From Agromyces humi (GTDB lineage Bacteria > Actinomycetota > Actinomycetes > Actinomycetales > Microbacteriaceae), in contig NZ_WJSP02000006.1 of assembly GCF_009720255.1 (NCBI RefSeq), positions 1 to 42,537 on the forward strand: a stretch of DNA of 42,537 nucleotides, read 5' to 3'. The position numbers and the translations under genes are program-made. Positions 1 through 42,537 of this stretch are shown piece by piece; position 1 is the first letter of the stretch; each line of letters opens with the position of its first letter. A model generated the notes under the pieces. It made no database searches and was not told where the DNA came from. It saw nothing but the letters and a program-made list of their open reading frames with translations.

Positions 1-197
1 CGTTCCTCGGCCTGCTGTGGCCCCGGCTCAAGCGGTTCCAAGCGGGCGCGGTGGCGGTGGCCGCCGCGGTCGTCGCCACGCTCGCGACGCCGGTGCTCAT
101 GCCCGGACTGCCGGTGCTCGTCGCCGCGATCGTCGCCGTGATCGTCGCCGTGATCGTCGGCTGGTTCGACCTGTTCTCGAGGCGGAGGGGCACATGA
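1..197 (+). CDS. azlC: AzlC family branched-chain amino acid exporter, C-terminal end (partial)
   Basis: Only the last ~64 codons are inside the window, read in the frame that ends at the TGA at 195-197. The residues are a hydrophobic run rich in Ala, Val and Ile, then a short basic tail (FSRRRGT), as expected for the last membrane helices of AzlC. The identification rests mainly on the next gene, which overlaps it by 4 bases (ATGA) and is a clear AzlD. AzlC and AzlD together form an exporter of branched-chain amino acids or their analogues in the cytoplasmic membrane. The 5' part cannot be assessed. Confidence 0.75.
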   Translation, partial: FLGLLWPRLKRFQAGAVAVAAAVVATLATPVLMPGLPVLVAAIVAVIVAVIVGWFDLFSRRRGT

Positions 198-499
198 CGA
201 CCTGGCACGTCATCCTCATCGCCGCGGCGGCGACGCTCGCCCTGAAGCTCGGCGGCTACCTCGTGCCGGCCGGCCTGCTCGAGCGTGAGCGGCCCGCCCG
301 CATCGCCGACCTCCTCACCGTCGCCCTGCTGGCGGCGCTCATCGCCGTGCAGACCCTGGGCGCCGGCCAGGCGATCGTCGTCGACGCGCGGGTGCCCGCG
401 CTCATCGTCGCGGCGGCGCTCTTCGCGCTGCGCGTGCCGTTCCTCGTCGTGGTGATCGTGGCCGCTCTCGTCGCGGCGGGCATCCGCGCGCTCACCTGA
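194..499 (+). CDS. azlD: AzlD family small subunit of branched-chain amino acid exporter
   Basis: 101 residues, the usual AzlD length, with three to four predicted membrane helices. The protein starts MTTWHVILIAAAATLALKLG and has the Gly-Tyr-Leu-Val-Pro segment typical of the family after the first helix. Its ATG overlaps the AzlC stop codon, so the two are probably translationally coupled. AzlD is the small partner of AzlC in the membrane exporter. The gene is convergent with the peptide deformylase, 10 bases away. Confidence 0.85.
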   Translation: MTTWHVILIAAAATLALKLGGYLVPAGLLERERPARIADLLTVALLAALIAVQTLGAGQAIVVDARVPALIVAAALFALRVPFLVVVIVAALVAAGIRALT

Positions 500-509
500 G
501 CGGATCGGC

Positions 510-1076
510 TCAGTCCTCGAGGTGGTCGACGCCCGGCATCCACGACACCCCGGGCTTGCCCCATCCGAGCTTGCGAGCGATCTTCGCCGCGATCCGCTGG
601 TCGCGTTCGCCGAGCCGGTCGACGTAGAGGGTGCCGTCGAGGTGGTCGTACTCGTGCTGGAAGATGCGGGCGAGCCAGCCCTCCGCCGCGATCTCGAACC
701 GCTCGCCGTCGAGGTCGGTGGCTCGCAGGATCGCGCGATCGGCGCGGCGCAGCCCGAACCGCTCACCGGGGAACGAGAGGCACCCCTCGGACTCCTCGTC
801 CTCGTCGGGTTCGCCGGCGGGCGGCGGGGAGATCCAGAGCTCGGGGTTGATCGCCACGCCCCGCCACTTCGTGCCGTCCTCGTCGGTCCAGCCGTAGGTG
901 AAGAGCCGCAGCGGCACGCCCACCTGCGGGGCGGCGAGGCCGACGCCGGGCGCGGCATCCATCGTCTCGAAGAGGTCGCGCACGAGGGAGCGCAGGTCGT
1001 CGTCGATGGTCTCGACGGGAAGGGCGGGGGAGTGCAGCACGGGGTCGCCGGAGATGCGGATGGGGAGGACGGCCAT
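510..1076 (-). CDS. def: peptide deformylase
   Basis: 188 residues from the start MAVLPIRISGDPVLHSPA. An in-frame extension to 1175 exists but reads through the upstream promoter region and is not family-like. All three metal-site motifs are present: GVGLAAPQVG (motif 1), EGCLSF (motif 2, Cys ligand) and QHEYDHLDG (motif 3, HExxH with two His ligands). The enzyme removes the formyl group from the N-terminal Met of nascent proteins at the ribosome. Length and motif spacing are normal for a bacterial Def. It is divergent from the permease gene starting at 1117, leaving only 40 bases for both promoters. Confidence 0.95.
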   Translation of the reverse strand: MAVLPIRISGDPVLHSPALPVETIDDDLRSLVRDLFETMDAAPGVGLAAPQVGVPLRLFTYGWTDEDGTKWRGVAINPELWISPPPAGEPDEDEESEGCLSFPGERFGLRRADRAILRATDLDGERFEIAAEGWLARIFQHEYDHLDGTLYVDRLGERDQRIAAKIARKLGWGKPGVSWMPGVDHLED

Positions 1077-1116
1077 TCGCCAAGGATATCCACGGCGGAC
1101 CCGGTAGGGTCGATGC

Positions 1117-2034
1117 GTGGATCCGGACCTGAGCGACCTCTCCGAGCAGATCGCACTCGACCCCACGTCGTTCATCGGAATTCCGTTGGCCCTCGTCGGT
1201 GCGGTATTCCTGTCCCTCGGTGCTCAGTTCCAGCACCGCGGCGTCGTCAAGGTCGAGGCGCGCACCGTCGACTCGCTCGGCAAGGGGCTGAACGGCAAGC
1301 AGCTCGCGTTGCTGCTCGCGCGCCCGTCGTGGGTGCTGGGCACGGTCATGCTCGGGCTGGCCATCATGTTCCAGCTCGGAAGCCTCTACTTCGCCCCGAT
1401 CATCGTGGTCCAGCCGCTCGGGGCGATCGCGCTGGTGATCACGTCGATCCTCAATTCGCGGCTGAACCACGTGAAGCTGAACCGCAAGTCGATCACCGCG
1501 ATCTTCATGTGCGTCGGGGGCGTGTTCCTCTTCGTGGGCGTCGCCGCGTTCACGGCCGTCGACAAGCCCGTCACCGACCGGCAGCTCGTCACGATCCTCA
1601 TCATCCTCGCCGTCGTGCTCGCCCTGGCCGGCGTCGCGTTCGGGCTGCTCCGCCGCCGCATCCGTGCCATCTTCTACGTCATCATGGCGGGAGTGCTCTA
1701 CGGCTTCGTTGCGACGCTCGCCAAGGTCGTGCTCGGCCGCATTCAGCAGGGCGAGGTCGAATGGCTCACCTGGACCTGCCTGCTCGGCCTGCTGCTGGCG
1801 ACGGCGCTCGGCGCGTACTTCGTGCAGAACGCCTATGCGACCGGGCCTCCCGACCTCGTGATCGCCGGACTGACGGTGGTCGACCCGATGGTCGCGGTCG
1901 TGATCGGCATCGTGGTGCTGGGCGAAGCGTCGCAGGCCCCGCTCTGGGCGAACCTGGTGTTCCTCCTCGCCGGCGTGATCGCCGTGTGGGGCGTGTTCAT
2001 GCTGGCCCGCAATCACCCGCAGACCCGGCTCTGA
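1117..2034 (+). CDS. DMT-family membrane permease
   Basis: 305 residues from a GTG start at 1117. About nine or ten hydrophobic segments can be seen, arranged as in the drug/metabolite transporter (EamA-like) superfamily, with a conserved-looking FAPIIVVQPLGAIALVITS segment near residues 90-110 and a second, similar segment near the C terminus (GPPDLVIAGLTVVDPMVAVV). Proteins of this type are common in Microbacteriaceae and often sit next to the glycosyltransferase that follows here. The substrate is unknown. A Mg-transporter (NIPA-like) relationship is possible but cannot be shown from sequence reading alone. Confidence 0.8.
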   Translation: MDPDLSDLSEQIALDPTSFIGIPLALVGAVFLSLGAQFQHRGVVKVEARTVDSLGKGLNGKQLALLLARPSWVLGTVMLGLAIMFQLGSLYFAPIIVVQPLGAIALVITSILNSRLNHVKLNRKSITAIFMCVGGVFLFVGVAAFTAVDKPVTDRQLVTILIILAVVLALAGVAFGLLRRRIRAIFYVIMAGVLYGFVATLAKVVLGRIQQGEVEWLTWTCLLGLLLATALGAYFVQNAYATGPPDLVIAGLTVVDPMVAVVIGIVVLGEASQAPLWANLVFLLAGVIAVWGVFMLARNHPQTRL

Positions 2035-2178
2035 CCGCCGTCGCGACATGCGCGCCCGCCGACGCGCCGACGCCGATGCGTAGACTATGTTCGGATTCAG
2101 TTCGCGAGGGTGACCCCCAGGACGACCACTCATCGAGGCCGATCGCCTCCATCCCAGAATTGCGAGGAACCACGCCAC

Positions 2179-3435
2179 GTGTCTGACACACCCGGTGCGA
2201 CTGCCCCCGCCGGCACCGACGGCGCGGAGACGGAACGTCCGCTCACGATCCTGATCGGCGCCGACACCTTCGCGCCCGACGTGAACGGCGCTGCGCGCTT
2301 CGCCGAGCGCCTCGCCGCCGGACTGGTCGAGCGCGGGCACGACGTGCACGTGATGGCCCCCGCCGCGAACCGCAAGCACGGCACGTGGAAGGAGGTGCAC
2401 GAGGGTCAGGAGATCACCGCACACCGTCTCTACAGCTGGCGCTGGTACCCGCACGACTGGCTGCGGTTCGCGCTGCCGTGGCGTATCAAGCAGAACAGCT
2501 CGCGCGTCATCGACGCGGTGAAGCCCGATGTCGTGCACTTCCAGTCCCACATCATCGTGGGCCGCGGTCTCTCGCTCGAAGCGCAGAAGCGCGGCATCCG
2601 CATCATCGGCACCAACCACTTCATGCCCGAGAACATGCTGGAGTTCACCCTGCTGCCCAAGGCGTGGCAGGAATGGGCGGTCGGTCTCGCGTGGAAGGCG
2701 GCGGGCCGCACGTTCGGCCGGGCCGAGGCCGTCACCACGCCGACGCGCCGGGCCTCGCAGTTCCTCGAGAAGCACACCGGGCTCAGGGGAGTGCATGCGA
2801 TCTCGTGCGGCATCGACGCGCACAAGTACTCGCCCGACTGGTCGCCCCGCACGGAGAACCGCATCCTGTTCGTCGGCCGCGTGACCGGCGAGAAGCAGAT
2901 CGACGTGCTGCTGCGTGCGATCACGCTGCTGCCCGCCGAGCTCGACGCCAAGGTCGAGATCGTCGGCGGCGGCGACCAGCTGCGCAACCTGCAGCACATG
3001 GCGTCGGAACTCGGCATCGCCAACCGCGTCACCTTCACCGGGTACGTCACCGACGACGAACTGCGCGAGGCGTATCACCGCGCCTCCGTGCTGGCGATGC
3101 CCTCGATCGCCGAGCTGCAGAGCATCGTGACGATGGAGGCCATGGCCTCGGCGCTGCCCGTTGTCGCCGCGAACGCGATGGCCCTGCCGCACCTCGTGCA
3201 CGACGGCGAGAACGGGTACCTCTTCGACCCGGGCAGCCCCGACGACCTCGCAGCGAAGCTGCGCACCGTGCTCGAAGCGTCGCCCGAGGAGTACCGCACC
3301 CTCAAGGAGGGCTCCCTGCGGCTCATCGCGGCGCACGACATCCAGCGCACGATCTCGACATTCGAGAGCCTGTATCGTGGAAGGCCGGTGACCGACCCGG
3401 TCACGGATGTCGCGCCCGCAGCACTCCCCGAGTGA
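2179..3435 (+). CDS. GT4-family glycosyltransferase
   Basis: 418 residues from the GTG at 2179 (VSDTPGATA), with GAGGA about ten bases upstream; the reading frame is open further upstream to 2110. The N-terminal Rossmann half has LIGADTFAPDVNGAARFAE, the usual acceptor-side start of GT4 enzymes. The C-terminal half has FVGRVTGEKQIDVLL and the donor-binding E-x7-E motif (IAELQSIVTMEAMA), followed by DGENGYLF. These show a retaining glycosyltransferase using a nucleotide-sugar donor, resembling actinobacterial mannosyltransferases such as those acting on phosphatidylinositol. The exact acceptor is not determined. It lies directly upstream of a tRNA gene. Confidence 0.88.
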   Translation: MSDTPGATAPAGTDGAETERPLTILIGADTFAPDVNGAARFAERLAAGLVERGHDVHVMAPAANRKHGTWKEVHEGQEITAHRLYSWRWYPHDWLRFALPWRIKQNSSRVIDAVKPDVVHFQSHIIVGRGLSLEAQKRGIRIIGTNHFMPENMLEFTLLPKAWQEWAVGLAWKAAGRTFGRAEAVTTPTRRASQFLEKHTGLRGVHAISCGIDAHKYSPDWSPRTENRILFVGRVTGEKQIDVLLRAITLLPAELDAKVEIVGGGDQLRNLQHMASELGIANRVTFTGYVTDDELREAYHRASVLAMPSIAELQSIVTMEAMASALPVVAANAMALPHLVHDGENGYLFDPGSPDDLAAKLRTVLEASPEEYRTLKEGSLRLIAAHDIQRTISTFESLYRGRPVTDPVTDVAPAALPE

Positions 3436-3445
3436 GGCGCCGCGA

Positions 3446-3519
3446 GGGGCGGTAGCTCAGCCGGTCAGAGCAGTGGACTCATAATCCATCGGTCACGGGT
3501 TCAAGTCCCGTCCGCCCTA
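3446..3519 (+). tRNA. tRNA with anticodon CAT (elongator Met, or Ile2)
   Basis: A full cloverleaf can be drawn. The acceptor arm GGGGCGG pairs with CCGCCCT (one G-T pair), then TA, a D arm starting GCTCAG, an anticodon loop CTCATAA with a G-T closing pair in its stem, and a T arm ACGGG-TTCAAGT-CCCGT. The discriminator base is A at 3519. The anticodon stem lacks the three G-C pairs of an initiator tRNA, so this is elongator Met or a lysidine-type Ile tRNA; sequence reading alone does not separate them. Its 3' end is the left boundary of the island described below. Confidence 0.93.
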
Positions 3520-3520
3520 C
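3486..3520 (+). repeat. left direct repeat (attL-like, part of tRNA gene)
   Basis: This covers the 3' half of the anticodon arm through the T arm and acceptor 3' strand. It matches 8049-8082 in 33 of 35 aligned positions: G at 3491 is A in the other copy, and one A of TTCAAG is missing there. Weak similarity may continue a further ~30 bases beyond both copies (ATCAGGATTTCT against ATCAGGGATTCT). Confidence 0.75.
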
Positions 3521-3524
3521 TCTG

Positions 3525-3573
3525 AAATCTCGTCTCATCAGGATTTCTTGTCCCGAACGAAGGGACGAGATTT
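3525..3573 (+). terminator. inverted repeat downstream of the tRNA
   Basis: Ten-base perfect arms, AAATCTCGTC at 3525-3534 and GACGAGATTT at 3564-3573, flank a smaller hairpin (GTCCC at 3550-3554 with GGGAC at 3562-3566, loop GAACGAA). The two structures compete for GGGAC. Its position right after the tRNA suggests transcript termination or processing, but there is no clean T run, so a role as recombination-site arm sequence is also possible. Confidence 0.4.
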
Positions 3574-3576
3574 GAT

Positions 3577-3600
3577 GCGCAACACGTTTATCCGACACTC
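3577..3600 (+). repeat. dispersed degenerate repeat, module 2 (copy 1)
   Basis: The core CACGTTTATCC here is shared with 12713-12740 and, as CACGTTCATCC, with 35922-35945. A shared GGGTGGTCG block follows at a variable distance in the first two loci. It sits in the 270-base stretch between the tRNA and the first island gene, where I see no coding sequence. Confidence 0.45.
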
Positions 3601-3792
3601 TTGGTCGAGAAGCGGTTTCGTAGGCTTCCCTGGACGTCGGGTGGTCGTCAGGATCAATACTGCCCTGAACTTAGTTCCGGTCTCGCTCACGGTCGCACAG
3701 GCACACGCGTTGCTGGCTCAGGGTCGTCAGTTCGTCACCCGACCGGTAGCGGATCCCCTTGCGGGGCCTCCGGATGCTGTGTGGCCGCTCCC

Positions 3793-3993
3793 TCAGGCCT
3801 TGCCGCCCGTCTCACGGCCGTCCTTAGCGCGGGTGAGATCGGTCTCCGCCCGTGCACCATCGACGCCCCTCGCGACCTCGCCGCCCATGCGCTGGTCGAG
3901 CGCGCTACCCCTGCCGAACCGATTCCACAGCGTTACGCCGACGGCGGCGAGCACGATGACACTGCCGATCACGATCCAGCTCACCAAGTCCAT
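3793..3993 (-). CDS. small single-pass membrane protein, unknown function
   Basis: 66 residues starting MDLVSWIVIGSVIVLAAVGV, preceded by a good ribosome site (GGGAG, five bases before the ATG). Residues 5-23 form one membrane helix. The remainder is charged and hydrophilic (DQRMGG, ETDLTRAKDG), most likely cytoplasmic. No family is recognised. It is inside the tRNA-flanked island and transcribed toward the tRNA. The codon pattern and ribosome site argue that it is real rather than spurious. Confidence 0.6.
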   Translation of the reverse strand: MDLVSWIVIGSVIVLAAVGVTLWNRFGRGSALDQRMGGEVARGVDGARAETDLTRAKDGRETGGKA

Positions 3994-4213
3994 GGGAACT
4001 CCCGTCAGCCCGCCGCCTCATCGCGGCACCCTGGGGCGGAGGATACGCCCCGGTTGGATGGTCGGCGGCATCGGCAGGACGAATGGCGCCGCCGAGCCGA
4101 CCCAAAGCGAGAGACCCGACCCGGAGAATTTGATCGGAGTTCAGCGTTCCCCTTGGTGCTGGGCTCGTCCGCTGAGCCGACCGACTCGCGGATCCCAATC
4201 GAACCCCTGACGT

Positions 4214-4387
4214 TCAGTTGGTCGTGGTGGTTCGAGTTGTCAGAGCTAGGCGGACGCGCGGCAGGTCTTCGCGGGCGATGACAACGGTGGTGGCTACGTG
4301 CGGGAGCAGTTGCGCGCCGATTGCGTAGACGAGCGGGTCGGTATCAATCTGGGCTGCCGGAGGTTCCGCCCCGTCGATCTCGAGCAT
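4214..4387 (-). CDS. small hypothetical protein or gene remnant
   Basis: 57 codons from ATG at 4387. The translation begins MLEIDGAEPPAAQIDTDPLV and has a plausible hydrophobic/charged pattern (IGAQLLPHVATTVVIARE). The open frame continues upstream of the ATG without a better start, so this may be the C-terminal fragment of a longer lost gene. No family is recognised and no ribosome site is convincing. It lies in the island, just downstream of the truncated hydrolase in the same direction. Confidence 0.3.
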   Translation of the reverse strand: MLEIDGAEPPAAQIDTDPLVYAIGAQLLPHVATTVVIAREDLPRVRLALTTRTTTTN

Positions 4388-4479
4388 GGCACGAACACGA
4401 CGGGATAGGCGTCCTCGAATCGCATTTCTCCACGCGAGTCGGGGCTCTCAGCGACTGCGTGAGAATCGCCCCGGTCCGC

Positions 4480-5436
4480 TCACTGAGCAGGCTGCTCGGA
4501 CGTCGAATACCGGATGGATGAGCTCTTGGCTTGATGAACCGCGTCCATCGGTTCGAGCCGCGGTCCTCGTCGCATCTTGTCGACGTCGATGATCGCCTGC
4601 GCGAAGGCGTCGGGCGCTTCCTGCGGCAGGTTGTGGCCGATCCCGCCGGTGATCACGCGATGCGCGTACGGCCCGGTGAACTTCGCCGCGTAGGCCGAGG
4701 CATCCGGGTGGGGTGCGCCGTTGGCGTCGCCCTCGAGCGTGATGGTCGGCACCGAAATCGTCGGAGTCCCGGCGAGTCGGTCCTCTACTTCGGCGTATCT
4801 CGGGTCGCCGTCGGCGAGGCCGAGGCGCCAACGGTAGTTGTGGATCACGATTTCGACGTGGTCAGCGTTGTCGAGCGCGACGGCGCTGGCGTCGAAGGTC
4901 GTGTCGTCGAACGCCCACTTCGGTGATGCGAGCCGCCAGACCAGCTTTGCGAAGTCGCGGCGGTACCGGTCGTACCCTGCCCGTCCCCGCTCGGTAGCGA
5001 AGTAGTACTGGTACCACCACTGCAGCTCGGCGGCCGGCGGGAGCGGTACGGTGCCGGCGGCCTGACTGCCGATGAGGTAGCCGCTTACCGAGACGAGGCC
5101 GATCGTGCGCTCCGGGTGCAGTACGGCCAGGATGTCGGCGGTGCGGGCACCCCAGTCGAAGCCGGCGACGATCACGCCCTCGATGGCGAGCGCGTCGAGG
5201 AACGCGATCGCGTCCGCCGCGAGCACGGACTGCTGCGCGTTGCGAGCGGTGTTGGCATCCCGGAAGACCGTTTCACCGTGCCCTCGCAGGTAGGGCACGA
5301 GCACCCGGTATCCGGCTTCCGTGAGCCGCTTGACCGACAAGCTCATCAGCCTTGGGCGCGAACCAGGTTCATTGCCCGGCACAACGCTCCAGCTCATCGA
5401 GTGGCATCGAGAACTGGCACCGATGATCATGGCCAA
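4480..5436 (-). pseudogene. alpha/beta hydrolase, N-terminally truncated
   Basis: From about residue 31 the protein matches the alpha/beta hydrolase family: KRLTEAGYRVLVPYLRGHG, the nucleophile elbow AGFDWGARTA (Asp nucleophile, as in epoxide hydrolases and haloalkane dehalogenases), a cap region with WWYQYYFATERGRAGYD, and the catalytic His in GGIGHNLPQEAP. The first strand and the oxyanion-hole HG(F/W)P segment expected ~35 residues before LVPYLRGHG are missing. The first ~30 residues are unrelated and run into the dispersed repeat at 5411-5490. The 5' end therefore seems to have been replaced by recombination, and the product is probably inactive. The family acts on epoxides, halides or esters; the substrate here is unknown. 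Confidence 0.65.
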
Positions 5437-5490
5437 GAACTCCCGATCACGTTGAGATTCTTCGAGATCCCGGCTCGGGCCGAGGCGGCG
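5411..5490. repeat. dispersed degenerate repeat, module 1 (copy 1)
   Basis: About 80 bases align almost without gaps to 12783-12862 (roughly three quarters identical by eye), sharing the end block ATCCCGGCTCG-GCCGAGG. A shorter match, centred on GATGCCGAGATCGGTCGAG, is at 35852-35902. This copy lies exactly at the broken 5' end of the hydrolase, linking the repeat to the truncation. The 5437-5583 interval contains nothing else I can identify. Confidence 0.55.
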
Positions 5491-5583
5491 TATCCATTGG
5501 TCCGCGGTTGTGCACCGGGCGGATCCTCTTCGAGTCTTCTCGATACGTGCCCGTTCGACTCGGATTGGTTGGCGAGGTGTCCC

Positions 5584-6519
5584 TCAGAGGAGTTCTTTCG
5601 GGGGGCGTGCCAGATCGCCTGCTCGATCTACGGACCCTTCTCGCGGACCAGTCGAGCGAGTACTTTCAGCCTCCGCGGTCCAGCTGGCGAGGAGCTGGAG
5701 GGCGTCGTGTGAGGGGCTTCCCGGTTCGGCGGTGTAAGCGATCAGCATCAGTTCACGTGCTGAGGAGAGTTCCATGGCTTCGTAGCTGAGGTCGAGGTGG
5801 CCGACGGTGGGGTGGGTGATGCGCTTGATCCCGGTGCGGTGTTCGCGGACATCGTGGGAGGCCCACAGCGTGCGGAACGCCTCGCTGCGTGTGGAGAGTT
5901 CGCCGACCAGGTCGCTGAGCGGGCGGTCGTGGGGCGCGCGGCCTGCTTCGGTGCGCAGGAGCGCGACGGTCTGCTGCGCGGCGTCGTCCCAGTCCCGATA
6001 GAACGCGGGGGCTCGTTCGTCGAGGAACACGAATCGACCGAAGTTCGCCGGGCGTTGCGGTTGCACGTACAACTCGGAGAAGACCGCGCGGGCGAGCCGG
6101 TTCGCGGCGATGATGTCGAGGCGACCGTTCTGCACGAACGCCGGCACATCGTGCATGGCGTCCAGGAGCTGCTGCACGCCTGGACGCACGTGCTGCGGCC
6201 TCGCCGGACCGCGGCGTCGTCGCGGGTGGATGCCCTCGTTCACGGTCCGAACGAGGTCGTAAAGGTGCGCGCGCTCGGCGCCGTTCAGCTGCAGGGCCCG
6301 GCTGACGCCTTCGAGCACGGCTTCGGACACTCCTTTGGCGTTGCCGCGTTCGAGCCGGGTGTAGTACTCGACGCTCATCCCGGCGACCAGGGCGACTTCT
6401 TGGCGGCGGAGCCCGGGGACGCGGCGTCGGCCGCCGAAGTCGGGCAGGCCGACCTGGCCGGGGGAGAGCCGGGCCCGTCGTGTGGTCAGGAACTCCCGGA
6501 TCTCGTTCGGAGTGTCCAT
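5584..6519 (-). CDS. XRE-family regulator with MmyB-like ligand-binding domain
   Basis: 311 residues. The N-terminal helix-turn-helix (about 1-80) has LRRQEVALVAGMSVEYYTRLERG. The C-terminal MmyB-like domain (about 105-285) has NRLARAVFSEL, NFGRFVFLDERAPAFYRDWD, LVGELSTRSEAFRTLWASHDV and the closing YTAEPGSPSHDALQLLASW. Such regulators usually repress a divergent oxidoreductase gene and respond to a small ligand, possibly a fatty acid as in the structurally known MmyB. Here the divergent partner is the aldo/keto reductase, 174 bases away. It is clearly paralogous to the regulator at 11326-12207. The C-terminal ~25 residues are an unconserved tail. Confidence 0.9.
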   Translation of the reverse strand: MDTPNEIREFLTTRRARLSPGQVGLPDFGGRRRVPGLRRQEVALVAGMSVEYYTRLERGNAKGVSEAVLEGVSRALQLNGAERAHLYDLVRTVNEGIHPRRRRGPARPQHVRPGVQQLLDAMHDVPAFVQNGRLDIIAANRLARAVFSELYVQPQRPANFGRFVFLDERAPAFYRDWDDAAQQTVALLRTEAGRAPHDRPLSDLVGELSTRSEAFRTLWASHDVREHRTGIKRITHPTVGHLDLSYEAMELSSARELMLIAYTAEPGSPSHDALQLLASWTAEAESTRSTGPREGSVDRAGDLARPPKELL

Positions 6520-6550
6520 GCCACCGAATCTACGTCAGCGACCGCGACCG

Positions 6551-6563
6551 CAGGGGGTCCCTG
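6551..6563. promoter_or_regulatory. candidate operator of MmyB-type regulator
   Basis: CAGGGGGTCCCTG is a 5+3+5 palindrome in the divergent gap between regulator and aldo/keto reductase, 31 bases from the regulator start. A near copy (GGGGGAGTCCCTG) occupies the equivalent gap of the paralogous regulator at 11255-11267, which supports a shared operator. Binding is inferred only. Confidence 0.4.
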
Positions 6564-6693
6564 GTGTTAACCGGATCGGCCGGGTCTGCCTCGGTTCGGT
6601 GAGCCGATCTTGACTGGGTACATCACACACGACCGGACCGGGATCCGACCGATACCGGAGCCACGTCCCAGTTCCGAGAGAAGGAAGCACCAC

Positions 6694-7674
<981 letters not shown>

Positions 7675-8274
7675 ACCTACCGATGGCACGTGGCAGAAGG
7701 CATGGAGGCCACTCTGCGGCCAATCACCCGTTCATCGTCGGCAGGGAGTTCACCGAGTCCCTCGGCGTGTCCGGAGACAGAATTCCTTGGAAGGATCGCG
7801 TTCCAGGCACGTCCCGGCAAGTATCCGCGCAAGCTCGTGGACGCGCGGTCCGGATGATCGTCGAGGATGCCCGGCCCGGCACCGGCTCGGTCTTGGAATC
7901 GGCATCTCGGAGGCAATGCGGACATGGATCGCCGCCACCAGCTCGACGCGGGCGTGGCAGATCCCGCACTCGCCGGGCCGGCGGACCCTACCCATGGTTT
8001 GATCCGCGCACTGCTCCCGCCGAGACGGCGCGTGCAGGCCGAGGAGTTCCATCAGTCACGGGTTCAGTCCCGTCCGCCCTACCAATTGCTCTCGATCAGG
8101 GATTCTGGCCCAGCGGAGCGAACCGTGAGTGACGCCGAGCGGTGGCGTTCCGGACGTTATCGACGAGACTGGATTCGCCTCGTCCGGGTTCGCTTCCGCC
8201 TTGGGGATCTGGTCGCTGGGGTGCGAGATCAACGCCGACCGTGCCGGCAACACTGCATGACCCGCGCCGGGTGA
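7675..8274. other. 600-base gene-free stretch at the right end of the island
   Basis: Several short open frames occur on both strands, but none has a ribosome site, family pattern or consistent codon bias. The only feature seen is the partial tRNA copy at 8049-8082. The region past that copy (8083-8274) may be the original chromosome flank. Confidence 0.5.
8049..8082 (+). repeat. right direct repeat (attR-like, partial tRNA 3' end)
   Basis: This is a copy of 3486-3520 with one substitution and a one-base deletion inside the T loop (TTCAGTC instead of TTCAAGTC). No 5' half of a tRNA precedes it, so it is not a functional tRNA. It marks the putative right junction of the island. Confidence 0.7.
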
Positions 8275-8847
8275 TCACGGTCCGGTGATGGTGCCGGTGA
8301 ACGCGGGGGCGTCGCGGATGGTCGCTACGTCGTCGAAGGTGCCGATCGGGACGATTCCGTCGTAGTAGCCGACGTTGTCGTAGTAGAGGACGAGCGCCTG
8401 GCTGGGGGCGTAGTAGCCGATGGTGCCCGGTTCGGCGTCGCTTCCGGGCGGCATGCCATCGAGTGAGAGTGGGGCCGGAAGTGGAGCGATCTTCTCTTGC
8501 CCGCCGAAGTCGCCGAACGAGAGTTGCAGCGGAAGCTGGACGAGGAGCGAGGCCGTGGCGGCGTTGTCCTGCAGGGATCCGCGGACGGTCGTGCCGCCGA
8601 AGGTGATGAGAACGGAATGGTCGGTGGACACGGATGCCTCCTCGGTCAGGGCAGGTGCTTCGGCGCCCGAAGTGGGCGGCGGCGCCGGCGGTGCCGTTGA
8701 TGCCGTGGATGGTGTCGCGTGCGTGATGCCCGGCAAGCGAGCCGCGTCGTCGGCTCCCGCGCAGCCCGAAGAGACGAGGATCACGGCAAGCACGGCGCTT
8801 CCATGCGTGAAGGCGACGCCGCCGCGTCCATCGGTATGGGTCATCAT
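8275..8847 (-). CDS. cyclophilin-like fold lipoprotein
   Basis: 190 residues. The N terminus has a hydrophobic signal ending in a lipobox (LVSSGCAG, Cys about residue 29), then a Pro/Thr/Ala-rich linker to ~65. The rest has the pattern of the bacterial cyclophilin-like family: TTVRGSLQDNAATASLLVQL, FGGQEKIAPLP, GTIGYYAPSQALVLYYD, GIVPIGTFDD. These proteins share the cyclophilin barrel but generally lack the prolyl isomerase residues; their role is unknown. It is probably anchored to the outer face of the membrane. It follows the dehydrogenase by 45 bases on the same strand, and genes of this family are often found beside MmyB-controlled reductases. Confidence 0.8.
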   Translation of the reverse strand: MMTHTDGRGGVAFTHGSAVLAVILVSSGCAGADDAARLPGITHATPSTASTAPPAPPPTSGAEAPALTEEASVSTDHSVLITFGGTTVRGSLQDNAATASLLVQLPLQLSFGDFGGQEKIAPLPAPLSLDGMPPGSDAEPGTIGYYAPSQALVLYYDNVGYYDGIVPIGTFDDVATIRDAPAFTGTITGP

Positions 8848-8892
8848 CGCGCCCCTCGTCTTCTCATCAGCCCAACGTCCTCTCTCATCTGT

Positions 8893-9915
8893 TCAGAACG
8901 TGAGCAGCACCTTGATCGCGCGCCGCTCGTCCATGGCCTTGTAGCCCTCGGCCGCCTGCTCGATCGGCAGGGTCAGGTCGAAGACGTCGCCCGGGGTTAT
9001 CCCGTCGATCATGATCAGGTCGATCAGCTCAGGTAGGAACCGCCGCACGGGGGCCGGCCCGCCGTGCAGGTGCACGCCCGAGAAGAACAGCTCCAGGCCG
9101 TCGAGCGCGACGCCGTGCGCGACGCCGACGTATCCGACGTGCCCGCCGGCGCGGGTCGCGCGCATGGCCTGCATCATCGACTCCTGCGTGCCGACGGCCT
9201 CGACGGTCGAGTGCGCGCCGAGCCCGCCGGTGAGTTCCTTGACCTTCGCCACGCCCTCGTCGCCGCGCTCCTCGACGATGTCCGTCGCGCCGTACCTGCG
9301 CGCGAGCGCCTGCCGGTCGGCATGCCGGGAGAACGCGATGATCCGTTCGGCGCCGAGCTGCTTCGCGGCCAGGATGGCGAGCAGCCCGACCGCGCCGTCG
9401 CCGACGACCGCGACGGTTTTGCCCGGGCCGGCTTCGGCGGCGACGGCGGCGAACCACCCGGTGCCGAGCACGTCGGATGCCGCGAGCAGACCCCGCTCCT
9501 GCTCGGGCGTCGGCCGCGTCGGCGTGGCGACGAGGGTGCCGTCGGCGAGGGGGACGCGGAGGTACTCCGCCTGGGTGCCGAGTGAGCCCATGGGCACTGC
9601 GTGGACGCAGTGCGACTGGTACCCGGCCCGGCAGATCGCGCAGGTGTTGTCGGAGGCGAAGAACGACCCGACGACGAAGTCGCCGACTGCGACGTTCCGC
9701 ACGTCCGCACCGATCTCCTCGACGATGCCGACGTACTCGTGACCCATCGGCACCGGCCACTCGGCGTCCTCCGCCCCACGGTACGGCCACAGGTCCGACC
9801 CGCAGATGCAGGCCGACGTGACGCGGATGATCGCGTCGGTCGGCTCGACGATCGTCGGCTTCTCACGGTCCTCGACGCGGACGTCGCCGGGGCCGTACAT
9901 GATGACACCACGCAT
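8893..9915 (-). CDS. zinc-type alcohol dehydrogenase-like oxidoreductase
   Basis: 340 residues from MRGVIMYGPGDVRVED, with AGAAGGAGCAC just upstream. The catalytic-zinc segment has ACICGSDLWPYRG and GHEYVG. The structural-zinc loop is incomplete, with three of the usual four Cys (NTCAICRAGYQSHC), so structural zinc binding may be weakened. The nucleotide-binding fold reads VVGDGAVGLLAI followed by FSRHADR, basic residues that suggest NADP rather than NAD. It oxidises alcohols or reduces aldehydes; the substrate is unknown. It is 25 bases after the MFS gene, so the order MFS, dehydrogenase, cyclophilin-like protein is probably one transcript. Confidence 0.9.
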   Translation of the reverse strand: MRGVIMYGPGDVRVEDREKPTIVEPTDAIIRVTSACICGSDLWPYRGAEDAEWPVPMGHEYVGIVEEIGADVRNVAVGDFVVGSFFASDNTCAICRAGYQSHCVHAVPMGSLGTQAEYLRVPLADGTLVATPTRPTPEQERGLLAASDVLGTGWFAAVAAEAGPGKTVAVVGDGAVGLLAILAAKQLGAERIIAFSRHADRQALARRYGATDIVEERGDEGVAKVKELTGGLGAHSTVEAVGTQESMMQAMRATRAGGHVGYVGVAHGVALDGLELFFSGVHLHGGPAPVRRFLPELIDLIMIDGITPGDVFDLTLPIEQAAEGYKAMDERRAIKVLLTF

Positions 9916-9940
9916 CGTGCGTGCTCCTTCTCTTCTGGGG

Positions 9941-11224
9941 TTATCGGGCTGATGGCGTAGGCGCGGCAGCGGGCTCGGGGTCGATGGCGGCCGGGTCATG
10001 ACCGGGGTGACGCCGCGGGCCGAGTACGACGACGGATGCTGCGGCCAGCGCGATCGCCACCACGGCGACGATGCCGAGCGGCAGCATGGTCGCCGCGCCT
10101 CCGATGCCGACGAGCGGGGCGACGACGCCGCCGAGCGCGAAGCGCGCCATCCCGAGCAGCGACGATGCGGTACCCGCCATCCTTGGATGGTCGGCGAGCG
10201 CGATCGTCGTCGTGGGCGGGGTGGTCACGGCGACACCGCCCACCAGCAGGAACAGCGAGACGATCACCATGCTCGCGGGCACCGCGACGAGCCCGCCGAG
10301 GAGCACGCCGAGTGCGCCGGCACCGCACATCGCGAGGCCGGAGACAAGTGTGGCGTGGAGACTCCACCGCTGGCTCGAGCGCGCAGCGAGCCATCCGAAG
10401 GCCATGAACCCGGCGGAATTCAGCCCGAACGCGAGGGCGTACTGCTGCGGGGTGAGCCCGTAGATGCCCTGCAGCACGTAGGTCGCCCCGGCGAGGTAGG
10501 CGAAGAGTGCGGCATATGCGAGGCCGCTTGCGAGCACCGCGCCCACGAAGCGGCGGTCGCCCAACAAGGCATGGTAGTCACGTGCGATCTGCGCGAACCC
10601 GCCGCGGGTGCGGCGGTCGACGGGCAGCGTTTCGCTGAACTGCATGGCCACGGCGAGCAGGATGACGCCGCCGATGGCGGCGAGGAACACGAAGAGGCCG
10701 CGCCAGTCGGTGACGATCGCGAGCAGCCCGCCGAGCAGCGGGCCGACGATCGCTGCGAGGCCGCTCAGCACGGTCACCCGCCCGAAGTACCGGACCAGCG
10801 CGGCGCCCGAATAGAGGTCGCGGCCGGCGGCCTGCGCGATGACGATGCCGACGCCGCCCGCGAGCCCTTGCACGAAACGCGCGACGATCAGCACCTCGAC
10901 GCTCGGTGCGATCGCGCACCAAGCCGAGGTCACGATGTAGGCGACGACGCCGATGAGCAGCGGCATCCGTCGCCCGAACCGGTCGGACAGGGGCCCTGCG
11001 ATCAGTTGGCCGAGTGCCAGGCCGATGAGGCAGGCGGTGACGGTCAGCTGCGCCATCGACGTGGCGGCGCCGAGCTCCCGCGTGAGCGCCGGGAGCACGG
11101 GCAGGTACAGGTCCATCGAGATCGGGCCGAACACCGTGAGCAGGAGCAGCACGGCCGGAAGCATCCGCCCGGCAGTCGGGGGCGCGGCTGGCTGCGACCG
11201 GAGCGGTGACGTGGAAGCGGGCAT
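9941..11224 (-). CDS. Bcr/CflA-type MFS drug exporter
   Basis: 427 residues with twelve predicted membrane helices. The first has LTVFGPISMDLYLPVLPAL, and the A-loop motif GPLSDRFGRRMPLLIG is characteristic of the Bcr/CflA (DHA1) group of drug-proton antiporters. A second signature, RFVQGLAGGVGIVIAQA, corresponds to motif B with its buried Arg. It probably exports a toxic compound or metabolite from the cytoplasm in exchange for protons. It heads the three-gene minus-strand transcript and is divergent from a MmyB-type regulator 101 bases away, which is the likely controller. Confidence 0.9.
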   Translation of the reverse strand: MPASTSPLRSQPAAPPTAGRMLPAVLLLLTVFGPISMDLYLPVLPALTRELGAATSMAQLTVTACLIGLALGQLIAGPLSDRFGRRMPLLIGVVAYIVTSAWCAIAPSVEVLIVARFVQGLAGGVGIVIAQAAGRDLYSGAALVRYFGRVTVLSGLAAIVGPLLGGLLAIVTDWRGLFVFLAAIGGVILLAVAMQFSETLPVDRRTRGGFAQIARDYHALLGDRRFVGAVLASGLAYAALFAYLAGATYVLQGIYGLTPQQYALAFGLNSAGFMAFGWLAARSSQRWSLHATLVSGLAMCGAGALGVLLGGLVAVPASMVIVSLFLLVGGVAVTTPPTTTIALADHPRMAGTASSLLGMARFALGGVVAPLVGIGGAATMLPLGIVAVVAIALAAASVVVLGPRRHPGHDPAAIDPEPAAAPTPSAR

Positions 11225-11254
11225 GTCATCGAGTGAACCGGGTCGCGCGGAATC

Positions 11255-11296
11255 GGGGGAGTCCCTGAGGAGAGGTGTACCCGGAGGGCACCCCTC
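11255..11296. promoter_or_regulatory. candidate operators of the second MmyB-type regulator
   Basis: Two elements lie in the 101-base divergent gap. GGGGGAGTCCCTG at 11255-11267 matches the operator candidate at 6551-6563. A 25-base imperfect palindrome at 11272-11296 has arms GAGGTGTACCC and GGGCACCCCTC around GGA (nine of eleven arm positions pair). Their location suits control of both the MFS operon and the regulator itself. Confidence 0.4.
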
Positions 11297-11325
11297 GCCG
11301 GCGGCATCCGACTTACGCTGTGGGC

Positions 11326-12207
11326 ATGGACAACCGAAGCGAGGTGCGCGAGTTCCTGATGTCGCGCCGCGCGAAGCTCACCCCCGAGGCGGTGGGCCTG
11401 CCGGCCGGGCCGAACCGCCGCGTCGCCGGGCTGCGCCGCACCGAGGTGGCGGTGCTCGCGGGCGTCAGCGTCGAGTACTACTCGAAGCTCGAGCGCGGGG
11501 CGATCGCGGGCGCGTCCGCTTCCGTCCTCGAGTCGGTGGCGACGGCGTTGCAGCTGGATGACACGGAGCGCGCGCATCTCTTCGACCTCGCCCGCGCAGC
11601 TGACGGCATCCCCACGTCGGGACGGTCGCGCACTCGCACGGCTCGCCAGGCGCCGGCCCGCCCGAGCCTCGACTGGACGCTCGATTCGATCACCGGCGGC
11701 ATCGCGTTCGTGCGCAACCAGTACCAGGACCTGCTCGCCACCAACGCCCTCGGCCGGGCGTTCTACTCACCGCTCATCGGCGACGGCGGCCGCACGCCGA
11801 ACCTCGCCCGCTTCCAGTTCCTCGACCCGGCCGCCCGCGAGTTCTACCCCGACTGGGACAGGTTCGCGGAGATGTGCGTCGCCATCATGCGCGCCGAGGC
11901 CGGCCGCAACCCGCACGACCGTGCCATGCAGGACCTCGTCGGTGAGCTCTCGACGCGGAGCGAGACGTTCCGTCGCCTGTGGGGCGCGCACGACGTCCGC
12001 ACGCACGGCACGGGAACGAAGCGGTTCGTCCACCCGGTGGTGGGCGAGCTCACGTTCGCGTACGAGGAGTTCGCGCTCACGGGGGAGCCCGGCCTCGTGA
12101 TGCTCGTCTACACCGCCGAGCCGGGATCGCCGTCGGCCGAGCGAGTCGCGCTGCTCGCGTCGTGGACGGCGAGCCATCCACTCGTACGTGGAGGTACTGC
12201 GCCGTAG
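11326..12207 (+). CDS. XRE-family regulator with MmyB-like ligand-binding domain
   Basis: 293 residues from MDNRSEVREFLMSRRAKLT; the frame is open further upstream, but this start aligns with the paralogue at 5584-6519. The helix-turn-helix has LRRTEVAVLAGVSVEYYSKLERG. The ligand domain has FYSPLIGDGGRTPNLARFQF, LVGELSTRSETFRRLWGAHDV and YTAEPGSPSAERVALLASW. The two regulators share most of these blocks, so they are close paralogues that may recognise related sites. This one is divergent from the MFS-dehydrogenase-cyclophilin-like operon and probably represses it until a ligand binds. Confidence 0.9.
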   Translation: MDNRSEVREFLMSRRAKLTPEAVGLPAGPNRRVAGLRRTEVAVLAGVSVEYYSKLERGAIAGASASVLESVATALQLDDTERAHLFDLARAADGIPTSGRSRTRTARQAPARPSLDWTLDSITGGIAFVRNQYQDLLATNALGRAFYSPLIGDGGRTPNLARFQFLDPAAREFYPDWDRFAEMCVAIMRAEAGRNPHDRAMQDLVGELSTRSETFRRLWGAHDVRTHGTGTKRFVHPVVGELTFAYEEFALTGEPGLVMLVYTAEPGSPSAERVALLASWTASHPLVRGGTAP

Positions 12208-13159
12208 CGGCAGCCCTTGCACCGAACGGCTCGCGCCGACGATTCACCGGGGCCTGCGGAGTGAGCCGCCACGTCGAGGTGCGGGAGGGTGTTCACCGCC
12301 CCCGGTGGTCGGGCGTGGCGCTCGTTCGGTAGCGAAAGCCACAGGAGCACGAGGGACGTAGTGAAGAGCAGGGCGAAGACCCCGCCACAGCGGCGGCGGG
12401 CGGCGAGCTCAAGGCTCGCGGGGCTGGAGAATCAGCCGAGTTCGACATTCGATCTCCTTCGCAACTGCGCTCCCCGAGTCAGCCAAAGGTGCCGGACGAA
12501 GTGGATCCGAGGTGCGATGCTGAGCTGTCGCCGTGTTCCGGCATCCGGGCTGCGCGCCGATAGTCAGTAGTCATTCCGCGACGGCCGGTTGGGGCGATCG
12601 AAACCTACGTCTGCAGGCCCGCGTGCGCATCATCCGAAATGGGTGACCGATCGAGCTTGCCCGCTGCTGGTCCGGACGAACGAGATCTGATCGGATTTTC
12701 GCCCACTTGATCCGCGCACGTTTATCCAACATTTTTGACCCGAGATGGCCCGAGGGTGGTCGAGCTGATCCAGTCGCCTCGGGAACAGACAGCGACGATC
12801 GCGGCAAGGAATTCCTGATCACGCCGAGATCAGTCGAGGTATCCCGGCTCGCGCCGAGGTCGCGGACCGGGAGCCAGCAGCTCCGCAGCACGGAAGCGGT
12901 CGTGCGACAGGAAGGACGCCGCCAAGAGTCGGAGCGACTCGTGAGCTCCTTGCCGCGCTTGTGCAAGGAGGCGGCGCATTTTGCGTGGACAGCACTTCCT
13001 GCGTGGCGAGTTGGAGGACGAGCGTATCGATCGGGATCGCGGGCGGGCCGTGACCAGCGAACGAGGCCAGAGCAAGGGCGATTGACGTCTGACTCGTGCA
13101 ACGTTGAGGGTCTGAGCGCGGGCCGGGGGGCCATTCTCAGCGAACATGCGGGCCGTCCA
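12208..13159. other. 950-base gene-free stretch with a dispersed repeat
   Basis: I find no convincing gene on either strand; long open frames here are GC-driven extensions or antisense. The stretch contains module 2 of the dispersed repeat at 12713-12740 and module 1 at 12783-12862. A small inverted repeat (CTCCTTG at 12946-12952 and CAAGGAG at 12964-12970) lies further right. The region looks like a scar of a lost element. Confidence 0.5.
12783..12862. repeat. dispersed degenerate repeat, module 1 (copy 2)
   Basis: This aligns over ~80 bases with 5411-5490, ending in the block ATCCCGGCTCGCGCCGAGG. In one frame both copies give similar short peptides (KEFLITPRSVEV against QELPITLRFFEI), and the third copy gives NEALMMPRSVET. 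The repeat may thus derive from the end of a coding sequence of a lost mobile element. Confidence 0.5.
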
Positions 13160-14614
13160 ATGGGGGTCGATAGCCTTGGCGCCGACCATGTCCACATGGC
13201 TTTCCTCCTGCACGACGCACGGGGCCTCGAGCGCGGGTCGCGCGAGATCGCGGCGCCCGAGCGGCGCAGGGCCGCGCGTCGCCTGTGGCGGGTGGACCTG
13301 CTGCAGGCTGCCGCGGTGGCCACTGTGGCGATGGCGGTCGCGCTGTTCCTCGCCGACGGCGGCGCCGCGGGGATCGGCGACCCCGGCGGCGCCCTGACGG
13401 CGCTCGGGATCGTGACGGGGCTCATCGCGACGGACCTGGTGCTCGTCATGCTCGTGCTCGCGGCCCGGGTGCCGCTCATCGAGCGGTCCGTCGGGCAGGA
13501 TGCCGCGATGGGGCTGCATCGCCGGCTCGGCAAGCCGGTGCTGGTCCTGCTGCTCGCGCACACGGTGCTGCTCGTGGCCGGGTACGCGGTCGCCGACGGC
13601 AGCGGGCTCATCGGCGAGGTCGTGTCGTTGTGGAACACGCCCGACATCCCGCTCGCGCTGCTGGGCCTCGGACTGTTCGTCGCGGTCGTGGTCACCTCGC
13701 TGGTGGCCGTGCGCCGACGGTTCCGGTACGAGGTGTGGCACGGCATCCACCTGCTCGTGTACGGGGCGGTGCTCGGCGCGCTGCCCCACCAGTTCAGCCT
13801 CGGCGGGCTGTTCGCTGAGGGGACGTGGCAGCGGTGGTACTGGCTGCTGCTGACGATCGCGGCGTTCGCGGCGGTCGTCGTGTACCGGTTCGGCGTGCCC
13901 GTGTACCGCACCCTGCGGCACCGGCTCGTGGTCGAGGCGGTCGAGCCGGTCGGGCCGGTCGGCGACGGCGTCGTCTCGATCCGGCTGCGCGGCGACGACC
14001 TCGAGCGGCTCGGCGCCACCGGCGGGCAGTTCTTCGTGTGGCGGTTCCTGACCCGAGGGCAGTGGTGGCAGGCGCATCCCTACTCGCTGTCGGCGGCGCC
14101 GCGGGGCGGAGCCCTCCGGATCACGGCGCGCGCCCTCGGTCGTGGGTCGGCGGGGCTGGCGAGCATCCGCCCAGGCACGCGGGTCGCGCTCGAGGGGCCG
14201 TACGGCATCTTCAGCGAGGCGTCCCGCAGCCGGAGCCGCCTGGTGCTCGTCGCGGCGGGCATCGGCGTCACGCCGGTCAGGTCGCTGCTCGAGTCGGCGC
14301 GGTTCCGGCCGGGCGAGGCGACCGTGCTCCTTCGCACCAGGAGCGTCGACGAGGGCTGGCTGCTGGAGGAGCTGCGCGAGCTCTGCCGCGCGCGCGGCGC
14401 CACGCTCATCACGATCCCGGGTGCGCGCGGTGCGGGATGGCTGAGCGCCGACGCCGAACAGCAGGGCCTCTCGCTCAAGGAGTTCGCGCCGTCCGTCGTC
14501 GACTCCGACGTCTACGTGTGCGGTCCGCTGGGCTGGTCCGAGGCGGTCGTCGCCGAGGCCCGGGCAGCGGGCCTGCGTCCCGAGCAGATCCACCACGAGA
14601 GGTTCGACTGGTGA
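13160..14614 (+). CDS. ferric-reductase-like transmembrane oxidoreductase
   Basis: 484 residues from ATG 13160; ATG 13196 is an equally possible start and neither has a strong ribosome site. Residues ~45-250 contain about six membrane helices of the ferric reductase/NOX-like haem domain, with likely haem-ligand His in LLLAHTVLLVAGYAV and VWHGIHLLVYGAVLGALPHQ. An FAD-binding domain follows, with QAHPYSLSAAP. The NAD(P) domain has LVAAGIGVTPVRSLLES and ends DVYVCGPLGW and HHERFDW. It would pass electrons from cytoplasmic NAD(P)H through FAD and haem across the membrane. The next gene overlaps by four bases and encodes a covalently flavinylated acceptor, so this is probably the electron source for it. 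Confidence 0.9.
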   Translation: MGVDSLGADHVHMAFLLHDARGLERGSREIAAPERRRAARRLWRVDLLQAAAVATVAMAVALFLADGGAAGIGDPGGALTALGIVTGLIATDLVLVMLVLAARVPLIERSVGQDAAMGLHRRLGKPVLVLLLAHTVLLVAGYAVADGSGLIGEVVSLWNTPDIPLALLGLGLFVAVVVTSLVAVRRRFRYEVWHGIHLLVYGAVLGALPHQFSLGGLFAEGTWQRWYWLLLTIAAFAAVVVYRFGVPVYRTLRHRLVVEAVEPVGPVGDGVVSIRLRGDDLERLGATGGQFFVWRFLTRGQWWQAHPYSLSAAPRGGALRITARALGRGSAGLASIRPGTRVALEGPYGIFSEASRSRSRLVLVAAGIGVTPVRSLLESARFRPGEATVLLRTRSVDEGWLLEELRELCRARGATLITIPGARGAGWLSADAEQQGLSLKEFAPSVVDSDVYVCGPLGWSEAVVAEARAAGLRPEQIHHERFDW

Positions 14615-15120
14615 GGGCACGAGCTTTCGTCATCGCGTCTGCGGCCTCGGCCGCGGTCCTCCTCACGGGTTGGCAGCTCGGCACCGCGGGCACCGATCCC
14701 GCCGCGACCACTGCGTCGAACGGCGGCACCTCGAAGACGACGGGCGGCACGGATGCCTCGTCTGGCTCGTCGAGTGGAACGACCGACGCGACGGATGCCG
14801 CCGCCACCGGCTCGACGACCCAGCAGGCCGGGTCCGGTGTCGCCGACGGCACCTACCCGGGCACGACCGTCGGCACGCGGTTCGGCGACGTGCAGGTGCA
14901 GGTCACGATCTCGGGGGGCGCCATCACCGACGTCACGCCGTTGCAGCTCACCGACCATGACGGACGCTCGGTGTCGATCAGCAACCGGGCCGCGCCGATC
15001 CTGCGGGACGAGGTGCTCCAGTCGCAATCCGCGTCGGTGTCATTCGTCAGCGGCGCCACCTACACGAGTGACGCCTACGTGCAGTCCCTCCAAGCCGCGC
15101 TCGACGCCGCGGGGTTCTGA
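14611..15120 (+). CDS. exported FMN-binding domain protein
   Basis: 169 residues from the GTG that overlaps the preceding TGA. Residues 1-25 form a signal or anchor helix (RARAFVIASAASAAVLLTGW). Residues ~28-75 are a Ser/Thr/Gly/Ala-rich linker. From ~78 the FMN-binding fold has DGTYPGTTVGTRFGDVQVQV, and near the end VSGATYTSDAY, where the SGAT threonine (about residue 150) is the expected site of covalent FMN attachment. The protein would act outside the membrane as a flavin electron carrier. The flanking ferric-reductase-like gene and ApbE flavin transferase form a coherent unit with it. Confidence 0.9.
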   Translation: MRARAFVIASAASAAVLLTGWQLGTAGTDPAATTASNGGTSKTTGGTDASSGSSSGTTDATDAAATGSTTQQAGSGVADGTYPGTTVGTRFGDVQVQVTISGGAITDVTPLQLTDHDGRSVSISNRAAPILRDEVLQSQSASVSFVSGATYTSDAYVQSLQAALDAAGF

Positions 15121-15884
15121 TGGTGCAGGCCCGTACGCTCCCGCCCAACGCGTTCGCCGCGATGGGCACGGTGGTGAGCGTGCGCGCGGGCGGAAGCGAC
15201 GTGGTGGCGGCACGCGCGACAGTGATCGCGGCATCCGTCTTCGAGCGGTGGGACCGCCGGTGCAGCCTCTACCGGCCCGACTCCGAACTGAGCCGGGTCG
15301 CCAGGGGCGAGCTCGCCCTGAGCGACGCGTGCGTGGAGCTCCGCGACGCCTACGCGCTCGCCGTGGCGTGGCGGGCGCGCACCGGCGGCGCGTTCACGCC
15401 GCATCGGGCCGACGGGGTGATCGACCTGAACGGCGTCGTGAAGGCCCTTGCCATCGCCGAGGCGGGGGAGGCGATCGGGGCGACGGGTGTCGACGAGTGG
15501 GGAGTGGACGCGGGCGGGGACGTGCTCGTGAGTGGGCTGCGGGCAGGCGGCTCGCCATGGATCGTGGGCATCGCGGACCCGGGGGACCGCGGAGCGATGG
15601 TGGCGTCGCTGCCGCTCGGAGATGCCCGACGCGCGATCGCCACCTCGGGCACGGCCGAGCGCGGCGACCACATCTGGTCGCCCACCGACGTGAGGGATGC
15701 GTCGTTCGTGCAGGTCAGCGTCGCCGCGGCCGACATCGTCACCGCCGACGTCGTCGCCACCGCGATCATCGCCGGCGGCGAGGCAACCCTCGACGAGCTG
15801 ACCGCCTGCGAGCAAGTCGACGTCCTCGCCGTGCGAAGCGACGGCACGCTCCTCGCCACGCCGCGGTGGCCGCGGGCTGCGTGA
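15120..15884 (+). CDS. apbE: FAD:protein FMN transferase (ApbE family)
   Basis: 254 residues; the ATG shares a base with the preceding stop. Family marks are the N-terminal AMGTVVSV, the loop CSLYRPDSELSRV, the DLNGVVKALAIAEA motif (usually DLGGIAKGYA), GVDAGGDVLVSG, IATSGTAERGDHIW, and the metal-site region ADIVTADVVATA. It transfers FMN from FAD to a Thr of the target, here almost certainly the preceding FMN-binding protein. ApbE enzymes of this kind act outside the membrane, but no obvious signal peptide is visible at this start. It is shorter than many ApbE proteins (~300-350), as is common for actinobacterial forms. Confidence 0.92.
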   Translation: MVQARTLPPNAFAAMGTVVSVRAGGSDVVAARATVIAASVFERWDRRCSLYRPDSELSRVARGELALSDACVELRDAYALAVAWRARTGGAFTPHRADGVIDLNGVVKALAIAEAGEAIGATGVDEWGVDAGGDVLVSGLRAGGSPWIVGIADPGDRGAMVASLPLGDARRAIATSGTAERGDHIWSPTDVRDASFVQVSVAAADIVTADVVATAIIAGGEATLDELTACEQVDVLAVRSDGTLLATPRWPRAA

Positions 15885-16012
15885 TGAGATGCCTTCGGAG
15901 ATGCGGGAACGTGGTCATTTCGGCCGAAGGGGAGGCCCCGCCGATCCGCATCGAGGCCGAGGGCACGCGGTCCGAGCTCGCCACCGGCGAGGTACGGGTC
16001 TTCTTCCTGTGA
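15884..16012 (+). CDS. possible 42-residue protein coupled to apbE
   Basis: The ATG overlaps the last base of the ApbE stop (TGATG). The translation has two Cys (MRCLRRCGN) and then an acidic stretch, SAEGEAPPIRIEAEGT, ending EVRVFFL. It fills the gap to the next gene exactly, stopping 2 bases before the convergent stress-protein stop. No family is recognised. Translational coupling and position argue for it; the short length argues against. Confidence 0.3.
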   Translation: MRCLRRCGNVVISAEGEAPPIRIEAEGTRSELATGEVRVFFL

Positions 16013-16014
16013 CG

Positions 16015-16851
16015 TCACTGATCCGGGCGCACGATGATGGTCGGCGTCGTCACAGCGAGCAGCACGTCCTGGCTCACGGACCCGAGCAGAAACCGGGCGA
16101 CACGACTGCGACCGTGGCTTCCGATCACGAGCACCGAAGCGTCGCGAGACTCGGCCAAGAGCACTTCTGCCGCGCCACCCTGCTCGAGACGTCCCCGCGG
16201 GGCGGCGTCGAGCGCGTTCGCGAAGGCGAGCGCGTCGTCGAGGATCTGGCGGTGCATCTCCTCGACCATCCCGATGCCCTCGGCATGCTCGTCGTAGGCG
16301 CTCTCCCAGAGCGACGGAGGCTCCCATGCGTGCACGAGGGTCACCGCCTCCCCGGATCGCTTCGCCTCGTCCGCGGCGATTGCGATGGCGTCGATCGAGG
16401 TGGCTGAGCCGTCGACGCCGACGATCACGCCGGATCGTTCGCTCGCGCCGTACTCGTCGGGGATCACGGCCACGGCCCCAGCCCCCGGCTGTCCAGCCAG
16501 GCGCCCACCGAAGCTCCATCGCCCTGGCCGGCCACGGGTACGTGCGCCGACGACCGTGAGCGTGCCCGCTGCGACGTAGTCGTCGAGCTCTTCGAGCGGG
16601 TCGCCCTGCACCGTCACTGTCGTGAGCCGAAGTTCGGGGTGCCGTTCACGGATGTCGTCGGTAGCCTCCAGCAGCTGGGCGCGTGCTTCGATGAGCTGGC
16701 CGCCAGCGGGGAGCCCGTCGCTCGAGCGGGCGCGCCCGGGAACGACATGGACGACGACGAGCGGAATTCCGTCTGCATGCGCGAGTGCCCACTGCAGCGC
16801 ACGTCGGGACGAGTCGCTGCCGTTCCATCCGACCACCATCTTCTCGAACAC
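16015..16851 (-). CDS. tandem universal stress protein
   Basis: 278 residues from a GTG at 16851 (VFEKMVVGWNGSDSS), chosen because it aligns with MFTKVVAGWDGSPES of the homologue at 26136; GTG 16860 is also possible. Two Usp domains are present. The second has GVDGSATSIDAIAIAADEA and a complete ATP-binding signature, GSHGRSRVARFLLGSVSQ. The first has a degenerate one (GARTRGRPGRWSFGGRLAG). Tandem Usp proteins are hallmark members of actinobacterial dormancy regulons. A DosR-type box lies 70 bases upstream, in the region divergent with the P-type ATPase. Confidence 0.9.
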   Translation of the reverse strand: MFEKMVVGWNGSDSSRRALQWALAHADGIPLVVVHVVPGRARSSDGLPAGGQLIEARAQLLEATDDIRERHPELRLTTVTVQGDPLEELDDYVAAGTLTVVGARTRGRPGRWSFGGRLAGQPGAGAVAVIPDEYGASERSGVIVGVDGSATSIDAIAIAADEAKRSGEAVTLVHAWEPPSLWESAYDEHAEGIGMVEEMHRQILDDALAFANALDAAPRGRLEQGGAAEVLLAESRDASVLVIGSHGRSRVARFLLGSVSQDVLLAVTTPTIIVRPDQ

Positions 16852-16921
16852 GCCGGTCACCTGCCTCTTGGAGCGCGAGTCGCTTTCTGCCCACGGTCTC
16901 ATCGGCGCGGGCGCTACCGTC

Positions 16922-16982
16922 GGGACGAAGGTCATATCCGGCGCCCCCCGTCTGGGACATCGCGTCGCGGGACCAAAGCCCT
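16922..16982. promoter_or_regulatory. DosR-type boxes between Usp and P-type ATPase
   Basis: GGGACGAAGGTCAT at 16922-16935 fits the palindrome GGGACnnnnGTCCC with two mismatches at the end. GGGACCAAAGCCCT at 16969-16982 is a weaker second match. The 307-base divergent region contains nothing else identifiable, so both genes may be controlled from here. Confidence 0.6.
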
Positions 16983-17158
16983 TGGCTGCCACCACCGACC
17001 GGCGACACGTGGCGATGATCGTGAAATCATGACCACGACGTGAAGGGTCGAGCGCAGCTCGAACATGGAGCATCTCGTCGAGTAGGGCTGACAGGGTGCA
17101 CGAGCCCGCACGATTCGAGTGCTGCCCCTGCGACCCGCCGTTGCGGGAGGATCGACGT

Positions 17159-19048
17159 ATGGCCCGCACCTTGAGGCTCGCCGTTCGATATCGGCTGGTC
17201 ACGCTGACGATCGCGATCGGCGTGATCGGCATCATCCTCGCCGTCTCGGGCGCCGCCGCGGCGGTCCCGTGGGTGTTCGGCCTCTACGCGCTCGCGATCG
17301 CTGCATGGCAGGCGGTCGGTATGGTGCGCGACATGCTGCGCGGGCATTGGGGCCTCGACATCTTGGCGGTCACCGCGATCGTCGCGACGGTGCTCGTCGG
17401 CGAGTACATCGCCGCCCTTCTCGTGGTGCTCATGCTCACGGGCGGTGAGGCGCTGGAGGACTACGCCAGCCGCCGCGCGAAGCGCGAGCTCGATGCCCTG
17501 CTGACTCGGGCACCGCAGCTGGCGCATCGCATGCAGGACGACCACATCGTCGACATCCGCGCCGACGAGGTGCGCCCGGGCGACGTCCTGCTCGTGCGTC
17601 CGAGCGAGATCGTTCCGGTCGACGCGACGCTCAGCTCCGTCGAGGCCTCGATGGACGAGTCGTCGATCACGGGCGAGAGCGTGCCTGCCGAGAAGGTGGC
17701 CGGCGACCAGGTGCTGAGCGGCTCGGTGAACGGCCAACTCGCAGTGGAGATCATCGCCTCGGCGACCGCTGCCGACAGCCAGTACCAGCAGATCGTCGCG
17801 CTCGTCGCAGAAGCCGCCGACTCGAAGGCGCCGGTCGTGCGGCTGGCCGACCGATACGCGGTGCCGTTCACCGTGTTCTCGCTCGCGCTCGCCGGCGTCG
17901 CGTGGTGGCTCTCGGGCGATCCGGTGCGGTTCGCCGAGGTGCTCGTGCTCGCGACGCCGTGCCCCCTCCTGATCGCCGCGCCCGTCGCGTTCATCGGAGG
18001 GATGAGCCGCGCCGCACGCAACGGCGTGATCGTCAAGGGCGGGGGAGTGCTCGAGCAGCTTGCTGGCGCGAAGACCGCCGTCTTCGACAAGACCGGCACG
18101 CTCACCTACGGCGCGCCGACGCTCGTCGCGATCCGCCCCGAGAACGGCTTCGGAGCCGACGAGCTGCTCGGCCTCGTGGCATCCGCCGAGCAGTACTCCT
18201 CGCACGTGCTTGCGGCCTCGATGATCGACGCCGCACGGAGTCGCGGGATTCGGCTCACCGAGGCCGACCGAGCGAGCGAGCAGGCGACGAACGGCGTGCA
18301 AGCGAGCATCGAGGGTCGCGAGGTCGTGGTCGGGAAGTTCACGTTCGTCGCTGACCGTGCACCGGATGCCGCGCGCACCACGATCGCCGCGGGCGAGCTT
18401 GCGGTGTACGTCGCCATCGACGGGCGCTTCGCCGGCTCGCTGCTCGCGAGCGATCGCGTGCGCGACAACGCGAAGGCCACGCTGGACCGACTCGACGAGC
18501 TCGGCGTACACGAGACCATGATGCTCACCGGCGATGCACAGGCGACGGCCGACCACATCGCCGCGGAGATCGGCATCACGAGCGTCCGCGCCGAGTGCCT
18601 ACCGGCCGACAAGGTGCATGAGGTGGCGGCGATTGCGAAACGCCCCGTCATCATGGTCGGTGACGGCGTGAACGATGCACCGGTGCTCGCGGCCGCCGAC
18701 GTCGGTATCGCCATGGGAGCGAAGGGCGCGACCGCCGCGAGCGAGTCGGCCGATGCGGTGATCCTCGTCGACGACATCTCCCGCACCGCGAAGGCAGTGG
18801 AGATCGGGCGTGACACGGTGCATATCGCCCTCCAGAGCATCTGGCTCGGGATCATCGTGAGCGTCGCGCTGATGATCGTCGCAGCCTTCGGCCTCATTCC
18901 CGCGACGGCCGGTGCGCTGCTCCAGGAGGTCGTCGACCTGGCGACCATCCTGGCCGCCCTCCGCGCGATCGGCGTCAGACGCGACGAGAAGGCGGCGGTT
19001 CAGTCGTCGGCGGCTGAAGCGACGTCGCACTCGCGATCGCCACGGTGA
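17159..19048 (+). CDS. P1B-type heavy-metal-translocating ATPase (TPCP motif)
   Basis: 629 residues from ATG 17159, preceded by GGGAGG. It lacks an N-terminal metal-binding CxxC domain. The actuator domain has DESSITGESVPAEK. The sixth-helix motif is LATPCPLLIAAP (Thr-Pro-Cys-Pro at about 266-269). The phosphorylated Asp is in DKTGTLTYG (Asp310), and the hinge is VGDGVNDAPVLAAADVGIAM. A TPCP motif is reported for the P1B-5 group (Ni/Fe-linked Nia-type pumps); a C-terminal haemerythrin domain found in some of those is absent. It exports or moves a transition metal across the cytoplasmic membrane; the metal is not determined. Mycobacterial dormancy regulons also include a metal-type P-ATPase (CtpF, a different subgroup). 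Confidence 0.88.
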   Translation: MARTLRLAVRYRLVTLTIAIGVIGIILAVSGAAAAVPWVFGLYALAIAAWQAVGMVRDMLRGHWGLDILAVTAIVATVLVGEYIAALLVVLMLTGGEALEDYASRRAKRELDALLTRAPQLAHRMQDDHIVDIRADEVRPGDVLLVRPSEIVPVDATLSSVEASMDESSITGESVPAEKVAGDQVLSGSVNGQLAVEIIASATAADSQYQQIVALVAEAADSKAPVVRLADRYAVPFTVFSLALAGVAWWLSGDPVRFAEVLVLATPCPLLIAAPVAFIGGMSRAARNGVIVKGGGVLEQLAGAKTAVFDKTGTLTYGAPTLVAIRPENGFGADELLGLVASAEQYSSHVLAASMIDAARSRGIRLTEADRASEQATNGVQASIEGREVVVGKFTFVADRAPDAARTTIAAGELAVYVAIDGRFAGSLLASDRVRDNAKATLDRLDELGVHETMMLTGDAQATADHIAAEIGITSVRAECLPADKVHEVAAIAKRPVIMVGDGVNDAPVLAAADVGIAMGAKGATAASESADAVILVDDISRTAKAVEIGRDTVHIALQSIWLGIIVSVALMIVAAFGLIPATAGALLQEVVDLATILAALRAIGVRRDEKAAVQSSAAEATSHSRSPR

Positions 19049-19112
19049 GTGGCGCCGTCGTTCCTCGGCCGAGCTGATGGCGTCACAGGACGCAGCGGCA
19101 CCCGCGCTCGAC

Positions 19113-19730
19113 CTACTCGCCCAGCATCTGCTCCATCTGCTCGATTTCAGCGGACTGGCTCTCGACGATAGCGCGTCCGAGCGCCGCCACCTCGGGGTTC
19201 TCCGAGTTCAGGATCATCTGCGCCATCTGGATCGCACCCTCATGATGATCGATCATGCCCTCGAGGTACAGTCGGTCGAACTCGGCTGCCGTCGCACCTT
19301 CCAGTGCGGCCATCTCGCGCACGCTGAGCATCCCGCTCATGCCCACGCCCATGCCGTTGTCACCCACGGTCATGCGCCCTTCCGGCTCCTCGAGCCAGTT
19401 CTCCATCAGCTCGATCTCGGCACCCTGGGCATCGCGGATGCGCTCGGCCAATCCCCGAACGTCGGTGTCGGTCGCCTTCGCGAGCGCGAGTTCGGACATG
19501 TCGACGGCCTGCTGATGGTGAGGGATCATCATTCTGGCGAACATGATGTCCACGCGGCCGAACTCGTCCGACTCGCTCATCATGCCGCTGGCCGGTTCGG
19601 AGCCGTTCATCATCCCCGCGTGACGGTCGTCGTCGGGGCCGTCGAAGTCGATGGTGCAGCCTGAGAGGGCGACGCCGACCGTGATGACGACTGCGGCGAT
19701 CCCGGCCGCGCGGTCCTTTCCTACCGACAT
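19113..19730 (-). CDS. DUF305 family lipoprotein
   Basis: 205 residues from MSVGKDRAAGIAAVV. The lipobox VALSGC gives a mature lipoprotein with Cys near residue 25. A Met/Asp-rich segment follows (DDDRHAGMMNGSEPASGMM). Two copies of the DUF305 signature are present, ARMMIPHHQQAVDMSELAL and LEGMIDHHEGAIQMAQMI, each with a His-His pair. The fold is ferritin-like, and the Met/His content suggests metal binding, often copper, but this is not demonstrated. It lies 17 bases after the single-domain Usp, so the two are probably one transcript. Confidence 0.9.
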   Translation of the reverse strand: MSVGKDRAAGIAAVVITVGVALSGCTIDFDGPDDDRHAGMMNGSEPASGMMSESDEFGRVDIMFARMMIPHHQQAVDMSELALAKATDTDVRGLAERIRDAQGAEIELMENWLEEPEGRMTVGDNGMGVGMSGMLSVREMAALEGATAAEFDRLYLEGMIDHHEGAIQMAQMILNSENPEVAALGRAIVESQSAEIEQMEQMLGE

Positions 19731-19747
19731 GATCGTTCCCTGCAAGG

Positions 19748-20224
19748 TCAGCCGTCGTGCACGACCAGGACCGGGCAGTGGGCATGTGCGCTGCACGCGG
19801 AGCTGACCGATCCGAGGAGCAGGCCAGTGAAACCGCCATGCCCGCGCGTGCCCACGGCCAGCATCATCGCGTCCTTCGACTGTTCGATGAGGACGTCAGC
19901 CGGTCGACCTCGTTGGATGGCTGCGGTCACCCAGTCGGGGATGACAGTGCCGAAGGCAGCTTGCATCGCTCCTTCGACGACGCGCGTCGCGTCTTCCTCT
20001 GGAGTGACGTCCGACTCCGGGTAGTAGTAATTGCCATAGAGCAGCGTCGGGTAGTTCCACACGGCGAGCGCGTGGACGGCGACGCCGAGCCTGCCGCCCA
20101 GCTCGGCGGCGAACCGGAGTGCGGCGACGGATTGAGCGGATCCATCGACGCCGACCACGATCTCGCCGCCGGTCCCCTTCGGCTTCGCGGCGGGCGCCTC
20201 TCCCGGCGTGGTGGGTGTTGACAT
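19748..20224 (-). CDS. universal stress protein (single domain)
   Basis: 158 residues from MSTPTTPGEAPAAKPKGTG. One Usp domain has IVVGVDGSAQSVAALRFA and a complete nucleotide motif, GTRGHGGFTGLLLGSVSS, ending CPVLVVHDG. A flexible N-terminal ~20 residues precede the fold. No ribosome site is visible before the ATG. A DosR-type box lies 34 bases upstream, which would put the predicted transcript start at or very near the ATG. It precedes the DUF305 gene. Confidence 0.92.
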   Translation of the reverse strand: MSTPTTPGEAPAAKPKGTGGEIVVGVDGSAQSVAALRFAAELGGRLGVAVHALAVWNYPTLLYGNYYYPESDVTPEEDATRVVEGAMQAAFGTVIPDWVTAAIQRGRPADVLIEQSKDAMMLAVGTRGHGGFTGLLLGSVSSACSAHAHCPVLVVHDG

Positions 20225-20258
20225 AGTGCGAGTGTCGGATGCACGGGGCGGTCGGGTT

Positions 20259-20327
20259 GGGTCGAAGGTCACATCGCCCCCGCGGCATCGCTGGGACATA
20301 CGGCCCATGGCGCGGGCCAAGGGTCGT
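20259..20327. promoter_or_regulatory. cluster of DosR-type boxes upstream of Usp
   Basis: GGGTCGAAGGTCAC at 20259-20272 is the best match and ends 34 bases before the Usp start. GGGACATACGGCCC at 20293-20306 follows 34 bases further upstream, and GGGCCAAGGGTCGT at 20314-20327 is a weaker third. Pairs of boxes at such spacings are usual for DosR-controlled promoters. Confidence 0.65.
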
Positions 20328-20377
20328 CGAGGACGTCGAAGGAACTCGCCGCCGTCGCGGCGAATCCCGTGCATCCG

Positions 20378-21052
20378 TCAGCTGAACAACGTGCGTGCCG
20401 AGCGGGCGGTGAGTGCCGCGACGGTGGCCGCCATCAAGAGACCGGCGACCGTGTAGATCCCAAGCAGGACGGCGATCTCGGTCGAGTCGTCGACGATCGG
20501 CGATGGCGCGAACGTCCAGAGGATGGCGATCGCCCAGGCCCCCATGTTCACGGGGATCCATCGCTTCGAATGCGTCCGCTGCCGAATGACCAGCCATTGC
20601 AGCACTGGGATGCTCGCCAGCAAGGCTGTCGCACCCGCGACGACCAGGACCATGCCGGGTGGCATGGCGAGTGGAACGCCCAGCGTGCTCGGAAGCAAGC
20701 CGATCGCCCACGCGATCATCGCCCCGAGTGCCGTTGCGGCGATCCACTTCCGGGGAGTCGGGCGGCGTGCGCCCATTCCGGCGAGCTGCGCCGCCCCGAG
20801 CATCGCCCCCTCGACCGCGCCCGCGCCGACGAGTACGAGATACCGCCATGGGTCTTCCAACGCAGAGCCGACCACGGTGAGTGCGACGGCAGCGACGAAT
20901 GTGAACCCGAGTGCCTCGCCCGATGTGACCGCGACGATCCAGCGGCCGATGGAGAAGGGAGGGTCTCGCGGCGCGTTCGTGGGGTGCGAGGGCGGCGACG
21001 ACGCTGCGCTCCGCGGCTCCTCAGCTGTCGGCACGAGGCTGCGCGTCGGCAC
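20378..21052 (-). CDS. multi-pass membrane protein, unknown function
   Basis: 224 residues from a GTG at 21052; a GTG at 21034 is an alternative that shortens the overlap with the upstream gene. About six hydrophobic helices are visible, beginning ALGFTFVAAVALTVVGSAL and ending LLGIYTVAGLLMAATVAALT. A Gly/Ala-rich pattern (GAVEGAMLGAAQLAGMGARR) sits in the second helix pair. I do not recognise the family. It overlaps the end of the PPOX-fold gene by 32 bases or less and is probably co-transcribed with it. Confidence 0.75.
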   Translation of the reverse strand: MPTRSLVPTAEEPRSAASSPPSHPTNAPRDPPFSIGRWIVAVTSGEALGFTFVAAVALTVVGSALEDPWRYLVLVGAGAVEGAMLGAAQLAGMGARRPTPRKWIAATALGAMIAWAIGLLPSTLGVPLAMPPGMVLVVAGATALLASIPVLQWLVIRQRTHSKRWIPVNMGAWAIAILWTFAPSPIVDDSTEIAVLLGIYTVAGLLMAATVAALTARSARTLFS

Positions 21053-21455
21053 GGGCGAATGTCCGGCCGTGAATCTCGGTGGGTGTGATGCGGACCCAGC
21101 GATCCTTCTCCTCGGGCGCCCATGGGGTGATGCCGAGTCGTTCCGCGGCGTACACCTCGCCCTGGCGGTCGAACTCTTCCGCGAGCCCTTTCACGACGAC
21201 GCTGAAGGCGTCGGTCTCCGTGAAGGCGTCCACCTCGAACGCGACACGGTCGTTGATCGTGAGCTCGAGCAGCTTGGTACCGGCTGCCGTCCGGAAGACG
21301 ACGGTCCCATGGTCGACCCCGTGATTGACCGGGAAGATGTCGATTTCTCCGGCGGCTGTCGCCGCGACGCGTCCGTATGGCGCGGCTTCGATCCGCTCCC
21401 AGCATTCTTCGGCCGAGAGCTCACGGGTGGCCCGAGTGTCATCGTTGGGTTCCAT
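21021..21455 (-). CDS. PPOX-fold (pyridoxamine 5'-phosphate oxidase-like) flavin protein
   Basis: 144 residues from MEPNDDTRATRELSAEECWE. The split-barrel pattern is present: CWERIEAAPYGRVAATAAG, IDIFPVNHGVDHGTVVFRT, GTKLLELTINDRVAFEVDAF, SVVVKGLAEEF and the C-terminal WVRITPTEIHGRTF. Such proteins bind FMN, F420 or haem and reduce small substrates; which applies here is not clear. A PPOX-like protein (Rv3129) is also part of the mycobacterial dormancy locus. A perfect-core DosR-type box lies 34 bases upstream of the start. Confidence 0.88.
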   Translation of the reverse strand: MEPNDDTRATRELSAEECWERIEAAPYGRVAATAAGEIDIFPVNHGVDHGTVVFRTAAGTKLLELTINDRVAFEVDAFTETDAFSVVVKGLAEEFDRQGEVYAAERLGITPWAPEEKDRWVRITPTEIHGRTFARADAQPRADS

Positions 21456-21469
21456 GCTGACAGGCTCCG

Positions 21470-22000
21470 TCAATCCGCGGGTCGTTCGCGGGTCGAAGGT
21501 CCCGCCGACGACACGACCCGGGTGTCGCCGTCGACGCCGTCGGCTTGGGGCGGGCTCACGAACGTGGCACGTCGATGTGTCGCCCGCGCGGTCGGGAGAA
21601 GGCCGAGTTGGAGCAGTACGAGGCCGAGTTCTACCGACCCAGCCGTGAAGTACACGGCCTGCAGGAAGCTGAACGGTATGACCATCATCTGCACGAAGAT
21701 CCAGATGAGCGCGGCATAGCCGGCCGCCGCTGCAGCGAGCAACGCCGACGATCGCCGACGCAGGAGCAGGACGAACGCGATCGCGTTGACGCCTCCGAGT
21801 ACCAACGTGAGGAGGAGGCCGGGCACGAGGTAGGACGAGAATGGCGAGCCCTCGAGATACTCCTCGGGCGGGGTGATCACCAACGAGAGATCTGGGATGA
21901 TCGCACCCAGCGTGAGCGCGAGACCGCCGGCGAACGCCGTCACCGCGACGAACGCTTCGACGGCGAGGAGGGAGGTGCGAGTTGCCTGGTGCGGGTTCAT
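21470..22000 (-). CDS. multi-pass membrane protein, unknown function
   Basis: 176 residues from MNPHQATRTSLLAVEAFVAV; an upstream in-frame start at 22051 would run through the regulatory box and is rejected. Four hydrophobic helices are visible: VAVTAFAGGLALTLG, YLVPGLLLTLVLGGVNAIAF, ALLAAAAAGYAALIWIFVQM and a last one around VELGLVLLQLGLL. A charged tail follows (PPQADGVDGDTRVV). No family is recognised. It has the best DosR-type palindrome of the window 35 bases upstream. The PPOX gene follows it by 14 bases. Confidence 0.75.
   Translation of the reverse strand: MNPHQATRTSLLAVEAFVAVTAFAGGLALTLGAIIPDLSLVITPPEEYLEGSPFSSYLVPGLLLTLVLGGVNAIAFVLLLRRRSSALLAAAAAGYAALIWIFVQMMVIPFSFLQAVYFTAGSVELGLVLLQLGLLPTARATHRRATFVSPPQADGVDGDTRVVSSAGPSTRERPAD
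21490..21503. promoter_or_regulatory. DosR-type box upstream of PPOX gene
   Basis: GGGTCGAAGGTCCC, 34 bases before the PPOX start codon and inside the 3' end of the preceding coding sequence. One mismatch to a perfect palindrome. Its conservation inside coding sequence supports function. Confidence 0.7.
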
Positions 22001-22035
22001 GGCAACGATCGTGCTCCTGACCACGAACGGCCCTG

Positions 22036-22049
22036 GGGACGAAGGTCCC
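22036..22049. promoter_or_regulatory. DosR-type box, perfect-arm palindrome
   Basis: GGGACGAAGGTCCC, with perfect five-base arms GGGAC/GTCCC, 35 bases before the membrane-protein start at 22000. Read in the gene direction it is GGGACCTTCGTCCC, one transition away from the core of the mycobacterial box GGGACTTTNGTCCC. Confidence 0.8.
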
Positions 22050-22151
22050 ACCGTCGCCGGTCAGGGCTGCGTCACGTGCAGCGGTGGGGCGCGAGATGCT
22101 CGTCCTCGTCCTCGTCGCAGACGCTGGGCGCCCCGGGCGCCCCACTCGCCC

Positions 22152-22961
22152 TCAGGCGTCGGTCGAGTGCGGCACGATGACGACTGGGCCGCCGGCGTTC
22201 ATGATCAGGTCGTTGTTGGTCCGCCCGAGGGGGCGGTAGCCGCGAGCACCAGGCACCGTCGGGCGGCCGCTGACGGTGAGCATCGCGCGCCTCGACGCAC
22301 TCGCGAGCGCCTCTCCCGCCGACGTCGTGGTGTGCCGGAGTTCGATGTCCACGGGTGCGTCGTCAGCATCGGCGGCATCGAGGAGCGATCGCAGCGCGCG
22401 GTCATCGAACGGCGTGTCCCGGTCGGACCGGAGCACCACGACCGGCTCCGCGAGCCGAGCTGCCTCACGCACGGCGAAGCGCACCGCCTCGATCCAGCCC
22501 GGCGCAGTGCCTGCGCCGACGATCACGCCGCGGCGTCCGTTCGTCGACGATGACGGGACGATCGCGATCGGCACGGGGGCGGTGGCCGCGAGCTGCAGTC
22601 CGCGGGCGCCCAGCGCATGTCCGTGGAAGGTTCCAGACTTGTGCGAGCCGATCGCGACCGACTCGTATTCCGATGCGGAACCCGCGAGCTCGAGCATCGG
22701 GGCGCCGACCTCGACGGCAGCGGACACCGGCACGTCACCACCTGCGATTCCCCGTGCGAACTCCAGCTCACGTGCAGCGAGCTGTTCCGCGTCGCCGCGG
22801 AGTTCCCTCAGATCCCGATCGCTGATCGTGCCCCATTCGTCGTCGACGACGGTGAGCAGGGTGATGCCGGCATCGAGGGCGGCGGCTCGTTCGACCGTCC
22901 ACGCGATCGCTGCGCGGCTCGCCACCGAACCGTCGATGCCGACGAGGATCGTCCTGTTCAT
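22152..22961 (-). CDS. tandem universal stress protein with degenerate ATP motifs
   Basis: 269 residues from MNRTILVGIDGSVASRAAIA. The first Usp domain carries GSHKSGTFHGHALGARG in place of the usual G-2x-G-9x-G(S/T) loop, so nucleotide binding is uncertain. The second domain (about 145-265) has GAGTAPGWIEAVRFAVREAA and ends GGPVVIVPHSTDA, with only weak Usp resemblance. It is divergent from the sensor kinase, with a DosR-type box in the gap. It differs from the two 278-residue tandem Usp proteins in this window and is not a recent duplicate of them. Confidence 0.85.
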   Translation of the reverse strand: MNRTILVGIDGSVASRAAIAWTVERAAALDAGITLLTVVDDEWGTISDRDLRELRGDAEQLAARELEFARGIAGGDVPVSAAVEVGAPMLELAGSASEYESVAIGSHKSGTFHGHALGARGLQLAATAPVPIAIVPSSSTNGRRGVIVGAGTAPGWIEAVRFAVREAARLAEPVVVLRSDRDTPFDDRALRSLLDAADADDAPVDIELRHTTTSAGEALASASRRAMLTVSGRPTVPGARGYRPLGRTNNDLIMNAGGPVVIVPHSTDA

Positions 22962-23054
22962 CGTGGCCGCCTTCCGACGTCAACGGCCTCCCGTGCGCGC
23001 TCGCCGGGAGGATCCGGTACGCGGCCATGCTCTCCCGACCGGATCGTCGGTGGC

Positions 23055-23068
23055 GGGCCGTTGGTCCC
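23055..23068. promoter_or_regulatory. DosR-type box between Usp and the sensor kinase
   Basis: GGGCCGTTGGTCCC, with arms GGGCC/GTCCC. It lies 93 bases before the Usp start (22961) and 65 bases before the kinase start (23134). If functional it would give autoregulation of the two-component system, as seen for DevR in mycobacteria. Confidence 0.6.
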
Positions 23069-23133
23069 GTGGCCCGCCTGTCGGCGGATTGTGCCCGATG
23101 GTAGCCTGCGGACAAGACGCTCCGGAGGTGCCC

Positions 23134-24876
23134 GTGCCCGGTCAGCTGCCATCAGGATCCGTCCCCGGCATGCCGGAGTCAGATCTCGACCGTGCGCTCC
23201 ACGAGTTGGTGGATCGCGCCGGTGAGGTGATGCGCGCGCAGGACCGGCTCAGGGCACTGCTGCGCGCAACGCAGGCGGTCGTGCAACAACTGGAACTCAG
23301 GGTCGTCCTGGAGCGGATCGTCGAGGCCGCGGTCGAGCTCGTCGATGCCCGGTACGGGGCGCTCGGCGTCATCGCCGAGCACGGAGGCCTGGAGGCGTTC
23401 ATCCACGTCGGGATGCCGCCCGAGCAGGTGGCGGCGATCGGCCACCTTCCCGAGGGTCGTGGGGTCCTCGGCGCGCTGATCGATGACCCGCATCCGATCC
23501 GACTCGAGCACATCACCGACGATCCCCGTTCGGTCGGCTTTCCCGCGGGACATCCACCGATGGACGGATTCCTCGGGGTGCCGGTGCGCGTCCGTGACGA
23601 CGTGTACGGCAACCTGTACCTGACGGAGCCTCGGTCTGGGGAGTTCACCCGAGACGACGAGGAACTCGTCGCGGCGCTCGCGGGGACGGCGGGGTTTGCG
23701 ATCGCGAATGCACGCCTGTTCGACGAGACGCTGCTGCGCCAGCAGTGGACGGCGTCGTCGGCCCAGATCGCCTCCGCGCTGCTCGACTCGGACAGCTCGA
23801 CGGCGATCTCGCTGCTCGCCGATGAACTCGCCGCTCGGTCGACGGCTGACCGGATCTGCATTCTTCTTCCCGGCATCGAACCCCTCACGTTGCGTGTCGT
23901 CGAGGCACGGGGTCTCGGTGCCGACCGGATGTCGGGAGCCGTCGTCTCGGCCATGGACACCGTTGCATCGCTGTCAGTGGAGACGGGTGCGTCGCGGGCT
24001 GTTCCCGGCGCACGCGACTCCGACTCGTCGGACGCCCTTGCGATCACGGTCGGGCGCGACCCGGGCCCGGTGATGGCCGTGCCACTCAAGCACGGGAACT
24101 CGGTGTGGGCCGTCATCGTGGTCTCACGTGAGCCGGGCAGACCGCCGTTCGGCCCGGCCGATCTCGACATCGCCGACGACCTTGCCGGCCGGGTCGGCTT
24201 GGCGATCGAGCTGGCCGAGGCACGCGAACAGCGCCAGCGTGCCGAGCGGACCGAGGACCGGGCCCGGATCGCACGTGACCTGCACGACCACGTCATCCAA
24301 CAGCTCTTCGGCGTGGGACTCGAACTCCAGGCCTTGGCGGGAGAGTCCTCGACGCCGGCCGCAGAGCGGCTTCTCGGCGCAACCGAGACGATCGATGACG
24401 CCATTGCGCAGATCCGCACGATCATCTTCGCCATGCGACCGCGTGGGACGGAGGACTCGCTACGCCACCGCATCCTCGACGTGGTCGCCGAGGCCTCCTC
24501 CGGTCTCGCCAATCCGGTTGCCGTGGGCTTCGCCGGGCCCGTCGACCTCGTCCTCGGCGGACCCATCGGAGGCGACATCACGGCGGTAGCTCGAGAGTTG
24601 CTGTCGAACGCGGTACGGCACTCGGAGGCAGAGCAGATCCGCGTCTCCGTCACCGTCGACGCGACGTCGGCGCGCGTCCTCGTCGAGGACGATGGAGTCG
24701 GCATACCCGAGCAGGGGCGCCGAAGCGGGCTCGACAACCTCCGGGCACGCGCCGAACGTCGGGGCGGCAACCTGCGGATCGACTCGGGGCCGGGCGCCAC
24801 CACGATCGAGTGGACGGTGCCGGCGCCGGGCACAGAATCGAATGCCGATCACGACGCGATCGGAGGGCCCCGGTGA
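23134..24876 (+). CDS. DevS/DosS-like GAF-GAF sensor histidine kinase
   Basis: 580 residues from GTG 23134, chosen for GGAGG five bases upstream; GTG 23128 and ATG 23098 are alternatives. This length matches mycobacterial DevS (578). GAF domain 1 (~55-195) has ATQAVVQQLELRVVLERIVE, IGHLPEGRGVLGALIDDPHP and FPAGHPPMDGFLGVPVRVRD. The His of HPPM (about residue 140) aligns with the proximal haem ligand His149 of DosS. A second GAF domain spans ~205-360. The HisKA_3 phospho-acceptor is in RIARDLHDHVIQQLFGVG (about His383). The ATPase domain has ARELLSNAVRHS, VEDDGVGIPEQG and SGLDNLRARAERRGG. It should sense O2, NO, CO or redox state through haem and phosphorylate the next gene's product. It overlaps that gene by four bases. 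Confidence 0.92.
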   Translation: MPGQLPSGSVPGMPESDLDRALHELVDRAGEVMRAQDRLRALLRATQAVVQQLELRVVLERIVEAAVELVDARYGALGVIAEHGGLEAFIHVGMPPEQVAAIGHLPEGRGVLGALIDDPHPIRLEHITDDPRSVGFPAGHPPMDGFLGVPVRVRDDVYGNLYLTEPRSGEFTRDDEELVAALAGTAGFAIANARLFDETLLRQQWTASSAQIASALLDSDSSTAISLLADELAARSTADRICILLPGIEPLTLRVVEARGLGADRMSGAVVSAMDTVASLSVETGASRAVPGARDSDSSDALAITVGRDPGPVMAVPLKHGNSVWAVIVVSREPGRPPFGPADLDIADDLAGRVGLAIELAEAREQRQRAERTEDRARIARDLHDHVIQQLFGVGLELQALAGESSTPAAERLLGATETIDDAIAQIRTIIFAMRPRGTEDSLRHRILDVVAEASSGLANPVAVGFAGPVDLVLGGPIGGDITAVARELLSNAVRHSEAEQIRVSVTVDATSARVLVEDDGVGIPEQGRRSGLDNLRARAERRGGNLRIDSGPGATTIEWTVPAPGTESNADHDAIGGPR

Positions 24877-25511
24877 CACGCATCTTCCTCGTCGACGATC
24901 ACGAGATCGTCCGACGCGGCATCGCGGAACTGCTCGATCGCGAACCCGACCTCGAGGTCGTGGGGGAGGCCGGAGATGTGACGCACGCCCTCGCTCGCAT
25001 CGCAGCGACGCTTCCCGACGTCGTGGTACTCGACGTGCGGCTACCGGATGGCGATGGCATCGAACTGTGCAGAGAGGTGCGATCGCGACATCCCGCGGTG
25101 GGCTGCCTCATCCTCACCGCCTACGATGACGACGAGGCCACCCTGTCCGCCGTCCTCGCCGGAGCGTCGGGCTACGTGTTGAAGAACGTGTCGGGGTCGC
25201 GCCTCGTCGAGGACATCCGCGCTGTAGCCAGCGGCCGATCCCTGCTCCACACTGCAGCCACTCGTCACGTCGCCGAGCGGGCCGCAGCCGGAGACCGTGA
25301 TGACCCGAGATTCGGGTCGTTGCAGTTGCGCGAGCGACAGGTGCTGGCACTCATCGCCGAGGGACTCACCAACCGCCAGATCGGCGAGAAGCTCGGGCTT
25401 GCCGAGAAGACCGTGAAGAACTATGTCTCGGGGTTGCTGCGCAAACTCGGTCTCGAACGTCGCACCCAAGCCGCCGTCTTCGAGTTGGAGCGCCGCGACC
25501 CACCGGCATGA
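24873..25511 (+). CDS. DevR/DosR-like response regulator (NarL/LuxR family)
   Basis: 212 residues from the GTG overlapping the kinase stop. The receiver domain has the acidic pair Asp8-Asp9 (LVDDHEIVRRG), the phosphorylated Asp54 (VVVLDVRLPDGDG) and Lys104 (GYVLKNVSG). The LuxR-type helix-turn-helix has LQLRERQVLALIAEGLTNRQ and the recognition helix LAEKTVKNYVS. Lys179, Lys182 and Asn183, which contact DNA in mycobacterial DevR, fall at the same numbers here. The ending LERRTQAAVFE also follows DevR. This conservation fits the DosR-like boxes found across the cluster. It should activate the surrounding genes when phosphorylated. Convergent with hsp20. Confidence 0.93.
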   Translation: MTRIFLVDDHEIVRRGIAELLDREPDLEVVGEAGDVTHALARIAATLPDVVVLDVRLPDGDGIELCREVRSRHPAVGCLILTAYDDDEATLSAVLAGASGYVLKNVSGSRLVEDIRAVASGRSLLHTAATRHVAERAAAGDRDDPRFGSLQLRERQVLALIAEGLTNRQIGEKLGLAEKTVKNYVSGLLRKLGLERRTQAAVFELERRDPPA

Positions 25512-25548
25512 CAGGTGCGGTCGCGATGCTCGTGCGTCGGATGGGCGG

Positions 25549-25986
25549 TCAGTCGCCCGTGCCAGGGGTGATCTCCACCTTGCGGGGAGAGGGCAGCTCC
25601 TTGAACGGCACGGTGACACGCAGCACGCCGTGATTGAAGGTCGCCGTCGCTGCGCCTTCGTCGGCCTGCTCGGGCAGGATGATGCGGCGGTAGTAGCTCG
25701 AGCTGCTCTCGCGTACGACGTACTTCTTCGTCGCGTCCTCATCTGCCTCGCGTTCCTGCCGCTGGGCACGAATGACGAGCGCGCCGCCATCGACGTCGAC
25801 GTCGACGTCGTCCTCGGTGAAGCCGGGGAGGTGGGCCTCGATCGTGAGTTTCGAGTCGTCCTCGGTGTAGATGTCGGTGGTCGGCGCAGCGTGGCGTCCT
25901 GTCGCCGTGGACATCTCCGAGAGCAGTCGGTCTCGTAGCGCGGCGAGATCGCTGAACGGGTCGAACCGTGCGAGTGACGTGGCCAT
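25549..25986 (-). CDS. Hsp20/alpha-crystallin small heat-shock protein (HspX-like)
   Basis: 145 residues from MATSLARFDPFSDLAALRDR, with AAGGAG eight bases upstream; the longer start at 26013 is rejected. The alpha-crystallin domain (~40-135) has APTTDIYTEDDSKLTIEAHL, PGFTEDDVDVDVDGGALVI and the closing GVLRVTVPFKELP. The length is close to mycobacterial HspX (144), the classic DosR-induced chaperone. It holds unfolding proteins in the cytoplasm without ATP. A DosR-type box lies 53 bases upstream, shared with the divergent Usp. Confidence 0.94.
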   Translation of the reverse strand: MATSLARFDPFSDLAALRDRLLSEMSTATGRHAAPTTDIYTEDDSKLTIEAHLPGFTEDDVDVDVDGGALVIRAQRQEREADEDATKKYVVRESSSSYYRRIILPEQADEGAATATFNHGVLRVTVPFKELPSPRKVEITPGTGD

Positions 25987-26039
25987 GATGGTCTCCTTCC
26001 AGATCGATTCCACGGTAGGAACGCCGCTTTCACACGCCC

Positions 26040-26053
26040 GGGCCGAAGGTCCC
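26040..26053. promoter_or_regulatory. DosR-type box upstream of hsp20
   Basis: GGGCCGAAGGTCCC, 53 bases before the hsp20 start, which itself has a normal ribosome site and so a leader. It lies in the 149-base divergent gap with the tandem Usp. Confidence 0.7.
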
Positions 26054-26087
26054 GCGCATGCGCGCCGGGTGGCCCGTCGAGATCAAT

Positions 26088-26101
26088 GTGACCTTGGACC
26101 T
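26088..26101. promoter_or_regulatory. DosR-type box upstream of tandem Usp
   Basis: GTGACCTTGGACCT on the plus strand (AGGTCCAAGGTCAC on the other), 34 bases before the Usp ATG. It is in the same orientation relative to its gene as the boxes at 20259, 21490 and 22036. Confidence 0.6.
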
Positions 26102-26135
26102 ATGCGAGGGGCGGCGACAACGAAATCCTGTCGGC

Positions 26136-26972
26136 ATGTTCACCAAGGTCGTCGCAGGTTGGGACGGGTCGCCCGAGTCGGAGGCGGCAATCGAATGGGC
26201 CGCCGAGCACTGCGGCGAGTCCCCGCTGATATTGGTTCATGCCATCGGGGGCAGGTCCACCGGGAGTGAGTACCTCCAGGCGACCGGTGAACGATCAGCG
26301 GAGCGGATGAGAATGATGGACGTTGCGGAACGCCTTCGCGCGACGCATCCGGAGCTCCGCGTGGAGACGGAGACGGTGCACGGCTCCGCGCTCGAAGCGC
26401 TCGAGGAACGGCTCGGCGCCGACACGCTGGTCGTAGTCGGCGGGCCGAGTCACCGTCGAACGACCAGGTGGACGCTCGGATCGCGCCTGGCCGGCCGTCG
26501 CAACGGCGGGCCTGTCGCGGTCATCCCGGCGATGTCGATGTCGGAACGGCGGACGGCGGTGGTCGCCGGGGTCGACGGCTCGCAGGCGTCGCTGATGGCG
26601 GTGGACGTCGCCGCCGAGGAAGCCGCACGCCTCGGCGCACCGCTGGAGATCGTGCATGCCTGGCAGGTGCCCGTGCAGTGGGACAACGCCCTTCTGGACT
26701 ACGGGTCCGACGTCGACACCCTCGAGGAGATCCACCGGGATCTGCTCGACGAGGCGGTCGAGTTCGCGCGGGCGTCGGGGGCGCGGCCGACGGGGCGACT
26801 GGAACGGGGCGTGCCGTCGGAGGTGCTTCGCGACATCGGCCGCACGTCGGTGCTGCTCGTCGTCGCAAGCCATGGTGCGGGCGGCTTCACCCGGTTCTTC
26901 CTCGGGTCGGTCAGCCACGACCTCTTGGTGGAGCCGCCCGCACCAGTGCTCATCGTCCAGCCATCCGCGTGA
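26136..26972 (+). CDS. tandem universal stress protein
   Basis: 278 residues from MFTKVVAGWDGSPESEAAIE; no ribosome site is visible directly upstream. Two Usp domains are present. The first has a degenerate nucleotide loop (GGPSHRRTTRWTLGSRLAG). The second has GVDGSQASLMAVDVAAEEA and an intact loop, SHGAGGFTRFFLGSVSHD, ending APVLIVQPSA. It has the same length and domain logic as the protein at 16015-16851, including the paired MEEMHR/LEEIHR helix start, so the two are paralogues. It is divergent from hsp20 and probably regulated from the same gap. Confidence 0.92.
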   Translation: MFTKVVAGWDGSPESEAAIEWAAEHCGESPLILVHAIGGRSTGSEYLQATGERSAERMRMMDVAERLRATHPELRVETETVHGSALEALEERLGADTLVVVGGPSHRRTTRWTLGSRLAGRRNGGPVAVIPAMSMSERRTAVVAGVDGSQASLMAVDVAAEEAARLGAPLEIVHAWQVPVQWDNALLDYGSDVDTLEEIHRDLLDEAVEFARASGARPTGRLERGVPSEVLRDIGRTSVLLVVASHGAGGFTRFFLGSVSHDLLVEPPAPVLIVQPSA

Positions 26973-26992
26973 GGCACCTGCCCGCGCAGGCG

Positions 26993-27040
26993 CTGATCAC
27001 CTCACAGGCTGATCACCTCACAGGCTGATCACCTCACAGG
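26993..27040. repeat. three tandem 16-base repeats at convergent gene ends
   Basis: Three exact copies of CTGATCACCTCACAGG at 26993-27008, 27009-27024 and 27025-27040. The last copy includes the stop codon and final Leu codon of the convergent beta-CASP gene. Each unit contains TGATCA and reads as a stop codon in more than one frame. It probably arose by replication slippage; it may serve as transcription end region but forms no strong hairpin. Confidence 0.85.
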
Positions 27041-28404
27041 TCGACGCGCTCGAGATGTTCTGGAACCCGCGTCGACCAACCCAGTTCACGTTGAATGCGC
27101 GCACGGAGCGTGTCAGCCGCTGCCCGCTCCCCATGCGTGACGTATACCGACTCCGGCGGTTCCTCGACTGCTCGCATCCAGCCGAGCAACCCGTCCGCAT
27201 CAGCGTGAGCGGACATCATGTCCATCGTGACGATTTCGGCGCGAATCGGCACGTCCTGCCCGAAGATCCGTAGGCTCCGTTGGCCGGCGAGCAGCGAAGA
27301 GCCGCGGGTGCCGCCCGCCTGGTAGCCGGTGAGCACGATCGCGTTGTGGCGATCCGGGCCGTACGCGGCGAGGTGGTGGAGAATGCGTCCGCCCGTGAGC
27401 ATGCCGCTCGCCGAGATGATCACCATGGGGCCGCCGCGGAGGTTGAGGAGCTTGGACTCGTCGACCGAGTGGATCTGCGTCGCCAGCGAGTACATGCGGG
27501 CGAGTTCAGTGGCATCGAGACGGTGCTCCTCAGGATGACGGTAGTAGATGGCCGCGACGTCGACGGCCATCGGGCTGTTCAGGAAGATCGGCACGTCCGG
27601 CAGCTGACCGCGATCGCGCAGTCGCGAGAGGTGCAGCAGCACCGTCTCCGTGCGTCCCACGGCGAACGCAGGAATGAGTACGACGCCACTACGGCGCGTC
27701 ACTCGCCGGATGACGTCACCCAGCACCGTCTCCGCATCGGTGGTCGAATGCCGTCGATCGCCGTAGGTCGACTCGGTGACCAGCACCGAGGCCGGCTGGA
27801 GCGGCCGGGGCGGCCGCATCAGCGGATCATCCGCACGCCCGAGGTCTCCCGTGAAGTGCGTCGTTCGTCCGCCAGTCGTGATTCTGACGCCCGCTGCGCC
27901 GAGGATATGACCGGCCGGCACGAGCGAGACGTCGATGTCGTCGGCGATCCGCCGGGTCTCATCGAAGTCGAGTGCGCGGAACCGGTCGAGCGCACGGACC
28001 GCGTCGTCGGCGGTGTAGAGCGGTCGCGGTTCGGAATGCTTGGCCCAACGTCCGGATGCGGCGTGCCGAGCCTCCTCTTCCATGAGGTAGCCGCTGTCGG
28101 GAAGGAGCTCGCCGCACAACTCGATCGTCCCCGGGGTCGCATACACCGGGCCGCGGAATCCGTCGCGGACCAGCGCCGGAAGGTACCCGCTGTGGTCCAA
28201 GTGCGCATGGCTCAAGACGACGGCGTCGATCCGGCCTGGTTCCACCGGGAACGGTGCGCGGTTCCTCGAACGCAGGACCTTGTAGCCCTGGAAGAGCCCG
28301 CAGTCCACGAGGACCCGTGCTGACCCGTTCTCGATGAGGTAGCGCGAGCCGGTGACGGTGTCGGCGGCACCCAGGAATTGCAGACGCGCATTCCGCTGAT
28401 TCAT
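27034..28404 (-). CDS. metallo-beta-lactamase/beta-CASP fold ribonuclease-like protein
   Basis: 456 residues from MNQRNARLQFLGAADTVTGS. The metal-site motifs are VVLSHAHLDHSGYLP (HxHxDH), PAGHILGAAG and HFTGDLGRADD (Asp ligand). The beta-CASP part has IPAFAVGRTETVL, MVIISASGMLTGGRILHHL, and the late His motifs MMSAHADADGLLGW and VYVTHGERAAADTL. These features match the YSH1/CPSF-like RNA exo- or endonuclease group. It probably processes RNA in the cytoplasm. It overlaps the upstream dehydrogenase by four bases, placing it in a dormancy-type transcript. In that setting RNA turnover under stress is a reasonable inference. Confidence 0.92.
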   Translation of the reverse strand: MNQRNARLQFLGAADTVTGSRYLIENGSARVLVDCGLFQGYKVLRSRNRAPFPVEPGRIDAVVLSHAHLDHSGYLPALVRDGFRGPVYATPGTIELCGELLPDSGYLMEEEARHAASGRWAKHSEPRPLYTADDAVRALDRFRALDFDETRRIADDIDVSLVPAGHILGAAGVRITTGGRTTHFTGDLGRADDPLMRPPRPLQPASVLVTESTYGDRRHSTTDAETVLGDVIRRVTRRSGVVLIPAFAVGRTETVLLHLSRLRDRGQLPDVPIFLNSPMAVDVAAIYYRHPEEHRLDATELARMYSLATQIHSVDESKLLNLRGGPMVIISASGMLTGGRILHHLAAYGPDRHNAIVLTGYQAGGTRGSSLLAGQRSLRIFGQDVPIRAEIVTMDMMSAHADADGLLGWMRAVEEPPESVYVTHGERAAADTLRARIQRELGWSTRVPEHLERVDL

Positions 28405-29408
28405 GTCGGACCTCCCTGATCGTCCACCACGAGGACCAACGACCCGCGCGCGCGGCCGGCGCGGATGTCGTCAATCGCCTGGTCCAGCTGCTCGAAGGGA
28501 ACCGTGGTCACTGTCGGCGTCAACCTGAGACTCGCGGCAACATCGAGGAGCCTTCGGCCGTCGTCCCGTGTGTTGGCAGTCACCGTTCGCAGGTCGCGCT
28601 CCCGGAACAGCGACGCCTCGTACGACATCGACGGAGTATCCGACATCTCGATGCCAGCCAGTACCACTGTGCCGCCGCTGCGAGTTGCGGCGAGCGCGAC
28701 GGGTACGAGGGCACCGTCCGGGGCGAACACGATGGCGGAGTCGAGCGGGTCCGGCGGGACGCTCGCCTCCTCACCGACGAATCCGGCGCCGAGCTTCCGG
28801 GCGAGCTCCCGGTTCTGCGCGCCCCTCGTCATCACCGAGACGCGAGCGCCGAAGGCGATCGCGATCTGTGCCACGAGGTGAGCGCTCGAGCCGAAACCGT
28901 AGAGACCAAGACGTCCGCCCGGGGGGAGATTCGCACGGCTGAGGGCTCGGTACCCGATGATCCCGGCGCACAGCAGCGGCGCGGTCGTGATCGGGTCCAC
29001 GTCGGCGGCAAGGGGATACACGTACGCAGCTGGAGCGACCGTGGTGTCAGCGAATCCGCCGTCGGCGTCCCAGCCGGTGTACTCGGAGTGCGGGCAGAGG
29101 TTCTCGGAGCCTGCCCTGCACCAGTCGCACGCGCCGCAGGTGTGACGCAACCATGCGACGCCCACCAGATCACCGATGGAGAGGGCCTCGACGTCGGCGC
29201 CGAGCTGCGTCACACGACCGACCACCTGGTGGCCAGGTGTGACGCCGGGGCGGTGCACCGGGATCTCCTGGTCGATGACGTGCAGGTCGGTGCGGCAGAT
29301 GCCGCAGGCGAGCACGTGGACGAGCACCTCGCCGGCGGCCGGTACGGGCACTGGCGAGGCGACGAGATCGAGCGCTCCCGCGGACACGCCAGTCCTCCAC
29401 GCACGCAT
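28401..29408 (-). CDS. zinc-dependent alcohol dehydrogenase
   Basis: 335 residues from MRAWRTGVSAGALDLV; a GTG at 29417 is the alternative start and has a slightly better ribosome site. Catalytic zinc: LACGICRTDLHV and GHQVVG. Structural zinc: TCGACDWCRAGSENLC, with all four Cys. The nucleotide fold is LGLYGFGSSAHLVAQIA. The overall pattern follows AdhA/AdhP-like single-gene alcohol dehydrogenases. It would oxidise alcohols with NAD, or reduce aldehydes as an electron sink at low oxygen. It is the middle gene of a probable flavodoxin, dehydrogenase, beta-CASP transcript. Confidence 0.92.
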   Translation of the reverse strand: MRAWRTGVSAGALDLVASPVPVPAAGEVLVHVLACGICRTDLHVIDQEIPVHRPGVTPGHQVVGRVTQLGADVEALSIGDLVGVAWLRHTCGACDWCRAGSENLCPHSEYTGWDADGGFADTTVAPAAYVYPLAADVDPITTAPLLCAGIIGYRALSRANLPPGGRLGLYGFGSSAHLVAQIAIAFGARVSVMTRGAQNRELARKLGAGFVGEEASVPPDPLDSAIVFAPDGALVPVALAATRSGGTVVLAGIEMSDTPSMSYEASLFRERDLRTVTANTRDDGRRLLDVAASLRLTPTVTTVPFEQLDQAIDDIRAGRARGSLVLVVDDQGGPT

Positions 29409-29484
29409 CGTCGTCACGATCCCGCTCTGGTTCCGCGCATCTCGGTCACACCCGTGATCGGAACGACCGCCTCCCGAGGCCCCA

Positions 29485-30021
29485 TCAACGGGCGGGCTGT
29501 CGGGTGGTCACAGCCTGTCCGAGCGAACGCCCCCACTCGCGGGCCCGGTCGAGCTCGCCATCCACCAGTGCGTTCTTCGTGGTCACGAGGAAGCACGCCG
29601 ACTCGGCAACCGGTCGTGAGTGAAGCTGGTGGCGCATGCGTCGTTCGATGCCGGCGGACGCATCGCCCGCGAAGATCCGCGGGATGTCCACCCGCGTGCC
29701 GAATGCCGCCCAGGCGGTGGGCGCGGTCGAGAGGGACTCGAGCCACTCCCGCACTCCGGGCTTGAACGCGTCGGGCTCGAGGACGAGATGCTGTTCCGGA
29801 TCAGCGGCCCATTTCGCCGCATCCTCCCTCGACGACGGCTGAGGCAGCGTGTGCGCATGGGTCGGCGCACCGACCACCACGAGTTCGTGATCCGCCAGTT
29901 CGGCACCGGCCGACACCGGCTTCACCTGAACATCCACGAAGTCCGAGAGGCCGTCGCCGATCGCTCGGGCGATCTCGCGGGTGTTCCCGAACATCGATTC
30001 GTAGAGCACGATGGCTGTCAT
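29485..30021 (-). CDS. flavodoxin-like protein
   Basis: 178 residues from MTAIVLYESMFGNTREIARA, with GGGAG six bases upstream. The phosphate-binding loop ESMFGNT of flavodoxins is intact, followed by DHELVVVGAPTHAHTLPQPS. The second FMN loop region is WAAFGTRVDIPR. It would carry electrons through FMN or act as a small flavin reductase. It differs from the second flavodoxin at 33868. A DosR-type box lies 48 bases upstream. It is probably the first gene of the transcript running to 27034. Confidence 0.88.
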   Translation of the reverse strand: MTAIVLYESMFGNTREIARAIGDGLSDFVDVQVKPVSAGAELADHELVVVGAPTHAHTLPQPSSREDAAKWAADPEQHLVLEPDAFKPGVREWLESLSTAPTAWAAFGTRVDIPRIFAGDASAGIERRMRHQLHSRPVAESACFLVTTKNALVDGELDRAREWGRSLGQAVTTRQPAR

Positions 30022-30069
30022 CACGTCTCCCTTCCAGAGCCAGCCTCACGTGCCTGCGCCGGCGACGAT

Positions 30070-30083
30070 GGGGCGAAGGTCCC
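30070..30083. promoter_or_regulatory. DosR-type box upstream of flavodoxin
   Basis: GGGGCGAAGGTCCC, 48 bases before the flavodoxin start. One mismatch in the left arm. Confidence 0.65.
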
Positions 30084-30118
30084 ACGCCCTGCAGGTTCAC
30101 ATGTCGGCACGTCGGCGC

Positions 30119-31396
30119 TCAGCCCGGAGCAGTGTCGACCAGTCGCGCGAGCTCGTCCTGCATGGCAACAGCGAACTCGAACCCCCGCACGTGCTGCGTG
30201 TCGAAGTGAACCGCGCAACGAAGACGACCGGCGTACGAGATCGCCGCAACGCCGAGTCGAACGTTGGCGGCCAGGACCGCGACGGGCCAGATGGCGACGA
30301 TGGGTGCACCGGCGAGCCGCAATGGCGCCGCCGGCCCCGGCACGTTGGTCACGAAGCCGGCGACGACGTGCTGCCGGTGGGCGATACGATTCATGATGCG
30401 CGCTCCGAGCGGGCCCCGCATCAGTTCGAGCGTGCCCTGTTCTCGGGCGCGCGACTTCTCGATGTGCGTCTGAGCGCTGATGATTCGGAGGCGGTCACCG
30501 GATCCGGCCGCGGCGAGCGGGAGGCGTACCAGCATGACCCCGACCTGGTTGCTCGCCGGGCCGTTCCTCCGCAACGCGACCGGTGACGAAACCGGCAGCG
30601 CTGCCGGGACGGCCTCGCCGGCGGCCCGGAGCGCCGCTTCGAAGCCCACTGCGACGGAGGCGAGCAGGGCATCGTTGACGGTCGCAGCCACGGACGCCGC
30701 GCGGCGTTCGAGCGCACCCAGATCAGCATCGACGAAGGCCACACCTCGGTGCTGACTTCGCTCGCCGAGCAGCATCGTGGTGGAGACGCCTCGGCCTCCG
30801 ATCGTGGTCAACACTCGTTGCAGTCCGAACCACACCTTGTGAGGCATCCGCCGCGCATGCCGTTCCGGCCCGGGTCCCCGGCGGTGTCCGGTTGGTTCGG
30901 TGGCAGCCATCGCGGATGGGGTCATCGGTTCCTCGGGGTCGAAGAGCTCGTGCACCAACGCCACGGCTGACGTCCCGTCGGCGATCGCGTGGTGGATCCG
31001 CAGGATGAAGGCGGCGTCGTACCCGTTCTCGCCCGGAACGAGCAGCAGCTCCCAGAGCGGACGGTGACCGTCGAGCGGAACGGTCATCAACTCGCCACAT
31101 CGTCGTTCGAGCGTCATCGGCACGGTCTCCGGATCCACGAGCCGCACGTGGTGCGCCAAGTCGGGCAGAGCGTCGGCCCACGCATGCCGCCGGCCGACGC
31201 GCACCGCCACGTGGCGGAGCGCGGGCAGTCGTCGGATCCGCGTGGACAGGGCGGAGCGAAGCGTCGCGAGGTCGACGCCTCCGTCGTCCCCGACGAATCC
31301 ACCAGGCGAGAGCGTGCCGGCCACGAGGAACACGTTGACCTGACCGGGACGATCGAGCACCAGGTTGGCCTCGTCGGCCGGTGCAAGTCGTTGCAT
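30119..31396 (-). CDS. WS/DGAT-type acyltransferase (triacylglycerol synthase-like)
   Basis: 425 residues from MQRLAPADEANLVLDRPGQV; GTG 31408 is an alternative. The frame stays open far upstream only because of GC content. The active-site motif HHAIADG is at about residues 135-141, preceded by PLWELLLVPG. The C-terminal marks include NDALLASVAVGF, NQVGVMLVRLPL and VTNVPGPAAPLRLAG. The enzyme esterifies diacylglycerol or a fatty alcohol with acyl-CoA to make storage lipid. In mycobacteria, Tgs1 (Rv3130c) is a DosR-induced enzyme of this family encoded next to DevR. Two DosR-type boxes lie in the divergent gap with the TM2 gene. Confidence 0.92.
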   Translation of the reverse strand: MQRLAPADEANLVLDRPGQVNVFLVAGTLSPGGFVGDDGGVDLATLRSALSTRIRRLPALRHVAVRVGRRHAWADALPDLAHHVRLVDPETVPMTLERRCGELMTVPLDGHRPLWELLLVPGENGYDAAFILRIHHAIADGTSAVALVHELFDPEEPMTPSAMAATEPTGHRRGPGPERHARRMPHKVWFGLQRVLTTIGGRGVSTTMLLGERSQHRGVAFVDADLGALERRAASVAATVNDALLASVAVGFEAALRAAGEAVPAALPVSSPVALRRNGPASNQVGVMLVRLPLAAAGSGDRLRIISAQTHIEKSRAREQGTLELMRGPLGARIMNRIAHRQHVVAGFVTNVPGPAAPLRLAGAPIVAIWPVAVLAANVRLGVAAISYAGRLRCAVHFDTQHVRGFEFAVAMQDELARLVDTAPG

Positions 31397-31441
31397 GGAG
31401 GTGCGCACATGTCGACGGTAACCGGCCCGAACCTCCGCGCA

Positions 31442-31455
31442 GGACCGAAGGTCCT
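31442..31455. promoter_or_regulatory. DosR-type box upstream of WS/DGAT gene
   Basis: GGACCGAAGGTCCT, part of a longer near-perfect palindrome AGGACC-GAA-GGTCCT, 45 bases before the acyltransferase start. Confidence 0.6.
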
Positions 31456-31479
31456 GTCGTTGGCGCGTGGACTCGTCGG

Positions 31480-31493
31480 GGGACTTTGGGCCC
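31480..31493. promoter_or_regulatory. DosR-type box, mycobacterial-like, upstream of TM2 gene
   Basis: GGGACTTTGGGCCC matches the mycobacterial consensus GGGACTTTNGTCCC at all but one defined position. It is 50 bases before the TM2 start and 38 bases from its neighbour box, start to start. Confidence 0.7.
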
Positions 31494-31543
31494 GAGCGGC
31501 GGCGGCAGCGAAGCGCAGAGTGATGGCGTCGAAGGAGGCTGCG

Positions 31544-31951
31544 ATGTCCACGTATCCGCCCGTTGCACCGAGTTCCGGTGCGCCCGTTCCAGCCCAGCCC
31601 GCTCCAGCATCCGACCGGTCGTTCATCGCCACGTGGATGTTCGCGTGGTTGCTGGGCTTCTTCGGGGTCGACCGCTTCTACCTGGGCAAGGTCGGTACCG
31701 GCATCCTGAAGTTGTTGACGCTTGGGGGTTTCGGCATCTGGTGGCTCATCGACCTCATCCTGACGCTCGCCGGGGTGCAGCGCGACAAGGAAGGTCGCCT
31801 GCTGCCCGATTTCGAGCAGCACAGGATGATCGCCTGGATCATCACCGCCGCCGGCTTCGGGCTCTGGCTCTTGACGACCGCGATCTCGCGGGTCTTCGTC
31901 TACGTGCCGGAACAGTTCGGCCCGATGATGCCCTGGTGGCAGGGGCAGTGA
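31544..31951 (+). CDS. TM2-domain membrane protein
   Basis: 135 residues from MSTYPPVAPSSGAPVPAQPA, with GAAGGAGG upstream. After a Pro/Ala-rich N terminus the TM2 domain appears: ATWMFAWLLGFFGVDRFYLG, then KVGTGILKLLTLGGFGIWWL. A conserved DRF motif lies between the two helices. A third hydrophobic segment follows (MIAWIITAAGFGLWLLTTAI). TM2 proteins have no settled biochemical function in bacteria. The gene is divergent from the acyltransferase, sharing the box-containing promoter region. Confidence 0.9.
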   Translation: MSTYPPVAPSSGAPVPAQPAPASDRSFIATWMFAWLLGFFGVDRFYLGKVGTGILKLLTLGGFGIWWLIDLILTLAGVQRDKEGRLLPDFEQHRMIAWIITAAGFGLWLLTTAISRVFVYVPEQFGPMMPWWQGQ

Positions 31952-32101
31952 TGAGGTGAGATCAGGTGGTGAGCACCCACCCATGCGATGCCGAGGCACA
32001 GCGCCCACCGACCCGGCCCACTCGGCGAAGACGGAGGCGGGGTACCGTCTTCCTCGACGGCGCGTCGGTCACGCCGAAGCGCAGTGACGCCGTCCGGGAC
32101 G

Positions 32102-33775
32102 TCAGCGGGGGCGCCGCCGCCTCGCGGTCCAGGCAAGGTAGGCGCTGAGCGCGCCGATGGCGCCGAGCCCGGCGCCGACCATCGTTCCCTCCCATGAGCG
32201 CCAGCGGCGTTCGGAGGCCACGAGTCCGCCGATCCCGCTGATCAATGCCGCCCCGACCATGCCGGCAACGAGTCGGTTCCCGATGCGCTCTGCACGCTCT
32301 ACCAGCGGCTCCAGTTCGGCGGCTCGCAGGTGCACCTGGATGCCGGTCGTGTCTGCCACGTCGACGAGCCGGCGAGCGATGCCCGGGAGATCGAGCGCCA
32401 GCTCGCTGAGGTCGATCGAGGCTCTCGCGAAGCGTTTCGCGACGACTGAGGCTCGCAATCGCTCCCAGCCGAGCCGCTCCGCGTAGGGTTCGAGCGCTGC
32501 CCCGAGGCGGAAGTCGGGATCGAGCCGCATGGCCAGCGACTCGACGAGCAGGAGCGCCTTGAAGAGGAGGATCATCTCGCGTGGGAGGCGAACCCGGTTA
32601 CTGCGCAGGATCACGAACAGCTCCGCGATCATCCTGGCGAACGGTGTCTGGGCCACGGATTGCAGGCGGTAGCGCGAGACGAATGTCCGAAGCTGGTCGC
32701 GCAGCGTCCTGCGGTCGACCGAGGCGCCGGTGACCGACACCTGGATCAGGGCGGTCGTGAGCATCTCGGCGTCGCCGTTGACCATGGCGATGAAGATGCG
32801 GCTGAGGTGATCTCGGAGCTCCTCGTCGATCACGCCCACCATTCCGAAGTCGATGAGGGCGATCGTGCCGTCGGGCTGGATGAAGAGGTTGCCGGGGTGG
32901 AGGTCGGCGTGGAAGAAGCGGTCCTCGAAGATCATCTTCAGCACGATGTCCGCGCCTCGTCGGGCCACGAGGTCCCGATTCACGCCGGCCTCATCGAGTG
33001 CCGCGCCGTCGGTCACGTTCAATCCGTCGACGCGTGCGAGCGTGAGGACGCGGGAGGTGGTGTGGTCCCAGTAGATGCGAGGAATGACGACGCTCGGGTC
33101 GTGTTCGAAGTCGTGGGCGAACCGGTCGGCGTTCCGTCCCTCCTTCAGGTAGTCGAGCTCGCTCCGGATGGTCTCGGCGAACTCCGCGACGAGTCCCACC
33201 GCATCGACGTCCCTGGCGAACGCCCACGTACGGCTCGCTCTCGTCGCGAGGTTCTGCAGGATCTCCAGGTCGGTCTGGACCTGGGCCACCGCGCCGGGTC
33301 GTCGCACCTTGACGACGACGGGTGTTCCGTCGTCGAGGGTCGCCGTGTGTGCCTGTCCGATCGAGGCGGATGCGAGCGGCCGGTCGTCGAAGGAGGCGAA
33401 CACCTGTTCGGGCTCGGCGCCGAGCTCGCTGCGGACGACCTGCCGGATCACTTCGACAGGCACCGGTGGTGCGGCATCCTGCAGCTTGGCGAGTTCGGCG
33501 ATGAACTCGGGAGGAAGCAGGTCCGACCTTGTGGAGAGCACCTGGCCGAGCTTGATGAACGTCGGGCCGAGTTCCTCGAGCGCCGCCCGCAGATGCGCCG
33601 CGGAATCGGCATTCGCTGTGGGTGCCGACTCCGCGGTTCCTCGATCGGGAATCACTCGATCGATCCCGATGAGTCCCGCCAGAAGTCCGAGTCCGTGGCG
33701 GCGCAAGGCAGAGGCGATCTCGAGGTACCGGCGGGCGTGCGTCTGGTCGGATCGGACCAGCTCCTCCTCGTTCAT
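32102..33775 (-). CDS. UbiB/ABC1 (AarF) family protein kinase-like protein
   Basis: 557 residues from MNEEELVRSDQTHARRYLEI. Family marks are the KxGQ motif (FIKLGQVLSTRSDLLP, Lys75), the Ala-rich loop PLASASIGQAHTA, VVVKVRRPG, the ExD motif (SELDYLKEG), HADLHPGNLFI and LIDFGMVG. Two C-terminal hydrophobic helices (LVAGMVGAALISGIGGLV and a second one) would anchor it in the membrane. UbiB-type proteins support isoprenoid-quinone or other lipid metabolism through an ATPase activity. Its place between dormancy genes suggests a respiratory-lipid role. It follows the second flavodoxin by 92 bases on the same strand. Confidence 0.93.
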   Translation of the reverse strand: MNEEELVRSDQTHARRYLEIASALRRHGLGLLAGLIGIDRVIPDRGTAESAPTANADSAAHLRAALEELGPTFIKLGQVLSTRSDLLPPEFIAELAKLQDAAPPVPVEVIRQVVRSELGAEPEQVFASFDDRPLASASIGQAHTATLDDGTPVVVKVRRPGAVAQVQTDLEILQNLATRASRTWAFARDVDAVGLVAEFAETIRSELDYLKEGRNADRFAHDFEHDPSVVIPRIYWDHTTSRVLTLARVDGLNVTDGAALDEAGVNRDLVARRGADIVLKMIFEDRFFHADLHPGNLFIQPDGTIALIDFGMVGVIDEELRDHLSRIFIAMVNGDAEMLTTALIQVSVTGASVDRRTLRDQLRTFVSRYRLQSVAQTPFARMIAELFVILRSNRVRLPREMILLFKALLLVESLAMRLDPDFRLGAALEPYAERLGWERLRASVVAKRFARASIDLSELALDLPGIARRLVDVADTTGIQVHLRAAELEPLVERAERIGNRLVAGMVGAALISGIGGLVASERRWRSWEGTMVGAGLGAIGALSAYLAWTARRRRPR

Positions 33776-33867
33776 GGCTCCGACCCTACGCGCGGGGGGT
33801 ATCGGGACGCACCGGTCGGCACCCGCTGCGCCAGCCGAGCGCGCCGTTCGAGGGCGACTCTGCCGCC

Positions 33868-34404
33868 TCAGCCGCGAGCAATCGCGCCGAGGGCGTCGGC
33901 GATCGAGTCCGCCCAGGCGTCGATCGCGTCCCACTCCCGGAAGTCGCCCTCCGGCAGGATGTCGCGGATGGCCGGCATCCACGCGACGATACGATCCCCG
34001 CCGCGGATCTTGTCATGGTGGTATGCGCCGCGGAAGACCTGAGCACCCCTCGGGTGGAGGAGGTCCGCGTAGTCAGCGAACTGCTTGGGCTCCGCCCCCT
34101 TCAGGACGTCGTTCCCGTCCTTGTCGACCGTCTCCGTGCCGAGCGGACCGCTGCTGAAGAGCCAAGTCGGGCGAGCCGAGAGCACGCCGGCGTTGCGCTC
34201 GACGAACTTCCGGGCATCCTTCCGCCAGTTGAACGCGTACGTCGCTGAGCCGATGACATAGGCGTCGTAGCCGGATGGATCGCGCACGTCGGCGCAGCGC
34301 GCGACGTCGATCTCGAGCCCGCGCTTCTGCAGTGTCTCGCCGATGCGCCGGGCGATGCCCTCGGTCGCGCCGTACTTGCTCGCGTAGGCGATGAGCACCT
34401 TCAT
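33868..34404 (-). CDS. flavodoxin-domain protein (HemG-like)
   Basis: 178 residues from MKVLIAYASKYGATEGIARR, the typical flavodoxin start with phosphate loop ASKYGATEG. Further marks are YDAYVIGSATYAFNWRKDAR and a second loop, WLFSSGPLGTET. The C-terminal part (GDRIVAWMPAIRDILPEGD) resembles menaquinone-dependent protoporphyrinogen oxidase-like (HemG) flavodoxins, though catalytic identity is not proven. It would transfer electrons via FMN. A DosR-type box lies 70 bases upstream. Together with the UbiB-like gene it may form one transcript. Confidence 0.88.
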   Translation of the reverse strand: MKVLIAYASKYGATEGIARRIGETLQKRGLEIDVARCADVRDPSGYDAYVIGSATYAFNWRKDARKFVERNAGVLSARPTWLFSSGPLGTETVDKDGNDVLKGAEPKQFADYADLLHPRGAQVFRGAYHHDKIRGGDRIVAWMPAIRDILPEGDFREWDAIDAWADSIADALGAIARG

Positions 34405-34474
34405 GATGACCTCCTGGTCCGCCGCGGTGCGACTGGTACATCCGGAACGGTACGGCGACGCGGCACGGCGGTGA

Positions 34475-34488
34475 GTGACGAAGGTCCC
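34475..34488. promoter_or_regulatory. DosR-type box upstream of second flavodoxin
   Basis: GTGACGAAGGTCCC, 70 bases before the flavodoxin start at 34404. One arm mismatch. Confidence 0.6.
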
Positions 34489-34608
34489 GAGCGATGGCGG
34501 TGGGAGACGGGACGTTCGAAACTCGGAGGCCGGTGTCGAAGCGGATCACGAACTTGACCGGGCCAAGACCTGGAGGGAAGCGGAAGTGCCCGATCGTCCG
34601 GCGGACGC

Positions 34609-34622
34609 GGGCCCAAGGTCCC
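34609..34622. promoter_or_regulatory. DosR-type box upstream of the terminal dehydrogenase
   Basis: GGGCCCAAGGTCCC, 70 bases before the dehydrogenase start at 34693. The same 70-base spacing occurs for the box and flavodoxin on the other side of this divergent gap. Confidence 0.65.
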
Positions 34623-34692
34623 TGTTGATCCTCCTGCGCGACGCGGACGATGGATATCCGATCAGTGCGGCGACTGAGACTGAGGAGGAAAC

Positions 34693-35748
34693 ATGAAGGC
34701 AGCGGTGTATCACGGTCCGGGTTCGCTCACCTGGCAGGAGGTTCCTGCTCCTCGGATCCGGAAGCCCACGGACGCGATCGTCAAGATCGAGACGACGACG
34801 ATCTGCGGCACGGACCTGCACATCCTCAAGGGTGACGTTCCGACCGTGGAGCCCGGACGCGTCCTCGGTCACGAAGGAGTCGGTGTCGTGACAGAGGTCG
34901 GCGACGCCGTGACCGAGATCGCCGTCGGGGATCGCGTCATCGTCTCGTGCATCTCCGCCTGCGGGAAGTGCGGCTACTGCCTCGAGGGCATGTACTCGCA
35001 CTGCCTCGCCGACGAGGGAGCATCAGGCATCGGCTGGATCCTCGGACATCTCATCGACGGCACCCAGGCCGAATACGTGCGGGTGCCGTTCGCCGAGACC
35101 TCGCTGCACAAGGTGCCCGAGGGGGTGGCACCCGAAGAGGCCGCGATGATCAGCGACATCCTGCCCACGGGGCATGAGATCGGCATCAGATACGGCGCGG
35201 TCAAGCCGGGCGACGTCGTGGCGGTCATCGGGGCCGGCCCGGTCGGGCTCGCCGCGATGACCACCGCCGCGCTCTATGGACCGAGCCGTGTCATCGCGAT
35301 CGACATCGACGCCAACCGGGTCGAGCAGGCGAAGCGCTTCGGCGCGAGCGACGGCATCGTCTCGTCGGATCCGGACTGGAAGGAGCAGGTCACCGCCTTC
35401 ACGGACGGTCTCGGCGTGGATGTCGCCATCGAGGCTGTCGGTGTCCCCGCGACCTGGGACATGTCGCTGGCGATCGTGCGGCCCGGCGGCCACGTCGCCA
35501 ACGTCGGCGTGCACGGCAAGCCCGTGAGCTTCCCGCTCGAGACGGCATGGATCCAGAACCTCACGATCACCACCGGGCTCGTCAACACGGACACATCGCG
35601 CATGCTCGTCAAGCTGCTGGCGCAGCCAAGACTCGACGTGGGCGGATTCATCAGCCACCGCTTCCGCCTCGAGGACATCCTGGATGCCTACGACACCTTC
35701 ACCCGCGCGGCCGAGACGAAGGCGCTCAAGGTCATCCTCACGGCGTGA
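34693..35748 (+). CDS. zinc-dependent alcohol dehydrogenase
   Basis: 351 residues from MKAAVYHGPGSLTWQEVPAP, with GAGGAGGAA upstream. Catalytic zinc: TTICGTDLHILKG and GHEGVG. Structural zinc: ACGKCGYCLEGMYSHC, with all four Cys. The cofactor motif is VIGAGPVGLAAM followed by AIDIDANR, an acidic end that favours NAD. It resembles secondary-alcohol or isopropanol-type dehydrogenases more than the gene at 28401. It could dispose of reducing equivalents at low oxygen. It is the rightmost gene of the dormancy-type cluster. Confidence 0.93.
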   Translation: MKAAVYHGPGSLTWQEVPAPRIRKPTDAIVKIETTTICGTDLHILKGDVPTVEPGRVLGHEGVGVVTEVGDAVTEIAVGDRVIVSCISACGKCGYCLEGMYSHCLADEGASGIGWILGHLIDGTQAEYVRVPFAETSLHKVPEGVAPEEAAMISDILPTGHEIGIRYGAVKPGDVVAVIGAGPVGLAAMTTAALYGPSRVIAIDIDANRVEQAKRFGASDGIVSSDPDWKEQVTAFTDGLGVDVAIEAVGVPATWDMSLAIVRPGGHVANVGVHGKPVSFPLETAWIQNLTITTGLVNTDTSRMLVKLLAQPRLDVGGFISHRFRLEDILDAYDTFTRAAETKALKVILTA

Positions 35749-36061
35749 TTGCGTTGCCTCTTGCAGTTCATTTCCCCGCGATCTCGCCGGGGGCGGGTTC
35801 CGCTATCCGGGGCACCGCCGAAGATCTCCGAATGCCGAGAGTTGAAGGACTGGGAACATCGCCCGGGCAACGAAGCCCTGATGATGCCGAGATCGGTCGA
35901 GACAACCGCGGTGCGTGGGTGGCGTTCACGTTCATCCAACGTTGATCACCGTGACCTCCGCTGGTTCCCGGACGAGCTTCGGGTGAATCGCCGCGGACGA
36001 AGAGGTGGCTGCGCCGTCCATTGCGCTGGGCCAAGGCGCGCGTGTTACGGCATGCGCGTGG
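35749..36061. other. gene-free stretch with third copy of the dispersed repeat
   Basis: No gene is supported. Module 1 is at 35852-35902 (core TGATGCCGAGATCGGTCGAG) and module 2 at 35922-35945 (core CACGTTCATCCAACGTT). Their order is reversed compared with 12713-12862. It marks the boundary between the dormancy cluster and the carbohydrate locus. Confidence 0.45.
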
Positions 36062-36745
36062 TCAACCTGACAGTGACGATGCATCGAGGGTGCCGCGCCG
36101 GTCGTCGTCGGTCGTGATGAGTCGCATGAACGTCTCGAGGAGGGGCAGGGTCTCGCGCGACGGATCGAGAAGGGCCTGGATGCGAAGTCCGTCGATCATT
36201 GCCATGAGCATGGTGACCTTGTCGTCTGCGGTGAGCTCTTCACCGTCGTGTGCGGTGGTGAGTTGACCGCTCGAGAAGTGCACGCGCATGCGCTCGCGTC
36301 GCGCGATGAAGAAATCGTGCGCCGGGTGCTCGGGGTTCGTCGCGGCCACGGTGATCGCCAACCAGTTGCGCTGGTGTTCCGGGTGGGCGAACTCGTCGGC
36401 GAGCACGCTGGAGAGCACGCGCTCGGCCGAGACCTTCGACTGCATGATGCGGCGCGCCATCTCCTCGTCGTCGTCGTCGCGCTGCGCGAGGGCGGCGAGG
36501 AGGAGATCGTCTTTGCTGGCGAAGTGCCGGAGGAGTGCGGCGTGCGTCAGGTTGGCCCTGGCGGCGATGTCGCGGAGAGATGCACGCTCGTAACCGTGCT
36601 CGGCGAAGCTCGCGAGTGCGGCGCGGACGATCTCGGCGCGGCGTGCCGGCGTGCTCGCGTACGGCCCACGGCGGCCCCGGGGCGCGGAGGTCGGCACCGG
36701 GGCGTCAAGCCCCACCGCGATCGCCGAGGAGTTCGAACCGTGCAT
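36062..36745 (-). CDS. TetR-family transcriptional repressor
   Basis: 227 residues from MHGSNSSAIAVGLDAPVPTS, with AGGGAGAAG upstream; ATG 36766 is an alternative. The N-terminal helix-turn-helix has RRAEIVRAALASFAEHGYER, then ASLRDIAARANLTHAALLRH and FASKDDLLLAAL. The C-terminal ligand domain (~95-215) is variable, as usual, with NWLAITVAATNPEHPAHDFF. It should repress the divergent sugar permease and downstream glycosidase genes, and itself. The two palindromes at 36811 and 36841 are its likely binding sites. Confidence 0.92.
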   Translation of the reverse strand: MHGSNSSAIAVGLDAPVPTSAPRGRRGPYASTPARRAEIVRAALASFAEHGYERASLRDIAARANLTHAALLRHFASKDDLLLAALAQRDDDDEEMARRIMQSKVSAERVLSSVLADEFAHPEHQRNWLAITVAATNPEHPAHDFFIARRERMRVHFSSGQLTTAHDGEELTADDKVTMLMAMIDGLRIQALLDPSRETLPLLETFMRLITTDDDRRGTLDASSLSG

Positions 36746-36810
36746 GTCTTCTCCCTGTCGGCGCATTCATCGAGTGTGGCAGACCTGCATCCGAAGCCGA
36801 CTTGCCAATC

Positions 36811-36857
36811 GTAACCGCTGTGGTTACTCTTGGCCACAAGGTAACCATTCTGGTTAC
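36811..36857. promoter_or_regulatory. twin operators for the TetR repressor
   Basis: GTAACC-N5-GGTTAC occurs twice, at 36811-36827 and 36841-36857. Both have perfect six-base arms and the same five-base spacer length with different spacer bases. Centres are 30 bases apart, about three helical turns, so two dimers would bind the same face of the DNA. The sites lie 66 bases from the repressor start and 66 bases from the permease start. Confidence 0.75.
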
Positions 36858-36923
36858 TTTTGAGGAATCCCTCAGCACGGCCCGCGTACGATCGCGTGGT
36901 CGGCTTCAGCGATGAAGGAGTCA

Positions 36924-38255
36924 ATGGTGACGAAGAACGAGCCGGGCGCGGAGCAAGCCGCCGGTCTCGCCGTGTCCGACGCGGATATCGCGCCGGTGGT
37001 CGACAGCGCGGTGGCCGAGCCGCAGCAGCGGATGAGCAAGGGCTACATCGTCTGGCTCATGCTCGCGAGCTTCGGGGCATCGATGGCGATGATGGTCCCG
37101 CTCTCGTACGGCATCGCGGTGCGGATCACCGAGCTCGCGCCGGGCCACGAAGAGTTCCTCGGCTTCATCACGGGCATCGCACAGGCCGTCTACCTCGTCA
37201 TCAGCCCACTCGTCGGCATCTGGAGCGACCGCACGCGCTCGCGGTTCGGCCGTCGGAGCCCGTTCATCTACCTCGGCACGGCGATCGGCCTCGCGGGACT
37301 CGTCGTCATCGGCCTTGCGCCGAGCCTGCTCGTCGTCGGTGCCGGTTGGGTGCTCGGCATGGTCGGCTGGTCGATCGCCGGTGCGGCCCTGCAGACGATC
37401 CAGGCCGACAAGCTGCCCGAGTCGCAACGCGGCAAGGTGTCGGCGCTCACCGGCCTCATGACGCAGATCGCACCGGTGCTCGGCATCGGCGTCGCCTATG
37501 CGGTGTCGTCGAACACGTTCCTTGTCTTCGTCGTGCCGGGCGCGATCGGCGCCGTGCTGCTCGCGCTCTTCCCGCTCATCAAGCCGGAGGGCAGCTCGAA
37601 GGATCTCGCTCCCTCGACGCAGGTCACCGTCAAGTCGGTCTTCGCGAGCTACGGCTTCAACATCCGCAAGTACCCCGACTTCGCGTGGAACTGGCTCGGT
37701 CGTTTCGTCTTCTTCATCGGCCTGTACTTCAACACGACCTTCGGCACGTTCTTCTACGCTCAGCGCCTCGACATGCCGGTGCGAGAGGTCGCCGGCGTGG
37801 TCGCCACGGTGGGCATGATCGGCGTGCTCGCAGCCGCCATCGGTGCGATCGCCGGCGGGTTCCTCTCCGACAAGCTCCAGCGTCGTCGCCTGTTCGTGAT
37901 GATCGCCGCCGTGCTGTTCGTCGTCGGCGCCGTCGTCGAAGCCACCGCGTGGTCGCTTCCGCAGATCGTCGCCGGCGCCGTGCTCATGCAGCTCACGATC
38001 GCCGTGTTCGCGACCGTCGACCAGGCGATCGTCTACGCGATCATTCCCGAGCGCGACCAAGCGGGTCGATACATGGCAGTCATCCAGTTCGCCCAGAAGA
38101 TCCCGAGCGCGGTCGCGCCACTGCTGGCCGGTCTGGTGATCATGCTCGGCGCGACCGGCGGTGAGAAGAACTACACCCTGCTGTACCTGCTCGGTGGCGG
38201 GTTCGCCTTCTTCGGCGGCCTCATCATCCTGCTCAAGGTCAAGTCGATCCGCTGA
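36924..38255 (+). CDS. MFS sugar permease
   Basis: 443 residues from ATG 36924, three bases after AAGGAG; GTG 36927 or ATG 36912 are alternatives. Twelve helices are predicted. Motifs include SPLVGIWSDRTRSRFGRRSP in the first cytoplasmic loop, typical of sucrose/glycoside-type MFS permeases (SLC45/GPH-like), and GFLSDKLQRRRLFVMI in the equivalent loop of the second half. It would take up a disaccharide or glycoside with protons. The genes after it (rhamnosidase, beta-glycosidase) point to a rhamnosylated glucoside as substrate. It is divergent from the TetR repressor with two operators between. Confidence 0.9.
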   Translation: MVTKNEPGAEQAAGLAVSDADIAPVVDSAVAEPQQRMSKGYIVWLMLASFGASMAMMVPLSYGIAVRITELAPGHEEFLGFITGIAQAVYLVISPLVGIWSDRTRSRFGRRSPFIYLGTAIGLAGLVVIGLAPSLLVVGAGWVLGMVGWSIAGAALQTIQADKLPESQRGKVSALTGLMTQIAPVLGIGVAYAVSSNTFLVFVVPGAIGAVLLALFPLIKPEGSSKDLAPSTQVTVKSVFASYGFNIRKYPDFAWNWLGRFVFFIGLYFNTTFGTFFYAQRLDMPVREVAGVVATVGMIGVLAAAIGAIAGGFLSDKLQRRRLFVMIAAVLFVVGAVVEATAWSLPQIVAGAVLMQLTIAVFATVDQAIVYAIIPERDQAGRYMAVIQFAQKIPSAVAPLLAGLVIMLGATGGEKNYTLLYLLGGGFAFFGGLIILLKVKSIR

Positions 38256-38310
38256 CCAGGGCGCCCCCGCCCCGATCTCCCAGCAGCAGCAGCGAAGGAA
38301 GCGATCCACC

Positions 38311-41001
38311 ATGCTCACCGCACCCTCCGAACTGGCCGTCGACGCAGGCGGCGACGGCTTCACCGTCACCGGCGCCACGCCGCGGCTCTCGTGGAAGGAC
38401 CCCGTCGACCGCGACATCCGCACCGCCTATGTGGTCGAAGCCGTGATCGACGATGCTGAGCCGCTCGTCGCCGAGGTGACCGGCCGTCGTCTGGTCGACT
38501 GGCCGTTCCAGGCTCTGCGAAGCGGTCAGCACGTGCGGTGGCGCGTTCGCGTCGCGTCCGAGGGAGCGACGGATGCCGCGTGGGCGGCGTTCGCGATGTT
38601 CGAGGCGGGTCTCCTCGACGAAGACTGGACCGCGCACTGGATCTCGCCGGTCGAGGCGCCCGTCGGCTCTGACGACGACTCCGGATACGGGCGGCGCGCG
38701 GCCCACGTCCTCGCGGGCGGCTTCACGGTCGACGAAGCGGTCGTGACCGCACGGCTCTACACGACTGCGCTTGGTGTCTACACGGCGACCGTGAACGGCG
38801 AGCGCGTCGGCACGGTCGAGCTCGCGCCGGGTTCCACGTCGTACGACCGCACGCTCTATGCGCAGGCTGCCGACGTCACGGCCCTCGTCCGCGACGGTGG
38901 CAACGCGATCGAGCTTGAGCTCTCCGACGGCTGGTTCCGCGGTCAGGTCGGCGCGTTCCGGCTTCCCGCCGGATGGGGCACGACGCTCGGCGCCCGCATC
39001 GAACTGCACCTCCAGTTCGCCGACGGAACTCGGCGGGTGGTGGTCAGCGACGAGACGTGGACGAGTCGCCGCTCGGCGATCACGCGCGCTGACCTCATGG
39101 ACGGGCAGACACTCGACCTCTCGGCGCCGCGCGCTGCCGAAGCATCCGTACTCGTCGATGTCGTCGACGCACCATCGATCGACTGGTCGCCCGCGCCACC
39201 GGTCCGCGTCGTCGACACGCGCACGCCGGTTGAGCTCCGCCGCCTCGCCGACGGCGCGTGGCTCGCCGACTTCGGGCAGAACGCGTCCGGGTGGGTCCGG
39301 CTCACCGACCTCGGCGCACCGGGCACCCGCACGGTGCTCGAGTACGGCGAGGCCCTCGGCCGTGACGGCGATCTCGACACATCGCACCTCGACGCCGAGC
39401 GGCCCGAGGGGCGCAAGGCGTTCGTGCAGCGTGACGAGGTCGTCGCGGGAGAGCAGGTGGGCCACTTCGAGCCCCGCCACACGGTGCACGGCTTCCGGTA
39501 CGCGCGGATCACGAGGTCCGACGGCGGCACACTCGCACCGGCATCCCTCGAGTTGCGCATCGTGCAGACCGACCTCCGCCGTACCGGAGCGTTCGCATGC
39601 AGCGACGACCACCTGAACCGCCTGCACGAGATCGCCGACTGGAGCTTCCGCGGCAACGCGGTCGACGTGCCCACCGACTGCCCGACCCGCGAGCGACTCG
39701 CCTGGACCGGCGACTACCAGGTCTTCGCGCCGATGGCGACGCGCCTCTACGACGTGAACGGGTTCAGCCGCAAGTGGCTCCGCTCGGTGCGCGACGACCA
39801 GCTCGACGACGGCCGCATCGCGAACTTCTCGCCCGACGGCCGGCGCATCAAGCACCACCTCGACGACCAGTTCGCCATGATGACCGGTTCGTCGGGCTGG
39901 GGCGACGCGATCGTCGCCGTGCCGTGGGAGCTCTACCGGGCGTACGGCGACGAACAGGTGCTCGCAGAGAACGTCGACTCGATGGTGCGCTGGGTCGAGT
40001 GGGCGCTCGAGCAGGCGCGCACGACCAGGCACTTCGCCCGCGTGCAGGCCTCCGCTGAGCCCCAGCCGTTCGAGCAGTACCTCTGGGACGGCACGTTCCA
40101 CTGGGGCGAATGGACCGAGCCCCGGCAGCGCGACGCCGACGGCAATCGCATCGACCCGATCACGCACAACCCGATGGCCTGGTTCATGGCAGACAAGGGT
40201 GAGGTCGGCACCGCGTACCTGCATCGGTCGACCGCGACGCTCGCGCGCATCTGCGCGATCCTGGGCCGCGACGAGGATGCCGCCTGCTACGCGGCGAGCG
40301 CCGAGCGCATCGCCGACGCCTGGCGGCAGGCGTACCTCCGCCCCGACGGCACGACCACGACCGACACCCAGGCCGCCTACGTCCGCGCTCTCGCGTTCGG
40401 CCTCGTGCCCGACGAGCTCCGCGAGGCCGCGGCCGACCGCCTCGTCGCGCTGATCACGGCGGCAGGCACGCACGTCGGTACCGGCTTCCTGGCGACCGGC
40501 GACCTGCTCCCCGTGCTCGCAGACCACGGGAGGGCCGATGTCGCGTACGAACTCCTGCAGCAGCGGAGCGCACCGTCGTGGCGGTACATGCTCGACCGCG
40601 GCGCGACCACGGTCTGGGAGGACTGGGAGGGCATCGACGAGCACGGCGACGCCCACGAGTCCCTCAACCACTACAGCAAGGGCGCCGCGATGCGGTTCCT
40701 GCACACCCACACCCTCGGGCTCCGGCAGGACGCCGACTCGATCGGCTGGGAGCGCGTCGTCATCGAGCCGGTTCCGGGGGGCGGGCTCACGTGGGCACGT
40801 GGTTCCCACGACGGCCCGCAGGGCACGATCACGGTCGAGTGGCGGATCGAGGGCGAGCGGATGTCGCTGACCGCCGACATCCCGTCGGGCACGAGCGCCC
40901 GCGTCGTCATGCCCGACGGCGCCGAGCACCGGATCCCGGCGGGCCGATTCACGACATCGGCACCAGTGCCCGCGCACGATGCCGCGCCCGCCACGGCGTG
41001 A
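38311..41001 (+). CDS. GH78 alpha-L-rhamnosidase
   Basis: 896 residues from MLTAPSELAVDAGGDGFTVT, with GAAGGAA upstream. Order of parts: an N-terminal fibronectin-like domain with ATPRLSWKDPVDRDIRTAYV, a carbohydrate-binding-like beta domain with YTTALGVYTATVNGERVG and LAPGSTSYDRTLYA, then the (alpha/alpha)6 catalytic domain. The catalytic signature is DVPTDCPTRERLAWTGDYQV (Asp456 and Glu461 region), followed by SGWGDAIVAVPW. The later marks TTVWEDWEGIDEHGD and SLNHYSKGA are typical of GH78. No signal peptide is present, so it acts in the cytoplasm on imported substrate. It removes terminal L-rhamnose. Confidence 0.94.
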   Translation: MLTAPSELAVDAGGDGFTVTGATPRLSWKDPVDRDIRTAYVVEAVIDDAEPLVAEVTGRRLVDWPFQALRSGQHVRWRVRVASEGATDAAWAAFAMFEAGLLDEDWTAHWISPVEAPVGSDDDSGYGRRAAHVLAGGFTVDEAVVTARLYTTALGVYTATVNGERVGTVELAPGSTSYDRTLYAQAADVTALVRDGGNAIELELSDGWFRGQVGAFRLPAGWGTTLGARIELHLQFADGTRRVVVSDETWTSRRSAITRADLMDGQTLDLSAPRAAEASVLVDVVDAPSIDWSPAPPVRVVDTRTPVELRRLADGAWLADFGQNASGWVRLTDLGAPGTRTVLEYGEALGRDGDLDTSHLDAERPEGRKAFVQRDEVVAGEQVGHFEPRHTVHGFRYARITRSDGGTLAPASLELRIVQTDLRRTGAFACSDDHLNRLHEIADWSFRGNAVDVPTDCPTRERLAWTGDYQVFAPMATRLYDVNGFSRKWLRSVRDDQLDDGRIANFSPDGRRIKHHLDDQFAMMTGSSGWGDAIVAVPWELYRAYGDEQVLAENVDSMVRWVEWALEQARTTRHFARVQASAEPQPFEQYLWDGTFHWGEWTEPRQRDADGNRIDPITHNPMAWFMADKGEVGTAYLHRSTATLARICAILGRDEDAACYAASAERIADAWRQAYLRPDGTTTTDTQAAYVRALAFGLVPDELREAAADRLVALITAAGTHVGTGFLATGDLLPVLADHGRADVAYELLQQRSAPSWRYMLDRGATTVWEDWEGIDEHGDAHESLNHYSKGAAMRFLHTHTLGLRQDADSIGWERVVIEPVPGGGLTWARGSHDGPQGTITVEWRIEGERMSLTADIPSGTSARVVMPDGAEHRIPAGRFTTSAPVPAHDAAPATA

Positions 41002-41077
41002 CCCCGTCGCCGCGGCATCGGCACGCGGCATCCAGAACCGAGATCACACCCGCCCAACGAACGAGAGGAACGAACCC

Positions 41078-42316
41078 ATGACCACATTCCCCGATGGATT
41101 CCTGTGGGGTGCGGCGACCGCCGGCCACCAGATCGAGGGCAACAACGTGAACAGCGACTGGTGGGCGCGCGAGCAGATGATGCCCGGCATGGAGCTCTCC
41201 GGCGACGCCGTCGACAGCTACCACCGCTACGCCGAGGACATCCGCCTGCTGGCCGAAGCCGGACTGACGTCGTACCGGTTCAGCCTGGAGTGGTCGCGCA
41301 TCGAGCCGGTGCGAGGGTACTTCTCGAAGGCCGAACTCGCGCACTACCGACGGGTGATCGACTGCTGCCTCGGGAATGACGTGACCCCGGTCGTGACGCT
41401 GCAGCACTTCACCACGCCGCAGTGGTTCGCCGCGCTCGGCGGCTGGGACGGTCCCGAGGCGCAGGAGCTGTTCTGCGCGTACGTCGAGCAGGCCTGCACG
41501 ATCCTCGACGGCGTCGAGTGGGTCGCGACCATGAACGAGCCGAACATGCAGGCCGCGATCATGACCGCGATGCGCCACCTCGCGGCATCAGGCGGTGAGT
41601 GGACCAGTCCAACGGTCGAGGCCGACGGCGACGCCGAGAAGAAGCAGACCCACAGCGAGTTCCTCACCTACGCCGATCCCGAGATCGGGCGCCTGTTCAC
41701 CCGCATCCACCATGCGGCCCGCGAGATCGTACGCGAGCGCACCGGCGCGAAGGTCGGTTGGACGATCGCGGCCGGCGCGCTGACCGCGGCGCCCGGCGGC
41801 CAGGAGAAGCTCCTCCAGATCCGCTACGGCAAGGAGGACGTGTACTGGGAGGGCAGCCGGGGCGACGACTTCGTCGGAGTGCAGGCCTACTCGAGCCAGC
41901 AGGTCGACGCGAACGGACTCGTGCCGCACCCGCCCGCCCCCGACAACACGCTCGTCGGGACGTCGTTCCGGCCCGACTCGCTGGCGATGGCGGTGCGCCA
42001 CGCCTGGGAAGTGAGTGAGCACACCCCGATCGTGATCACCGAGAACGGCATCGCGACGGCTGACGACACCCAGCGCATCCGATACACCGACGAAGCCCTG
42101 CGGGGCCTCGCGGGCACGATCGCCGAGGGCATCGACGTGCGCGGCTACCTGCACTGGTCGCTGCTCGACAACTTCGAATGGGGCCACTGGGAGCCGACGT
42201 TCGGCCTGATCGCGGTCGACCGCGACACGTTCGTGCGAACCCCGAAGCCGAGCCTCGCCTGGCTCGGGGCGGTCGCCCAGCGCAACGGGCTCGAGTCGGC
42301 GGAGGTCGCGGCGTGA
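41078..42316 (+). CDS. GH1 beta-glycosidase
   Basis: 412 residues from MTTFPDGFLWGAATAGHQIE, the standard GH1 start. The acid/base Glu is in TMNEPNMQ (Glu154) and the nucleophile Glu in IVITENGIA (Glu322). Other marks are YRFSLEWSRIEP and the C-terminal WSLLDNFEWGHWEPTFGL. Slightly shorter than many GH1 enzymes (~450). It hydrolyses beta-glucosides or related beta-glycosides in the cytoplasm. After the rhamnosidase removes rhamnose, this enzyme could release the remaining glucose, as in breakdown of rutinosides or similar plant glycosides. Confidence 0.95.
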   Translation: MTTFPDGFLWGAATAGHQIEGNNVNSDWWAREQMMPGMELSGDAVDSYHRYAEDIRLLAEAGLTSYRFSLEWSRIEPVRGYFSKAELAHYRRVIDCCLGNDVTPVVTLQHFTTPQWFAALGGWDGPEAQELFCAYVEQACTILDGVEWVATMNEPNMQAAIMTAMRHLAASGGEWTSPTVEADGDAEKKQTHSEFLTYADPEIGRLFTRIHHAAREIVRERTGAKVGWTIAAGALTAAPGGQEKLLQIRYGKEDVYWEGSRGDDFVGVQAYSSQQVDANGLVPHPPAPDNTLVGTSFRPDSLAMAVRHAWEVSEHTPIVITENGIATADDTQRIRYTDEALRGLAGTIAEGIDVRGYLHWSLLDNFEWGHWEPTFGLIAVDRDTFVRTPKPSLAWLGAVAQRNGLESAEVAA

Positions 42317-42537
42317 GCTTCCCGTTCGCAGACGTCTCGACTCGCTCGCTGACCGACCTGCTCTCGCTCGCCGGCCGTCGCGCCGTCGTCACCGGTGCCG
42401 CACAGGGGCTGGGCAAGGCCATCGCGGCGCGTCTGGCCGAAGCCGGTGCCGACCTGCTGCTGATCGACTTGAACGAGGACGCCGCGCGCGCGGCAGCCGG
42501 GGAGCTCGCCGACCGGTACGGCGTTCGCGCCGCGAGC
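42313..42537 (+). CDS. SDR-family dehydrogenase, N-terminal part (partial)
   Basis: 75 codons are inside the window, from the GTG overlapping the GH1 stop (GTGA). The glycine motif RAVVTGAAQGLGKAIAARLA is the NAD(P)-binding TGxxxGxG of classical short-chain dehydrogenases, followed by LLLIDLNEDAARAA, an acidic end that suggests NAD. The rest lies beyond the window. Coupled to the glycosidases, it probably oxidises a released sugar such as L-rhamnose, but this is inferred only from position. Confidence 0.88.
   Translation, partial: MSFPFADVSTRSLTDLLSLAGRRAVVTGAAQGLGKAIAARLAEAGADLLLIDLNEDAARAAAGELADRYGVRAAS

Follow-up and report, generated by a model that had tools for sequence, protein, structure and literature searches.

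We analysed a window of 42,537 nucleotides of Agromyces humi (contig NZ_WJSP02000006.1, positions 1 to 42,537), and all coordinates given here are those of this window. The gene under study encodes a sensor kinase, which is followed by a response regulator and preceded by a divergent universal stress protein (USP). The core features are listed below.

23134 to 24876, forward strand: DosT/DosS-type sensor kinase gene with GAF-A, GAF-B, HisKA_3 and HATPase domains (ORF, Pfam and phmmer)
23290 to 23730, forward strand: GAF-A, the predicted haem domain, in which H140 corresponds to DosS His149, Y162 to DosS Tyr171 and G78 to DosS Glu87 (alignment and predicted model)
24873 to 25511, forward strand: DosR/DevR-type response regulator (match to structure 3c3w, and Pfam)
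22152 to 22961, reverse strand: USP gene, divergent from the kinase (PF00582)

The kinase reading frame is uninterrupted from a GTG at 23134 to the stop codon at 24874-24876 and encodes 580 amino acids. A GGAGGT lies upstream of this GTG at 23124-23129. An ATG at 23170 could also serve as the start; among the 80 named relatives the first matched query residue ranges from 2 to 38. Pfam matches to GAF_2/GAF, GAF_3, HisKA_3 and HATPase_c give the domain order GAF-A, GAF-B, HisKA_3, HATPase, which is the order of the haem-GAF kinases DosS, DosT and OsdK, and the predicted elements agree with it. H384 of HisKA_3 is invariant in the alignment of relatives and is the likely phospho-acceptor. The ATPase domain matches the DosS/DosT structures 3zxo and 3zxq (phmmer against solved structures), while the kinase scores far under the cut-offs of the NCBIfam kinase models. 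A search of the host's own genome returned two other matches only, at 31% and 30% identity, both limited to the kinase half. As no second match spanning the GAF domains was found there, a lone sensor would carry the whole job. PMC4082495 describes dosT as likewise missing from M. smegmatis.

The regulator begins with a GTG that overlaps the kinase stop by 4 bases. It is DosR-like across nearly its whole length (3c3w, E 1.7e-71) and has the receiver and GerE domains (Pfam) expected of a DosR/DevR member. Its recognition helix, AEKTVKNYVS, is identical to that of DosR, in which K179, K182 and N183 are presumably the residues that read the box.

Predicted Dos boxes and the genes behind them

The DosR/DevR box consensus is given as GGGHCNWWNGNCCCB in the Table S6 legend of PMC2947987. 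We scanned the window with this and related patterns and located the following sites and genes.

23055 to 23068: Dos box GGGCCGTTGGTCCC between the divergent USP and kinase genes, 79 bp before the kinase start (published consensus; kept in congeners)
26040 to 26053: Dos box between divergent Hsp20 and USP genes (published consensus)
25549 to 25986, reverse strand: Hsp20 small heat-shock protein (PF00011; chosen start)
26136 to 26972, forward strand: tandem USP (PF00582; chosen start)
22036 to 22049: Dos box, 36 bp before a gene without a Pfam match (21470-22000, reverse strand; published consensus)
21490 to 21503: Dos box that overlaps the 3' end of the upstream gene and precedes, by 35 bp, a pyridoxamine-phosphate-oxidase-like gene (21021-21455, reverse strand; PF12900; published consensus)
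20293 to 20306: Dos-like box, 69 bp before a USP gene (19748-20224, reverse strand; outside the published-consensus matches)
30070 to 30083: Dos-like box that precedes a flavodoxin-like gene (29485-30024, reverse strand) by 46 bp (outside the published-consensus matches)
31480 to 31493: Dos box in front of a WS/DGAT acyltransferase gene (30119-31396, reverse strand), 84 bp from its likely start at 31396 (published consensus)
34609 to 34622: Dos box that precedes an alcohol-dehydrogenase-like gene (34693-35748, forward strand) by 84 bp (published consensus)
34475 to 34488: weaker Dos-like site that departs from the pattern at one fixed base and precedes a flavodoxin-like gene (33868-34404, reverse strand) by 71 bp (pattern scan)

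The nine sites, strict and weaker together, are separated by 35-96 bp from the closest of the start codons we chose, where the distance for the box at 31480 was counted after the WS/DGAT start had been moved to 31396. All but one of them are intergenic, and the exception overlaps its upstream gene at the end. Behind them stand three USPs, Hsp20, the pyridoxamine-phosphate-oxidase-like gene, two flavodoxin-like genes, the WS/DGAT gene, the dehydrogenase, one gene without a family, and the kinase operon. Predicted boxes in front of USP, Hsp20 and kinase-regulator genes are what membership of a DosR regulon would lead one to expect. Rv3130c, which is on the M. tuberculosis hypoxia list, we take to be a WS/DGAT enzyme. 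The same list holds hspX and the regulator operon (PMC4082495, Table 1).

In the window the published consensus has 6 sites, which amount to 11 matches when the strands are counted separately; 0.34 matches were expected. Genome-wide it occurs at 15 sites, 6 of them inside the window, which makes up 1% of the genome (p 3.8e-9). A second pattern, GGGMCNNNNGKCCC, combines the M. tuberculosis box with the OsdR box described in PMC5069765. Its count in the window is 6, where 0.66 would be expected, and of the 37 sites that it has in the whole genome 6 fall inside the window (p 1.5e-6). The patterns GGGNCNNTNGNCCC and GGGACCTTNGNCNC were derived from the window itself and are circular, so the claim for the boxes rests on the literature-derived patterns. 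A loose scan with GGGACTNNNGTCCC, allowing at most 3 mismatches, returned 128 matches, fewer than the 208 in shuffles. Over the whole genome the reversed-pattern control exceeded the box both in the GGGNCNNTNGNCCC scan (83 vs 50) and, per strand, with GGGMCNNNNGKCCC (86 vs 37), and the published consensus about equalled its reversed control (25 strand hits vs 28). The box signal is its clustering inside the window and not its genome-wide total. One site of the GGGNCNNTNGNCCC pattern in the genome scan lies on C623 near a GAF gene.

We then counted boxes at kinase loci in other genomes. Of the 21 congeners that have a near-whole kinase, 16 carry an exact box no more than 300 bp before it, against 0 of 21 for the reversed control. 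With at most one mismatch a box is found in all 21, a count for which the reversed control exists for exact matches only. Three partial matches (L182-L184) were excluded from the count of boxes before the kinase. Beyond the genus, a strict box directly before the kinase is rare (4 of 29, 3 of 29 and 7 of 80 loci, with 1 for the reversed control in each set). Across whole loci, boxes outnumber the reversed control by 126 to 31 in the 80 named loci (1.0 Mb) and by 12 to 4 in the 29 family loci. In the 60 kb around the kinase in four kinase-bearing congeners (G741, G745, G751 and G719), strict boxes are hardly in excess (10 vs 7 in the control), and 180 kb of three kinase-less congeners hold 1 strict box vs 2 in the control. 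The predicted box before the kinase is well supported; for the putative wider regulon, support comes mostly from the window.

Two further gene groups of the window are without a match to the published consensus. One is a P-type ATPase gene (17096-19048) beside a DUF305 gene (19113-19796), with no such box in front; for M. tuberculosis, ctpF is on the hypoxia list in PMC4082495. The other, in the variable block described below, is a ferric-reductase-like protein near an ApbE-family protein (12707-15884).

The GAF-A domain and its predicted haem site

The preliminary description held that the first GAF domain retains the haem-ligand histidine of DosS, and the two peptides quoted for it, FPAGHPPMDGFLGVPVRVRD and IGHLPEGRGVLG, are present verbatim in the kinase reading frame. 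GAF-A comprises residues 54-199. Its best match among solved structures (phmmer) is DosT (2vzw, E 5.4e-46), and DosS GAF-A and its mutants rank next (E 4.2e-43 to 5e-42; 2w3d, E 5e-42). Identity is ~60% to the haem domain of DosT and ~53% to that of DosS, and in sequence the domain is nearer to DosT. The alignment of the three has one gap, a residue long, which lies C-terminal of the Tyr171 position, and none through the positions of His149 or Tyr171. H140 falls on the proximal ligand position, His149 in DosS and His147 in DosT, by residue identity and by place, and the distal position, Tyr171 in DosS and 169 in DosT, is Y162. The retention of the ligand histidine is therefore borne out by the sequence alignment, and its place fits the predicted model. 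In the account given in PMC4082495, DosS His149 is the proximal haem ligand and Tyr171 contacts the bound gas, with ligand discrimination lost when it is changed to Phe.

The preliminary description had also named modelling against the DosS/DosT GAF-A structures as a check. An AlphaFold2 model of GAF-A, built from 53 sequences, reached a pLDDT of 91, to be read with the caveat that AlphaFold may have learned the DosS/DosT structures. Nine DosS/DosT entries matched it with Z scores of 26.0-27.1 and R.M.S.D. values of 0.9-1.5 Å, and the next fold scored Z 18.2; the fold match, of ~1 Å, also draws on Foldseek. The structure alignment places model residues 2..146 on DosS 63..208, given as ranges only, and is consistent with model residue 88, which is H140, lying over DosS 149. 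We infer the direction of the H140 side chain from this fit to the DosS/DosT structures. Sequence and model together predict that GAF-A binds haem.

Next, we examined how well the two residues are kept. Matches with readable loci, our own excluded, numbered 29 in the phylum search, 29 in the family search and 24 in the genus search. All 58 relatives that were collected by similarity of the whole protein, without a motif filter, have the equivalents of both His149 and Tyr171. These are 27 of 27 recovered rows from the phylum search, 29 of 29 from the family search, and L039 and L042, which were missed by our ORF rule and whose His and Tyr were read from a separate alignment. Among the named relatives the His is kept in 77 of 79 (window and L044 excluded), a count that is biased because the set was found partly via the pattern GFPx[HGN]HP[PA]M. 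L044 is a gap in this alignment, with a stop after 36 residues, and was omitted from the tree and motif counts. The ligand His is missing from two kinase relatives, L062 (Microbacterium pullorum) and L119 (Streptomyces albidus), in which the Tyr and most of GAF-A are retained, so the domain can persist without the His. On sequence grounds they are candidates for natural haem-less forms, and they offer ready-made comparisons for the contribution of haem. The idea that HPPM is an ordinary GAF feature was rejected, as all 8 other GAF matches of the host genome lack it; it is also missing from the kinase's own GAF-B. In this control, absence was read from the sequence for L010, which the GAF-A profile did not match, and for L007 and L008, whose alignments covered only parts without the His.

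The positions that separate DosS from DosT bear on what such a sensor would detect. PMC4082495 proposes that Glu87 of DosS narrows a channel and gives Gly at the equivalent position of DosT. In the window kinase the redox-type pair of DosS, Glu87 linked to His89, is replaced by Gly and Ile, and DosT differs from it at position 89 in having Arg. Six further positions said in the same source to distinguish DosS from DosT are mixed: R118 and N169 are DosT-like, V108 is DosS-like, and 89, 90 and 97 are like neither. A DosS-like redox sensor, with haem behind a narrowed channel, auto-oxidation on O2 and a ferric/ferrous state that sets kinase activity, would have the same domain, His and Tyr, and the Val at position 108 suits it. 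Against it, the proposed channel narrower is Gly here and in 55 of the 56 recovered motif-free relatives (Glu in 1), and PMC4082495 treats the redox reading of DosS itself as disputed; we consider it unlikely. Among the 80 lettered rows of the named-relative set, window included, the position is Gly in 79 and Ala in 1. Since Gly stands at the Glu87 position, a DosT-like stable-oxy gas (hypoxia) sensor is the likelier of the two. The preliminary description had left both open, as a haem-based O2/NO/CO or redox sensor. Its gas-sensor half has gained from the kept His and Tyr, the ~1 Å fold match, the DosR-like partner and the Dos boxes, with haem binding predicted, and its redox half now appears less likely.

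The main objection to any haem sensor is the missing ferrochelatase. Its profile, PF00762, found no match in the host draft genome, although it does detect the enzyme in 8 of the 14 genomes used as controls, among them Corynebacterium glutamicum. The host assembly is 96.3% complete in 812 contigs, so the absence may be an assembly gap. If GAF-A held no haem, it would bind another small molecule or nothing, and the HPPM segment would be kept for folding or signalling. The missing ferrochelatase match and the persistence of the domain in L062 and L119 would fit such a sensor, but His and Tyr are kept together in all 58 motif-free relatives, HPPM is confined to GAF-A among the host GAF domains compared, and a Dos-type partner and boxes are in place, which makes it very unlikely. 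For the related genus Leucobacter, PMC6868719 describes a haem-requiring strain and a Leucobacter without several haem genes. A literature search joining Microbacteriaceae, heme biosynthesis and auxotroph, with most subscription journals outside it, returned nothing. The most improbable reading is a haem-supply or NO/CO detector in place of a hypoxia switch, in which GAF-A loading in a haem-importing host reports haem supply as much as O2; the missing ferrochelatase match and haem-dependent Leucobacter strains (PMC6868719) point that way, but the genome is an 812-contig draft, the search covered one haem-pathway family, and the surrounding genes (USP, Hsp20) match hypoxia regulons.

Proposed function and closest known systems

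The gene product is very likely a haem-based gas-sensor kinase like DosT and OsdK, with a DosR-type partner and a hypoxia/dormancy regulon. The architecture, both haem residues, the partner, and the boxes with their conservation in congeners are read from the sequence itself. Haem binding and the on/off logic, as well as phosphotransfer, binding to DNA and the physiology, we infer by analogy with DosS, DosT and OsdKR as follows. GAF-A would bind haem through H140, and Y162 would read the distal ligand on it. Bound O2 would hold the kinase off; when O2 leaves, or NO or CO binds, H384 would be autophosphorylated. The phosphate would pass to the adjacent DosR-type regulator, which would bind boxes of the plan GGGNC(N)4GNCCC and switch on the kinase operon, the USPs, Hsp20, the WS/DGAT enzyme, the flavodoxins and the dehydrogenase as a hypoxia/dormancy regulon.

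DosT of M. tuberculosis, which acts on DosR, is like the window kinase in its GAF-A, in the His and Tyr positions and in the Gly at the Glu87 position, and the DosT/DosR system also shares the GAF-GAF-HisKA_3-HATPase order, the DosR-type partner, the GGG-CCC box and the USP/Hsp20 genes. Unlike DosT, the window kinase is encoded beside its regulator with a box in front, whereas dosT lies outside the devR-devS operon and is described in PMC4082495 as not induced by hypoxia. DosS/DevS shares His149/Tyr171 and is encoded with DosR beside a USP gene with a box before the operon; it differs in Glu87 and His89, and in the window the kinase gene precedes the regulator gene. OsdK-OsdR of Streptomyces coelicolor (SCO0203/0204) is, in PMC5069765, a non-mycobacterial Dos-type pair amid USP and stress genes, and its box, AGGGCCGATCGGCCCT, has the same plan as the window boxes. 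In contrast to OsdKR, the core of the window boxes is mostly GGGACCTTCGNCCC, the family is another one, and the cluster lies in a block missing from congeners. PolS-PolR of Microlunatus phosphovorus is also a DevS/DevR-like pair outside Mycobacterium but is described in PMC6754071 as controlling phosphate and polyphosphate genes.

The preliminary description had stressed a sensor outside Mycobacterium. This is correct as to location but not as a novelty, since OsdKR (PMC5069765) and PolSR (PMC6754071) came earlier. What we describe is a Dos/Osd-type system in Microbacteriaceae, of a kind already known from OsdKR and PolSR. A search for literature joining Microbacteriaceae and DosR, with most subscription journals outside its reach, found none. 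The locus is a compact, self-contained example, in another actinobacterial family, of the best-studied mycobacterial hypoxia-dormancy switch, and the logic from sensor to promoter could be tested here without a pathogen.

A variable block and the distribution of the system

The whole system lies in a block that some congeners lack.

3522 to 36054: 32.5-kb block holding the system, directly after a tRNA-Met gene (3446-3520; congener alignments)

In congener G630, window positions 1-3521, ending right after the tRNA-Met gene, and 36075-42527 adjoin, 150 bp apart, so that ~32.5 kb with the whole system is extra in the window. The same two flanks are separated by 2.25 kb in G710, and only the right flank was found within the 60 kb read in G705. 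All three are without a kinase match. Identity to G710 is ~83% for the left flank and 95% for the right. Foreign contamination as the source of the contig was rejected, given this right-flank identity and the adjoining flanks in G630. The block is thus present or absent directly after a tRNA gene, as in a tRNA island. Among the 38 block ORF products scanned with Pfam, which are part of the block's ORFs, there was no integrase or transposase, and no direct repeat of the tRNA end of at least 20 nt (14-nt seed) was found at the far block edge. Loss in relatives, and not gain here, is an alternative.

Kinase matches, our own genome included, were found in 64 of 396 phylum genomes (E <= 1e-60), 99 of 299 family genomes (E <= 1e-40) and 24 of 60 genus genomes (E <= 1e-60), where G700 matched by the kinase half only. 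With some relatives having it and others lacking it, the system seems to be an accessory trait. Most of the best named relatives belong to the Microbacteriaceae, for example Subtercola, Microbacterium, Rathayibacter, Cryobacterium and Leifsonia, and in the kinase tree the window falls in a set of 14 rows, 11 of them Microbacteriaceae, with a support of 99. In G741, G745, G751 and G719 kinase identity runs from 83 to 66%, and the USP-kinase-regulator core stands amid other arrangements of the same gene set; the 60 kb read in these congeners held no alignment of at least 150 bases to the window flanks. In the genome of Microbacterium sp. Marseille-Q6648 (locus L060), a right-flank gene is 82% identical (10 of the 80 named loci were compared).

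At E <= 1e-40 the kinase also matches 26 plasmid records, which include megabase replicons. Frondihabitans, also of the Microbacteriaceae, has a 213-kb plasmid (L197, NZ_CP014514.1) that carries, at 8915-12750, USP, kinase and regulator in the window's order and then another USP, with Dos boxes at 4 sites and IS5 and IS1380 transposase genes within 10 kb. We tentatively suggest, as a possibility about which we remain rather doubtful, that the Dos hypoxia/dormancy response of Microbacteriaceae is a portable module of sensor, regulator, boxes and targets, which would sit together in variable chromosomal blocks or on plasmids and be acquired or lost together. A species might then obtain its entire oxygen-controlled dormancy programme in a single event, perhaps even where the host does not synthesise haem itself. 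If the module is truly mobile, a dormancy regulon would be an exchangeable trait and not a fixed property of a lineage.

The block also holds two MmyB-like (MLTR_LBD) regulators, at 5584-6519 and 11275-12207, one beside an aldo/keto reductase gene and the other beside an MFS transporter gene.
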